Shown here in pieces: positions 1 to 64,000 of a DNA stretch of 64,000 nucleotides. The notes beneath the pieces were generated by a model that was given only the letters and a program-made list of their open reading frames with translations, made no database searches and was not told the DNA's origin. Within the stretch, counting starts at the first letter, position 1, and each line of letters begins with the position of its first letter. The translations under genes and the position numbers were made by a program. Location: assembly GCF_910592395.1 (NCBI RefSeq), contig NC_088320.1, positions 4,588,001 to 4,652,000 of the forward strand, in the 5' to 3' direction. The DNA comes from Lineus longissimus. Lineage: Eukaryota > Nemertea > Pilidiophora > Heteronemertea > Lineidae.

Positions 1-3000
1 TGTGAATGGATGACGTTGGGATTTGATATTGCGGATCGGTAGACTGTTGTCTTGTGTAAGTATTTGCAGGTTTCTCAAAGCCATCATCATCACATCTACA
101 AGGTTTTGATACAACAGTTAATGCATGTACAGTGGTTTTTATAGTCCTCATTCCTTGACCATGCACAGCACATTGGGTTCAATCAATGCCAAGCAGCTCA
201 ACACTGATGCAAAACATTTTTTTCAGTTGAGCATAATAGTGGGTTTCTTGCACTATCATAAACAACCAGTGCAGTGTATAAAAATGTCTCGACCCACAAT
301 TCTTCTAACATTGTGTGTTTTCCATCTTGTCCCAATATTGCTGGATTTACAACACAAACCTTGCAAAAAATGATGCCAGGGACAATGTTCTTGCCAGTTC
401 CAATATTGCGAGGAGACATCCTCGGTTTGCCACGGTGTAAAGTGATATTTCCCATTGGTTTCTTGCACATTTTTTTAGTTCTGCGGGTCTCCACAGCTAG
501 AACACATTATAAAAACGATAGCTTCCTCCAAAACTTGATTGGAACATGCCACCACAAAGTCTGGGAATTTTTTCCGGAGGTAAACAAGCATCCTGGCCTT
601 GTGGTGTCAACAATAGGAATGGAATCAGGACAGAAAGTCAATATGCTCCAGTTTGAAAAAACTTTTTTGTTGCAACCTTAGGCGAGATAATTCATGTTCA
701 CAAAGCATGAAAGTTTGAGTATTGCAAAAATGGTAATATTTCATCTTCTCTGTTATTCATTCGGTATTGTGGGATCTGATCCTGTTGCTAAATTTGGAAA
801 GAAGTTTCCCCTTGTCGTTTCAAAGGTGCAGTGAGTCCGTTAGAAATGTAATAATGACAAACTTATCGCTCCGCCTTCTCATAAATACCAATGATTGCCA
901 TCTATCATTTCATTTTCAATTGGTTAGGTGTATAGTTCTATTTTCCCCTTGCAAAGGGCCTTTGAAATATACACCTCGGCAGAAGTAAACAAAAACTTTG
1001 AGACTTTGCATCTGGTTAAGAATGCGCATGCATAAAGTATACCTTGGTTATTGCTTGGTTTCCTTGGTTACTAATCAGTGAGCATGCATAACCAGATGAA
1101 AAGTCGGGCAGTTTTGTAGTGACTTCTGCTGACCGCAGTGCACTCCATGCAAAAATCCGACGATGGGTTAGTTGGGATGACAATGTAAAGTTTTGTATCA
1201 TATTTACTTTAAGAAATAATCTTTGCAAAGTTTTCAACTTAATTTCATGTAAGGTTTTCAAATTTTCCTCCAATATCAAGTTTTAATACCCTTAAAACCT
1301 TAAGTCTTTTGAACTAAATCTCTGTATTTGCCTACCCAAAGAAACGACTCAAATAAGATAATGTTCAATTTTAAGTTTCAACTCTTCTAAATAATCTTCA
1401 GAAATCTTACATGAGAAAATTAATACAAGACGAATTTTTAATTATGCTATATCTGCCACTTGTCTTCAGCAATTTAATAGTTTTAAAGTGAATGTGACAA
1501 AATTGAACTTAAACTTAAAACAGCAGGGCTCAGTACTATTTGTGTTGGCTTAAGAATTTTCAAGCATTTTGAAATGTTTTCCGATATCCAGCGTTGCCTT
1601 AGAACTTAAAAACCACCACAGCTTACCTTCAAGATTAAGTAAATCTGGCTGGGCGCTTTCACCACTGTACATCAAGTATAAAATTAATTGATAGGTCAAA
1701 CTGAAAGTAAATGACTTATTTGGGACAAAATTCAGTGTCCTTGATACAGAGGGTGTCCGTGGTAGAGGTGTCCGCTGAGGGAAGTTCCATTGTAGTTGGT
1801 ATACAAAATGTGAGTGGCCTTTAATGGATAGATGGTTGTCAGTTTGATGCAACCGAAGCATTGCTCCATGCCTCAGGTTCAGCTAATGAACACAAGTGAT
1901 GGAGAGAAACAACTCTTTAACAGACCAGGTTTCCTCGACATGTCTCTGGAGGCTTGGGTTTCCTCCTCCGTGTTCCGACAGATTTTCCAATAACCAAGAA
2001 ATACCAAAGCCAATAGTGTTATCGTTGACACTTGGGCCTCGATTTGGTCTTTGTGTAAGTTTTTTGTGTAAGTGGCTATAGATGAACCTCCCAGGAATGA
2101 GTGTTGTTTCAAATCACTTGGTGAATTGTAGAGTGCAGTCACATTCGATGACCCAACGAATGTTCCATGTTCCAACTTCCAATAAGTCCTCGAAGGAGTA
2201 TAGCCTACTAAGCCACTTATTTTTGTCTAACTTAACATTATGTTCAAATCTGACTTAACTTTTATTCTTGAGTTTTACAAGTTTGAAAACTAGAGAGATG
2301 GAATAAAAGTCTTCCAATATTACAACTGAATCATTTTTCTCCAAGCTATGAAAAAAGTGATGTTCCTCATTGTGGTCTGCAAATCCATTTTCTGATTAAA
2401 ACCCTACCTCGTTCCCTTGTTCCTCCGACACACAAGCCAATCCTTGTCCCCTGAAAAAAGCATGCCTATCTTGTAGCCCCGGAAGGTGCATTGACGTCGT
2501 TCGAAAGTTTTACACTGCAGAAAAATAAACAGCTGAAGGAGCTCGTGGTAGAAAAATAAGAAAAGAAACGATACTTTCAAAATTTGCGGGGATTAAACCG
2601 TGGAGATTTTTTCCACTGCGCCAGTTTGTCAGGACAAGGCTTCCTGTTGGTAGAGAGGATTACGGCCGCTGATTTCAGTTTTTGTTTTGAAAACCTTGAA
2701 AATTCTTTTGTGCGAGTTACGATTGTGAAATGCGATATATTTGGTCAGTGTTTTTATCCGGCTTGGTCTGGCTTAAAGTGTCAGCATCTGTTGAAGTGGT
2801 CCCATAAATTTGCTGGAAAAGTTCTGTTGAAATGGCGGAAATCTTTTTCATTGTTTTAATATAATCCACTTTGCATGAACAAATAATTATTATCTAGGTC
2901 ACATCATAAAATGCCTCCGATGTTTTTTTTACTATGTTAGCTGCATTTGATGGAAAAATCTTGTAAATAAGTCTTAAAGTCTTTAGACCATAATTAATTT

Positions 3001-4200
3001 CATGTTATTTGTTTGTGTTCTGGACATCTTTATGACCATATCGTTGATTATTCTTATCGAATATCTATTTAACACTAAATTCACCCAAAGTTATATCCAA
3101 TAAACCGTTCCAAAGAAAAGAAGCTATTTGGTGTAATGTCGAAAATGTTCACACTATTTATCATCTTTAAGCTTTTTTTGGTGGAAAATTCTGTGTACAG
3201 ATATTGCCATATTGGTAACCATTACAAAGGAATGGCAGCCCAACAGTCAAATGAATGAGGATGAATTCAACAATCCTATAAAACCACAGTGAAAATATCA
3301 CTTAAGGCTTGATGGAAGCTAAACTAAAAATTATGTATGACCGGTGAAAAAAGGATAATTCTCGATGCATCTTTTAGTTTTGGAAATTTGACAAAGAGGT
3401 TGATGGACTTAGTATCAGGTACTTGTACTTGTCCGCCATATTGTAGGGAGGGTAAATTTCTCTGACAGTGAACTCCTCCTGCCTTACTACAATTTTTCAA
3501 TACATAATGCTTTCAGAAAGTCATGTTATTGTCTTTTTCAAAGTGGCTATTCGAAGTTGTCGAGCGGTGTATGTGAAAAATATAAGACAGGCTATTGATG
3601 TGTTGAAAAAGTTTACAAATCACCGAACACAATGAAAAATAAATGGAAAATTCTTATGGATAACTTTGTGACTCAAGAATGACCAAAATAGGGCTAATGT
3701 ATGTTTGGTATGCAGAATGATCAAAGATTTTTGGAATTTCAAGTTACAATGTTTTTGATCGCTTTGAACAAAACCAGATGAACTTATCTTTTCACCTGAG
3801 CAAGTGTAAGAAATCGCCCTCTTCCATATCATGAGTTGCCCCGAAATAATAATCAACTTTATGCAGCCAACTTGACAAAAACATCCAGCTATCGTCCACG
3901 TTGTTTAATTGGGCATTCTCTCTAAAGAACGTTACGTCTTTCTCTGTAGAACAACCGTCAAAAATCTTCGCTTTTCAAAAAAATTCCAGAACTCACATCA
4001 AAGACAACAATGACTCATCCTAGTTTAGCCACATGCTCAGCGCACGGACTGAAGTCGTGTTTTTTCCACAGACTACCCTTTTATTTCACCGTCGATAAAA
4101 ATACGAAGTTATCTGTTACAAAACAGATCCCTCCTTTGCCAACGTTTTTCGTCGTTACGTCGTTGAGTGTAAGTAGCCGGATCGTTTGAGGTGCCTGGGA
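1..4200. other. Gene-poor, AT-rich stretch
   Basis: I see no convincing gene. Open frames are short, overlap on both strands and show no protein family I recognise. Around 1,715-1,800 there is a degenerate copy of the 'rate of gtgtcc...gaggtgtcc' repeat that is better preserved at 62,345-62,480. Weak coding exons of an unknown gene cannot be excluded. Confidence 0.5.
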
Positions 4201-4218
4201 CGATCGCAAAGTTTTTCC

Positions 4219-4462
4219 AGCCTTTCTCTTCAAGAGAGTTCCGAGCCAGTGTGTGTCGTTTTCTCCGGTGCGATGGTATTGTCAGGGTACCCTGCTGAGT
4301 AAGATATTTGTGTGTGCCTTTGGTGAGGTGACCTTTGTGGACACTGGTATTTCGCATTATCAGAACGTAACCTTTCCCTGCTTTCTGCGGAAGGGAGATC
4401 TCCGTTCTCCCTCTTTCCGAGAGTTCCAAGTGAGTGTGTGCTCGTTTTCCTCGTGCAGTGGC
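4219..4462. repeat. Degenerate two-copy tandem repeat
   Basis: Two related segments of about 55 bp lie roughly 185 bp apart (4219-4274 and 4409-4462). Both contain 'agagttcc', then a 'gtgtgtg' stretch, then 'cgttttc' and a closing 'gcgatgg' or 'gcagtgg'. They are clearly related by eye but diverged. No function is evident, and the flanking sequence has no recognisable gene. Confidence 0.5.
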
Positions 4463-4469
4463 TCGGCAG

Positions 4470-6940
4470 GAAGGGTATTTTCGTCAGTGAAACAAAATCT
4501 GCCCAAAAAATTACGAACTATTTCGAAAACGTTTTGTTCGAATAAAAAAAAACAACCCAACTAAATGAAAGAAAAACTTACCAAGGTCTTCCTTTAGATG
4601 GGAATTCTCTTTATTTATGTTTATTTCTCCAATTTCAAACGATGGGAAAATGCTTGCTTCTCAAGACCTGTGTGCCCCTGTGTCCACAACCAACTTTAGG
4701 TCCGTTTTTTAAAGACAATTTGGGATGACCATTTTGCTCTTAGAATAACAATACCCACATTTTCAAGATAATTTGGCAAAAGTTTCTAACGAGTCTGTTT
4801 CCTCAGACCCAATATATAGCTCAGTTATCATTCGGATTCGTTACACAATAACCTTATTGAAAACTACAATGAGAATGACAAAAAATTCAGTAATTCATTT
4901 GATAGGGAAAAAATGTGGGCAAACAATGAGGCAAATAATACATTGCACCATCCCACGGACCCGATATTTTTATAAATTGTGGCAGGGCAACCTGAGTAAT
5001 AATATGTCATTGTATTTCTGGAAGATGGGTCAGTTTGAGCCCCATGGCATGAAATGGCGGGTCAGTCTTCCTGCTGAAATAGGTGTCCTCAAAAAAGTTC
5101 ATTCATGATAATCTTGTGTTGAAAAAAATGGTGGTTTTGAGTTGAAAACTTTGTTCAAACAATCGTAGTGAAGCAAAGAGCCTATAGCGAAATTTATGGT
5201 CGATCGATCCCACGACCCACTGTCCTTTAAAACTTATGTCGGCTGACCCTAGATTGTAGTTTGCCTTGTTTCTCTGAGAAGATTGGTCAGTGAGCATGAG
5301 CCATAAACCTCTAATGGCTCGCCCATGCACCCTTGGGGATTTTAATTGTCCCCATATATTTCTGATGCATTGTTTGGTCCCGACAAACTCTTGAACAAAC
5401 AATATCATGACAAAATTTCGCGTGCGCATACTAAGCCATTGGCCATATCAAACTGTCCTCATCGAAGTTCATATCACGATCTAATCGTTTCCAAAATAAA
5501 TAGTTGAAAACTCCTGCTTTTGTTGAAGCTCTTTAAAATGGATGTCGAAATATTGTCATTATGACATGCGTTCGATATAATCTGCTTGTCTTCCAAGGAA
5601 AATTTTACAATTTTGTAGTTTTCGAAATGGTTCATAATCTAGCATTGGCAAAAGGGCGAACGTTTGGATTAGCCTTTACAAAGGACACACAAGACACTAT
5701 CTGTGGTACTTATATCCCTAGACAACATGTGGTGTTTTTTTCAGGTTGCGTTTATCACTGCCTTTTGGGCATTCAACGCTCAAAAACACTTCAAGAATTC
5801 AGGCCTAGCTGTTTTCAGAGAAAAAGACCCTGGTTTGAAACTACAAAGTGAAATTGGATGTGACCCCAGGCAAGGGTATATGTCTGGGTTTGTTTGGTTC
5901 TCGCTGGTATATTTTATGTTTATTTATTTTGTATCCTATCTAGTCTGTTAAAGGTATTATGTCATGTATGCATCAAAACCAAGAAATGACCTCTGCTGTT
6001 GTAGTTGTAGTTATCTCTAAGCACAATCGGAAATTTTGAATTGTTAAAGGGACAACTTGGGTGTGGGATTTTGTAGCCAATAATGTGCCTGCTCATCACT
6101 ATGTGCCGCCACATGTACTATTACAATTTCAATGATCCTGTGATGCCCTAATTGTCCCTTTAAACTATGTGAATGTTGTTGAAATGAAGATGTGTTCTGG
6201 TAATAATCCTACTTTTCAAAACCCAGTTATTCATTTCCCTGTTATTGAATCAGCCTGTACCATGTGCCTTAATATAAATGTCCCGTGTTTTTATTCTGTG
6301 TTTTATGGCAAAGTGACAAAAAATATATGCCATACATGTAGCTGGGAGGAATGATGTGAAAATAAAACGTAGCCTTGATTTCATTGCTGGCCTTGGCTCG
6401 ATCAAATGGGGTTAGAGATAAAACTAATATATGATCTTAGTCAGGCTGCAAAGGTTGTGAAGAATAGTAGTTGTATAGATTTTTTGAAAGTTTGAAATAA
6501 AAATGTCCAAATAATGTGAGGTAATATGATTTTTTTTCTCAGAAGAAGCTTATTCGTATAATATTTATGCATGATAGTCACAGACAAACGATAATCTGAT
6601 AAAATGCATTTCTTGGCTGTAATGAATCATTAAGTTGGAGATCTAGATCATGTGCCCACTCAAGTTATACAAGTATATCCCAAATCCAATTATTGTATAT
6701 CCAGATGACTTCTGGGCTATAATTGTTAATTGAGCCATCTTACCTTATTTCATTAATAATTTTTCATATGGGCATAATTTTCAATTTATTAATTTATTGT
6801 AGAAAGGTAGTCACAAGATGGTGTTAACGACTAAGTCGTTTTTCTGTTCGTTTTCTTTCCATTAAATGATTTTTCAAGGATTCAACCTAAAAGCTTTTTG
6901 TATCTGTTCAACTGTTGAGGAGTAATAGGACTTCGTTGGA
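4470..6940. other. Gene-poor stretch
   Basis: No recognisable gene or RNA. The sequence is AT-rich, and the short open frames on both strands lack family resemblance and splice context. Confidence 0.45.
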
Positions 6941-6945
6941 TTTCC

Positions 6946-7660
6946 AAGATGGCGGCCATATTTGTCATGGGATTTGAATGAAAATTAGCGATATTGATAA
7001 GAGTACATAGATACATAATCGCATTAAGTTTGGTTGCAATCCGATCATTAGTTTCGGAGTAACAGGACTTTTTTTAATTTTCAAAATGGCGGCCATATTG
7101 GTCAATGGATTTGACTGAAAATCAAGGATGTTGTAAAGAGTACATAGATATACAATCACATGAAATTTGGTTGCAATCCGACTTTGTTTAATTTTCAAGA
7201 TGGCCGCCTGGCGGCCATATTTGAAGTCCGAGCGGGACAGATTTTTGAGATAGAATAGAGGGTCCCTAGATATATGTCCTCACAAGTTTAGAACCTTCTA
7301 GCTCAAATAAAAACGAAACGTGCCATCTATCAGTGATTTAGTAAACTTTGACCTCTGTGACCTTGAAAAGTCAGTCAAATCAAAAACCCGGGGGATATTT
7401 CATTTACTCTTATTAGATACACCCACCATGTAAATTTCGTCACTCTGCGTACAACCATTTGCTTCAAAAAGTCGAAAAACCAATTTCCAAGATTGCCGCC
7501 TGGAAGCCAGAAAGTAGGCATATCGCGAAAAAGAAAAATATATCTGAGCATATTGCCAAAAGCTACCATAACACCAAGTTTTAGACATCTAGCCCTAGTG
7601 GTGACGAAACGTGCTCCGCTAGACGACGCCGGACGCCGAAGGTGAGCTAATAATTAATTG
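6946..7660. repeat. Dispersed repeat block with 'atggcggccatatt' units
   Basis: At least three units, each carrying 'atggcggccata' or a variant (6946, about 7084, about 7197), alternate with shared text such as 'gagtacatagata', 'ggttgcaatccga' and 'agtaacaggact'. The unit is about 115-140 bp and imperfect. The block continues into a GC-richer tail ending around 7,600-7,650 ('gacgacgccggacgccgaag', then 'gtgagcta'). Sequence of this style is often dispersed in marine-invertebrate genomes, which suggests a transposon-derived element. I found no transposase frame. Confidence 0.6.
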
Positions 7661-8925
7661 ATGCTAAAGCGAAATATCGATATCAGTGCTAATTAACCAT
7701 TTATTCTTCTTAATATCACGAAATGACAACTTGGACATGTTCTCAAAATATTAACATTTTTGGAAAATTTTCTCGATTACATGGAAGACAATGTCAGTCT
7801 GAGCACTGAACCAAGATTAGGGGTGAAAACATCAAAGTCCAGTTGATTGAGAGGAAATATCGTTTTCGTGATATTTTCAAGAACTACTGCCAAACCAGCA
7901 TTAATATCAAAATTTCGCTTTAACATCTATCAGATTATGTATCTATCATCAATAACCTGCATTTTCAGCGATATATCACGCACAGTTTGCGGATGCAGAC
8001 CACTTTAAAAATGCCTTGTACCCAGTTCATACAGGCTTTTCAGGCCTATACATTCATGCCAATGGTTGGTCATATGGGCCCTGGATCCAAGGCCCCTTTT
8101 TGAGTTTGATGGCAGAAATTTGCAAAAGTTTACCAAATTTTTGAAAAACCATGAAGCGGTTGGAATTTTGAGCTGATTTTTGCATTCAGCATCTGTACGA
8201 CATCAACAACTGCATTGACAGTGTTTTATTGGTTCTGACATGTCTAGATATCAATAATAACAACATATCATTTAGTGTCATTTTTGGATGGATTTTCAGG
8301 GCAAAGACGAGCGAAGCTAAGATTCTGAAAATTTTGGAACGTAATAATAGATACATAATCTGATTGATGCTAAAGTGAAATATCGATATCAATGCTAATT
8401 AACCATTTATTCTTCAAAATATCACGAAATTACAACTTGGACATGTTCTCAAAATATCAACATTTTTGGAAAATTTCTCGATGACATGGAAGACAATGTC
8501 AGTCTGAGTTCTGAACCAAAATTAGGGGTGAAAACATCAAAGTCCAGTTGATTGAGAGGAAATATCGTTTTCGTGATATTTTGAAGAATTACTGCCAAAC
8601 CAGCAGTAATATAAAAAATTCGCTTTAACATCTATCAGATTATATATCTATCATCAATAACCTGCATTTTCAGCGTTATATCACGCATAGTTTGCGGATG
8701 CAGACCACTTTAAAAATACCTTGTACCCAGGTCTTACAGGCTTTTCAGTCCTATACATTCATGCCAATGGTTGGTCATATGGGCCCTGGATCCAAGGCCC
8801 CTTTTTGAGTTTGATGGCAGAATTTTGCAAGATTTACTAAATTTTTGAAAAACCATGAAGCGGTTGGAATTTTGAGCTGATTTTTGCATGCAGCATCTGT
8901 ACGACATCAACAACTGCATTGGGAG
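7660..8925. repeat. ~700-bp direct duplication containing fold-back arms
   Basis: Copy A (about 7660-8215) and copy B (about 8363-8920) are near-identical over roughly 550 bp. Both start 'gatgctaaag(c/t)gaaatatcgatatc' and end 'tctgtacgacatcaacaact'. Within each copy the first ~75 bp recurs inverted about 200 bp further on ('aaatttcgctttaacatc'), and 'cagattatgtatctat' is present in both orientations. This indicates a fold-back or MITE-like element duplicated in tandem. There is no coding capacity. The copies differ at only a few percent of positions, so the duplication is fairly young. Confidence 0.75.
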
Positions 8926-9035
8926 GTACATGTACCTGGGGGTAATTCCGCATTTTCCTTGTTCTCTTCGTCAGATGTGACACTCGTGGAATGGTCGGAG
9001 AGGACAAGAGCTGTCTCTGGAGTTCTGGTTGTCAA

Positions 9036-9311
9036 CTAATTCTTGGGAGGTACCTGGAGGCGACTTCGCGACTTTTCTGCGCCAGCCAATTTATCGGGTT
9101 TGGCGTGGTGCATGTCGGGTACCAATTTGAAGCCAAGTATAACAAACTGAACCATGCTCAGTAGAATTACGATTACAGACGTAAAGCTGAACGAAGAAGT
9201 CATCATTTGATCTTCGTTTTGAACAACGGTCAGTAGTGTTCCATGACAGTTTCCTGGCAAAAACTCGGACGCAAACAAAGTCGAGATACAAAGGCAAAAT
9301 GCCAGTTCCAT
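9036..9311 (-). CDS. Possible small membrane protein (ORF only)
   Basis: I do not recognise this ORF. From an ATG at 9311 (an alternative in-frame ATG lies at 9335) the minus strand stays open for about 91 codons. The product starts with a hydrophobic signal-like segment (MELAFCLCISTLFASEF). After a polar linker comes a second hydrophobic stretch of about 20 residues (residues ~48-68, including VIVILLSMVQFVILGF), followed by a Lys/Arg-rich tail. That topology would fit a tiny type I membrane protein. Another minus frame overlaps it and is also open, and no splice, promoter or homology evidence supports it. It may be a chance ORF. Confidence 0.2.
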   Translation of the reverse strand: MELAFCLCISTLFASEFLPGNCHGTLLTVVQNEDQMMTSSFSFTSVIVILLSMVQFVILGFKLVPDMHHAKPDKLAGAEKSRSRLQVPPKN

Positions 9312-9659
9312 TGCCGGAGGTCTTGATGCAATCATGCAAAGTTCAATCTTTTTTGTCTATCAAGAATTCACTCGTCAAAATGCTGCTTCTCTGTGTATGC
9401 GTTGCTATGGTTATAGAACACTGGGATTAAAAGAATGGCGACAAATCGTAACTCGGCACCGCCGACTCTCAGAGAGCGAGATTTTTATTTTTTTATTTCT
9501 TCGCCCGGCGTTGGCCATCTCAACGAACGTAAAGATCAACTTCTTTTCCCATTTTGACTTGCGTATACTTTACAGAAATCGCCCCGGGCTTCAGGAGATA
9601 CTCAAAGGCGATGTATCGGGACTGTCGTCTGCATAAAGGCTTCTCGGCCCGTTTTTCTC

Positions 9660-11260
9660 ACCCTGAAGATGACTGGGCTCTCGTCAGAGCGCGAGAGGCC
9701 CGAGGCTACGACAAGTCATCTTGAAACACAAACAACGCGCTCGGTCCGAGTCAATCGCGACTGACTGGGCAAGTTTAAGATGCTAGTTTGGGTATTTTCA
9801 CCTAAGACGTCATAATATTGTCAGGTTACTGGCCTATTTTACGTAAATAAAACTTTCTTCAGGAATGGTCTACATTAAGATCTGGCACACTGTGGCCTAC
9901 ACATTTGCTCATACATTGTACCTTTATATTTTATACTACGTGGTATAAGATTAGCGTTATCCTATGGTTCAAACATCTGGTTCAAATGATTATTTTTCCT
10001 CATGTCTTTTTTTCATTTTTTCATCACGGCCGATATAGTAGGCTTATACAGCAGCAGCAGCCATCTTGCAAGTTGGGGGAGATAAATTCACTCATGAGAC
10101 AAATACAGCTTTCGCCCTTGAACCAAACTTTCAACTTCGTCCTGAGTATTAAAGAAGATGTAAATTATGAATTACAGTATACGATATAAATCTTTCTCCA
10201 AGGGTTAATCATGCGCGGCAAACTCAACTCCATTTCGGATCCTTCTCGATCATCTAACATCGCTAACATCGCAAGCCTCTCTCTCTTCCTGTCTGCCTAG
10301 CGAGCTACACCATCAGTTTCGAGAGAAAAAACCCGCACCATCTATCTCTGTTGCAACATAGTACAGAGCGATGCCGCACTATTGCATCGGCATAGAAAAA
10401 CACCTCAATCGTTCTAGCGCAGAGGCAAAAACTTCGTGCTACCCTGGGATTTTCCAACCGAGCGCCGAGTCACTTCAGAAGCGCTGAAAAACTCTCGCTT
10501 TGCAAATTTATTTGGCGTAGGCTGGCGGGAAAAAACTTAAGGCAGTTCTGTTTATTTTTTGGCCTCCCTCCGCTGTGTTCGACGGTTCGGCACGCTTGGA
10601 GAGTGACCTTTTTGCTTAGTTTTCTTCACAATCTTGATATTGGATCTGCAGATTAATTTGAGGGGTGAGATGTAGAAAGCGTGCTGGATAAGAAAACGGT
10701 ATTTTTTGGAAAGCGATCGGCATTCTTAAAGGCATCGGTACACAGAAGGCACAGATGAAGCTTATTATTCACGGGTTGACTGTAGAACGACGCGTCAACA
10801 ATTTCTACGCACGGCGTGACATGGATCGCCGCGATCTGGTTAAAATTATCCACCTAAAGTTGCCAGGATTGTCGATAGCTAATATAGGAACCTTATTTGG
10901 TAAAATGAATCCATGGTATCTTATAGAGCTTATGCGCTTTCCATTCAAACTCGATATTCTTTTGAACCTTAACGCATGGAAAGCGATGCGTCAGTCACAA
11001 CGCCTATCTTAGGCCGTTTGGTTTACAATCTTCATAACCAAAAACTGTAGAGTCAATGTTAATGAAACCTTAACGTGTTTATTCCTTTATGGTTCCTGGT
11101 ACCACGCCTTGTCGCGAGAGGGGACGCTTTTGCTTGTGATACACAGTCTGGTTATTCTTTTTCATCGCCTCGGTTAATAGCTTGGCTGTTGTACCACTTG
11201 GCTGAAAGTGAGTGATGATAGGGTGCTTAACGTGAGAAAGATACATACGCAGCTTAAAGT
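9660..11260. other. No recognisable gene
   Basis: Short open frames occur on both strands, but none has family resemblance, a plausible splice context or length above about 95 codons. I see no RNA gene. Confidence 0.45.
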
Positions 11261-11266
11261 CCCCTT

Positions 11267-11672
11267 AAGCCCGTTACACACGAGGGACTTCTCACCAACT
11301 TAGTTGGTTTTAAAATTAAGAACAGGTGCACAGGTGACTGGAAGTTGAGAGTCGTTCACCCACTCACACGAAAGACATAATCCCAGCAATATTTAGGTCC
11401 TGCACTATATTTAGTCTATAAAGATAAAGAGTCAAAATATGGCCCAACTATGTTGTTGACTGAATCACACGGGGAAATTTCTACCCCACACTCCTTATAT
11501 AAACAAAAAAATCCTTATATAAACAAAAGATGTCGTTGAGAAATAGAACAAGTCGGTAGTGCAGCCAGCAACTCCAACTAATCGGGCAAAGTATTAGTTA
11601 CCTGGTCTGGATTCCTGTTATGAATTAAAATTCCAACTAAGTTGGTGAGAAGTCCCTCGTGTGTAACGGGCT
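11267..11672. mobile_element. MITE-like element with 41-bp terminal inverted repeats
   Basis: The left end begins 'agcccgttacacacgaggga' and the right end is its exact reverse complement. The two ends match over about 41 bp, with similarity fading into 'aaaattaa'. The element is about 405 bp, has no transposase frame, and is flanked on both sides by TTA. A 3-bp TTA target duplication with long inverted ends fits a non-autonomous PIF/Harbinger-type element (TWA target sites). The superfamily assignment is inference. The interior carries a small 'ccttatataaacaaa' tandem duplication. Confidence 0.85.
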
Positions 11673-11679
11673 TTACTGA

Positions 11680-14600
11680 TTGTTTCGAGAGTTGGCAGAC
11701 ACTTCTTTTCGTTTCGTACACAGTGTGATGATTCATGTGACTCACTACGCATTGTAAGAAGATCAGCTTAGTGGAATACAATGGAATCAGGGCTTGATTA
11801 CTTTGTACTTTGATAATAGGGGCTTTATAAAGTCTCTTTAGTCCTTCCATCGCAATAAGCATGGTTCGATTCCACCGTGATCCGCTATCATCGACGCTTA
11901 CAACGCGTAGTCTAGGTGACGCACGAATCCACACCGGTACACTCAATGGTGGTGCGTAAAAAGTCGAAGCGTTTTACCATTAAAATGTGGTGAGAGCCGT
12001 ACATGAAGTCAACGAGTTTTCAAAAAGAGAATGTCAGATGAGTTCCTGCATGTGACCCTAGAAGCTCCCACCATCACTGCAAGCACCACCGCGGAACATC
12101 ATGGCAAAAAACAGGAACTCGTACATCGGAGGCAGGGAGATAATGACGATTTCTTTATTAATTACAAAATCGATACGAACGGGTATGGCAGCCATTACTG
12201 GCACAGCCTTTGAACATTTGAGTGAAAGTACTCGACGGGAGAGCCTTTTGTCATTATCTGGGGGCGGGGGGGGGGGCATCTCTGGGACAGCATTTACGCC
12301 ATTTTCGGTGACAGCTCGTTTTCTCATTTGCTGTCATGGGGCAAGAGCGCTCCGTCACTTTATTACAACCAGCAAGACAGCCGGCGAATTCCTTGATGCA
12401 TTTTTGGAAAAACCTCTCCACGGCTGTTATGGAGTAAGCGCGTTCGTTTTTCTGATCAAATTGCATGCGATTCGTGTATTTTTCTTGGTTTCTCTGAAGT
12501 TGTCGCTGTTGCCGATCAAAAAAAAGGTTTCCAGTGTCAGAAATGAACTCTGGGATGCTGAGAGGAGTGTGAAATTACATCAGCTGCGAGAGGATGTCCT
12601 AGTCGCCATCGATGAGCGTTCACACACAGGACAGTGCGAGTCACTACGGTTCTGTCGTTTATCAGTGTGGTTGACGAATACTAATAGTCCCCGCGTGGTG
12701 GCGTATTTGCATCACATGACATGCACGCCGAGCGTGGTTGTGCGACTCTATCAGATGGTTTATACACATATAATACCTGATTACTCTAAGATTATACATG
12801 CACTAAGAATTGATGAAGACGTTCTTATTAATCTTATATTGATTATGTAGCGGTTCCAAATGTTCCGATAAACGAAGCCTATACGGTAAAGTCACTTTTA
12901 AGACATCTCCCAAGCTGACAACCATGCCAATAGCTCTTCGCGAATTCAAGATAACATATGAATTACATGTACAATTTGATCTGCTGTAATGCACGTGGCT
13001 AAGAATCTGGCATCCAGCGGCTCGGAGACCACCAAAGCCAAGTTCACCATTACAATCAGTACATGTAGTTCCACATCACACCGTATGGCGTCGCGGTGAC
13101 AAACTGAACCATTCTCGTTTTGCTAAGGACATTTTGCCAGCCTTGGCAAACAAAACAATCATCGTCTTCAAGTATATATCCAGGCGACAGAAAGTAATGC
13201 CGATATATTGGCATATTTTTGACGGGGAGACATATTCTTTTACAGGCCTGCAGGATAAGTGATTAAAAAGTCAACAATGGCATTTCCTGTCGCGTCTCCG
13301 CCATCTTTGCTGAAAGAAATTAAGATAGTACCGTATATACCGGGGATTATTACACAATGGCACATTTAGTGGATAACTACTTTTCACGGGTTAAAAACCT
13401 CCGCAGCTTTTAGACGTGTGACGTTTTAGTTTGAGCAGATCCGACGTAATGTTACGATATTTAAAAATCGATTGATGCGAGCTTGGCGAAGTGATTCTTC
13501 GGTTAAACAATCAAAGTAGTAAGCTATTGCGCGTTCGCTTCAAAATACGCCGAATTTTTCTACGATGCTCTACTTTCGCTGCTAGCTGTTAATTTGCTGT
13601 TTTGTCTTACGGAGCTGCATCTCCATATCAGCAATTTGAATATTTTTAACAACACGGCTTATAACTATCAACTAAAAATTGCGGAGGATGCAGGGCAAGG
13701 TAGCAATCAGGTAATAAACGACGAAATATGACAAAATGATGTTTGCTTTTTCATATGTATTAATTTGCGATTGTCTCAAAGCATTAAGTGATCGCGAGTC
13801 CACTATCTTTTAAAACATTACCGAGTTTAAAAGGCATGCAAGATTTTTCTGTCTTTTTCCTCTTTCCGTTGTCCATTTTGTATTCTTCGAGCAAATGCTT
13901 TGGAATAAAACGTTAGAGAGGACCAGTTTGTTAAAGATTTGTGATATCTATCCGTCACTTCTTTCCCGCGATTTTTAACGAATGAGTCAGTCCCGAGTAG
14001 TGACACAAATTCGTACAATACGGCTCGACTTCTCGTCCATGGCCTTTGTACTCAGACTTGGACTTTATCATATGTTATCTCCAACTCTTGATGACTGGTA
14101 GATAACATAAGAGCCCCATAAGAGCTTTCAATTTTAAACCGACTTTACGGTATTGGTTGTTTTCACCGTCATATTGGCTCTTAGGAGTATCTACTATAGT
14201 CTCTTGCCTCCTTGTTCGTACCATATACCTACCAAGATCTTCGACACAGAATTAGAAGAGGTCCACGTCCCATTCTGAGAAAATATTGATTCAGGTTCAC
14301 GGGCAGTTTCAATGGTTGGTCAGGCGACTGTCGATCCTGCAGACTGTGCCATTGGCTTTCCAATCGTCGCATCTCGGAGCATTCTCCATTGCAGACATTA
14401 TAATCTTAAGGCACACTACTATCACTGCGCCAGAGTATGCGCTCAGGATCAGAGCAGCACCTAGTCTTGGCCACACTCTACCTATACGCAAGTGGCTCCA
14501 TCTCCACAATGTTGATTCAATTTAAACGCTTCATTATCATGATATCAAAGTGTTAAAGATCATGGGTCAACTACTTTGTTATTGCTGATGAATAACATAC

Positions 14601-14700
14601 CAAGAGAAATCGTGCGTGATTTTTCCATCGCAAAGTTCGCAGCGAGTCCATAGTCCGCACGGGATAACAATTGGGTCGTCTGCGTCATCTAGGCCGGGGA
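11680..14700. other. No gene assigned; some long open frames
   Basis: A plus-strand frame at 12101-12850 stays open for 249 codons, but it contains a Gly run from a G homopolymer, shows no recognisable domain, and several minus frames in the same place are also open. I treat it as chance or as remains of a repeat. A short inverted repeat 'tgttatct...agataaca' is present near 14,070-14,110. No RNA gene is seen. Confidence 0.4.
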
Positions 14701-14725
14701 AGACAGGCGACAGACAACATCAACC

Positions 14726-17700
14726 ATGGCTGAGGAGGAAATTCTGTTTGAAGGTAAGTTTAATTATATTTCGCTTTGAGAGTAGCGTGTCTGGCCCCAG
14801 GGCTCACTAGATGATCCCTGTTCTTTACACACATGCCATACCTCCAATCTTTACAGCAAAACAGATACTTTAGGAAGGGAAAGCCTGCTTTGCTTGGCGT
14901 TTTCTGTAAATGAAAAATGGGTTTTCCCCACAACAGACGACACAGCCATTTCTCATAGAAAGGCATAGAAAATGAAAGCAATTGATTATTGGAAGAGTTT
15001 ATATTGCTTATCGTGTGCCTTGTAATATGTTGTTGGGCGATGAGAAACCTCGGGAGAAACCCAGATTACAGCGCCGGTGATATACAATGAGGCGGAAATC
15101 ATCCGGTGCGATTCCACCCGCGAGTTCCAGATCTTCCCAAACGCGCCGCTAGTGTGAATTACAGCTATCCCTAAAAGTCAGCGCTGAAGGTTATTAGGGC
15201 ATTGTCGCGGCCGTGTTTGAGCTGTAGTGTCATTTCGTTTCAAATATTCCAAAGCCTTTTAACAGTTGACAGAAATTAACAATTTCCAGATGATGTAACT
15301 TTTAAACTACATGTACATGTTAAGCGTGTATTGGTGACCATTTGACCAGAGATGATACACTCAATGACCTGCTTGGTTTGAATTCCCACATAGTTTGGGT
15401 GCACGGTACGATATGTACAAAATATCGTTTTTTCCAGGTCAAATGGCCGACGTCAACACAAAAGAAGACGGCCAGGAGACTAATAACGTAATGAAAGCTG
15501 CTGCCAATGACGGAGGAAATGTAGACGATGTTGGAGGTGACCAAGTGTTTGAACCTGTGACCAGTGATGGGCAGACGACAGAGGAAGAAACTCCTAGCAG
15601 ACAAGAAGTTAGCTCTGGTGACCTGGCCCCAGAGGACGAAGGGAGTATGGTCATAGTAGAAGAAGGAGAGATCCCAGAAAATGGTGCCATCAATGAGCAG
15701 ACGACAAGGGAAGGAATCAACCAAGAGACCGAACGTAGCGAAGAAAGTCATGATGAAGGATTTGAAGAGATAGCCACGGCAACTACTGAAGAGGGCAATC
15801 TAGCTGGTTCGAATGGAAATCTAGGAAAAGATGGAATTACTCCAGGAGCTGATGGTGGGGAGAGCCAGGAAGGAAGTGTTGTGAAGGTCAATGACGGAAC
15901 GGTTGAGCAGAGTGACGATTTTGGAAAGTCCATGGACACAAGCATGGAGATCATTGAGATGAATGAGGCCAAAGATGAGGATGAGGTCATTTCCTTGGAA
16001 ACCCTACCGACCTCTGACGACGCCAAGGTCAAAGACATCCAAACTCAGTTACAGGAAACGATTCTGCTCCTTCAGGTCATCAAGACTTTAGCCCTCGTTG
16101 GAAAATATTTACGCATCACTACAAACGCTACAGCAGACGATGCTAGCTTGCTCATCAACCAGCAGGGGTCGTTGTTCGAAACTTTAAAACTCTGCGACAC
16201 TTTGTCCCTCATGATGCAAAGTTTCCAAAGTGGCGCAAACAACATTTTAGAGAAGTTGAAGATAGCCTATCTGTATCTTCTGGATGGATTTCCTGATTTC
16301 GCTATGACGGACATTGCTGCAATTGCCAAGGATGTGGACACAATGAAGACAGCTGTTGGGAAGACGCAAAAGAAGGTCACAGAGATGAGGAAAAAGGTCA
16401 AAGAGATGAAATCCCAAGTTGAAAAAGCATTGGAAAAACGACAGTCGAAACTTGAGAGTGCGGAGAAGGAACTTGCAGAGCTAATGAGTGGAGGTAGTAG
16501 TGAAACAGATCCACAATCACCCAAAACAACCCAAATATGTGTTTTTGATAGATCAATTCAATGTGTTCTGCGAACAGCTGTTGCGGTTAGCGTGTTCGTT
16601 GGACTAGGCATAACACGAAAGCTACGACTCCTTGAAATATTACGATACATGACATCAATTAAAGTTGTTGTTTGGATCCTGCAAAAAGGAATTGACGTCG
16701 TGACAGTTTTCCCGAACTGTTCCCTTAGATCAAATTGTCTAGACGTCCTCAAATGGTTCAAAGAGGGAATTCCTGAAGAGGTACCGTCCAATGAATCTGT
16801 CACGCATGCAATACTTGGTGAGGATAACGCTTCTCTCAGGCAGAGATCAGTTGGGATGACGCAGAAGGTCACAGAGATGAGAAACAAGGTCCAAGAGGCA
16901 CCGAGCAACATTGAAGCTGGAGCCAAAATGTCACCAACCACTTCAAAGGCAGCTTTTGAGGTAGCCATGGAAATTTCCAGTCTTAAGGACGATATCCAGA
17001 AATATAAAGAAGTCGTCCACAGAGTGAAACTGGTCCTTACGATTATTGAACAGACGGACCCACTTTTAGACAGCGTTGAGAGCATTTTGCTGACATCCAC
17101 GGACCTGGTGCAGAAGTGGTACAAGGAATGTGCCGACATCGTTGAGCCGAGCATGGCTTTGACGGTGAAGGCAGCAGAGAAGCTTGGTGAGGAGGAGAAA
17201 ATGAAGTATTGGAAGTCGATACAGTTTCAGCAAGAGGTGGTCACGTACTATTGCAGGTGAGTGAAGTGCTGAAAAAAATCAGTCAAATCTACGTCAAAAT
17301 ATATTGATCATTAGCATTGTTGGCATTATTTTAATATGAAACAAGATTGTTCACTACTGTAATTGGGTAATGTCAGTCACGAGCTCATAACTAACGTGCA
17401 ATTGGGCTACATAAATATATACATAGGCTGCCATCATCTCGAAGATAACTGTTGGATTCAGATTTGTCATCACTACTTGTTATAAGAACTTTACGACTGC
17501 TCCGAGGGTGTCTCCAGTACAGGAGTATGGAAAGAAAGGCCACCCCATGTTACTAGAGGGCGTCGGTTTGCCTATCTTTCGCAGCCGACACTGACCCGTG
17601 TATTATCGCAGTGCCTGTACATCCATGGCTCTGTGGAATCTAATGGCCCCATAAGGTTTTTACGCCTGTCCTTTGCTTACAGATGGCGCGCCCTTCAGGT

Positions 17701-17938
17701 CTACTGCGAAACAAACAGAAGTCATCTTCGCCAGGTTCGCAAAGCAGTAGAAGAGTATTACACCGAGAACATGCTTCCGCGCGACGCTGTAAAGTTCAGT
17801 TGGGAACTTGCGAGCAGAGAATCCGACCCATCAATTCAGGCGATATGCGGTCAACACCAGGATGACCAAGAGCTTCGCGGTGATGCTGGCAGCTTTGTTT
17901 CTCAGGTTGGACTGGTCAGAGCAAGTGCCCCATTCTAG
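14726..17938 (+). CDS. Acidic coiled-coil protein, function unknown (3 exons, 700 aa)
   Basis: The exons are 14726-14753, 15438-17256 and 17683-17938, with phases 1 and 2 joining cleanly. The ATG sits in 'caaccATGG' and the stop is TAG at 17936-17938. I do not recognise the family. Residues ~10-205 are strongly acidic (Glu/Asp/Gly/Thr-rich) and probably disordered. Residues ~206-375 are helical, ending in a charged heptad-like coiled coil (KTQKKVTEMRKKVKEMK near residue 318). Residues ~386-450 are unusually hydrophobic (AVAVSVFVGLGI; KVVVWILQKGIDVVTV) and could be one or two membrane helices or a buried core. The coil motif then recurs near residue 482 (MTQKVTEMRNKVQE), so the gene contains an internal duplication. 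The C-terminal third is helical and ends in a Trp/Cys-containing segment encoded by exon 3. The first exon codes only nine residues, and its link to exon 2 rests on phase and splice signals. No function is proposed. Confidence 0.75.
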
Positions 17939-18156
17939 ACCAAATGCAATTCGGGTTCTGCTCTTGGCACATGTATCCCAGACAGCTGTATTGATAAATG
18001 CACTCATGATGTGGTTTTCCGAAGATGATGCCTGGAATAAGCACAGCGTACAAGCATGCAGTGCTACACATACAGAGAGATTTTTGTTGTTGTTTTTTTA
18101 TGCAGGGTTGTCGAATATACCACTCTGATATGTTTTTGTGATTACAGCACGGTTCG

Positions 18157-18162
18157 AATAAA
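18157..18162 (+). terminator. Candidate poly(A) signal AATAAA
   Basis: This AATAAA lies about 220 bp after the TAG of the acidic coiled-coil gene on the same strand, so it is a plausible 3' end for that transcript. It is a motif match only. Confidence 0.45.
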
Positions 18163-18164
18163 TC

Positions 18165-20750
18165 AACTTCCAAGTGTTTCGATGTATTAAACATCTTGTT
18201 TTTGCCGCTGCTTTTCGTATTTTGCTTAGTGCAGCATGAGCAAATGAATGAATCGTTTAACTAAACAGAATTTATACACATCAAGATTTACACAGGCATT
18301 TGTGGGCTGTTGATCATCCGTTATTTTTTTGAAACAGACAGTAGTTGATCGCCAGGTGCTGTTGTAATTGTTCAAGAATGGGAATATTTGTATTTTGTTA
18401 CTGCTACTTCAGAAGTAGAAACGTATAACAGATAAATATATTTTATGACGGATACTTTTGCCCCTTTTCGACATGCATACTCCTGTACATACTGTAGGTT
18501 TCCAAATTAAACTGTTCAGCAATCAATATTTCAATCATTCCCACTTTATCAATATCTCCAAAATCAATACTGCACAAGTTGACCGATAAACTGTTAGTTT
18601 AAATAAAGAGGTCGATATAGAAAATAGCTGTCCTATTGAAATGTTTGTCAAAAGGAAGACCCTCCAAGAACATGTACATGTACATGTACGGCGTGCTTCG
18701 TATAGACTTCAGATGAGATCGGTTTCTGCCGATAGAATGGTTGAATCTTCTTGAGGGGTATGGCTTTTTCAAGTAAAATATCATTTTACAAGACATTTTA
18801 CAGTTGAAAAAACTTTTTGGTTTTAGTATTGTTTATGCGTAATTTCATCATTTTACGATGTCAATGTGTTATTTCATTCGATCTTCTCCAACCAATGATT
18901 TAGTCATGAAGGCGCCCCTCCTGTGTCGAACTTTGGATGCCCGAACTGGGGTAATGCAAGGTCGAGTAGACATGGTATGGCGAACATCATGCCACTCGGC
19001 GAGTTGTCCAACCCCTTGAAGAGCGGGTGACGAGCTAGTATGAGATATATATGTACGTATACATGCAACGACTGTAATATTTGAATATCGAATACTACTC
19101 ATTGTTGACAATTCAAACTGTCCGACAAAATTGTCAGTTTCCAAGCAATGTGTGAAAATCGTAAATGTACTTGAATAATTTAACGGCAAAACTTGTCGAG
19201 GAGAAACGCACACAGGGCTTTTATGAACGTGATCATTATTTAGGGATTAGGTACAAAAAAGCGAGAAAGCCTCACAAATCCATCCGACCACATCCCTCCC
19301 CGGCTCTGAAATTGAAAACTTAATGAGAATGTAGTTGGAAAGGTAATGACTTCACACAGTTTTAAAATATTTTCTTAATTCCCCACACATCAATATCCCC
19401 ATACAACAATAGACAGTAAACCATCAAAAAATTTCAATATGGTGACACATGGAGAACGTATGGATCTGTTTTTAGTGTATACTCAATCAATGCCACGAAT
19501 AATGGGAAACAGTCGGAGCTCCTCACTACTTCCAACGAGCATCCTGGCATAACCAGCGGTTTTCAATATAAAAAGTTCGCCTGTCGTTACTTCAAATTTT
19601 GTATAGCCTGATCTCAGAATGTTCAAGAGATGCGTCTCCTGTCCCCGCGATCAAGCGGAAGGAAGCCCTATATTCTCGTTGTTGTTGGTTGGCTTCGCTC
19701 AATGTCAGGTCCTGTCCTTCAAGTGTTTTCTAGTGTCAGTGTGTTGCTCTGTATATTGTACAAGGGCCGTTTATTTAGTAATGAATGGGAGGGTACATAA
19801 GTAAATTTGAAGTGCATTTTGCGTACAGGTGGAGCGGGGGGAGGCTCGCTTATAAGATGATTTGATCTTTTTGCGTACGTACGCAGGTGTGATGCCGCTC
19901 AGGGCTCTAGAGTACAAGGGTGGAGGGGAGGGGGTAGTAAGCCTATAGATATATCGGAAAATTCCGCGTACATACTAAATGAACCGTAACTTTCTCGATG
20001 TGAAACATCGAGAAACATGATGTGAAACATCCGGGAATTTGAAAAACAACAATAACGACACGCGGCACAAATCGACGTTTTTGGTATTGAAGTACATGTA
20101 TATACGCATATATGTTAGTTTCGTTGACGAAGCCGAAAACACTGACAGTTTGATTATTTTGACCGTCCATCTATACTAAAGGTTAATATTTAATACGGAG
20201 GGAAGCCACTCTGTATTGTCCGCACTAATTTTCAATTCGGGGACGAGCACCGATGAAGAAACACCAATAGTTTAATCATACAGACGGAGAATTTACGTGG
20301 GATTCATAGCAAAGTATAAACGGTGTATTCTACTTGTAGTAACAAGTCAGTTTCGCTTTCCGTAACGACCGCTGATGAATATCGCAATCTGTTTGATGTT
20401 GATTTGTATTTGATCTGATGTTTTATTTTTAACAATTTTTCTGGGTTATACACTTCCATAGGATTTATTCACTAGTGCTATATATTGAAGATGGATTTAA
20501 TTTTTTTCGATAATCAAGCCGACATAAAGAGCGCGATCACGGGTTATTAGTTATAGATAGTTGAAAAAAGTTTTATATTACATGCCTATATCAAACTCAT
20601 TGAACTTGAATTTTAGTGCAACAAACTTCCTTTAAAATAATCATTGAGGAGTGATAACAGCCTTCCTAAAGTAGTTGACAAAACATTGGGTGAGCTCGAA
20701 AAATGTACATGTGACTGCCGCAAATTCAGACAGTAGGACTGTATCATACG
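18165..20750. other. Intergenic region upstream of the lectin gene
   Basis: No gene is recognised. It contains ACATGT-type simple sequence at 18,670-18,690 and small palindromic stretches (for example 'gatgtgaaacatc' repeated near 19,997-20,035). The promoter of the downstream multi-domain gene should lie near its right end, but no clear core-promoter motif was identified. Confidence 0.45.
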
Positions 20751-20752
20751 CG

Positions 20753-23700
20753 ATGGAGCTTCTTCGCATATGTTGCGGACGATTTCTTCACATATTCATG
20801 GTTCTGTTGGTGAGTATACTCTTTTATTACATGTTGTCGTCACGTATATTTCCCCCCGTATAAAGTCACAAAATTAATAAGGATGTTAAAACAGGAAGGT
20901 GGTCAAGTACCATTTTTGTGAAATTGAGTAACATACTAGATATCTCCTCCATGCAGTTCTGATGTGAAAACGATCAAGGCTGAAACTGCCAACTAGCCAA
21001 TACGTGAAGCATCGAACCTGACTGTCCTGATGTGCCTTCCATTACCAATTGCCTATAGCTAATATTGCGGTTTATGATCGTACTCCCAATATGGGTAAAT
21101 AGCAAATGGTCCTTGACGCGGGCGACTCGGTTTTTAATCACAAACGGTAACGATTTATGCTTTGAGACATAAAAGTTAACTTTCTGGATTTCAATCATCG
21201 TCGTTGTCATCAGATAACTAAGGCGCCACCAGTGTAGCCACGGTCGCCTTGCTGGTGACATTTTCGGTGGGTTGAGAGGGCAAGCCCGCCAGCCCACGCG
21301 TCCTTCTCAACAGCCTCATTAAATCACATAGATACGGCGTCTTCCTCGCTCAGGCTTCCACTCGAGAATCGCTCTTGAACTCTTAGAAATAAAGGTTTTT
21401 GAGCTACGGTTTATCGGTCAACACAAATATGCAACCCGCCGAGGTTATTCAGCCGGCGAAGTGAAAAAACCTTAGAGGCTTTTCACTCTCTCAAAATCAA
21501 TATGCGGTTTTTTTCCATTTGACCCAAAAACCTCTACGGGGACGGGGTGCATATTTGTGTTTGCCGAAAAACCTTTAATGATTTTTCCGAAGCTCAAAAA
21601 CCTTCAATTCTAAGAGTGTGGTTGTTCATTCCATACGACCGAGACATGTCCGTACCATCTCAGGCGCAGTTTCTTCAACAAGAGTCATTTTTATCATCGC
21701 ATGTTTTTACTACGAATTAGAATTACTGTGTAGACGCTATTTAGCAGGTGTTGGTGCGTCTGTTTCACATAGGTCCACTACACGTAAAATAGGCATTTTC
21801 TACAGGCGCCCGTCAACCGGCCAAACAGCGTCTACACAGTAAATATCTTACGAATGTTATGAAATTGATTATACGGGGTGAGAGTGAGGCCAGTCTCTGT
21901 TCTGTTCTCTCCTCAGTGTATAATGTGACCTCTCTCTTACCGTGGTGTTCGTGCCTTTTATGGAAAACACCAAGACGAGCACAAGTAGTTACTGAAGTGT
22001 GCAACCTTCTTCTAAATTCTTTTCTCCAGGCCTTATTGATTGTGAGCAGAAATGTGGGTAAGTCCATCAGCAGTTCTTCTCTTCTTCTGAAATTTCAATG
22101 AGACAAAAGCATAACTGCGTTAAGATATTCATTACAAATGTACATGTACTTTTAAACAGTCTAAGAGTGAATACGCTATTCACTTCATATTTCGCACGGA
22201 TCAAAATTGTTCATTACAAATTGCTCTTTTTCCAGTTGAAGTATCAGGGTTCGCATGCAGATCTTACACAATCCCCTATCAAGCGCCAGCCCGTCTTGTA
22301 CACAAGTACTCGTACAACGCCTCGTGGGTCTACGAGGTCATCTATGCCTGTCCGTCCGGCAACATACAACGGGCTACGCCTTACAGTCTCACTGGGAAGA
22401 TCACGTACTACTTGCAGTGGCACTGCACACTCGATAAAAAGAAGAGCCTTACGTGGTCGCCGAAAAATGGACGTTCTCAGATTTGTACCAGTAGGTATAC
22501 CGTCGTTTAATAAAAACATGACCCCCACCCATCAATTGTTTTAAATGACGCAGGGCGACACTGTAAACTACACACAACTTTTGCGCCTGAAAATTTCGGA
22601 AAAATCTTAAACTTTACTATTTTTGTCTTGGCGGGTAACGTAATTTCTTTCCATTTCTCTCGATAAAGAAGGAATACATTTTTTTCGCGAATCCAGATAA
22701 ACGAATTATGACATGTTCGTCATGAACTCCATATTGTGCACACAGTTTCGGGCGTTGGCTATGTTTGTCAATATAAAATATATTATTTATAGAAGTGCGA
22801 ATAGTTTCTTCTGTCAGACGGGAGACCCCCTATTGGCGACTTCGTGTAACGTAATTTGACCGACTTGGCTCCTAATCATAGGGTCTCATTAAAATTACAC
22901 GAAAATATAACAAGAAAAAACCCACATCCGGCAAATTCTGAAGGAAATTTAGTGATGATCAAGAGAACATCCTTTTAGTGCCAGTAAACATCGTAGTTAA
23001 TGTTGCCAGTTTAGATAGCAAGTCCTTGAAAATCCCAGTTGTTATCATCAACAAAACGCTGTTTCTTCAGAACACCCAGCGAGTTACGGCTGCTTTCGTG
23101 TCAGCAGTGCCACTCCGCTTTCTGGTCAATACGACTCGGACACATGTCGCTGGAAGTGCCTAAATGAGTCAAAACCCTACTCAGCGATAAGGGTAGGGAC
23201 GTGTGCGTGTCTCGACGAAGCACCGACGGTTAAGGCGATCAGTTGTAACCAACTTTGCAGCACTGTCACTTGGGAGACATGTGGAGGTGTTGGCCCCGTA
23301 TATTCTGTTTATTACACGTTCGGTAGGTTTTTTTCGTTTTTTGTGTAATCTTTAAGGGTGGAATCGGTCAGAGTGACCTTGCGGTCTTAAGAAGAGAAAA
23401 AACGAGATGCAAGAAAAAATCCTGCACATAATATGAATTTCAAACGAGAAACTCAATCGATATACATTGCACTTGTTGGTTTCAAAAAATTCTTCTCGAT
23501 CATCACGTGCAAACCTTGGTTCCATGATCTCAGGTTATGATTTTCTCATCCAAGTCGGCGTGTGCAGCGCGTCAAGACATGATTGTATAAAGTGCGACAA
23601 GGCGAGTTATATCTTTGCAATAAATGTATCAACCGTGACATTTGAAACTTACGTTTTCAACAGATGGATGCTACAAGTTTTCCTCTCCACCACCGAAGGA

Positions 23701-26700
23701 AACAGGGACAACCATGCCCATCATTCATCCTAAACCCTGCAAAGAATACTGTCGAGACAGAGGTAAACATCCAAGTTTTCAAATGGGGGATATACATGTA
23801 CTTCACATGCAATACCTTATGAAAACTCCCGTTTAATACTCCACAGGAGCTAACCCTGCAGTGCGGATACGTCACGTGCTATAAGAGCTACATTTGAGTC
23901 GGATAAGTAATTCTAATTTTGTGATAAAACGAAACATCAGCGTTTCAAGCAAAGGATTTCTTTTAGAAACCTGTACAATTTTGCCCCGTTTTCTCAAAGG
24001 TAAAACTCGCGGGTTTTAGAGTCAGTAATACTACATGCATAATCAAAATCTACGTCTTTATGAATACACGTACATGTACATGTATATTTCAGGTGCCGTA
24101 TATGCCGCAATACGATCCAAAAAATGTTACTGCCTTGGTGTAAATATGCTTTCGAACACGGAAGTGACACCAATGCATCGATGGGAGGGATGTGACATGA
24201 TATGCCCGGGGAATAATTTCTTTAGTTGCGGCTCTCGTTCGGAGAGTTCACCATATTTTGCCGTCGTCTCCACAGTCGGGACTGAGATCGAAGGTCAGTG
24301 TTGTGCTCTGAACTCATGCAATTCTTCTCTGGCTCCATCACGAATGTATAGCACTACCACAGATACATCCGTGGCTCCGCATTTGAGCGCCTGCGCTCAT
24401 TATCACCTGAAGCCCTATAATTATGATTGGCGAGCTTTGGGTAGTTCTTGTCAAAGCTGATATGCCAACTGATGGCTAAATTTGTAATTCTTACGAAAAT
24501 AGAAATTTTTCCCATGCAAATTGTTTTCATTGCAGGAGACACAGGTAGTGTGGGGGCATCCTGCTACGACCTCTTCAAAAATGGGGTCCATTTTAACAAC
24601 GACTACATCCTGCACCGAAAACCAGATGGACGGTCAACATTTTCAGGAGAGTTCAACAACTCCAGACATTCGTGTACAATGGCAGGTAATGTATGAGAGA
24701 CAGTGCACACTCTCCAAATCAGCAAATACTTGTGCTCTAGCTTCAACGATCCAAGACGGTTCTTAATATAAAGGTGAAACTAGAAACTATACATTTGAAG
24801 TTGCATCACTGTTCAAAGTACTAAGTTCCCCCACAGTTTCTGACTGTGCTTGCAAAGTTTTGTCAATTTTAATACCGAACTTCGAATTTTCATCATCGTC
24901 GGACTGATATCCGTGTTATTATCAATCAACGTTTCACATATTTTCCTAGATGGAACACGCTGTCAGGAAGGTTGGATAGGCTTCCAAGGGAATTGTTATT
25001 TATTGAACACCACGCTCTTGGATTATGCCAAGGCGATAGACAGCTGCTATGAAGTGAATGCAACTTTGGCGACCATCACAAACAAGGAACAACAACGTTT
25101 CCTTGGTGCTGCCATTCACCCGACATGTAAGTGAAAATACTAGCAAGTATGGACTAAATCTAAACTATACTAGTAAATGATAATAATTATGATAATCACA
25201 GTAATCAGAGCCGCTTCTATATAACTTTCTAAACTATACTAGTAAATGATAATAATTATGATAATAACAGTAATCAGAGCCGCTTCTATATAACTTTCTA
25301 AACTATACTAGTAAATGATAATAATTATGATAATAACGGTAATCAGAGCCGCTTCTATATAACTTTTTTAACTGGTCAGTGTCGGTCTCTACACATTTTG
25401 ACCGTCAGGTTTTGGACTCCACTACCCCGAACCGGACCTCGTTACACCAACACCGGGGAAGCTTTGAGCAGCTTGAGATCAGGCTTTTTTACGCCTACGT
25501 CATATACAAAATTTTGAAATATCGATAGGCGGAGTACATGTATATCGAAAACAACTGCTTGAACTGGTTATACCAGGATAGCTTTGAGTGGGGCTACATA
25601 CCGAGTACTTCTGGTAGTTGATAATAGTCTCTTCAAAGCCTTCATGTTATTTTATTAAAGGCCGGGACAACTTGGACAGGTTATTCGCCTCATCAGGAGG
25701 ATAATACCCCTACTTCCCACCATGCGCCGCCACCTGTGGTAGTACACTGATGCTGATTTTCAATAAATATATTCGCCAGTGTTGCGAGGCAGTTTTTGAC
25801 ATGACATATGAATTTTAGGCAGGCTTACGATACATCCCGTTCTAGTGCATTGTTTACTGGAGATCAGTGATTTTTCAACTATCCTTCCTAAAGATGTCGC
25901 GGCGTGGTTCTTCTGGAAGCCATTTTCGTATAAAAAAAACTCCGATGTATCTCATGCCGAAGTTGTCTCCTTACATGGAGGAGTAGTGAGAAATTTATAA
26001 GAACATTCTACGAACTGCTTTGGGGAATAACATTATCATTTTTCATCGTTTCAGATCGCTCGCTATACTCTTATAAATGGTGGATCGGTCTGAGTAAAAG
26101 AAGTACAGACTCACCCTTCTTGTGGCAAGACGGCACGCTCTTAAACTACCATAATTTTCACCATTCCTTCGCCAAAGGTTGGAAAACATTTAATCACAAC
26201 TGCGTCAGAGTTGATTCTGATGAGACGAGATGGGTTACAGAACCGTGTGCGCTTAAACTTAAGCATGTATGTCAGAAAGGAGACTGTAAGTATGAAAATC
26301 TCTGTAGTTTTAATCCAAGATCAAAGCCAAGACTCTGGTTTGACCAAGTGATTATTTGGTGTGAATGCGGGAAATTACTATACAAACACCATCGTGGCAG
26401 GAAAGTGAAACAGGCTATATAAAAGAGGTTATTCTGGGCCTTTTATTGAAGAAACTGGTATTGAGATTTTGAACAGGGGATGACATCACTTTATAAAAGT
26501 TCATCATCAGATCAGGAGTATCGGCCTGTGTGAACGCCAAAAAAACGATAATTCATTCATTACTAAAGATTCTGTTACTGGAGACCTAATCCATTACTCC
26601 TTAATAGCTCAACTTGAATTATACGAAAATACGTTATTTCCAACACCAAAAGTACACGGCGATCAGTTGGTCATTGCTTCTATACTGACGTCATTGTACT

Positions 26701-29700
26701 TGATTTCAGCATCTGCATATGTAGGATGCATTGAAGATAAACATGCCGAAATGACAGACGCTTACGTGGATGACAGAATGACTGTCAAAATCTGCATGCA
26801 AGACTGCAAGAAGCAAACGAAGCGCTATGCCCATGTGCAGAATAACACTTGCCGATGCCTTGATGTAATAGATAAAGGAAGGACCATGCCGAGTCCTGTC
26901 TGTAATATACTGTGTCCAGGATACTCCTATCAGAAATGTGGAGGGCCAGGTAGTCTGTACTCTGTCTACAGAAGTAAGTATGAAAAAGAAATATGCTCTG
27001 TTTAAGGGTCGACGATGTGCCCATTTCAAGGGTGGGAGTCTGTACTTCATTTTGAAGAAGTTCTCATTGCTTTAGGATTTCAAGCTCTAGCCAAAATGGT
27101 GGTGCCTATGGTCAACCCTTCATAATGAACATCTAGTTCCAGCGTTACCGGTCTAGTACCTTAAACTTAGATGCGGCTCATGATCTTTTCTTTCCCATTG
27201 TCCTGCGCAAGGAGGATGCCATCTTATATTCAATATCATACGAATAACAACCAATTTGTCATGTGCACTTTTGGCCACTGAACTTATCGAATCTCTCTTC
27301 AGCTTGGACATGGCAGCTTGGATTAAAAGTTACAGAGAATGACTACACAGGCAAAGACATTCCGACATTAGAAAAGAAAATGAAGATGAACTACGATATG
27401 TATTCCTTTGTGCACCCCATGTCACATAATCTTACTGTTGTTACACCACAGTCCAAGTATCTATCGATGAGGGTTACTGGGGTGAGTAGCAGCAATGTTG
27501 AAATGTATATTCAGTGCATATTTACATAATTAATAATACTAGATAATGATAATGTTTCACACTATAGCGCTTTCTCTTGCTAAAACACTTTTTGGGGTGA
27601 TTATCATCCCACTATCCACATAATCAATTCGGGGGTTTAAGGAACCGCATAATTTCAAATTGCTCATTTGAACTCGACCAGGCTTCGCGATTGATGATAG
27701 GCTTCTTGCTTTCATTGAATCCAACTAATGTCATTTCATTTTTTTACTTGTTTTACATTCTGCTCTCCCTCAAAGGCAAGAATAGAATTATTTGACAATG
27801 GAGGAAAGTCACTTTGGAATGCCACATTCGGCCCAGACAACATAATCTCAAACAATTTCATCCAGAAGGCTTATGGAAATGAAGAAATGAGTTCAATGAA
27901 GCAGAAAATACGAGACGAAGATACGACTATCATTTGGAAAACACGGTATGGTTTGAATTATCAAGAAATAAAACAACGATTTTGAAAATAAGGTTAGAGA
28001 GGGCTTGATGTGCTCGTGAAGGTGGGGGGGGGGGGGGGGGGGGGGGGGTCATTTCAGTGTCAAGTTGCTGTTTTTGCAATTCTCCTACTTCAGTTGTCTG
28101 CATTGATCATGATCACCATGATGCTCATTGTAGGTCGAATGTCTTGATAGGGAAAGGCACAGACACATCTTGTGACAACCGAGAGATTTACTTGGAGGTA
28201 TTTGGATCAGGTGATAAATGCGTGACTGGAAAAGGAAGGAAGATCCTGTATGCTCCAGGGAATTCAACAACAAAAGTCAAAGGTAACAATATCATTTCAG
28301 ATTTACACCATACATGTATGAACTACTTCTGAATTGATATGTTGAGGTTACCTTTACTACAGATAAAATGACTACAAATTACAATTGCAGATGCATCAAA
28401 GGCCGCGGCCATGGCAGTCTGGCTTCAAATTGACATTGGTGGATTTTTTGAGAGTTGTAACGAGGTCTATCTGAACGAAATGCCATCCGGTGAATATTTA
28501 CTGGTCAACAGGGCACGCAAACTCTCAGGAATACAAAAGTGTTCATTTGATGGTAGGTATATGTGTTTATTTTTTAAATTTTGAACAATTTGAAGATTTT
28601 TCACACATAGATATATCTAATTTTCGTTCTGCTTGAAAACGGCCAGGAAACACAGGAAGAAGTGTAGCAGTTCATGAAACTGACCTCTGTTGCAGCGGGG
28701 TAGATAGAGAATCTCCTACAACAATTATGAGACAGCTGATATAATAACATTTTTATGTCCATACACCTGTACAATGCAAAACCTTGTTTAAATTAACTTC
28801 TTCCTTTTCAAGTGCACAAGCCGTGTCCACACCACTGGTTTTTCTCCCAGGGATCTTGCTACTTCTTCAATCCATCAGATTACCGTCGGCAAGATGGCTT
28901 TTATTACTGCTTTGCAAGAAACAGCACAGCCATGACATTCCGAAACATAGGAGAACTAACGGATCTACGCAGTATAGGTAACTTTACTCTATTCACGCAG
29001 GTGTTATGGTTGATGTGGGGAGACAAACTTACAGAAAGGTGATGGGGAGCAGTCCTTATATGTTATCTGAGTAATTTTGCAGCACATAAGTAAACACACT
29101 GGATTTATACTCATATTTTAAAGGGTACCTATAGGCTGGAGCCGGGTAGGTCAGACTAAGTTACACAAAGTCGCCATGCCAATAGGGGTCTCTCCCACCT
29201 GGCAGTGAAATGAAACTACTCACACGTTTCCACGACGACGCAGTCTTCTAACTGTACATATTCACCACATGAAGATGACGAAATTGATCCCCGGCATCTT
29301 GCCTGTTTCAACACGACCTCTAAACTTAAAACTTTGTCCTTTAAAACATTTAGGGGCAAGCGTGCCATGGTTACTGAGAGAACCATTTCGTCATTATGCC
29401 ACTGGGTTGCAGAGTAATCCACACACAAAGGTTTTCTGGTGGGCCGACGGAACCAAATCTAATGTTACAGAGAAAGACTACTGGACAAGAGGAATCACTA
29501 AAAACTACTGGTATTTCACCAAGATGCTGGAAAAACCCATTCCCAAAAAAAAGGCATCTCGGTACGCAGGAGTCGTTTGCAAACAAAACTTCGGTAAGTA
29601 TACACAAGAGAATAGGACATAAACCAAAAAAATATGTGTACATGCATGCTGGTAAAAGAATAAGAACAACCATTCCTCATAAAAATAGTAACCTAAATAA

Positions 29701-32700
29701 ACTCCCAACATTTTCTACATTCAATAGGTTACCGTGGCTGCTTGGATCTCGGCCTTCCAAACGCAAAGTGGCCCAAGTTCACAGATTCGTTTGATATCCA
29801 CATAAGAATGTGCCTCGCTTTCTGCAAAGGTCAGCAATCAAAGTTTGCAGCACTCCGGTTGACATCCTGTTACTGCATCCCTGAAGGAATTGTTGACGCT
29901 GCTCCGACAATGAATCCAGTGAGGTTTTGTAGAAATCAATGTGCTGGAGCATCATTTCAATTTTGTGGAGCACCATATCCTGAAAACAATACCTACAGTG
30001 TGCACAACGTTGGTAAGTTGGTAAGGTAATCATTTGGCTTACAGACCGTCCTCAAGTTAACCTATCTTTAGATGTCATTTTAGACATCCCATGTGCAACT
30101 CCCACTCTACCCTCGGCTTTGGTTCCAGACGAACTCGGCCATAGCATGTCTCTTGTTGCCCAAAACCAGAACATTCAATTCAAAGAACCACTGTTGATCT
30201 GATTTATATGCATTTGTGGCTGCTAATGAGAGCTTGCCGTCTTGAACACTACCATCACCAGAGCCTTCGGTACTTTAAAACCTTTTATAGGCTTCTTCAT
30301 GATATGTCAATATCTCTCATTCACTTAGGACAGACCTCGCTGACTGACCACTTTCAGAATATACTAAATGAGGGCAGAAGTAGTTGATACATTTCTTCTT
30401 TGTTTTACTTTTAGACGGATATAATTTAGATGCAACCGCATGTGAAGATTTAGCCGACCAAGGCATCAGACAACATGGCAGGTACAATATCAGTGGAGAG
30501 ATTAAACAATGCTACTTTAGGGGTAAGCAGACTTGGCAACATCTGAAAAAATATTACTCTGTCAGGACAGGGACTATATTTGGGTAACATTTAAATAAAT
30601 AGTACTTTGTCAAGACAGCTGATAAATTACCACATGTATTAGGTCGAAACAAAGGAAGCTGGAATATGATGTCATGACCATTGGGAAGTTGGTGTCGCTA
30701 TCTTTATGTCTATTAATTGAACATGCTGAATGGCAAAGAATGATCCTGTGCATGAATACTGAGCTTGAATTGAATATTCAGAACCGTTCGGTGAAACCCG
30801 AGTATAATATGCTTTTACTTTCAGATAACTCAACTGCCTGCCCAGAGGGTTACCTGGCGCACAAACTATCTTGCTATCAGATTTGGAGGTTTACTGAAGA
30901 ACCGATGCCGAAGAAACATAATGCCGATAAAAACTGCAAGGGAATAGGCGGCTATTTAGCGGCAGCTGTGGCTGACGACCAAATTGAGTTTATCAAAAGT
31001 TACGCAACTGGTAAGAAAAATATTCTCTTGTGTCATCTTCAATGAGCATGATTGGCCAGGTATTGGGTACTCAAAGTAAACGGGTACAATTAAAATCCGC
31101 ACAGTGTAGCAGCTATAATTGTACCACCTTATTTTACATACTTTACAGTAACGTGGTGCTTAAGGGCGAGGAACATAATACACCCCAGATTTCGTTTTGG
31201 ATATAGGACATTTTTGTAGTTGAATGAAAGTCCAACAATCGTTTCTGTTATTGCTGCCACTGATGTGAACCCCTGCATATTGTTACTAAATTGTATTTCT
31301 TGAATTGATCCTTACTTATATAATGAATAGAAATAGATAACCATTTATGTCTTTGTTTTCTGTTTCAGCCTTCAGGTCGATAGACCATCTTACATACTAT
31401 CATCTGGGAGCCACAAGAGATTCTGACTTCCCTGGAAGTTTGCCTTTCCTAAGAGCTTGGGCCACGGGAGTCCTAAATCGCTTTGATTCACCCTGTAACT
31501 CAGATCTTCGTACAAAAGCCCCGGTAGACCTAGCGATTTTCAAATTTGCGCCACAAGGAAACTTTACCTGTCAACCAATTCTTGCATTCTATTGGGAGGA
31601 CAAGGGTGCGAAAGCATATATTTGTGAAAAACCACCATGTGAGCAAAATCTAAGTCTCCGCCTCTATTTTTTATCTGCAGTATATCTCACCATAAGGAAA
31701 TAACATGATTTCTCCTGATCTCGCCTATATTAGCCTCCCATAAACCAAATACTCGCATATAACGGTCAGTCCCGGCCAGCCTTGTTAAATTTCCAATAAG
31801 ATTCCTTGCATCTGATTTACTCCAAATATCGGACAATTACAACTACATGAATTAATAAAAAGAAGTTGTAGATCTCAAGACAATAAAAAAATCATAAGCT
31901 CGCCTTAATATATATTTTGCCAGTATGACTGTATATCATTAAAAGAATTAAGAGTCTCTTTTCAACAAATACCGTTTTATCACTTGATGTTTTCAATGAC
32001 AACAGCTGGTTAATGAGCGTGCATCCCTGATTCAATCCCTTGTTATTTCCAGACTTAAAATGCTACCTAGACTCCTCCCTAGAAACGGCAGGCGTGAACA
32101 GTCAAAAGGCTACATTGGAGCTTGCAGACTACCGCGAGATGAGCCTTACTCTCTGCATTCAAGTGTGTAAGGGAAAGAATGCCACCATTGCCCTGCTCAA
32201 AGGGAAAACATGCAAGTGCCTCAAAGCAGATGCCCCCATAGTGAGAGAGTCACTGTCGAATAGAAAAGCTCAAGACCAGCCAATGCTATGTGACACGAAA
32301 TGTGCAGGGATAGCCTCCCAAAGCTGTGGGGGGAGTGCTGCTGCTACCTTCATTGACCTTGGTAAGTGCTCCTACACATTTCTGGCAACAGCTATAACAA
32401 TTTTAAGAACAAAAAACACCTGTACAAAACAACCAGCATAGTTCACCAATAAGCCTACTTCTGGCACAACTGACTTTGGAATATCCATCACTTATTGACA
32501 CTGCTCCCTTTCTCTGGCTTCCTACAACCTTTAGAGCTTAAGGACCAAACTGGGGATATTGGTTGTTTTACCCAACACAGCAAAGTTGGAGCCAAGATGC
32601 AGCTGGAAATAAGCAGAGTTATCTATTTCAGAATATATTCGAGATGACGTCTGGGCCAATAACTGCCTCGATCTGTACATGAACAATGTCCATTATAAGA

Positions 32701-35700
32701 GCACGTATCTGGTGGGAGGAAAATACATCACGTGCGGCTTTTCAGGTAATTTGTGCTCCAACTTCCAAAACAAGAGGGTACAAATGCTGACCTGGCAAAA
32801 AGAACAAAACTCCTTTTGCTCTGATAATACTTGCAGTGCCTGCAAAATCCTCTGGCATTTGGGAAGTGAAGCTACTATGGACCAGCATCCGATTCACAAA
32901 GTTCAGTTGTCCTTAAGACAATGCTAGTTCCTTGGATTCTGCAGCTGTGGCCTGGTGAGCGGAAATTTGGTAGATTTTCCCTGCAAAACAGCAGGGCACA
33001 CTCTTTTTCTCGTAGATGCACTGCCGGGCCTTCCATCAATTGACCTTGGTAGTTCCCGCAATATGGGAATGTTTGACTCAACTGACTAGACTTTTATATC
33101 AAAGAGATCATTCTGCAATCACTTTTCAGATGAGACCGAGTGCTCACAGGGCTGGTATGGATACAAGAAAAGTTGCTACAGCTTTGATTGGAAACGTGCT
33201 TATTCTGAAAGAATGGACCTCAAAGCCGTTGTAGAACACTGCAGGGCACAAGATGCATACGTGTTTTCTCCATCAGATTTGGCGGAATACAAAACAGCTG
33301 CTGGATTGATAGACGGCATGAAACATCTGGGAACACAAATGGAACTTAGCTCCAAAACATCCGACGGACGTGATCTCATATCGTACAGGGTAGGCTTAGA
33401 ACAGAAAACGCACATCAAATTAGCAGGTAAAAACCAAGGGTCAACATCACCGTATGTTGCAGCTGATGGGGGATTCGTTGATGTGGATATTGGGATGGCC
33501 AAGCCGTTTTTATGTCGACTTGGGAAGTGTAGTTCGGGAACACTTAGCGCTACCGATGTTAGCAAGACCTGGCATGCAATCTGTGAGAAACGGGTCCAGG
33601 GTAAGTGATTTTACCATCAGAGAAGCGGCTCTTCAATCTTTTATTTCTATTGGAAGGCTAAGAACTACGCTAATAAAGAACGCAATTGTTGCATAACAAG
33701 AAAAGCATGTCAATATAGAAAGAAGTCGTACATTTCTTCCATTTTGCCAAGTAATTTTATTTTCTGTTGCAGGTATTAGATACCTTGGTTGCTATGCCGC
33801 ACCCAGTGACAAACCCATCCACACTGCATCAGACATGTCTGTCACAATGTGCATTAACCTCTGTCGAGTAGAGGGTGCGGCCATGTTGGCTGGGACCATG
33901 GAGAACGCTTGCTACTGTCTAACATCACCAACTGTAAAACAGACATACGCGGGCTGTGCAATGTCTTGTCCTGGCTACAAGCTCCAAACATGCGGGATGG
34001 CAGCAAAGGCACTAGTGTCTCTGTATAACTTAAGTAAGTGATCGCCTACGTCAAAAACAGACGCAATTGAGCCGAACATCCACTCTATATCCCTTATTGG
34101 CCAAAAACGATTTCACCTCACAGTGTAGAAACTCTCTCCTTCCTCGTGGATCCTGAATTGCAGAATCAACCCAGCTAGAAACTACACAGTATCGACACTT
34201 GCTACTTAACTTAAAGGAGCTTGGGCTTCAAATTCGTAATCATTAAGTGATTAATTCATGTAATTATTGAAGATGCTTTAGAAGAGCTTACATGTTACTT
34301 GCTTGGACCTGAACAGTTGCCAGATTGCAGAGAAATATTCCATATTGTTTCAGGTAATTACGAAGCACCCGAGACCTGTTTAGAACTCCTGAGTGCAGGA
34401 GTGACCACAGCACGGTCAGAGCCATTCGTCGTGCAGGTTGGCGGAGAACTAAAGACTGTGTCATGCAACACTGAAAACGGTACGCTGTTTCAAGGAGCAA
34501 GAAGAAATATGTCGGATGTAGGATGTCGATGAAGACACTGCATCTTTGAATTGCAGATGTTATCACACTATAACAGAGCATTTTCATTGTCAGTCAGATG
34601 CTCTGGTGCAATTCGAAAAGTGTTTGATTTTACAGCTCAAGTTGTATGGTTGATGTCATTGTGCTTATAAATAAACAGTCTGCTCGAGATCACTTCTTAA
34701 GATAGCTGGCATGACAATTCAAAAGTGGCTTTCCCCTTTAATTTGACTCGATCTTATTTTCTGTTCATGTAGATACCAATTTCCGTCCATTACTCAGCAA
34801 AGGAGCAGTAAAGGTAACCACTGGAACATTGACAGGAGTTACCAGCAGTTTATTGTGAGTACAAAAGTACCATTTCTTTACATCACTCATCCCTTGGTAG
34901 TGTGTTCCCCAGCTAATCTTTTTACATTGCTCATCCCTATGTACCTTGCAGTGTGTTCCCCAGTTAATCTTTTTACATTGCTCATCCCTATGTTCCTTGT
35001 AGTGTGTTCCCCAGTTAATTTTTTTACATTGCTCATCCCTATGTACCTTTTAGTGTGTTCCCCAGTTAATTTCTTTACATTGCTCATCCCTATGTACCTT
35101 GCAGTGTATTTCTGGGTTAATTTTTTTACATTGCTCATCCCTTTGCAGTGTGTTTCTGCGTATCATTTTGCATTGATCGTCCCCTTTTACACTTACTGTC
35201 ATCTAACAATGATTCATGCTCTCTTGCAAGATTCAACTCGGTGGGAATAGCCAGGCTAACACCAGCCCTGTCCACAAAGTCTGTCACTCTGGATGCTTCA
35301 TTTATGGAACCTATGGCTGTCCTTGGTTTGAAAATAAAAGGTGAGACGATGGCTTCAAACAACACATAACAACAGGTGATAAAATGTTTATCAAGGAAAA
35401 GAATTCTGATAGAATTTCTTGGCCAGTCTGTTTATACTATACCTTGCAAGCAAGAAGTCTTCATGCCGATCCACCGTCGTTGTGCGTATATCCAGAAAAG
35501 GAGGAGACTTTAGGACTGATATTCACCGCCGATAAGTCAGCATGGTAGTCTTTGTCGTTACCTCAGTCGCTGAACCTACCAGATGGGAACTTTTGATGCT
35601 TTAGGAGATTACCTCCTAATCGGAAGGTTTAGGAGTTTGGTATTATTTCCTAACTGGGAGGTTCATGAGAGATTGCTGTATTCATATTACACCATTTCAG

Positions 35701-37590
35701 GTCTTGCCATAAACTCATCTGCGGCAATAACCATACAACAAATGGTTGCATCAGTTTCATCAGATTGGACAGGGGACCAAGAAATCCCGGTTAGTACATT
35801 TTGGTATAAACAAACTAGACATTATTAGCAAAGATTTTAACAGAAATGTAAAGAGGGAACCCGGAAAAGTTTGTGTGCCTTTTATTTTCATGTTTTTTGT
35901 GTTTCATGGTTTTGGTTCCCCTCTCGTGTTGCTGATAGATGAATTGCTTTGGAAGTTAAGAGACCTGGTGTCACCAAAAAATGAAAAAGGCATTATCCCT
36001 TCAAGAGATATTAGATACACGTTGGTATCTGCATGAATCATTACCAAAGTTATCGCTTCTTTTTTTATATATTTCAGAGCATCATCCCATACCAAAGTCC
36101 TGATGGGATAGTGGCAATCCTAGTCAGTGAGCCTATTGCGACAACGGATGTCAGACTCACCATCCAAATGGAGGAGCAATCTATAGAGGACTTCGAGTTG
36201 GAACTTTTGGGGGAGCCACTCATAAATTTTACAGAAGGTAAACTTAGGATTTGTGCTTACCAGCAGGGAGGCAGGGTTAGTGGCAGAGTGGTCAGGCTCA
36301 TAAACGGGAGGTTGTTGGATCAAAATTACAATTACTAAGCCAGTTTGAGGTTACAACATTTTGCGGATGACCATAGTTACACAAAACACTCATCCCACCT
36401 TGGATTGAAACTAGAAAATTATCCATTCCCCTAACAGTGCATATCAGTTATCCAACAACCACCAATTGGACCCTCCCCCTCCAGCTGCTACCTCAAGTCC
36501 CCTTTAAGGCCTATTAACAAATATAACATGGCAAACTGAAAATTCAATGCGATATTAAATTTCAGCTATTGCCAGTCCATTTCGTGGATGTTTCCAATAC
36601 AAGGAGCCTCTACTGGAGATGAAGGATGAGGAGAAAGTAGTCACAAGTGTCATTGAATGTATTCAGCACTGTGTGGCGAATAATCATCCTTACGCTGCAG
36701 TAAGAACAGGTAAGACCAGTTCCCTCCTCTGTAAGTTTCATGCGCTGAAGTTCTGTCAAGGCTGAAATGTTGATACAATGCTAGCAGCATCAGTGATCTG
36801 CGAAGGTTTTTTTTTGGCATTTATGATTGGAAGTCACACTTTTCGATCAGTTGTATGCTTGTAACAATATCTCAAGTCCCACTTTCCATTTTCAGGAGAC
36901 CTGTGCTCATGTGGCTGGGAATTTAATGCCTTTGGAAAACTGATGAATCAGACATGCTCAGTTTGCGAGACCAACATGACCAGCCCATTCTGTAACCAAA
37001 CAGGAATCATGGCAGTCTATCTGACTGTACAAGAGCTGAAGCTAGAGAATCGGACCACCTCCACAACAGAAAGCAGTACCTCTGAGACGACTAATACAAC
37101 TAGCGAGACTAATAGTACAGCTAGTGTCACTACTAATACAACTAGTGTCACTCCTAATACAGGTAGTGTCACTACTAGTACAGGTAGTGACACTACTAGT
37201 ACAGATGGTGTCACTTCTAGTGCAGGTAGTGACACTAATAGTACAGCTAGTGTCACTACTAGTACAGCTGGTGTCACTTCTAGTGCAGCTAGTGATACTA
37301 CTAGTACAGCTGGTGTCACTTCTAGTGCAGCTAGTGACACTACCAGTACAGCTAGTGTCACTTCTAGTGCAGGTAGTGACACTAATAGTACAGCTAGTGT
37401 CACTTCTAGTACAGCTGGTGTCAATTCTAGTGCAGCTAGTGTCACTACTAGTACAACCACTACAGACAGCAGTACCAATACCACTGTTGAAGATGAGAGT
37501 TCGAGTGATACTGATGGTAAGTGTTCAAGCTTTCAGACTTATTTGTGCAATAGAAGGGCAAGCTTTCAGACTTATTTGTGCAAATACTGA
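20753..37590 (+). CDS. Multidomain WSC / C-type lectin protein, secreted or cell-surface (31 exons)
   Basis: Exons: 20753-20809, 22030-22057, 22236-22490, 23071-23322, 23664-23762, 24093-24293, 24536-24685, 24950-25126, 26055-26285, 26710-26973, 27303-27481, 27776-27945, 28134-28282, 28391-28552, 28813-28977, 29354-29593, 29728-30012, 30415-30522, 30825-31010, 31369-31638, 32053-32361, 32632-32745, 33130-33600, 33773-34033, 34354-34479, 34773-34854, 35231-35340, 35701-35789, 36078-36237, 36566-36709, 36896-37516. Exons 1-2 give a signal peptide. The order is CCP, WSC1, WSC2, two-Cys1, CTLD1, WSC3, insert, two-Cys2, CTLD2, WSC4, two-Cys3, CTLD3, WSC5, two-Cys4, CTLD4, WSC6, two-Cys5, insert, WSC7, Ser/Thr-rich tail. 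Every frame joins, giving ~2,038 codons to 37516. The C terminus is unresolved: reading through the last donor reaches TGA at 37588-37590, and I found no convincing transmembrane exon downstream. WSC and CTLD modules generally bind carbohydrate, so extracellular glycan recognition is likely but inferred. The combination recalls polycystin-1, which has one WSC and one CTLD, but REJ, PKD-repeat and channel parts are absent. Confidence 0.85.
21379..21617. mobile_element. MITE-like element in intron 1
   Basis: The ends 'actcttagaa' and 'ttctaagagt' are inverted. Inside them, 'aaggtttttgagct' and 'acacaaatatgca' recur in inverted order, giving arms of about 60 bp around a short centre. The element is 239 bp, has no coding capacity and lies between exons 1 and 2 of the lectin gene. 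Confidence 0.7.
21723..21843. mobile_element. Short MITE-like element in intron 1
   Basis: The terminal inverted repeats 'ttactgtgtagacgct' and 'agcgtctacacagtaa' bound about 120 bp. The element sits in the same intron as the larger fold-back element and has no coding capacity. No clear target duplication was seen. Confidence 0.65.
22236..22490 (+). other. Sushi/CCP-like domain exon of the lectin gene
   Basis: One phase 1-1 exon encodes about 85 residues with four cysteines (FACRS, YACPSG, WHCTL, SQICT) and the terminal W(S)PKNGRSQIC pattern typical of complement-control (sushi) modules, where C1-C3 and C2-C4 are disulfide-bonded. It is the first module after the signal peptide. The exon end at 22490 was preferred over 22494 because only it keeps the frame into WSC1. 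Confidence 0.65.
22813..22882 (-). repeat. Dispersed repeat, copy 1 (inverted)
   Basis: The reverse complement of this 70-bp intronic segment matches 29128-29205 throughout, including 'ttacac(g/a)aagtcgcc' and 'aatagggg'. A weaker relative appears near 51,125-51,180. It is a short dispersed element of unknown class. Confidence 0.65.
23071..24293 (+). other. WSC domains 1 and 2 (tandem)
   Basis: WSC1 is a single exon (23071-23322). WSC2 is split over two exons (23664-23762, 24093-24293) by a phase-1 intron placed shortly after its third cysteine. Each carries the full eight-cysteine WSC pattern: the opening GCF or GCY, then CxxxC or CxxC, CxC, CxxxC, and a late C(G). In WSC1 the late part reads ETCGGVGPVYSVY. 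WSC domains occur in yeast cell-wall sensors, kremen and polycystin-1 and are thought to bind glycans. Confidence 0.85.
24536..26285 (+). other. Two-Cys module 1 plus CTLD1
   Basis: The exon at 24536-24685 encodes a ~50-aa module with a Cys pair (ASCYDLFKNGV ... HSCTM). Exons 24950-25126 and 26055-26285 encode a long-form C-type lectin-like domain: six cysteines (RCQEGW, GNCYLL, DSCYE, HNCVRV, EPCALK, HVCQK) and the WWIGL core. The calcium/sugar triplets EPN or QPD and the WND motif are absent. Classical mannose- or galactose-type Ca-dependent binding is therefore not expected. Confidence 0.85.
25161..25366. repeat. Three-copy 69-bp tandem repeat
   Basis: Units starting 'taaactatactagtaaatga' begin at 25161, 25230 and 25299, giving exact 69-bp spacing with only one or two substitutions between copies. 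The array lies in the intron that splits CTLD1. The unit ends 'gccgcttctatataactt'. It is a recent minisatellite with no spacer structure. Confidence 0.9.
26710..28282 (+). other. WSC3 and first beta-rich insert
   Basis: WSC3 (26710-26973) has all eight cysteines in one exon (YVGCIED, ICMQDC, TCRC, VCNILC, KCGG). Exons 27303-27481, 27776-27945 and 28134-28282 encode about 165 residues with only two cysteines that match no module I recognise; their alternating hydrophobic pattern suggests beta strands. Intron phases inside the insert are 0 and 2, but it enters and leaves in phase 1, so it too is a shufflable unit. Confidence 0.75.
28024..28048 (+). repeat. 25-nt G homopolymer in an intron
   Basis: An uninterrupted run of 25 G lies about 85 bp upstream of the exon at 28134. 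Such a run can form G-quadruplexes and is error-prone in sequencing and replication, so its true length is uncertain. Confidence 0.9.
28391..29593 (+). other. Two-Cys module 2 plus degenerate CTLD2
   Basis: The module exon 28391-28552 contains SCNEVYLNEMPSGEYLL ... KCSFD. CTLD2 (28813-28977, 29354-29593) keeps the opening CPHHW, SCYFF and YYCFA and the final VVCK, plus an FWWADG core. It has lost the internal C2-C3 cysteine pair present in CTLD1, 3 and 4. The domain probably folds through the outer disulfide only, and its ligand site is likely altered. Confidence 0.8.
29128..29205 (+). repeat. Dispersed repeat, copy 2
   Basis: This matches the reverse complement of 22813-22882 across its whole length with small indels. 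It lies in the intron that splits CTLD2. Two copies in opposite orientation in different introns of one gene point to independent insertions rather than exon-block duplication. Confidence 0.65.
29728..31638 (+). other. WSC4, two-Cys module 3, CTLD3
   Basis: WSC4 (29728-30012) has the full eight cysteines. The module (30415-30522) is the shortest copy (TACEDLADQGI ... YNISGEIKQCYF). CTLD3 (30825-31010, 31369-31638) has six cysteines (ACPEGY, SCYQI, NCKGI, SPCNS, FTCQP, YICEK) and a HLGATR core in place of WIGL. It is split by a phase-1 intron at the same place as CTLD1 and CTLD2. Confidence 0.85.
32053..33600 (+). other. WSC5, two-Cys module 4, CTLD4
   Basis: WSC5 (32053-32361) has eight cysteines with a longer spacer between CxC and CxxxC. 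The module (32632-32745) reads NNCLDLYMNNV ... YITCGFS. CTLD4 (33130-33600) is encoded by one 471-bp exon, so it lacks the intron that splits CTLD1-3. It has six cysteines (ECSQGW, SCYSF, EHCRA, FLCRL, GKCSS, AICEK) and no EPN, QPD or WND motif. Confidence 0.85.
33773..36237 (+). other. WSC6, two-Cys module 5, second beta-rich insert
   Basis: WSC6 (33773-34033) has YLGCYAA, CINLC, CYC, CAMSC and TCGM, eight cysteines in all. The module exon 34354-34479 has ETCLELLSAGV ... VSCNTEN. Instead of a CTLD, four exons follow (34773-34854, 35231-35340, 35701-35789, 36078-36237). They encode about 147 cysteine-free residues with an alternating hydrophobic, beta-sandwich-like pattern that I cannot assign to a family. 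Confidence 0.75.
34879..35150. repeat. 51-bp minisatellite, about five to six copies
   Basis: 'acattgctcatccc' recurs at 34924, 34975, 35027, about 35078 and 35128, a period of ~51 bp, with 'gtgtgttccccag' in each unit. The array lies in the intron between exons 34773-34854 and 35231-35340 of the lectin gene. Because 51 is a multiple of three, long frames stay open through it on both strands, but they are not in phase with the upstream exon. Confidence 0.85.
36566..37516 (+). other. WSC7 and Ser/Thr-rich mucin-like tail
   Basis: WSC7 is split (36566-36709, 36896 onward) by an intron just before its CxC, a different position from the WSC2 intron. All eight cysteines are present (RGCFQY, ECIQHC, LCSC, TCSVC, FCNQT). 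The same last exon continues into about 150 residues of Thr/Ser/Ala/Gly-rich repeat with several N-x-S/T sites. Dense O-glycosylation is expected, as in a stalk that lifts the lectin modules off a surface. Confidence 0.85.
37087..37470 (+). repeat. Coding 21/42-bp repeat (Ser/Thr-rich heptads)
   Basis: The translation is a run of heptads of the form T-[TSN]-S-[TA]-[AG]-[SG]-[VD], about 17 copies. They pair into 14-residue higher-order units (for example TTSTAGVTSSAASD, residues in order). At DNA level 'actagtacagctggtgtcac' and variants recur every 21 or 42 bp. Copy number is probably polymorphic. Confidence 0.85.
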
Positions 37591-39690
37591 GACTACTAGT
37601 ACATACAGTGAGACTACTACTTTTGGCGAAACCACTTCGGTCATCAGTACCACTCATTCAAAGGCCTCAAAGGAGAAAGACCCTTTAATTGGCTGATGAA
37701 ACTTCAGTGACCAGAATAGCTCGTTACCGGTACATATTGTGAAGGTGGGCCAATTTTCCATTCTTGTGAACTCAAACATAAAGATCTTGGGTAAGACAAT
37801 TTGAAAAGGTTTGCAACATCTGGATTTGACGAGCAGACTATACACCTGAATGAAGTCATCCCCAAGGTAAGCTGGATGAATGTGATGATTGTGGCTGTAT
37901 TCTCTGGATGTGGCCACACTCAAATGAAGACAACCTTCAGGTCAGCTGGATGATTGAATGTGGTGAATGTAGTTGTATTCTCTGAATGTTGCACAGTGAT
38001 AGTGATAGTGACTGTGTGTTTGTAAGGTATGGCCTAGGCCAGTATCTTTGCTGTTACCTTGCAAAATTGAAAGATTAGATTTTAGCAGTGATCCTGTTGC
38101 CCGAGACCACTCGGTTTCTGAGTAGTGATAGGGAAACCAGATATTTTTCCCTTTAAAAATTACATTGGAGGACTACTGGTAAAGAAGGATGACCAGCTCC
38201 ACTTGGCAGGTTGCCCGATTGACTGTTAGATCCAAAGCCGCAAAATCAACAACTAAATTGGTTATTTACATGCCAAAAATAAAAAGCAAAAAGCAACAAG
38301 CAACATAAATTAACAAAGCTTTTTATCATGATCTCAGCATTTACTCAATATACAAAATGTACTTTAAGAGTACGAATACATTGCATATCTTTGTCAAAAT
38401 AGGATTTGACACAAGCTCAATAAAACAACAGAATCAATAGGACAAAGCTTGTCCCTGCTATTGTTTCTGTATTGACAACTTGAAAGTTAGGAATAGAACA
38501 CAATAGAAGGGCTAGCTTTTCCCCACTTTACCTTGCATAATAAATATAAGCTTTCAAAATCAAGAAAAGAACAGAAATATGTGGGTTTTTTCATGCAGGA
38601 TGGGAGGGGCTGACAACTAGATATTGCAAATTGCCACCCCTCCCAATACGAGAAGTAATATCATACCTTCGTTGAGAATCCTTGAATAAGGGACTCTTTC
38701 AATAGGCTCATACACACCACACATCCGGACAGTCCTCGGTTGTCACACTTTACAACCATACAGAAGCTGGCGAGGTCATTTTCTGTTACATATTCGGGCT
38801 GTTTAGTGCATACTACCACACTTCCCACCATTATCTATGGTAGGCACCATCACAATGATTTTATTCCATATTTTGCATGTTGCTACACATCAGTCTATTT
38901 TTGGTGGACAAAGACTTTCCGGCAAAAATATAATAGGGTTACGATGCCGGGAATGATGATGATGATGATGATGATCTCATGTTTTACAACAAAAGGTATG
39001 TCAAGCAGCTGTCCAGGATGACCTTCACTGTGATAATTTTCTTTCGCTCAGACCAGTAAGGCATCTGAATTGTAATTCTACATTTCATTTTTTGCTGAGA
39101 CACCAATTGTTCCACTATAGACAGCTGTAGAGCCCCCAGGATAACAAGAGGCCCAAGGGCACGGCGCTCAGCTGTGTTCAAACCATGTACTAGTATAATG
39201 GACAAACAGTCTTTCAAGGTGACACCAGAACGTACACTAGCACTAGCAAATGTTTGTAGTCCACCATACATTAGTTCATACAGCCGTTGAATCTAAACTA
39301 AATGTAGATTGTCTCATGTTGCACGTGTCTAAAGTAGGATACCTGCAGCACTGTAGCATCCTCACATTACCACCCCAAGAGTGTTCATGTTATTATGCAA
39401 TAAGTTCTTTGTCTCTTTGTAAAGTTCACTGAAATAAAAACAAGGTACTAGAAATAAGTCATCGAATTGATAGTTAAAGGGGTTCGCCATTTGCATTTTT
39501 GGAGGCTCAGGAAAATAGAGATTCCGTTATACACAATGCTGGAGTGCAGTGATTATGCATGAAAATTTGTAAACCTCATAGCATGCTGCTATCAAACAAG
39601 GTATATATATTTTAGTGTGGAGTATTATGGCCAGTTTACTGGCTTCCAATAAGGTGGATCAAGTGACCTAGTGACGTAATCAGCAAATGG
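37591..39690. other. Convergent intergenic region, 3' ends of the lectin gene and NCAPG2
   Basis: A 22-bp duplication ('agctttcagacttatttgtg', then 'ca') spans the unresolved lectin C terminus at about 37530-37583. AATAAA motifs on the plus strand at 38278 and 38419 could end the lectin transcript. A (GAT)n microsatellite lies near 38,953-38,975. No further gene is recognised. Confidence 0.45.
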
Positions 39691-39691
39691 C

Positions 39692-42600
39692 CTATACATA
39701 CATTTTGACGGAATCCTCGGCCATATCTGGTTCCTCTAATTCCTCAAACTTCAACTGGACAGTCATGACGCAGTCCTTTAGAGCAGATGAGGTCGGTTTA
39801 GCTGGAATAAAAATGAGTTTTGGGTTTGTAGTCTGATATCAATGAGGATATAGGTTAACACATGTTTTTTGCGGCCCTAAATGTGTGGATTGTTCCCAAA
39901 CCGCTTCCCACATACACACACAACTCGATGACCCCGTCTTACCTTTCATTATAATGTCGAGTATGTGAAGAACGGCGGTATATCCCTGTATATCCTGCAA
40001 GACCCCAGCTTTGGTGCACTGGTGGAGCTCTTCCAGGAACAAACTACACAGCTTATTCTGTTTCACGACTACGTCCATCAGAAGGTTTGAGAGCGGCGGC
40101 AACTCTTGGACCTTTTTACACGAAAGGACTTCACCTTCCTGCAAACGGAACAACAATCAAAATTAAACTTCTGTCATCAACATAAGAAGATTGATAATGG
40201 AATCCTATGACCGGGTCATATTCCACACTTCCAGAATTTCCTATATTGGCCAACTTGATCATGATCATACCTGCCAACCCCTGATTTACCCCATCAGGAC
40301 TCTCAAGTCGCGAGTCAGATTACTGTAAAATCACTCTTGAAATCACTCCTGAAATCACTCTTGGCAGCAAATGCATTGCAGCTGCCTATCTCATGCACAG
40401 CAAGAATCTAGGTCAATTTGCCGAAAAAACAGTGATTGTTATGAAAACGCATGCGTGGTATCAAAGTGGCTCTCCAGATAAAAGTTAGAAAAGTTTTGCT
40501 TGCACAAAATTCTTGCTCAACACTAAACACTAACAAACTTACTGACATACTTACCTCTGCAACAGTTCTTGTGACCTCGGAGACAACGGCGGCCATGATG
40601 GTTGCCATGACGTCGTTGGACACTATCTTTAAACTGTTAGGATGACTGTAGTACGCGCGTACAGCTTCACCAAAAGCTGGTTTAACATCGTGAAAAATCT
40701 GAAATAAAATTGATAAATAATGTCATTGTCACCAAGGATCTGTGTTATTTCTACACGTTCTCTCATTTAATTCTAGTCATTAGCGATATCAGGAGACGGG
40801 TCAGCCCAGGCAATCATATCTTATCCATAGTTTTGTTTAGCCAAAAGACAAACAACAACCTTTCAAGGAGGCATATCGGACAAAAATCAATGTACTTACT
40901 TTTGTTGATAGCTCAAGATGATTTCTGATGATTTTAGCGAGTGCCTGGACGACCCGACTCAACATACCAGGTATGACGTCGGTGTTGGTCCCGATGCCTT
41001 CATCTGTTTCATCTGTCTTCAGTGAGTAGGTGTACTCTGTCATTTGGTAGAGAAGCTTTACACAGGGGAGAATCAATGTTGGAAGCGAGTCTAAAATTTC
41101 AAAAAAAGTTTTTAAAATCAATGCCATGGAATAAAATGGGAACATCTCACAATATGTTATGCCTTTATTTTGATAATGAATCTATAGGCCAGAAGCTGAC
41201 AATGCCCCAATGGGAAGCTTGTCCTGTACTTCAGCCAGGAAGGGGAAATGTCTCAGCAGTTTCTGTGCAGGACTACAGAAGCAAACAGCAACCCCTGATT
41301 TCCTCAGGATGAAGTTGTACACGAATGGCATTGATACACTTTGTACATGAACAAGTGTCATGTGTTCAGGGAAGTACAGCAAGAAATGCACAAACCTGTG
41401 TCCAGGACCAGGTTCGCAAAGTCTGCAATCAGTGACGAGAATTCTTCATCTCCGACTCCAACCAGAAACATATTCCCAGCCACAGTCAGCAAGACGTCGA
41501 CCAGTTTTTCCGCCAGCTCCTTGAGAGCTGAGGCGTCGGCATCAGAGAGAGCCCGCTTCTCGCCCGCTTGGGCTGCAGTGTTGCCCAAGGCGGAAAGAAG
41601 TTCTATGTCTGCCCAGGGCAGGAGTTGCTCAAATGATGCGACTGCACTGTGCGTGTTGTCCTCCTGAAACAGATAACACAGAATATAGAGAACACGAGCA
41701 AAAAATAATGTTTCATAATATCGTGCTACCTCAAAACCAATTCATATTTTGCAGTAGCACACATCTCGTCTGCTTACATGTATTCCTGCAGCTCTGCAAA
41801 CTCATTATTCAGTATTGCATTTACTTCGTGGTTAAACAGCAAGAGCAAAAAAATTTTATAAATCTTAGATATAATGCATGTCACCAACAGATCACCACAG
41901 CATTTAAAAAAATAATATCTTACCGGATCGTGCAGCAAGACTTCCAGTTTGCAGTACATCTCAAAGGCCTCGACGAGAAACTCGTCGCTACAGTGCTTGC
42001 TCAGCTGGTTGTTGGTCTCAAAGCGTTTCCTAATACAGGCCTGCAGTGAAGAAATTATCAGATATAGTTCAAATCATAAATGTTGACCATGAAGTCGATT
42101 ACTGATTGCTCCCTTTCATAGGCCCCCTGTCACATTAGCGGAGTTGTATTCTACCATTTTATGGCATAGTCAGGTTTCCTTATGCCGTATTTTGCATCAT
42201 AATTTTTCATTTGTAACAATTCTTATAATTCATGACCTACCATAACAGTCTTTAGCTGAGCTGTGATCTCCCTGAGTCTTGGCAATGAATCTTTCAGTAC
42301 CACTTCCCGACACGCATAACCCCTAACCAGGTAGCTCATGTAATGCAGCCCAAGCACGGGCTTGGGATCTACTGGGTCTTGGAAACACACTTTACGCTCC
42401 TTGGCACCCTAAAAGTTGAGATATACACATTCTCTATGAATAATTCATTCAAAAATTAGTATCAAATTTGAAGAAAAAAAACATATTGACATTATCTTTG
42501 ATAGGACAGCATTAGCACTGTGATTGATTTTTGGATATAAATGTATTCATACTCCCTGAATTTTTATGTTAACACACTGGGGTAGAGATAGGCGTTTAGC

Positions 42601-45600
42601 CAAGCATTTCAATAAAGAAATACAACAAAATAAACAAATAATTCATTCTTACTTTCTTTCCAACCTCTTCCGTAGCCATTTCAAGTCCCCTACTAAACCA
42701 TTCAGCAACCAATTCCAGAACATCATCAACTTTCCCCCAGCTGCACATCGACTCCAGCATGGGGCCGTACTCCTCAGGGGTTTGGTCAGGATGCATATTA
42801 CGCAATTTGGACAGACAACTTTTACTGAAATTCGATCAAATTGGATTGTAAAGACAATAGTCGACTGGTTATCATGATACTATGAGCACAAAATTGGTAC
42901 CAACAATTGAGGGATCGGCATTCATGTGAGCACTAGACAGTGGTGGGTTTAAAGGGTGCGCATGCCCATTTTTCATCGGAGAGCAACAATATTTCAAGGT
43001 GCCTCTACCCAATAAGCAAAAAAATAGTGCCTTTTGTGGCCCAGGTAGCGAGACGTGGTCAATATCTCTTACATGAAATGCTTGTTCACTATTTTTTTCG
43101 GAACTAACCAAAACGAAACATCAGGGTTCAAGGGCTCAAAAGCATAATAGTCTAATGTTTTTTAATACGCACCTGAACATGGGTAGATTATTTGCAGGGA
43201 GGTGCCCGGCCAGCAAAACCATCGCCGAGCAAATCCTCGGATCCTGAAATACTTTGAAAAATCTCGGAAGTGCCATGACAAATTTCTTCTCCAGGGCTCG
43301 TTTGATCTGTGCCGCTTCTGGTGTCTCAAGCAAGTGGCTGATGCCTGTCCAGAGGATGGCCAACGTTTCCATGAAACCTGCCATGATGTCAACATTGTGG
43401 ACGGTGATGTCCATGGAGTCCTCCTCTTCTTCTGGCTGCAAAAAATAAAAGTTTCTGTGAAGCGGATTCTTAATGATTCTTAAGTGTAGTGAATTTTTAT
43501 TACCCGATGATGAAAATTCAAATTATTGCCGAGCTGGCCGTCCTCTGTTGTCTAATCAAGATCTCCCAGGCTCCAGAATATGCAAATGGCAGACCAAAAC
43601 AGAGGTGCCAGCAGAGGGTTTTGGATGTAATTCATCCACTTGCATTCCACATAACTAACCATTTGTGATTCATCACGATCCTTCATCTCGGGGTCTTCTC
43701 TCATGATGCAGTTCAGAATGAAGTTGCATGTCAGTAGCATGAATTTGCCTGAAATTTTTAACAGTAATAGTATTTTGAATATCACAGCCGTTTCTGGCAC
43801 GGTACCAAATCACACATGTTGGCAGAGTGACTCAAACTTTCAGTTAAATTTTGTCAAAGGACGGTAAAAACCCAGGAATAACTCCTCCTCGAAAAATTCA
43901 AATCGGTGTCATTCAACATCAACAATACGAATCTGGATTATCCACATCTTTAGTTCATGCTCTCCATCCTAAAATGACTTTTGTTTGACACAACCTTTTA
44001 CTTATGTCACGTGAATTGTTTGTGTCAGCTTCAATCTGTAAGAGAAAGCACCAGCAAAGAGTTTTAAAGTAAACTAACCAATATCAGTAAGAGACATCCG
44101 TGCGGGCACATATCGGTAAAACTTCCTGGCAGCAGCAGGGTTGGCTTGCAACAGTGCGACGCATCGACTCAACAGAACCTCAGGTGATTTATCCGCAGGC
44201 ATAAAGCTACTGTGGATGAGGTTGGCAATACGTCGGACAACAGGCGCAGAATCCATGGTCAGTCGAACGAGGAGGTGGTCCATTGAGACGACATGCCAGA
44301 CCTGCAATTTGAGAAGACGAGGGTCGGTATGAATACAATATGCCGGCCTTCCACAAGGGTGCAATTTGAATTCACTCATTCATTCATTCATTCATTTATG
44401 ACAGACATAAACACAGACGATTTTATATTTGGTATATCAGTGTACTCCGGTGGTGGTAAACTCTTGATGGCCAAGGACCCAAACACAAAAGAAATGCCAA
44501 CACCAATCGTCTCACTATGAAACCAGAGTGGGTTTTTTTACCAACACCCTGTCTTCTCAAGTCTTTGCGCGACAAGCATTGTAACTGAAGAGGTTATGGA
44601 ACAGGGCAAGTGCATCAGCCAATACCATTCTCATCCACAAACCCAGAGCAAAACTTAGTTCAACTGTGAAAAAGATTCTGAAAGGACCCCCTACCTTAAT
44701 CAAGCGCATGCCTTTAATCTTCAGGAGTAGGTCTACCATGGCAACGCGGACCTTCTCAGAGTTATCATGGATCATATTCTGTAACCTTGGCAAAAGGGTG
44801 TTTAACATGGGGTGGCAAAGATGTTGGCCAACTAAGTGGGTCAAACCCTGAAATAAGAGAAAGTAAACAATACTTGGTAATTCTCAGTCGCTGAAGTCGA
44901 CTTCTTAATGTCACGTATTCTAATAAATATGAAGAAAAAATGTATTGATACAACTTACTCTGAGAACGCTGACCCTGACGTCAGCAGTAGAACAATCCCA
45001 GGCTAAATCGTTGATGATATTCTGCATGAAGCCAATAATGTTGTTTGGCGGGATCAGCTCCCAGTAATCCTTACAGATCCGGCAGACACCTAGGATTGCC
45101 GTCACCCGCACTGTTGGGCAAGGATCATACATCAACGACTGGAATAAGACAGACAAAATATGATGAAAGATTAGGACAAATTACAGAAGAAGATTTTAGT
45201 GTACAGAAGAATAGAATTTTGAGGCTGTATTAACAGTTATTTTGCATTTTTCTAGTGGGTATATATTTTGTCAAGAGTTACCTGAAATATGTCCAACTGC
45301 TTCTGAACGAGATTGTCAGTCTCCACATTGGTGGCACCCTCTCTGTTCAGCGGGAATGCATCAATCAGCAACGCCACTGCATTTGCCCTCACATTACTAT
45401 TGGCAACCTGGAAGGAAAGAGTTTGTTGGTCAAATATGATCCATGGTGAAGTAGGACAAGTGAATTTTTCAATTCTCTTTGGTGAATAGATCCTAGTTTC
45501 CAGTCAACCTCTTCCACAGGGGCACTGCAGTTGCTACGGGTATTTGTTTTTTTAGAAACAGCAACCCCTGTTGACGACAACACAAAACATGCGCTGACTG

Positions 45601-48600
45601 GTCACGATGCCTTGGGCTATTAAAAAGTCCAAGATTCAGGGACATTCTCCAGGATTGTCAGCAGAGGACAACTAGGAGTAATGTCAGACCTCTGTAATAT
45701 AGATTGGGTTTCCTGTCAACTGCGCTCCTGAACCCTTTGAGTATGAATTCCTATAATGCACTGAACATGTTTTATTTACCTTGACTGATCTCCATATGAA
45801 CGGTTCATAAAGCCTGAGTAACATACCATCGACACCTCGCTGATGTTTCTGATTGTGGAAATAGGTAAGAAACTGAAATAAACAATAAAAAACAACCATT
45901 GCATTAGGGCTGTTTTCCATTTCCAGTTTGACCTTTGTAAATTTGCTCTTGGTAAGTCGATGAACAGAGTGTAGGTGCAATCCCAACTAGTGATATTTGC
46001 ATACAGTAAATTACTTGCAAAACAACTTGTCTAAAATGATAAACATATGGCTATGGTTTGTAGTTGTAAGACAAAGTGTAAATTGCACAAAAAAAGTACA
46101 ACTCGGCACGTACATGTAGAAGTACGGCAAGAGAACATGTCGATAGTTTACCTTCCTCAGAGTGGAGGACATCGGCTTTGGTGAGCTCCTTGAGGCGTGC
46201 ACGGCATGATACATCAAATCTTGGATACACTGGATTTCGATTTTCTGAAAAGGACACACATTTGTTATTGATGATGACCGAAAGCTTCTTGGTCAAGATG
46301 TCAAGTGACTAATTAAATCTTATCAGATCGGATCCTATGGAGCAGGTGTAATTACATGCTGTGAAGGGCAAAAACACTTATGACTGACAACTCTTAGCAT
46401 GATGAAACACTGTTAACTTTCCGCGCCTTGAAGTAGACTTAATTACAAATCCATGATGGACACATACTAGGATCAGTTGCCAAATTGCTTCGTGGAGTCG
46501 GAAAATTGCTTTATCTTTGTAGATTTTAATATAGGATTCTGTGATGTCCTCGGGAACAGGCATGCGCTTACCTCTCTGAACAATCCAGTGGATGCTTTCC
46601 ACGCCTTGAAGTAGATCTCAGCGTACCAATCCAAGATGGACTTGGGACAAACTGGAATCTGTTGCTTGATCGCTTTGTGGAGAGTCTCGATGAAATTGAT
46701 ATTCAGTCCAAAAAGAAAGATCAAAAACTTCCGCCCCTTGAAAAGATAACCATAGAAGTCAAATAATATCTTTAAGTACTGGTGCCCATTTATACGAATG
46801 GGTGGAGTAAGGTAACTATAGACAAAGAGACCAACAATGGGGATAAAATCAGGGACCTTGAGACTACCAGTCATGAGCCCTAGCCACTGGTCCACAGCAG
46901 TTCCCTATACCGACCCATCTACAGACATTCACAAATTCAAACCCCAACTAAAAATGTGTGACTACATGTAGTTGAAACTTACATCGTCATTTTTTATGTG
47001 AGGAACTTGGATGACGCACTGAAGTAATAATTCCCTCAGGTGGGCAGAGCTTTCGTCTTCAAGGTTAAGGTTGACAAGACCATCCCGCATAGTCCACAAT
47101 CTTTTCAAAAGCCGAGCCTGAAAAAAGGGACAATGTTTGTATGAGAAGCACCTGAATGACTGATTTGATGATATAATCACCAGAAAACACACAGCATTTA
47201 ATGGTAGTGAAATCTAAAAAGCCCATTTTTGCTAAGATTTAGAGCCAAGAAAATAAAAGGAGCTTACAGCAGTGAGAATAAGACTGTTGTTAGTGAGAAG
47301 TGCAACATATGCAGGTTGACAGCATATTTTTAGGTATTTGGGAACAAAAAACAAAAATTTTGAAATCTTAACTTCTTGATTTTTGAACTTTTGTGGAATC
47401 CCAGATCGACTTCATGCCAAGCATTGAAACTGGCAGAGACACCTAAGATGATTCCCGTGGGGAGGATCTGGGGCCTTAACATTATTGAAAGAGAAAATAG
47501 ATATCGACTGCTCACCTGTGGCTTCGGTTCGAGGCTTTCCTCAATCAAGTAAATCATCGTCTGTGATATGAGATGTTCACGGCCCTCCATGTTACTCGTA
47601 CACCACGTCTCGCACAGCTTTGAGATACCGTCCTTGACCTTCTTGTAGATCTCAGGAAGGGTTGACAGTATGCCTGTTAGAAAATAAGACTTTGTCAACG
47701 GACTTCTTAACCACTCTTTTGCTGGCTGGTTCTAAGTGTAGGCATAAAATGGAACACAGCTTCATATAGCGCAGTCCCCAGATATCTCTGCTGACTCCAC
47801 ACTGTTACAAAGTAACCAATTATGTTTTGAACGATGGGTTACCGGTTTAGTTTGCGTATGGACTGCAACACTCCCAAACATGTAAGACTGCCTTTCGTGT
47901 TAAGGAGCCTGGGAAACAAGAAAGCAGGCAATTCAAATTAACCTGGCAGAAAATTTTGATGATTTGACTTCTAACATACCATTCAGAACAAGTGCTGTTT
48001 CATAAAGATCTTTTGGAACAGTTTGGGTGTCTTTGGCGATAGTTGCCAAGGCAACGGTTACAATGCCTTGGAGGGTTGTACTCCGCATTTTCGCAGCCTG
48101 AAAAGAGTCAAGGATAATTTGAATGAAATAATGAACGAAGACATGATTTAGCCTTCAAATTGATGGGAAATTAGCCATTTTGTCCCAATTGACCAGAGAA
48201 AGCAAAAGTAATTCACATTGACAGAATATTCACAAAAACTAACCACATCCATCACATCTGCTTCTTGGCCATCTTCAAAGCTCAGGAGCGTGTTCATACA
48301 CATCGCATTCAACCCTTTCCACAGATCATCCAGTTGGCGAAAATCAAGTATGTCAACGAGGCTGGTGACGTCAAACAGATCAGCCTTGCAGGCCTGAAGT
48401 GAAGAGAGAAACCAATCAAATTTCAAAACAAATATAGGATTATTATCATCACAATTGACAAGAAATAATACGTCTGTAAAATTTTGCTTATCACATCATT
48501 CATGATATAACAGACGAATTTAAAGAAGTTTGTTTTGGCACCAAGTCTGACCAGTCATGTGTTTCACATTGAACGAAGATCACCGTGTCTCTAGGCATTG

Positions 48601-48834
48601 TCCGAAGTCAGCATAGGCCTTCTTACGTGTTCCGAGTGTGCGCATTTGATTTGTTTTGGCACCGATTCATCTTCTTCGAATTCTTCTATTGTCAAACAAA
48701 TGTCAAATGACACACCATACATGGGAACAACTCACATTTTTCTCCATGAAGTCACAGAAGAGCTCAACCTCTCCATCTTTTGCAGCTTTCACAAACGCCT
48801 CTCTAACATCAGCAGTCTTCTGTGCTTGGAGTTT
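39692..48834 (-). CDS. NCAPG2: Condensin-2 complex subunit G2 (NCAPG2/CAP-G2)
   Basis: Twenty-two exons, high to low: 48736-48834, 48244-48393, 47980-48097, 47516-47673, 46983-47117, 46572-46736, 46152-46244, 45780-45872, 45282-45407, 44959-45138, 44695-44847, 44079-44301, 43660-43748, 43173-43435, 42653-42824, 42241-42408, 41924-42040, 41396-41663, 40900-41090, 40555-40698, 39943-40138, 39692-39801. All phases join, giving 3,411 nt (1,136 residues plus TAG); the vertebrate protein is about 1,140. The product is a HEAT-repeat kleisin-binding subunit of condensin II, which acts in mitotic chromosome condensation in the nucleus. Recognisable blocks include the IQDLMYHAVH segment, YDPCPTVRVTAILGVCRI, MIHDNSEKVRVAMVDLLLKI and the GVGDEEFSSLIADF region. 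The initiator exon (M plus a few residues) was not located and should lie between 48,835 and 50,500. The identity is firm. Confidence 0.92.
46412..46510 (-). pseudogene. Decayed tandem duplicate of an NCAPG2 exon
   Basis: Intronic sequence immediately downstream (in gene sense) of exon 46572-46736 repeats part of that exon. Shared text includes 'gccttgaagtaga', 'ccatgatgga'/'ccaagatgga' and 'gcttcgtggag'/'gctttgtggag'. On the minus strand a residual match LHEAIWQ...VCV to the exon's LHKAIKQ...VCP can be read. The rest of the frame has diverged and the WYAEIYFKAWK block is lost, so it is most likely a dead exon copy rather than a mutually exclusive exon. Confidence 0.7.
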
Positions 48835-50578
48835 CTGCGGAATAGCAAAAGATCAAAACTGAGACTAAGATATCGCGATCAGTGTCCATCAGGAAGGAGA
48901 ACTCGGGTTCCGGCCGGCCCATTCTCATTCTCAAGACCCGTCGCTACCCCAGGGGGTCACTTTCCATTACATGTGGAGAGCATCCTTGTACAAAAAATGC
49001 GTGATGGGGGTGTTTTTTCGGACGGGAGTGCAGTACACACGCGGGCATAGATATCTGTATAGGTACCCCCTGATTTCAGTCAGACCCCACAAAAGCTTCG
49101 CCAACAGTACACTAGGCCTATGAATGAGTTAGTGATGACTATAGCCTATATTTTGGTCACACTATTCTTCAGACTAGAAACATGAGAAAGATTTTCTATC
49201 CACTCGACTGGTACTAGTGCTTGGGTCGCTCAATATCAACTCAAATCAAGGTGGTGGCAGTAAGCAGACTCCCAGGCCTAATGCCCAGGCCTAGGCTATG
49301 GCATAGGCCTATGGCAAGCATGGTCCATTTTAATTTAATATTTGGCGGGCCACCCTTTCGACCCCGATTCGGGATTTGATTTTAATTTGCATAGATTCTG
49401 GGTAGGCCCATTTACTTTGATATATTTTTTTCGGTCAGTTCTGTCGTTATGACTCTCGTTTAAGATGGAAACATCCATAATTGAGGCATAAAAAGGCGAA
49501 TTTAGCAGACCGTTTATTCTGCTTCTTCGAAACGGGCGCCAATCTCCCGGTCTTCGGTCCGTCTCACGGAATCCTAGCGGCAAATTAAAGAACTAGAACC
49601 AATACTGCGGCCCTTTGGTCTCACTAGCCGGTGAGGAGGCCAGGTGAAATTTGTCGATATTTCAAGTTGTGAAGAAAAAGCTTCAACCGTCATTGGATTG
49701 CACCACCTGGAAAAAATTGGCATGTCGTTATGTGGGTATGTGGTATGTGGTATATGGTTTTAGATGCTGCCCATGTACTCAGCGCCGCCGATTCCTATCT
49801 TATGACTCTAAAATGCCAAATACTTGCAACCATGGAGGTACGGCAATCACTGAAATCTTAGTGTACTAATTGCTCGCTCTAAGCTAGGTGCGCCCCTAAA
49901 CTCACAACTCTACCTCCCCGGAACTCAAACTTTAATGTGAGTTAATTGTAATCTTACTCTCTGCATACCAAAGTGATTAACCTAGGAATACAGTTGAACT
50001 TCACTGAAAACTAATGATGTGTTGATGAGTTCAATGAATCCTTCAATTCCTTTTCTTGGCGAACTGACGTCCGACAATGACCCGTTGACGTGTACCTGCA
50101 CAGTGCAGTGCCATTTGACTTGTGTGTAAACAGATCTATTATTGGACGAAACTAAGTCCCTCACAAACCTTTGTCGATTTCGCCAGTTATGACACTGCTT
50201 CTAGGCTGTACCACAGCACTTTAAGCTGTAGCAGCACCAAGCAAGAGTCAAGACAAATGTCCGGTGCCAGCCACTGCTGTATCACCCCCCCCCCCCCCCC
50301 CCCGTCCGCCCCCCATCAATCATTAGAGAGTCAGAGGCCTGGCCCAGCCCTGTGATTTAGCCAAATTCAATTGTAAAACTACCGGTATGTCTTCTGTGAA
50401 TTATGCTAGTAAGCGTTGCTTATTTACAGCTGGGCGTATTTTAAGGCTAGCGATGGTGCAGGCCCCGTCCAGTCTCCAAACAGATATCTTCAAGTAGGGC
50501 CTATGTCTTTTTCCTGCAGATTTGGCAAAGGTGGCAGAGAAAAGAAAGGCTCTTTCTCTGCTAAATTGACTTGAAGCC
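48835..50578. promoter_or_regulatory. Divergent intergenic region NCAPG2 / ERICH2
   Basis: The two genes point away from each other, so this ~1.7 kb should hold both promoters and the short first NCAPG2 exon, which I could not identify. It contains palindromic 'taggcctat' variants repeated at 49,260-49,315 and a 19-nt C run at 50,285-50,303. No TATA box or other core element could be assigned with confidence. Confidence 0.5.
50285..50303 (+). repeat. 19-nt C homopolymer
   Basis: An uninterrupted C run lies about 275 bp upstream of the ERICH2 start codon and continues into a C-rich 'gtccgcccccc' stretch. On the minus strand it is a G tract able to form a quadruplex. Length may be misassembled. 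Confidence 0.85.
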
Positions 50579-53500
50579 ATGGCAACGGGAATAAGCAAGA
50601 AATCGAGACAACCCGATGGTGACCTGGTGGTTCTGGGTCAGGGCCAAGGAACTGTTAATGCCTCGCCAAGACAAAGCTCATCTGGGACCAAGATAGTTGG
50701 ACGACCATTATCAAGAGTAAGATGGCCAGTTATCTATGTTTTGATCCAATTCACAACTTCCTTGAGAGTTGACTTCTGGCACCTCTGCTACGAGAAAAAC
50801 TTTCCCAAGAAGTTATTTTGATTCAATTTGACTCTGTATTCAGGCCAAATTGTACTCAAGTAGTACAAATGAAATTGTCTTGCAAAGGTACAAGGTATAG
50901 ATTTTGGGGTGGGGGCTTTTTGTTGTGTATAATTCATGACACAATATTCACATCAATTTATTCTGGAAGTCTTTTCATTTTGTCCTTCAGCAAAGTTCAA
51001 GTGGCGGTTTCGAAGTACTCCAAGGTGAGGGTAAGTACAACAATCTCTGGACAACATACCAATTTGATCAATTGTAAAAGAATTTTAGAGTCATTTTACT
51101 GTGCCTCAGATTTGATTTTTTAAAGTGAGGCTATAGGCAGCAGCCAGAAAGGATTGATTATGGTACACAAAGTCACAAGTCTTATACTGTTTAGGATACC
51201 CAGATACATTTATCATTTCCTTTTTGCTTCAGGCTCGTTTGTTGACTCGCGGCCCAGTAGTGCAGCCTCTGATGGGAGGGGTTCATCAGCATCCGGCCGC
51301 AGAAGTTATACACCGTCCAAACAAGTAGCACTGCCAACTGTCAGGAGGAAGGAAGACAGGTGGGTTACTTTGATATGAGGAGTCAAAAATTTGATTTTGG
51401 ACGTGTCCAAAACTCGTTTCCAATTTAGAGCTGATGACGATGTCTGTTGCCAAAGGATTTCACTGAGTTGTTCCCATCAGTTTTGAACCTAAATCTGGCA
51501 TATTCTCTATCTGTATAATTTTCGTAGGGTACTATTGACCTAATAGGGTCTCCATGAACTTCTGACTGTAATTATAAATTTCTGACTGGCTCTGCCCAAT
51601 CGATTTTGAGGCCGATGTCAATGATTTCAAAAGCTCTGATTATTGGAACCACACCACCGTTTTTTCAGTCAGGGTACCATTCATCCAATGTCAGCTATTT
51701 ACAAAATAGTCCTTATCTTCAGTGGTAGTAAGTAACTGTACAAATTAAAAATCATTTCTATGGTTGGTATAATGATTCATAGAAGTGAACCCTTCTTTTT
51801 AGTGAAGACAGTTTCGGTGCATTGAATTGGAGAGAACATGAAGAATTGGAGGAGAAGAAGTTGCATTTAAATAGGTGAGTGTGTTTCAAGGAAAGGGCTT
51901 TTACCACCTTGAGGATGTCACAGGTTCTTATGCTTTGTGCCCATTGTCATGATTGTCAGTGCCCATGACTGATATTGGCTGAACTGAATTACCCTGAGCC
52001 CTCAGATATTCTGAAATGTGTCATGCTTTTTGTAATTGTAAGGCTTTATGTATCACTTAGTACTGATTCTAGGTGGGTGCCTTTTGTACTAAAAGATTGT
52101 GACTGGTTCTCTCCAGCCATTTGGTTTTAAGGACCAATGTCAATGATTACGAAAGCTCTGGTTATTCGAACTGCAGCTCCTAGTTTCCTGCTAGTTTTCG
52201 GTTGTTTTAAAAGTTAACTTCCTTTTTTTTCAGTGGTGATGGCAGTAGTTTGAGTGAGAATATGAACAACTTGTCAATGAATCATGAAAAGCTTGCCATG
52301 AATGGAGATATTGGTGAGTACATATTCGTCTTCTTACACTGTTCCTTTTACTTTTTATGGCTGTAACCTGGCTTCCATTTTGTATGTCTCTTGTAAAGCA
52401 GGCTGTCTCGTTACAAAGTACACTGCCTCTTTCTGAGCAATGTCCTGCTCTCTAAACTTTAATAAAATCTTTGGATTTCAGCTCAAGAAGGTTCAGATGG
52501 TGAAGATGAAGAAGATGAGAGTTCTAGTGAAGAAGAAGAAGAGGTCAAAGCACCAAATGAACTCATGATGGAGGTGAGCAAAATGTTGGTTGTAACAGCC
52601 GAAACGTGTGAGTGGCTTCATGGTACCTGTTATTTGATATCCTTGTCATATCAAAGCGTTACTGATTTGTCCGTCTTAACAGTGACACACTGGCTGATCT
52701 CTGAAGACTTGCCTTAAAAACCTGTTCTGTTGTTTCCTTTCAGTTTGTTGCATGTATGATGCAACAGGACTATGCCAATGCTCTCAAGTTATGTAAAATG
52801 AGTGAGTATTTTTGACGAGTTGTTCAGTTTCTACAGGATTCACTTGGACCTTACAAATGGTCTGCTCTCATGAGATGATCTACCACTCTACTCTAATTAA
52901 TTTTCATTGAATTCAATTAAAATCAGTGATTCATTGATATGTGATAGGCATCCTCCTGGCAGTGGTCTGTTTGGTGATATTGCACTGAACTCATTTTATT
53001 TTCTTGACTCGCTCTTGTCTCTAGAACTAGTTCTCTTGCAGTTCTCATCTATGAACCCGAAAATGCGGAAGCGAAAGAGTTCTTGCCTGTGATTGAAGAG
53101 AAGATGCAGCTAGGTAAGTAGGCTTGCATGTATTTTGTATTCTTGAAATTGCACGCCGCAAATTCCATCTTTCACCTCGGCTACCTATGTGTCTTCTTGA
53201 GATGGCAGGGGTATTTTTTTCATGGCTCCTGACTTAGGTACCAAGCACAAGGAACCTTAGTCTTTATACTTCATTTGTAAAAGCACAAAGCAATCACCAG
53301 ACCATCATTGCCTCTTCTTGAAAAGTTGAAAATAATATTGTTTGTTGGATTTCAGACGCAGAAGCTGAAGCTGAGGGTGGGGAAGAGGAGTCTGGTGAAT
53401 CTGGGGACGAGGATGATGACGAGGATGACGAAGGCGGCTCAGATGATGATAGTGATGATGACAACAGTGAAAGTGATGATGATAGGTGAGTAAAATACTC

Positions 53501-53966
53501 AATGCAGTATAATAGAGTGGAATATGTCAGGGTACTCCTGCTCCTTTAAGTTACTCACGAACTGGCTGTCTTCTTTGCATGTTTTGAAATGAAAGAGCCG
53601 GTCAAAAGCAACTGACATAGCCAAGTGTATGGTATCCATGGCGTCTCAACTGTGGAGTGAGACTGTACCACCAGGCAATCTGGGGAAAACCCTACAGTGA
53701 GACCACGGATGCGGGTTTTAAGTTGCAACTGTGGAGTGAGACCGTATGTAGGTCACGTCTCATGTAAAAACAGTGTTTTTCTTAACAAAGTTTATAAAGT
53801 TACTTAGATCGTCGTTTCTGTTCCTGTCAACGCATAATACAAGGTATTATACACCAAGTCTTACATCTTGCATTGTCGTTGCAGTTCTGAAGATTCTGAT
53901 GAGGACGACGACAAAGAAACCAGTGAACAAGCCACAACAGTTGTATTCAATATACATCCATCATAG
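50579..53966 (+). CDS. ERICH2: Glutamate-rich protein 2-like (ERICH2)
   Basis: Ten exons: 50579-50716, 50991-51030, 51233-51359, 51803-51874, 52234-52313, 52482-52573, 52744-52801, 53042-53113, 53356-53485, 53885-53966. They total 891 nt, 296 residues plus TAG, with all phases consistent. The start is in 'gaagccATGGCA'. The N-terminal ~150 residues are Ser/Gly/Arg-rich and low complexity. A short helical hairpin resembling one TPR-like repeat follows (exons 6-8: NELMMEFVACMMQQDYANAL, then KLCKMILIYEPENAEAKEF) and is the part that matches vertebrate ERICH2. The C-terminal ~75 residues are an Asp/Glu/Ser acidic tract ending TTVVFNIHPS. ERICH2 has no established biochemical role. The assignment rests on the hairpin block followed by the acidic tail. 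Confidence 0.8.
51586..52175. repeat. Related segments in two adjacent ERICH2 introns
   Basis: About 70 bp at 51586-51655 and about 70 bp at 52106-52175 share 'tgactgg(c/t)tct', 'caatgtcaatgatt' (or 'cgatgtcaatgatt') and 'aaagctct(g/g)(a/g)ttatt'. They precede exons 51803-51874 and 52234-52313 respectively. Those exons are similar in size and both enter in phase 2, so a local duplication of an exon plus its upstream intron is plausible. Confidence 0.55.
53648..53746. repeat. Short repeated motif in the last ERICH2 intron
   Basis: 'caactgtggagtgagac' followed by (t/c)gta occurs at 53648 and again at 53726, with a related 'cagtgagaccacgga' between them. It is a short degenerate tandem unit without coding capacity. 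Confidence 0.55.
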
Positions 53967-54315
53967 TAAAGACTCTGTCCATCATGAGAAGAAAAAATTG
54001 TATAATGGAGCACCAGTTTACAGTTATATTCCGTCCACTTTTGATAGGTCACACCACTCGTGCGATTGGGGGCCATTCATTTAGTATGTAAAAAGTAAGA
54101 AAGTTGTGTGTACATACTAAATGACAGGCCCCTTACTTGTATATAATATGTACATTCCCAAAGCATCGATCTGCTTATCTGACAATATTCTATCCAGATT
54201 CCGTTGAATCATTGTAAATTAAAAACTGTACCCGGTACAAATATTTATTTACACATTTGTGATGGTCTTACTCTCAGTTAGATGTACGTTTATGATCTTC
54301 CATTTTTGTTTTGTC

Positions 54316-54321
54316 AATAAA
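54316..54321 (+). terminator. Candidate poly(A) signal AATAAA for ERICH2
   Basis: AATAAA lies about 350 bp after the ERICH2 stop on the same strand, in an AT-rich 3' region. It is a motif match only. Confidence 0.5.
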
Positions 54322-54394
54322 TTAAACTATTGTTTTACCGAAAAAAACCCTCTTATTCTTGCATCTCCAGCTTATCACAATCATATCTTTGGAT

Positions 54395-54600
54395 AATGAT
54401 GTCTCTCCAAGCTTGATTGAGGCTCAAGTGGAACCTCCCTTTGCAGACACCTGTGATAGCGCGACATCCTCTTCATTAAGGACATAGATTTTGGTCCCAA
54501 ATTTGCCATTCCACACAATATGACCTCTGTACATGTGGGACACCCTGAGCTACTAAAGACAAAATTTGTCAGTCCCAAGGTTGTCCTTACTTCACTTGGA
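54395..54600 (-). repeat. Diverged copy of the 'tattaaggac' dispersed repeat
   Basis: 'tttgcagacacctgtgat', 'cattaaggacat' and 'gttgtccttac' match, in reverse complement, the element at 62,345-62,480 ('gtccttaatagagaggtgtc', 'ctgctaaggaag'). It lies just past the ERICH2 3' end. Confidence 0.5.
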
Positions 54601-57000
54601 AGATGGTGACCACTCCAAGGGTAAACCTTGGAGGATCACATAAAGAGCTGCGTCTGTGGTGTCGTTAATGTGTAACTGCGGGCATTAAATAGGAGGAACG
54701 ACCACCCTGGATAATTTATAATAACAACTACCGAGATCTCACCATAGAGAGCAGGTCCTCATATTCTGCCTCTGATGCACCACAGGTTTGGAGAGAGTGA
54801 CCTGCCCCTGCATGACTGTGCTAATGATGTCAACCACATCCTTACAATGCCCAGAACTAGCAGTCCTGGGGGAGGAGTTCTTGTTATCTAGAGAGAGTTA
54901 TGCACATCCAGAACCTGCATCAAGGACCAGGCCAGGACAAATTGAGCAGACGACTGCAATCGTCAAGAGAACGGGACTGGTCATTGAAACCGGGACCTCG
55001 GAGGCGACAGGCACCAATGTTTCCACTGCGCAACTCTGACAGCCCCTCATGTCCAGATAACTGCCGAATCCTGTTATCACATCAGAGGAACAGCATTATT
55101 GCTCAGCAGACTCCAGACCGTTCACCTACAGGCTCTTGTCTCCTGCTGAAGACCACCCGGTCGTGACAATGGGTGATATGAATAAAGACTAGCAAATGCT
55201 TTTACTTCAATTTTGTACAGAAAGGCCTAGTGTAAATGTACATGGAGTTTTAGATAAAAGCATTTGCTAGTCTTTATTCATATCACCCATTGTCAAACAT
55301 TGTTTTATCACGATAACATCTTGGAACAAAATGAAGGAAAACTAACCAGGAGTTCATTATATGACTGACATGTTTCATTCACAATATATATAGTATACCC
55401 AGTAAGCTAAACATTTAGAAGTATACACTTTCTCTGCTCTAACATTTATCATTTTCTCAGACTAAAACTTCTCTTTTGCAAGGCTATTCTCACTGACCTT
55501 GATACCAGAAGCCAACTTTTATCACTTCTTTCTGAGTAATAATGTGAACAGCATTAGGCAATCTTTTGACAAGATTTTCCAATAGTTTGCTCTCTCTCAT
55601 GCCGTAGTATCGAGACATTTTCATAACCCCACTACACGTCTACACCAATCATTTCTCATTCACACAAAAAAATTATCGGCATTATAACACACACACACCC
55701 TACTCTAACGTTACTACAAATCCAGCTCTGTCCTCCTTGGTTCAGCTAAAATAACTGAGACTCTCCTGATGAAACAATTTCTAGGCAAGTGCCTGTTAAG
55801 AGTTCAGGTGCCAAACTTTCCCTGCTGTACAATAAAGGCCACCCTCTGTATCTCTAGATTATTTTGAAGGATAGTCTGATAATGCTTTAAGAACTCATTG
55901 TTGTGATTGAAACACTTGGTCAACCACCCTTATTATGGATAAAGCGCCTAGAAAACAGTCTCTGTTCTGCCAGACCAGGCTCTCATACACCCCAAATTTG
56001 TCTTTTGAATTCTCAAACAGCCAGTGGCAGTGGGATAAGTTTGCTTTTAAGAGAACGATAACCAACTTTTAATTTGAACTCAGCCTACCTGTTGGGCCAA
56101 CAGAGCTAACTTTGTATAATAGGATGTACATCAATCATACATTTATTTGTAGTTAGGATATTATCCTAACTACAATATAACATACATGTAATAAGTACAA
56201 CACTGTGATCTGAAGGAACAGCTACATGTACAACAAGGTCCTATACATTTACATTCAATACTATAGATATACTCAGGTTTTTTATGGGGAAATGTTGTCT
56301 TTGTGGTTCTCACAGCCTAATATATACTGGCCAAAACAATAAAACTGACCATGAGAGTCTAATTCCAATGAAATTTTTGAAATAACTTACATGATGTACA
56401 TGTAAGTCATCGTGTAACAAATGTGGAACCTTATCCAGTCTGTGGCTTTGTTCCTTAGGTCTCAGTTGCATAAGTGTCATTTGATGCAATGAAGAGCTTA
56501 GAAGCAGAATTCTTTATGTAAATTTGTGCCTTTTTTACAAAATGTTGTCCTGAATTTATTGGAAAAAACATTACAATTACTTCGATTTTCATACACAAAA
56601 TCATGCTGGTTTGCTCTTCTGTATTTAAACTGGCAAACAATCAGGTTTTATTCAACCAAAATTGTGTAAAATGGTTACGGGCCTCTCTTCTAAGCTCTTC
56701 TCATGTTTTTTCAAAGTAAAGGCTTCCAAATGCAACAATACAAATCAGTCACCTGGAGACCACCAATTAGACCCCTAGTTCTTCCCTATAGTCCCCCTTT
56801 AAAGCCACTTGGGCCTGCTAGACGTATAACCAGCACAGTTTACCGCATCCATTCTATCTTCCAAATCTCTCATATTGCATTTAGGGGTCATACTTTAAGT
56901 ATGTACGCACAAATTTCCATTTTTCGGGACCACCCCCCTTATATACTTAGCAGTACACTCCCTCTGTGTACGCACACATGGAGATTGTCACTGGAGTAGA
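54601..57000. other. Convergent intergenic region ERICH2 / TPK1
   Basis: No gene is recognised; short open frames at 54,780-55,170 have no family resemblance. Apart from the 40-bp inverted repeat at 55,165-55,294 and a small 'gttaggatattatcctaac' palindrome near 56,152, the region looks like ordinary AT-rich spacer. Confidence 0.45.
55165..55294. repeat. Perfect 40-bp inverted repeat (long hairpin)
   Basis: The left arm 55165-55204 (starting 'gacaatgggtgatatgaata') and the right arm 55255-55294 are exact reverse complements, separated by 50 bp. Each arm contains AATAAA in its own direction (left on plus, right on minus), so a transcript from either side would meet a poly(A) hexamer here. It could be a very young fold-back element. 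A self-annealing cloning or assembly artefact is also possible. Confidence 0.85.
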
Positions 57001-57005
57001 AAATT

Positions 57006-57011
57006 TTTATT
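57006..57011 (-). terminator. Candidate poly(A) signal AATAAA for TPK1
   Basis: TTTATT on the plus strand reads AATAAA on the minus strand, about 345 bp after the TPK1 stop codon. It is a motif match only. Confidence 0.4.
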
Positions 57012-57356
57012 CGAAGTGTATGCACATGGCACTGTATCTGCAAGAGCTATGAAGCACTGTGTATGCATCAGCTAAAATTTTCGTCAGTTTCATGCACAGA
57101 GAAACCATTTTTCAGCCGATATGGGTAATAATCAATTGGTCAAGAATGTTTGTTAAAGGACCAGATGAAGGGGCACAGCAACCTGAAAAACCATGTTTTA
57201 AAACTTTTTCTTGTGTCAACACCCCTCCATGAGCAGACACAGACTATATACACAACACAAAATGGGCCCAATTTGTGGACTCCCCTTTCCCCTATCGTGC
57301 ATACATACTAAAAGTATGATCCCTCAAGGATTCAACCTAGTGCATTGAAGTCCATG

Positions 57357-59163
57357 TTATCTAATGGCCATTGTCCACACAATTTCTTCATCCGTCTCCA
57401 CAGTAATATGTTTCGCTTCTGCTAAGCATTGATTCGAAGTTGAGACAAGCTCCTTGAACTTTAATCTTCCCTTTTCTGAAAAAGAACGGAAAGGTTTTGT
57501 ACCGCTTTGACATTAACCCCACATTTTCATAAAACCCCACTTCCTCCCGCAAAATATGTTCATATCTTCCCAAGAAGATGTTTACCTCTATCCCTTATCT
57601 GAATCGACAATCTTGGGCCAGTCCTGGCAGCACTAGAAAAACCACCACTCTCTCCACATCAGGCAAGCACCAACATACCTAGATTATATTTCAGTCCAGT
57701 GGTCGTTACTAGGGCTTCAGAGCAACCAATAGGTAAGAGGCCACACCAGGAACCATGGAATCCAGATTGATGATGAATCACATTTAGACCCTGTAATAAA
57801 GATATGAGACGTTTCAAATTTCGCTTAAGCAAAAAGAGTGAAATTAAGAACCTGTGTTGAAATTGAGTCATTGTTATCAGTATCAACTATACAAGCACGG
57901 TTATCAAGAGACACATTAACTTTGAAAGTCGCTGGCAGCAAAAGGCAAGGGTTAGTCAAATTCATACCTTCCATAATGTACAAGACAAAGATTCCATGGA
58001 ATGTAGATAAATGGGCAAGTCAGTCAGTTGTTTGGCCTCGAACATTGTGTTGGTATTAGCCATTGTGTGATCAAATCGTCCTCCGATACCTCCTAGGGCC
58101 ACAATACACGAGACCTATAGAAAATGAGAACATTCAACATAAACCAACACTGTGCCAAATTGAAAATGTCCTGTAAAATAGGGGAAAGCCAGCCCTTTTC
58201 TGATTGAGCAACTGGGCTCAGTGTCTCAATTAACATGTGAGTTGTTGAGAATCTAACTTACTTATCTACCACAACAAAACAGTAGGGTGAAATACTTTTT
58301 ATATAAAGTTCAGACCAACATACCTTTAAATTTTTCTCTTTAATTTTCTCTAACATCATTTTCAGCCCCTTGGTGAAGTCTGTTTGATCTTGACATGGAG
58401 TTTTGGTCACTTGGCAACCCTGAAAATCAATTAAATGAGAAAAGTCGTCTATCACATGAATCGTGACACAAATGGCAGCACATATGAACACTCTATCACC
58501 TGTTTGAATATTGTCATATGTGGAAACGGGCAAATTTGCTTTTTGATTGAACAGAGTCATTGATGACTTGGACAACAGCATTCCTACCTTTTCTCTGTAC
58601 AACTCAAGAAGTTTTGGGTTTGCTGAATCAAAATCGCCGCTGATGAAGTCGGGTAAATACTCATCGATTTCATTCCAAGTGGCAGAATATAGCTCGTTTA
58701 TGCCCCCGTCTGTCACACCCCGAATGGCAGCTGGAATAAGAAGACATAACTGTTGAAACCCACAAGTAATCTACCAAGTATTTCTGGTTTCTGCTGTCAA
58801 CTTGTGGCGTGGTTGCCTGACTCAGCAAATACTTCCATGATATTTCTGACACATGCACATGCACCCGGAATATTAATTGAGCTTTACCATTCCTCCACAA
58901 AATCTTGAGCTGATCTGTTACAGGCTCCAGTGGCTGATTCAAGATCATCAACCCGATCTTCTCATCTGGAGAAAAAGAAAGATTTAATGAACATCACATA
59001 AAAAACGCAATATTCATGAAAGAGGCACTAATACTAACACTGCATACTATAGAACATAATATTTTTCTGTCAAACTGAATATTGCCTTACCATAATCCTC
59101 TCTCAGACAGTGAAGGGGATGCCAGTCATGACGTGCAATGGGACGATTTGAGGAGTTCGCCAT
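57357..59163 (-). CDS. TPK1: Thiamine pyrophosphokinase 1
   Basis: Seven exons, high to low: 59091-59163, 58888-58965, 58588-58730, 58324-58419, 57968-58114, 57679-57790, 57357-57475. They total 768 nt, 255 residues, with all phases consistent; the human enzyme has 243. It transfers pyrophosphate from ATP to thiamine, giving thiamine diphosphate, in the cytosol as a homodimer. Landmarks in order: MILNQPL strand, TDGGINELY, FISGDFDSANP (metal/ATP aspartates), CQDQTDFTKGLK, VALGGIGGRFDHTMANTNTM, SWCGLLPIG, VTTTGLKYNL, LVSTSNQ and the C-terminal VETDEEIVWTMAIR. The usual DQDxTDF motif reads CQDQTDF, so the first Asp is replaced by Cys while the second and third remain. The start is the first in-frame ATG of the terminal exon, and that exon holds a slightly extended N terminus. 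Confidence 0.95.
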
Positions 59164-60410
59164 GGTCGTTGAAAATCCTACCAAAAACTCCAACGGTCTA
59201 CGTCCTACAGGGCACTGTCTCATTATTGCTGCAAGAAGAAATTAAATTTCTCAAGTTGTCCACAAAGCAGAGTTTAGTCTTTAGTAGTCGAAACTTGGCC
59301 ACTAGCTGGCATGTCTGGTCGCTCTCTGCGCCAGCAGCGGTCAAGCAGATTCACCTGTGAGGTACGTGTACACCTACAGTCACACACAGTCAGCAGACAG
59401 TTTTTCAAAAACCTCTGGGCCTGGCCCTGCTGCCTGCCATGATTTATCCTTCTGAAATCACCCTAGGATTTAAGAACTCCCCCACTCAAAATTCTTTAAA
59501 ACCTCTTACTGCATGGTATGCACACTGTACATTATCTACAGCCCTAGTTGAGTAGGCCTACATAGTACATACTAGTAACTATATACACTAGTCATATAGC
59601 AGGAGGTAGGCATACATTTTCTTATCCCAAATATACAGACCAGATGATCCTAATCAAAACGAAATTGATGTCAGTGAATTATCACATTCTAGATTACCCC
59701 ATGACCTATATCAGGAGTGCTAAGTTCAAGTATTTTGACATAAAAACATGGAAAAGTATGATTTATTTTGAAAAAAATTTGCATACATGGGCGCTGCCAT
59801 CTTGAATGAAACTCTTTAACTATTTCATATAAATTATATATTCCAGCAAATTACCGCTACTAAAAATCCCATTTATGAATTGTTTTACAATGCTATTAAA
59901 TTATGATGTTATGCATAGAAACATTCTGATAAAAATTTTGAAAATGAAAAAATTATCTCATAAAATAGTTTTATATCTTTCTAATAGGTGTCGCTTTCTG
60001 ATTTTTCTTTAGGAGGGAGATTTGCTTTCTTCTTTCTTCAGCTTTTCTCTCAGTAGATACATCATTCATTTCCCAGGCCAAAGTCTTCCATCTTGAACAT
60101 CAATGTATTGATATTGCGAAGCTTTACAGACAACGCGCGTAAATCGTATGGGTGGAGGTAACGGAGACAATACCACTGGAAGTTCAGTATGATGAGGTCT
60201 GACTTCTGGCCACAGGCCTGACAGGGTGTCTCAAAAGAGTCGCCAAAATAGATTTTACACCTACTGAAAATGTGGAAACTTGTTAGCCATGTTGGTTGCG
60301 TATTTGCAGTAGAGTAAGAAAGGACTTCTTCTCAGGACAGAATGTCACGTGTTGTAGTGTATACCAAATTGTCCTCCCTGCCATTCAAGCTGTACTGATT
60401 TCTCTTTCAG
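59164..60410. promoter_or_regulatory. Divergent TPK1 / ORC2 promoter region
   Basis: The start codons of TPK1 (minus) and ORC2 (plus) are 1.29 kb apart with no gene between them. The ORC2 start exon has a good acceptor at 60,409-60,410, so an untranslated ORC2 exon must lie further left, within this gap. No TATA box or other core element could be assigned confidently. Confidence 0.5.
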
Positions 60411-60451
60411 ATTTTGATACAACTGGTGGTGTGTTCGGCTGAAGCATCAGA

Positions 60452-63400
60452 ATGAGCGAAACACTGCATTCCCCATTTGCGCTACGCCGTCTTGCGATCG
60501 ACATGCGTGATGGAGGTAACCAGGACACAATCCAAAATGAAGAGGAGGAATCCATCTCGGAGGATGAAGTCATAAATTTAGTGCCAGAGACTTTACTGCC
60601 TGCTGATGGTGCTGCTGCTGTTGGAGGAAAAGATGTTTTCAAATTTCATGCGCACAGAAAAAATGTTGCTGGACGAATGGCTGAAGTTGGTAAGAGTACT
60701 GAGTAGACTGATGATAGCTCACCAAGTCAAGATCATGGTAATGGCATATTCTTTAGATATTTCTTGACTGTCCGTTTCTGCCAGGATTCACTTTGAGGGA
60801 AATGATTTCTTCAGTATGTTAAATGACCAATGTCAGATGCTGATTCACCTGTCAATGTGCTTGTCTTGTAATTAATGATGTATTGATCAGCTAAGATTGA
60901 TAATGTAATGGTTCAGATCTTGAAATAGTTTTTTCACTGATGTATTTTGTTATGCTTACAGCCTCTGTAGCAGCAGAAGCGGCCAAGTCTAAAACTCCAC
61001 CAGTTACACCGAAATCTGCCAAGAAAAAGACATCCAAGAGAGGTACTTTTCATTGATGTAGAACCTCTTTAATAAGGATACCCCTGTTCTAAATAGAGAG
61101 GTGTACCACTAACACATAATAGACTACAGAGATGCTCATCTTACTCGTATCTAGTTGCTACTCACGGTATCACCTCATTTCCATTCCAGTGTCCATTGCA
61201 CCACAAGTCCAAGTTGCTGAGGCTAAAACTCCAACGAGAGCATGTAAAGTTTCCAGGAAATCGACACGCCAGCAAGAATTGAGAAAACAGGCAATGAGAA
61301 CACCCAACAGGATGGCCAAGCGAGCCTCTCAAGGTGAACTTTTCAAATTGTTTATGTGGAAGTTGCCGCATTGTATATGATTTTACTATTAATTAATGCA
61401 GGTGATGAATTGTTTTCATGCAATTCTGCAAATAATTTGAAATTTTACCTCTTTCAGGCAATTCTGATTATGACACAGATACTGATAGCGTTGGTGATGA
61501 TTCAGATGTGGACCAGGACTACAATTTAGGCAGTGACCGTTCGTCATCTGAGGAGGAGGCGCACAGTGGGTCGGAAGATGAGGTCATTACCAGGAAGGAG
61601 AATGGGCGGGAAATGGTGATGGCTTGTAAGACAGGAAGTCTTGGCACGAAGGCAAATCGAAAGAGGGCGATGGCGGAGATGGTGAGTGTTGCGCTAGTCT
61701 AAAAGAAGACCAGTGGGGAGGGAAGTAGCTGACTGGTTGTGAAGTGTCAGGGCAGATGGTTTGACGATTTGGAGAAAATTGGCAATAAATGGCGACAGTA
61801 TAAAGTGGGTTACCTGTGCAAATGTCCACCAGCTTCCAAGCTCGATGTACAGCTAGATGACCCACTTTTGACTTGGTTGAAACAGATTTTCGCTATTGTG
61901 TTTGAAAAAAGAACGTATATCTATTTTAGTTTATTTTTCAGCCTGAGGTTTTGAACACATATTTCATCGCCAATGCCCAACAGTCCTTGACGTCTGATCA
62001 CACACTTTCCAAACTAGAGATACCAAGAATGGACCAAGAAGCTCTCGACGTCGCCTTGGAGAAGGTGCCAAATAAATATGTGGAGGAACGGAAGGAACTG
62101 TATCAGGAGTATCATGCACTGTTTAACACTTGGATGTTTCAGCTATGGTGAGCAAAGGAAGTTTGATCTACGCGTATCTTAGAATTGGCTTGTAATAAAA
62201 GAACATATAATATGCAATCAGATGAAGTTGAGGTAACTTCTAGTTTTCATGTTTGAAACCCATATGAAATAGAAATGAGAAAGACACTCAAATGAAATCT
62301 GTAAGCAGGCGCCAGGTGGGTCAGACTAAGTCATGTACATGTACAGTAAAACCTCTCTATTAAGGACAACCTCGGGACTGACAAGCGCTGTCATTAATAG
62401 AGAGGTGTCCTGATGAGAGTGGTCAAATTGAATGGAAACAAAACTAATGTCCTTAATAGAGAGGTGTCTGCTAAGGAAGGTGCCACTGTACAGGTATTTT
62501 CTCTTCTCAGCGATGGTCACAATCTCCTCTTTCATGGCCTCGGTTCCAAGAGGTTCCTCATGGACACATTCCGGACAACGATGTTGGCGGAATTCACTCA
62601 TCTCGTCGTCAACGGCTACTTCCCGAGTATAACAATCAAACAGGTGCTGGGCTCTATCATTGAGGATGTCATAGGCCATGAGGGAACGATCCCCAACCCA
62701 CTAGACCAAGTGGAGTTCATAAAAAATTATTACACATTACATGGTAGGTAGACATTTGCAGATTTTGTTCCCCTTCGTGAATTACTGGAGTCGGGGTACT
62801 TCAGATTTTTAGCTAATTTTTTTTTAAATTGGGAAAACAGAAAAATATATTTCACTGATAGATATGATGGAGGGATTTAAGAGATACATTGTAATTTTGA
62901 AGTGAAATTGTGGTGTGTATTTTGTTCATTTTCAAATATATATATATTTCTTCCTTCTTCAGATGAAGACCTATTCCTCATCATTCACAACATTGACGGC
63001 CCAATGTTAAGAGCTGAAAAGGTCCAAACCATCCTCAGCATGTTGGCTCAGGTTCCCAACGTCCATGTGATAGCATCGGTAGACCATATCAACGCACCTC
63101 TAAGTATGCGCTCCTCGTCTGCTTTGATGAGGCTGGAGGATAGTTAACATGATCAATGAGCGACAGCCCCACTGCTAGTTAATTTCAGTGCCAAAGGCTA
63201 TGAGGATGATTTTAGGGCAGACCCAGGTCTGCTTGCAGAAGAAACTTGAGAGTTGTCCTACTCTGCGACTGTTATTTCTTTCATACGAACAAAATTTCTT
63301 GTCTTAAAATGTGCGTCAATGCTAGGTAAAGTTTTAGAGATTTAAAATCTTTTATTTCTTTTCTTCAAGTCTGGGACCAAACCAAATGCAGTCGTTTCCA

Positions 63401-64000
63401 TTGGCTGTGGTATGATGTCACGACCTTTGACCCTTACATTGAAGAGACGTCATATGAGAACTCCTTGTTAGTCCAACAGTCAGGTGTCCTTGCTCTCAGC
63501 TCCTTGATCCATGTGATGCGATCACTGACACCAAACTCCAAACAGATGTTCTACCTTTTGGCTAATAATCAGTTAGAACAGCAGGGAAATAGTAATTATA
63601 TTGGTAGGTTGATATTAAACCATTCAGCAAGTAAAAATATTACTTTTTAGAAGTCCTCTTCGCAGTAGTGTAGATACAGTGACCAGCTGTCTCATTCATG
63701 TGTCTTAGCTTCTTGATTTAGTGTTTGCTTTTGTTGCTGTAGGCCTACTTATTCAGCATTCGTTCTGCTCCTGGGTTTCCCCTGGGATTGACCCTGGAGC
63801 CACTCCTTGGTAGCCAGCAGTGTTAACCAGAAGGCTCCGAGACTTCACTGTTGCCTTTGTTACCTTACTTTCTTTCTTTCTTAAGGCATGTCGAAACAAG
63901 ACCTGTACCAGCGATGTCGAGAAGGATTCCTGGTAAACAGTGATCTGACATTGAGGGCACATCTTACAGAGTTTAAAGATCACAAACTTATCAAAGTTAG
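60452..64000 (+). CDS. ORC2: Origin recognition complex subunit 2 (partial, runs off the right edge)
   Basis: Exons: 60452-60689, 60962-61042, 61190-61333, 61458-61681, 61942-62147, 62511-62743, 62963-63103, 63370-63603, 63886-64000+. All phases join. An in-frame TGA twelve bases before the ATG (60,440) fixes the start. ORC2 is a core subunit of the nuclear complex that marks replication origins and loads MCM helicase. The N-terminal ~230 residues are basic and acidic tracts, probably disordered. The conserved AAA+-like fold follows: [17 protein letters not shown] at the degenerate nucleotide site, [14 protein letters not shown] (Walker-B-like), [11 protein letters not shown], then [20 protein letters not shown]. 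The last visible exon starts the winged helix ([20 protein letters not shown]). Only the final ~40-50 residues appear to be missing. Confidence 0.95.
62340..62490 (+). repeat. Dispersed 'tattaaggac / gagaggtgtcc' repeat in ORC2 intron
   Basis: The segment begins 'acagtaaaacctctctatta' and contains the reverse complement motif 'ccttaatagagaggtgtc' twice, so it is partly self-inverted, ending with 'gccactgtac'. Relatives occur near 1,715-1,800, 54,395-54,600 and 61,079-61,115. It stops about 20 bp before the acceptor of exon 62511-62743. Confidence 0.7.

Follow-up and report, generated by a model that had tools for sequence, protein, structure and literature searches.

Does a long run of exons on contig 13 of the 391-Mb, 30-contig genome of Lineus longissimus encode one large protein, and if so, of what kind? 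The window, i.e. the whole stretch of DNA that we analysed, spans 64,000 nucleotides (positions 4,588,001 to 4,652,000 of NC_088320.1, forward strand), and all coordinates below refer to it unless a contig is named. An earlier note, made from the letters of the window, had proposed a cassette-built protein of WSC, two-Cys and C-type-lectin modules in an architecture that it did not recognise. The gene model, the splice-site and phase tests and the Pfam result support one large extracellular protein, built from cassettes and not recognisable as a polycystin-1. Our preferred reading, to which we give a probability of about one half, is that the protein is secreted, was assembled by phase-1 shuffling and serves recognition or adhesion through multivalent WSC modules that act by avidity.

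Gene model and order of the modules

The gene model consists of 31 exons on the forward strand (20753-37516), which join without an internal stop into 2,038 residues; all introns are of the GT-AG type. Both the exon number and the length of about 2,040 residues claimed before are thus reproduced. Splice sites were picked manually with the frame maintained, and the previously proposed exon count was known beforehand. Within 30 nt of each site, the model uses the local best GT at 30 of 30 donors and the local best AG at 28 of 30 acceptors, as scored with matrices that had been trained on the remaining sites of the model. Of the two acceptors that were not the local best, that of WSC1 was moved to 23071, which stays in frame and adds three residues (2,035 to 2,038); that of the F2 module was retained although an alternative at 28363 scores slightly better (8.4 versus 7.4). 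Tandem repeats are present in introns of the model, with 69-bp units at 25159-25373 and 51-bp units at 34899-35142.

Exons have a higher G+C content than introns (45.8% versus 38.8%). A codon model was trained on the WSC exons (minus the last), CTLD1 and one unconfirmed neighbouring frame, then applied to the 18 other exons; as a control, we counted how many of 500 stop-free intron segments equalled or beat the score of the exon. None did so for 11 of the 18, including exon 3, each N1 exon and the last N2 exon. The outcome was modest for F1 (11/500), F3 (28/500), N2a (48/500), N2b (28/500) and N2c (41/500), and weak for the first exon of CTLD2, CTLD2a (99/500). No stop-free intron segment is as long as the CTLD4 exon, hence this exon has no control. 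As a gene model, the reading of 2,038 residues is real.

Phase 1 occurs at 19 of the 20 boundaries between named parts, the exception lying inside the signal peptide, after exon 1. As phase-1 symmetry is the usual mark of exon shuffling, the module boundaries point to shuffling as the way in which the gene was built. The N-terminal stretch is the sole hydrophobic, signal-peptide-like one in the model, and beyond it no transmembrane-like stretch was found in the modelled protein; the protein is predicted to be secreted.

Table 1. Parts of the multi-WSC gene and identified neighbouring genes, in window coordinates.
Feature	Position	Strand	Basis
Exon 1: start codon, beginning of signal peptide	20753..20809	+	Hydrophobic core of joined exons
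Exon 2: remainder of signal peptide	22030..22057	+	Gene model
Exon 3: four-Cys CCP-like module	22236..22490	+	Cys spacing only; codon test 0/500
WSC1	23071..23322	+	Pfam WSC, splice-site test
WSC2, two exons (23664-23762, 24093-24293)	23664..24293	+	Pfam WSC
F1, two-Cys, fibrinogen-related N-terminus-like	24536..24685	+	0/400 shuffles, model and fold match, codon test 11/500
CTLD1, two exons (24950-25126, 26055-26285)	24950..26285	+	Pfam Lectin_C, PDB CTLD matches
WSC3	26710..26973	+	Pfam WSC
N1, 166 aa, three exons (27303-27481, 27776-27945, 28134-28282)	27303..28282	+	Codon test 0/500 each
F2, two-Cys	28391..28552	+	Fibrinogen similarity unsupported: 43/400 shuffles as good
CTLD2, two exons (28813-28977, 29354-29593), four Cys	28813..29593	+	First exon codon test 99/500
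WSC4	29728..30012	+	Pfam WSC
F3, two-Cys	30415..30522	+	0/400 shuffles; codon test 28/500
CTLD3, two exons (30825-31010, 31369-31638)	30825..31638	+	Weak assignment
WSC5	32053..32361	+	Pfam WSC
F4, two-Cys, related to F1	32632..32745	+	Fibrinogen similarity unsupported: 210/400 shuffles
CTLD4, single exon	33130..33600	+	Weak assignment
WSC6	33773..34033	+	Pfam WSC
F5, two-Cys	34354..34479	+	2/400 shuffles
N2, 147 aa, four exons (34773-34854, 35231-35340, 35701-35789, 36078-36237)	34773..36237	+	Gene model, codon test
WSC7 (36566-36709 and start of 36896-37516), then Ser/Thr-rich mucin-like tail	36566..37516	+	Pfam WSC, 21-bp tandem repeat
Condensin II subunit	46476-46904	-	Pfam
Thiamin pyrophosphokinase	58261-58770	-	Pfam
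ORC2	62401-62748	+	Pfam

The N-terminal half reads signal peptide; four-Cys CCP-like exon; WSC1; WSC2-F1-CTLD1; WSC3-N1-F2-CTLD2. It is followed by WSC4-F3-CTLD3; WSC5-F4-CTLD4; WSC6-F5-N2; WSC7; and the Ser/Thr tail. The strict order described by the earlier note was overstated, as it did not contain N1 and N2 (seven exons), two stretches that match no known module: the third WSC unit carries N1 as an additional stretch, and in the sixth the cysteine-free N2 replaces the CTLD. What had been called a CCP is a weak assignment: exon 3 has four cysteines with CCP-like spacing, and a search of it against Pfam and PDB returned no sushi match. The final WSC and the mucin-like tail are both present in the model. 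This last part of the gene holds a tandem repeat of 21 bp; a short stretch is found again right after the donor at 37517, and a Ser/Thr-rich reading resumes off-frame to about 37696 (37517-37700).

Several identities were tried for the parts and rejected. As discoidin (F5/8-type) domains, N1 and N2 looked plausible by eye but scored on a six-sequence profile no better than 197 and 11 of 400 shuffles, respectively, with HHalign P values of 0.17 and 0.07; the idea of mutual copies was dropped as well (P 0.16), and N1 found no credible match in PDB. Matches to amine oxidase, artemis, tau, antibody and Dps were at chance level. Duplication of WSC and CTLD as a unit found no support, the trees of the seven WSC and of the four CTLD containing no supported fork.

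Identity of the WSC, lectin-like and two-Cys modules

The WSC domain is mostly known from fungi, in addition to single copies in PKD1 and Kremen. Here, the presence of seven is confirmed by Pfam: PF01822 is matched four times within the first 1,018 residues (E 1.2e-29, 102.8 bits) and three times in the other 1,017 (E 1.2e-19, 70.8 bits), above the curated cut-off of 27.8. Each copy has eight cysteines, which bears out the count of 56, and their spacing is nearly fixed; in WSC7, that of Cys 6-7-8 is shifted by one. The copies share 24-34% identity with WSC1. In five of the seven aligned copies a Tyr or Phe stands at most four residues ahead of the first Cys (WSC2 and WSC5 were aligned only from two residues before it), and three copies have a Tyr between the fourth and the fifth Cys. 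Aromatic clusters 1 and 2 of Wsc1 are possible counterparts of these residues. Outside the gene, the best matches in a search of the window for further WSC or CTLD exons had E values of only 0.21 and 2.3.

Yeast Wsc1 has a PAN/Apple fold with four disulfides, and its relatives comprise a fungal beta-glucan-binding WSC lectin and the WSC of human Kremen (PMC9024836, in part). PAN domains mediate contacts with both proteins and carbohydrates, and the fungal SiWsc3 is a beta-glucan lectin (PMC9024836; also PMC9252488; both in part). As indicated by human Krm1, an animal WSC may sit in a protein-binding receptor (PMC9024836).

The four C-type-lectin-like modules are recognisable to very different degrees. 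CTLD1 matches Pfam Lectin_C (E 2e-14) and the C-type-lectin-like family UL45 (E 1.8e-7), and through its region the first 568 residues match multi-CTLD chains of PDB with E values down to 2.6e-39; at the level of sequence, its assignment is certain. CTLD2 is related to CTLD1 (phmmer E about 4e-7 among 21 modules) and in Pfam matches UL45 alone, at E 0.027. CTLD4 reaches UL45 at E 0.12, and PLA2R and CD69 in PDB at E 0.13-0.85, ranked under tau chains (0.039); CTLD3 has neither a Pfam match nor a CTLD match in PDB. Part of the long-form cysteine frame is common to all four: the C0-x10-C0' pair, C1 at 33-38, and a final Cys close to the terminus. Six cysteines are present in CTLD1, CTLD3 and CTLD4 and four in CTLD2, where those of C2 and C3 are absent. 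Pairwise HHalign comparisons gave P values of 5e-6 (CTLD1-2), 0.0002 (1-4), 0.0066 (1-3), 0.0075 (3-4), 0.013 (2-4) and 0.064 (2-3), and an AlphaFold model of CTLD4 alone was uninformative (pLDDT 41.6). The count of four CTLDs claimed earlier therefore stands clearly for CTLD1 and more weakly for CTLD2; CTLD3 and CTLD4 have no significant match and are weak assignments, suggested by cysteine spacing, position in the unit and HHalign values. As EPN, QPD and WND motifs are absent from all four, canonical Ca2+-dependent sugar binding is not expected of them.

The recurring small two-Cys module, here called F, is present in five copies of 36-54 residues, and it now has a probable identity. We scored each copy with a profile of the N-termini of fibrinogen-related domains (FReD) against 400 shuffles in which the cysteines were fixed. 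The score was reached by 0 of 400 shuffles for F1 and F3, 2 for F5, 43 for F2 and 210 for F4. In the reverse test, seven FReD pieces gave 0, 0, 1, 4, 16, 18 and 68 of 400; on the same profile, the control WSC3 scored 3.4 bits, close to F1 (4.1) and F5 (4.4). A predicted model of F1 gave a low-Z and uniform fold match, 18 of the 18 entries listed being fibrinogen-like domains. The matched segment of this domain is N-terminal by position in tachylectin 5A; for the other entries, the residue numbers suggest the same.

Pfam detected no fibrinogen in the F modules and no Fibrinogen_C in the protein, and none of the modules amounts to a complete FReD of about 200 residues. When a profile of the F modules was searched against PDB, the top match was a designed repeat protein (whole-chain E 0.00068, with no single stretch significant), another being a D7 salivary protein (E 0.081); since fibrinogen is missing among these matches, the search lends no support to the fibrinogen reading. 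Among the ten pairs of F modules compared by HHalign, F1-F4 is the only clear one (P 0.0002), followed by F3-F4 (0.014) and the others (0.046-0.25). Altogether, the two-Cys module is probably a truncated N-terminal piece of a fibrinogen-related domain, a proposal with support from sequence in three of the five copies and from the predicted model of F1.

Genomic surroundings and possible roles

No second copy of the gene was found among the best-scoring candidates in its own 391-Mb genome. When the two halves of the protein, stripped of signal peptide and tail, were compared with the genome, 15 and 14 of the best candidates fell in the gene's own exons; the remaining 5 and 1 were weak matches to CTLD or WSC, at 26-39% identity. 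PF01822 has at least 11 matches in the genome: four in this gene (out of its seven WSC) and seven on two other contigs. Farther along contig 13, at 13816559-13843241 on the forward strand, roughly nine intron-split WSC copies occur in a row. A local WSC profile yields nine N-terminal and seven C-terminal half matches there (E up to 0.97), and no CTLD match was found in the region; from its sequence, it could be another multi-WSC gene or cluster. The region encloses a frame that by eye resembles reverse transcriptase (13821516-13822784). Elsewhere, on contig 2 (16.937 Mb), an F-like piece near a CTLD adjoins a sub-cut-off match to LDL-receptor class A.

Around the gene, the window contains a 630-residue open frame (15368-17257, forward strand), acidic by eye, with Pfam matches that are all sub-threshold, several of them to coiled-coil-like families. 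Five other minus-strand frames, at 40.8-48.5 kb, match no Pfam family. A search for protein homologues returned none from 3,168 candidates at E 1e-3 and none from 367 at E 1, in a collection that may contain few animal proteins.

According to the preferred reading, phase-1 exon shuffling would have built an extracellular protein of about 2,040 residues, with a signal peptide and many disulfides: a chain of WSC, short two-Cys and CTLD-like units with the two unassigned N stretches, ending in WSC7 and the Ser/Thr tail. Seven PAN-fold WSC modules would contact surface glycans or glycoproteins weakly but at several points, hence avidity, and the CTLDs and F pieces would serve as protein-contact or spacing modules. 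The tail would lengthen the chain or tether the protein in mucus or matrix. As the CTLDs do not have the canonical sugar motif, glycan binding, if any, is more likely to reside in the WSC modules; we infer such binding, together with a role in mucosal adhesion or immune recognition.

How the gene ends bears on another reading, a receptor anchored via a transmembrane or GPI exon 3' of the mucin tail, which we consider somewhat unlikely. The end at 37590 given in the earlier note has to be withdrawn, as it reads through the consensus donor at 37517; this donor implies that more coding sequence follows. In-phase reading would be possible for a hydrophobic frame at 37570, whose mean hydropathy is 1.88, and two others, at 37796 and 37856, reach 1.53. 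However, the acceptor of the first is poor (pyrimidine fraction 0.33) and the frame itself is presumably off-frame Ser/Thr-rich DNA; the other two come with AAG acceptors. A scan to 40.2 kb revealed no convincing downstream transmembrane exon.

We also find it unlikely that the product is a structural protein of matrix or mucus without specific recognition, that is, a cross-linked chain whose mucin tail hydrates a gel, a shell matrix or an egg coat. This would suit the tail and the many N-glycosylation sequons, CTLDs devoid of a sugar motif, and F pieces deprived of the remaining fibrinogen domain, and presumably of its ligand site. An insect foam protein is predicted to contain WSC and to be similar to shell matrix proteins, with low structural scores (PMC12911473, in part). 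Yet repeats as divergent as these WSC copies would seem less usual in a repeat protein of purely structural function, and beyond this one report no literature was found that ties the WSC domain to a shell matrix protein.

That the model fuses two or more adjacent genes, perhaps across a long intron, is improbable. The model does contain introns of 928 and 1,220 nt, the frame guided the choice of its splice sites and its 3' end may lie beyond the donor at 37517; on the other hand, nearly all sites are the best local ones, phase 1 is common to all module boundaries, and a single signal-peptide-like stretch precedes one set of modules that runs from start to end.

A single open frame on contig 1 (L029:4741-5433, near 29.064 Mb) combines a WSC match (E 1.2e-10) with a PKD match of 21.2 bits, under the cut-off of 23.5. 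Judged by these matches it is probably a polycystin-1-like gene, so that such a gene probably exists separately from the multi-WSC one. A gene or fragment of the polycystin-1 / REJ family at our locus is hardly credible, in spite of the WSC and CTLD combined in fish PKD1 (PMC5318412, in part) and the WSC present in SpREJ6, 7 and 10 and in human PKD1 (PMC1934368, in part): apart from that separate frame, the model terminates in a Ser/Thr tail, the next identified gene downstream (the condensin II subunit) is on the opposite strand, and, as had been noted before for the PKD, REJ and channel parts, Pfam finds no PKD, REJ, PLAT, GPS or channel family in the modelled protein at E up to 10, a range in which HMMER filters drop most matches above 0.1.

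The secreted recognition or adhesion protein that we favour may have relatives. We tentatively envisage a distinct, undescribed class of multi-WSC recognition proteins of animals in which glycans are read by WSC instead of the CTLDs, these have degenerated into spacers, and the fibrinogen-start exon has turned into an independent mobile module; the WSC-rich region of contig 13 (about 13.816-13.843 Mb) would be a member.

Relation to known protein families

Several CTLDs of the PLA2 receptor, DEC-205 and mannose receptor match CTLD1, and summed whole-chain scores put them at the top of the PDB list. This family is not known to contain WSC. In our protein, by contrast, WSC and F modules stand between the CTLDs, and Pfam finds no FN2 or ricin-type domain. 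In FReD proteins (ficolins, tachylectin 5A, angiopoietins, tenascins), the F1 model matches an apparently N-terminal segment of the fibrinogen-like domain; unlike in these proteins, the remainder of the domain is missing from the short F modules.

Kremen (Krm1/2) is a kringle-WSC-CUB receptor with a single WSC. Its domain is likewise an animal WSC, with a PAN fold and four disulfides (PMC9024836, in part), a pairing that for our modules is presumed from their eight cysteines. Fish PKD1, too, joins WSC and CTLD in one protein, with one copy of each, together with LRR, PKD repeats, REJ, PLAT and a channel (PMC5318412); by Pfam, none of the latter was found here. A coral REJ protein has a WSC (PMC4890752, in part), and 36 WSC (8.96%) are associated with SRCR proteins of sea urchin (PMC10855680, in part).

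A parallel also comes from bivalves. WSC, and separately sushi, are listed among the domains of bivalve-unique, mainly uncharacterised CTLD protein architectures (CTLDcps of categories B and C; PMC10140915, in part). The text compared does not state that WSC and sushi occur in one protein, gives neither copy numbers nor order, and makes no mention of modules such as F, N1 and N2. By this comparison of text, an equal architecture could exist among the bivalve proteins. In the literature searched, mostly outside subscription journals, we found no description of the exact domain order and no paper joining "WSC domains" with "CTLD"; a word search of a cnidarian CTLD survey (PMC8260672) did not return WSC. 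The earlier claim of an unrecognised architecture is therefore weakened: the exact order has not been found described, and the pairing of WSC with CTLD is on record (PMC10140915).

The gene is probably an example of phase-1 exon shuffling, by which WSC modules, CTLD-like modules and what are probably truncated fibrinogen pieces were joined into a large repeat protein. It hints at an expansion of the WSC domain into arrays in some animals; should such arrays bind glycans, they would constitute a scaffold for recognition distinct from the usual lectin and FREP families. Altogether, the gene is unusual in the copy number and the mix of its modules, yet these are mostly known, and the WSC-CTLD pairing has already been recorded in other animals.
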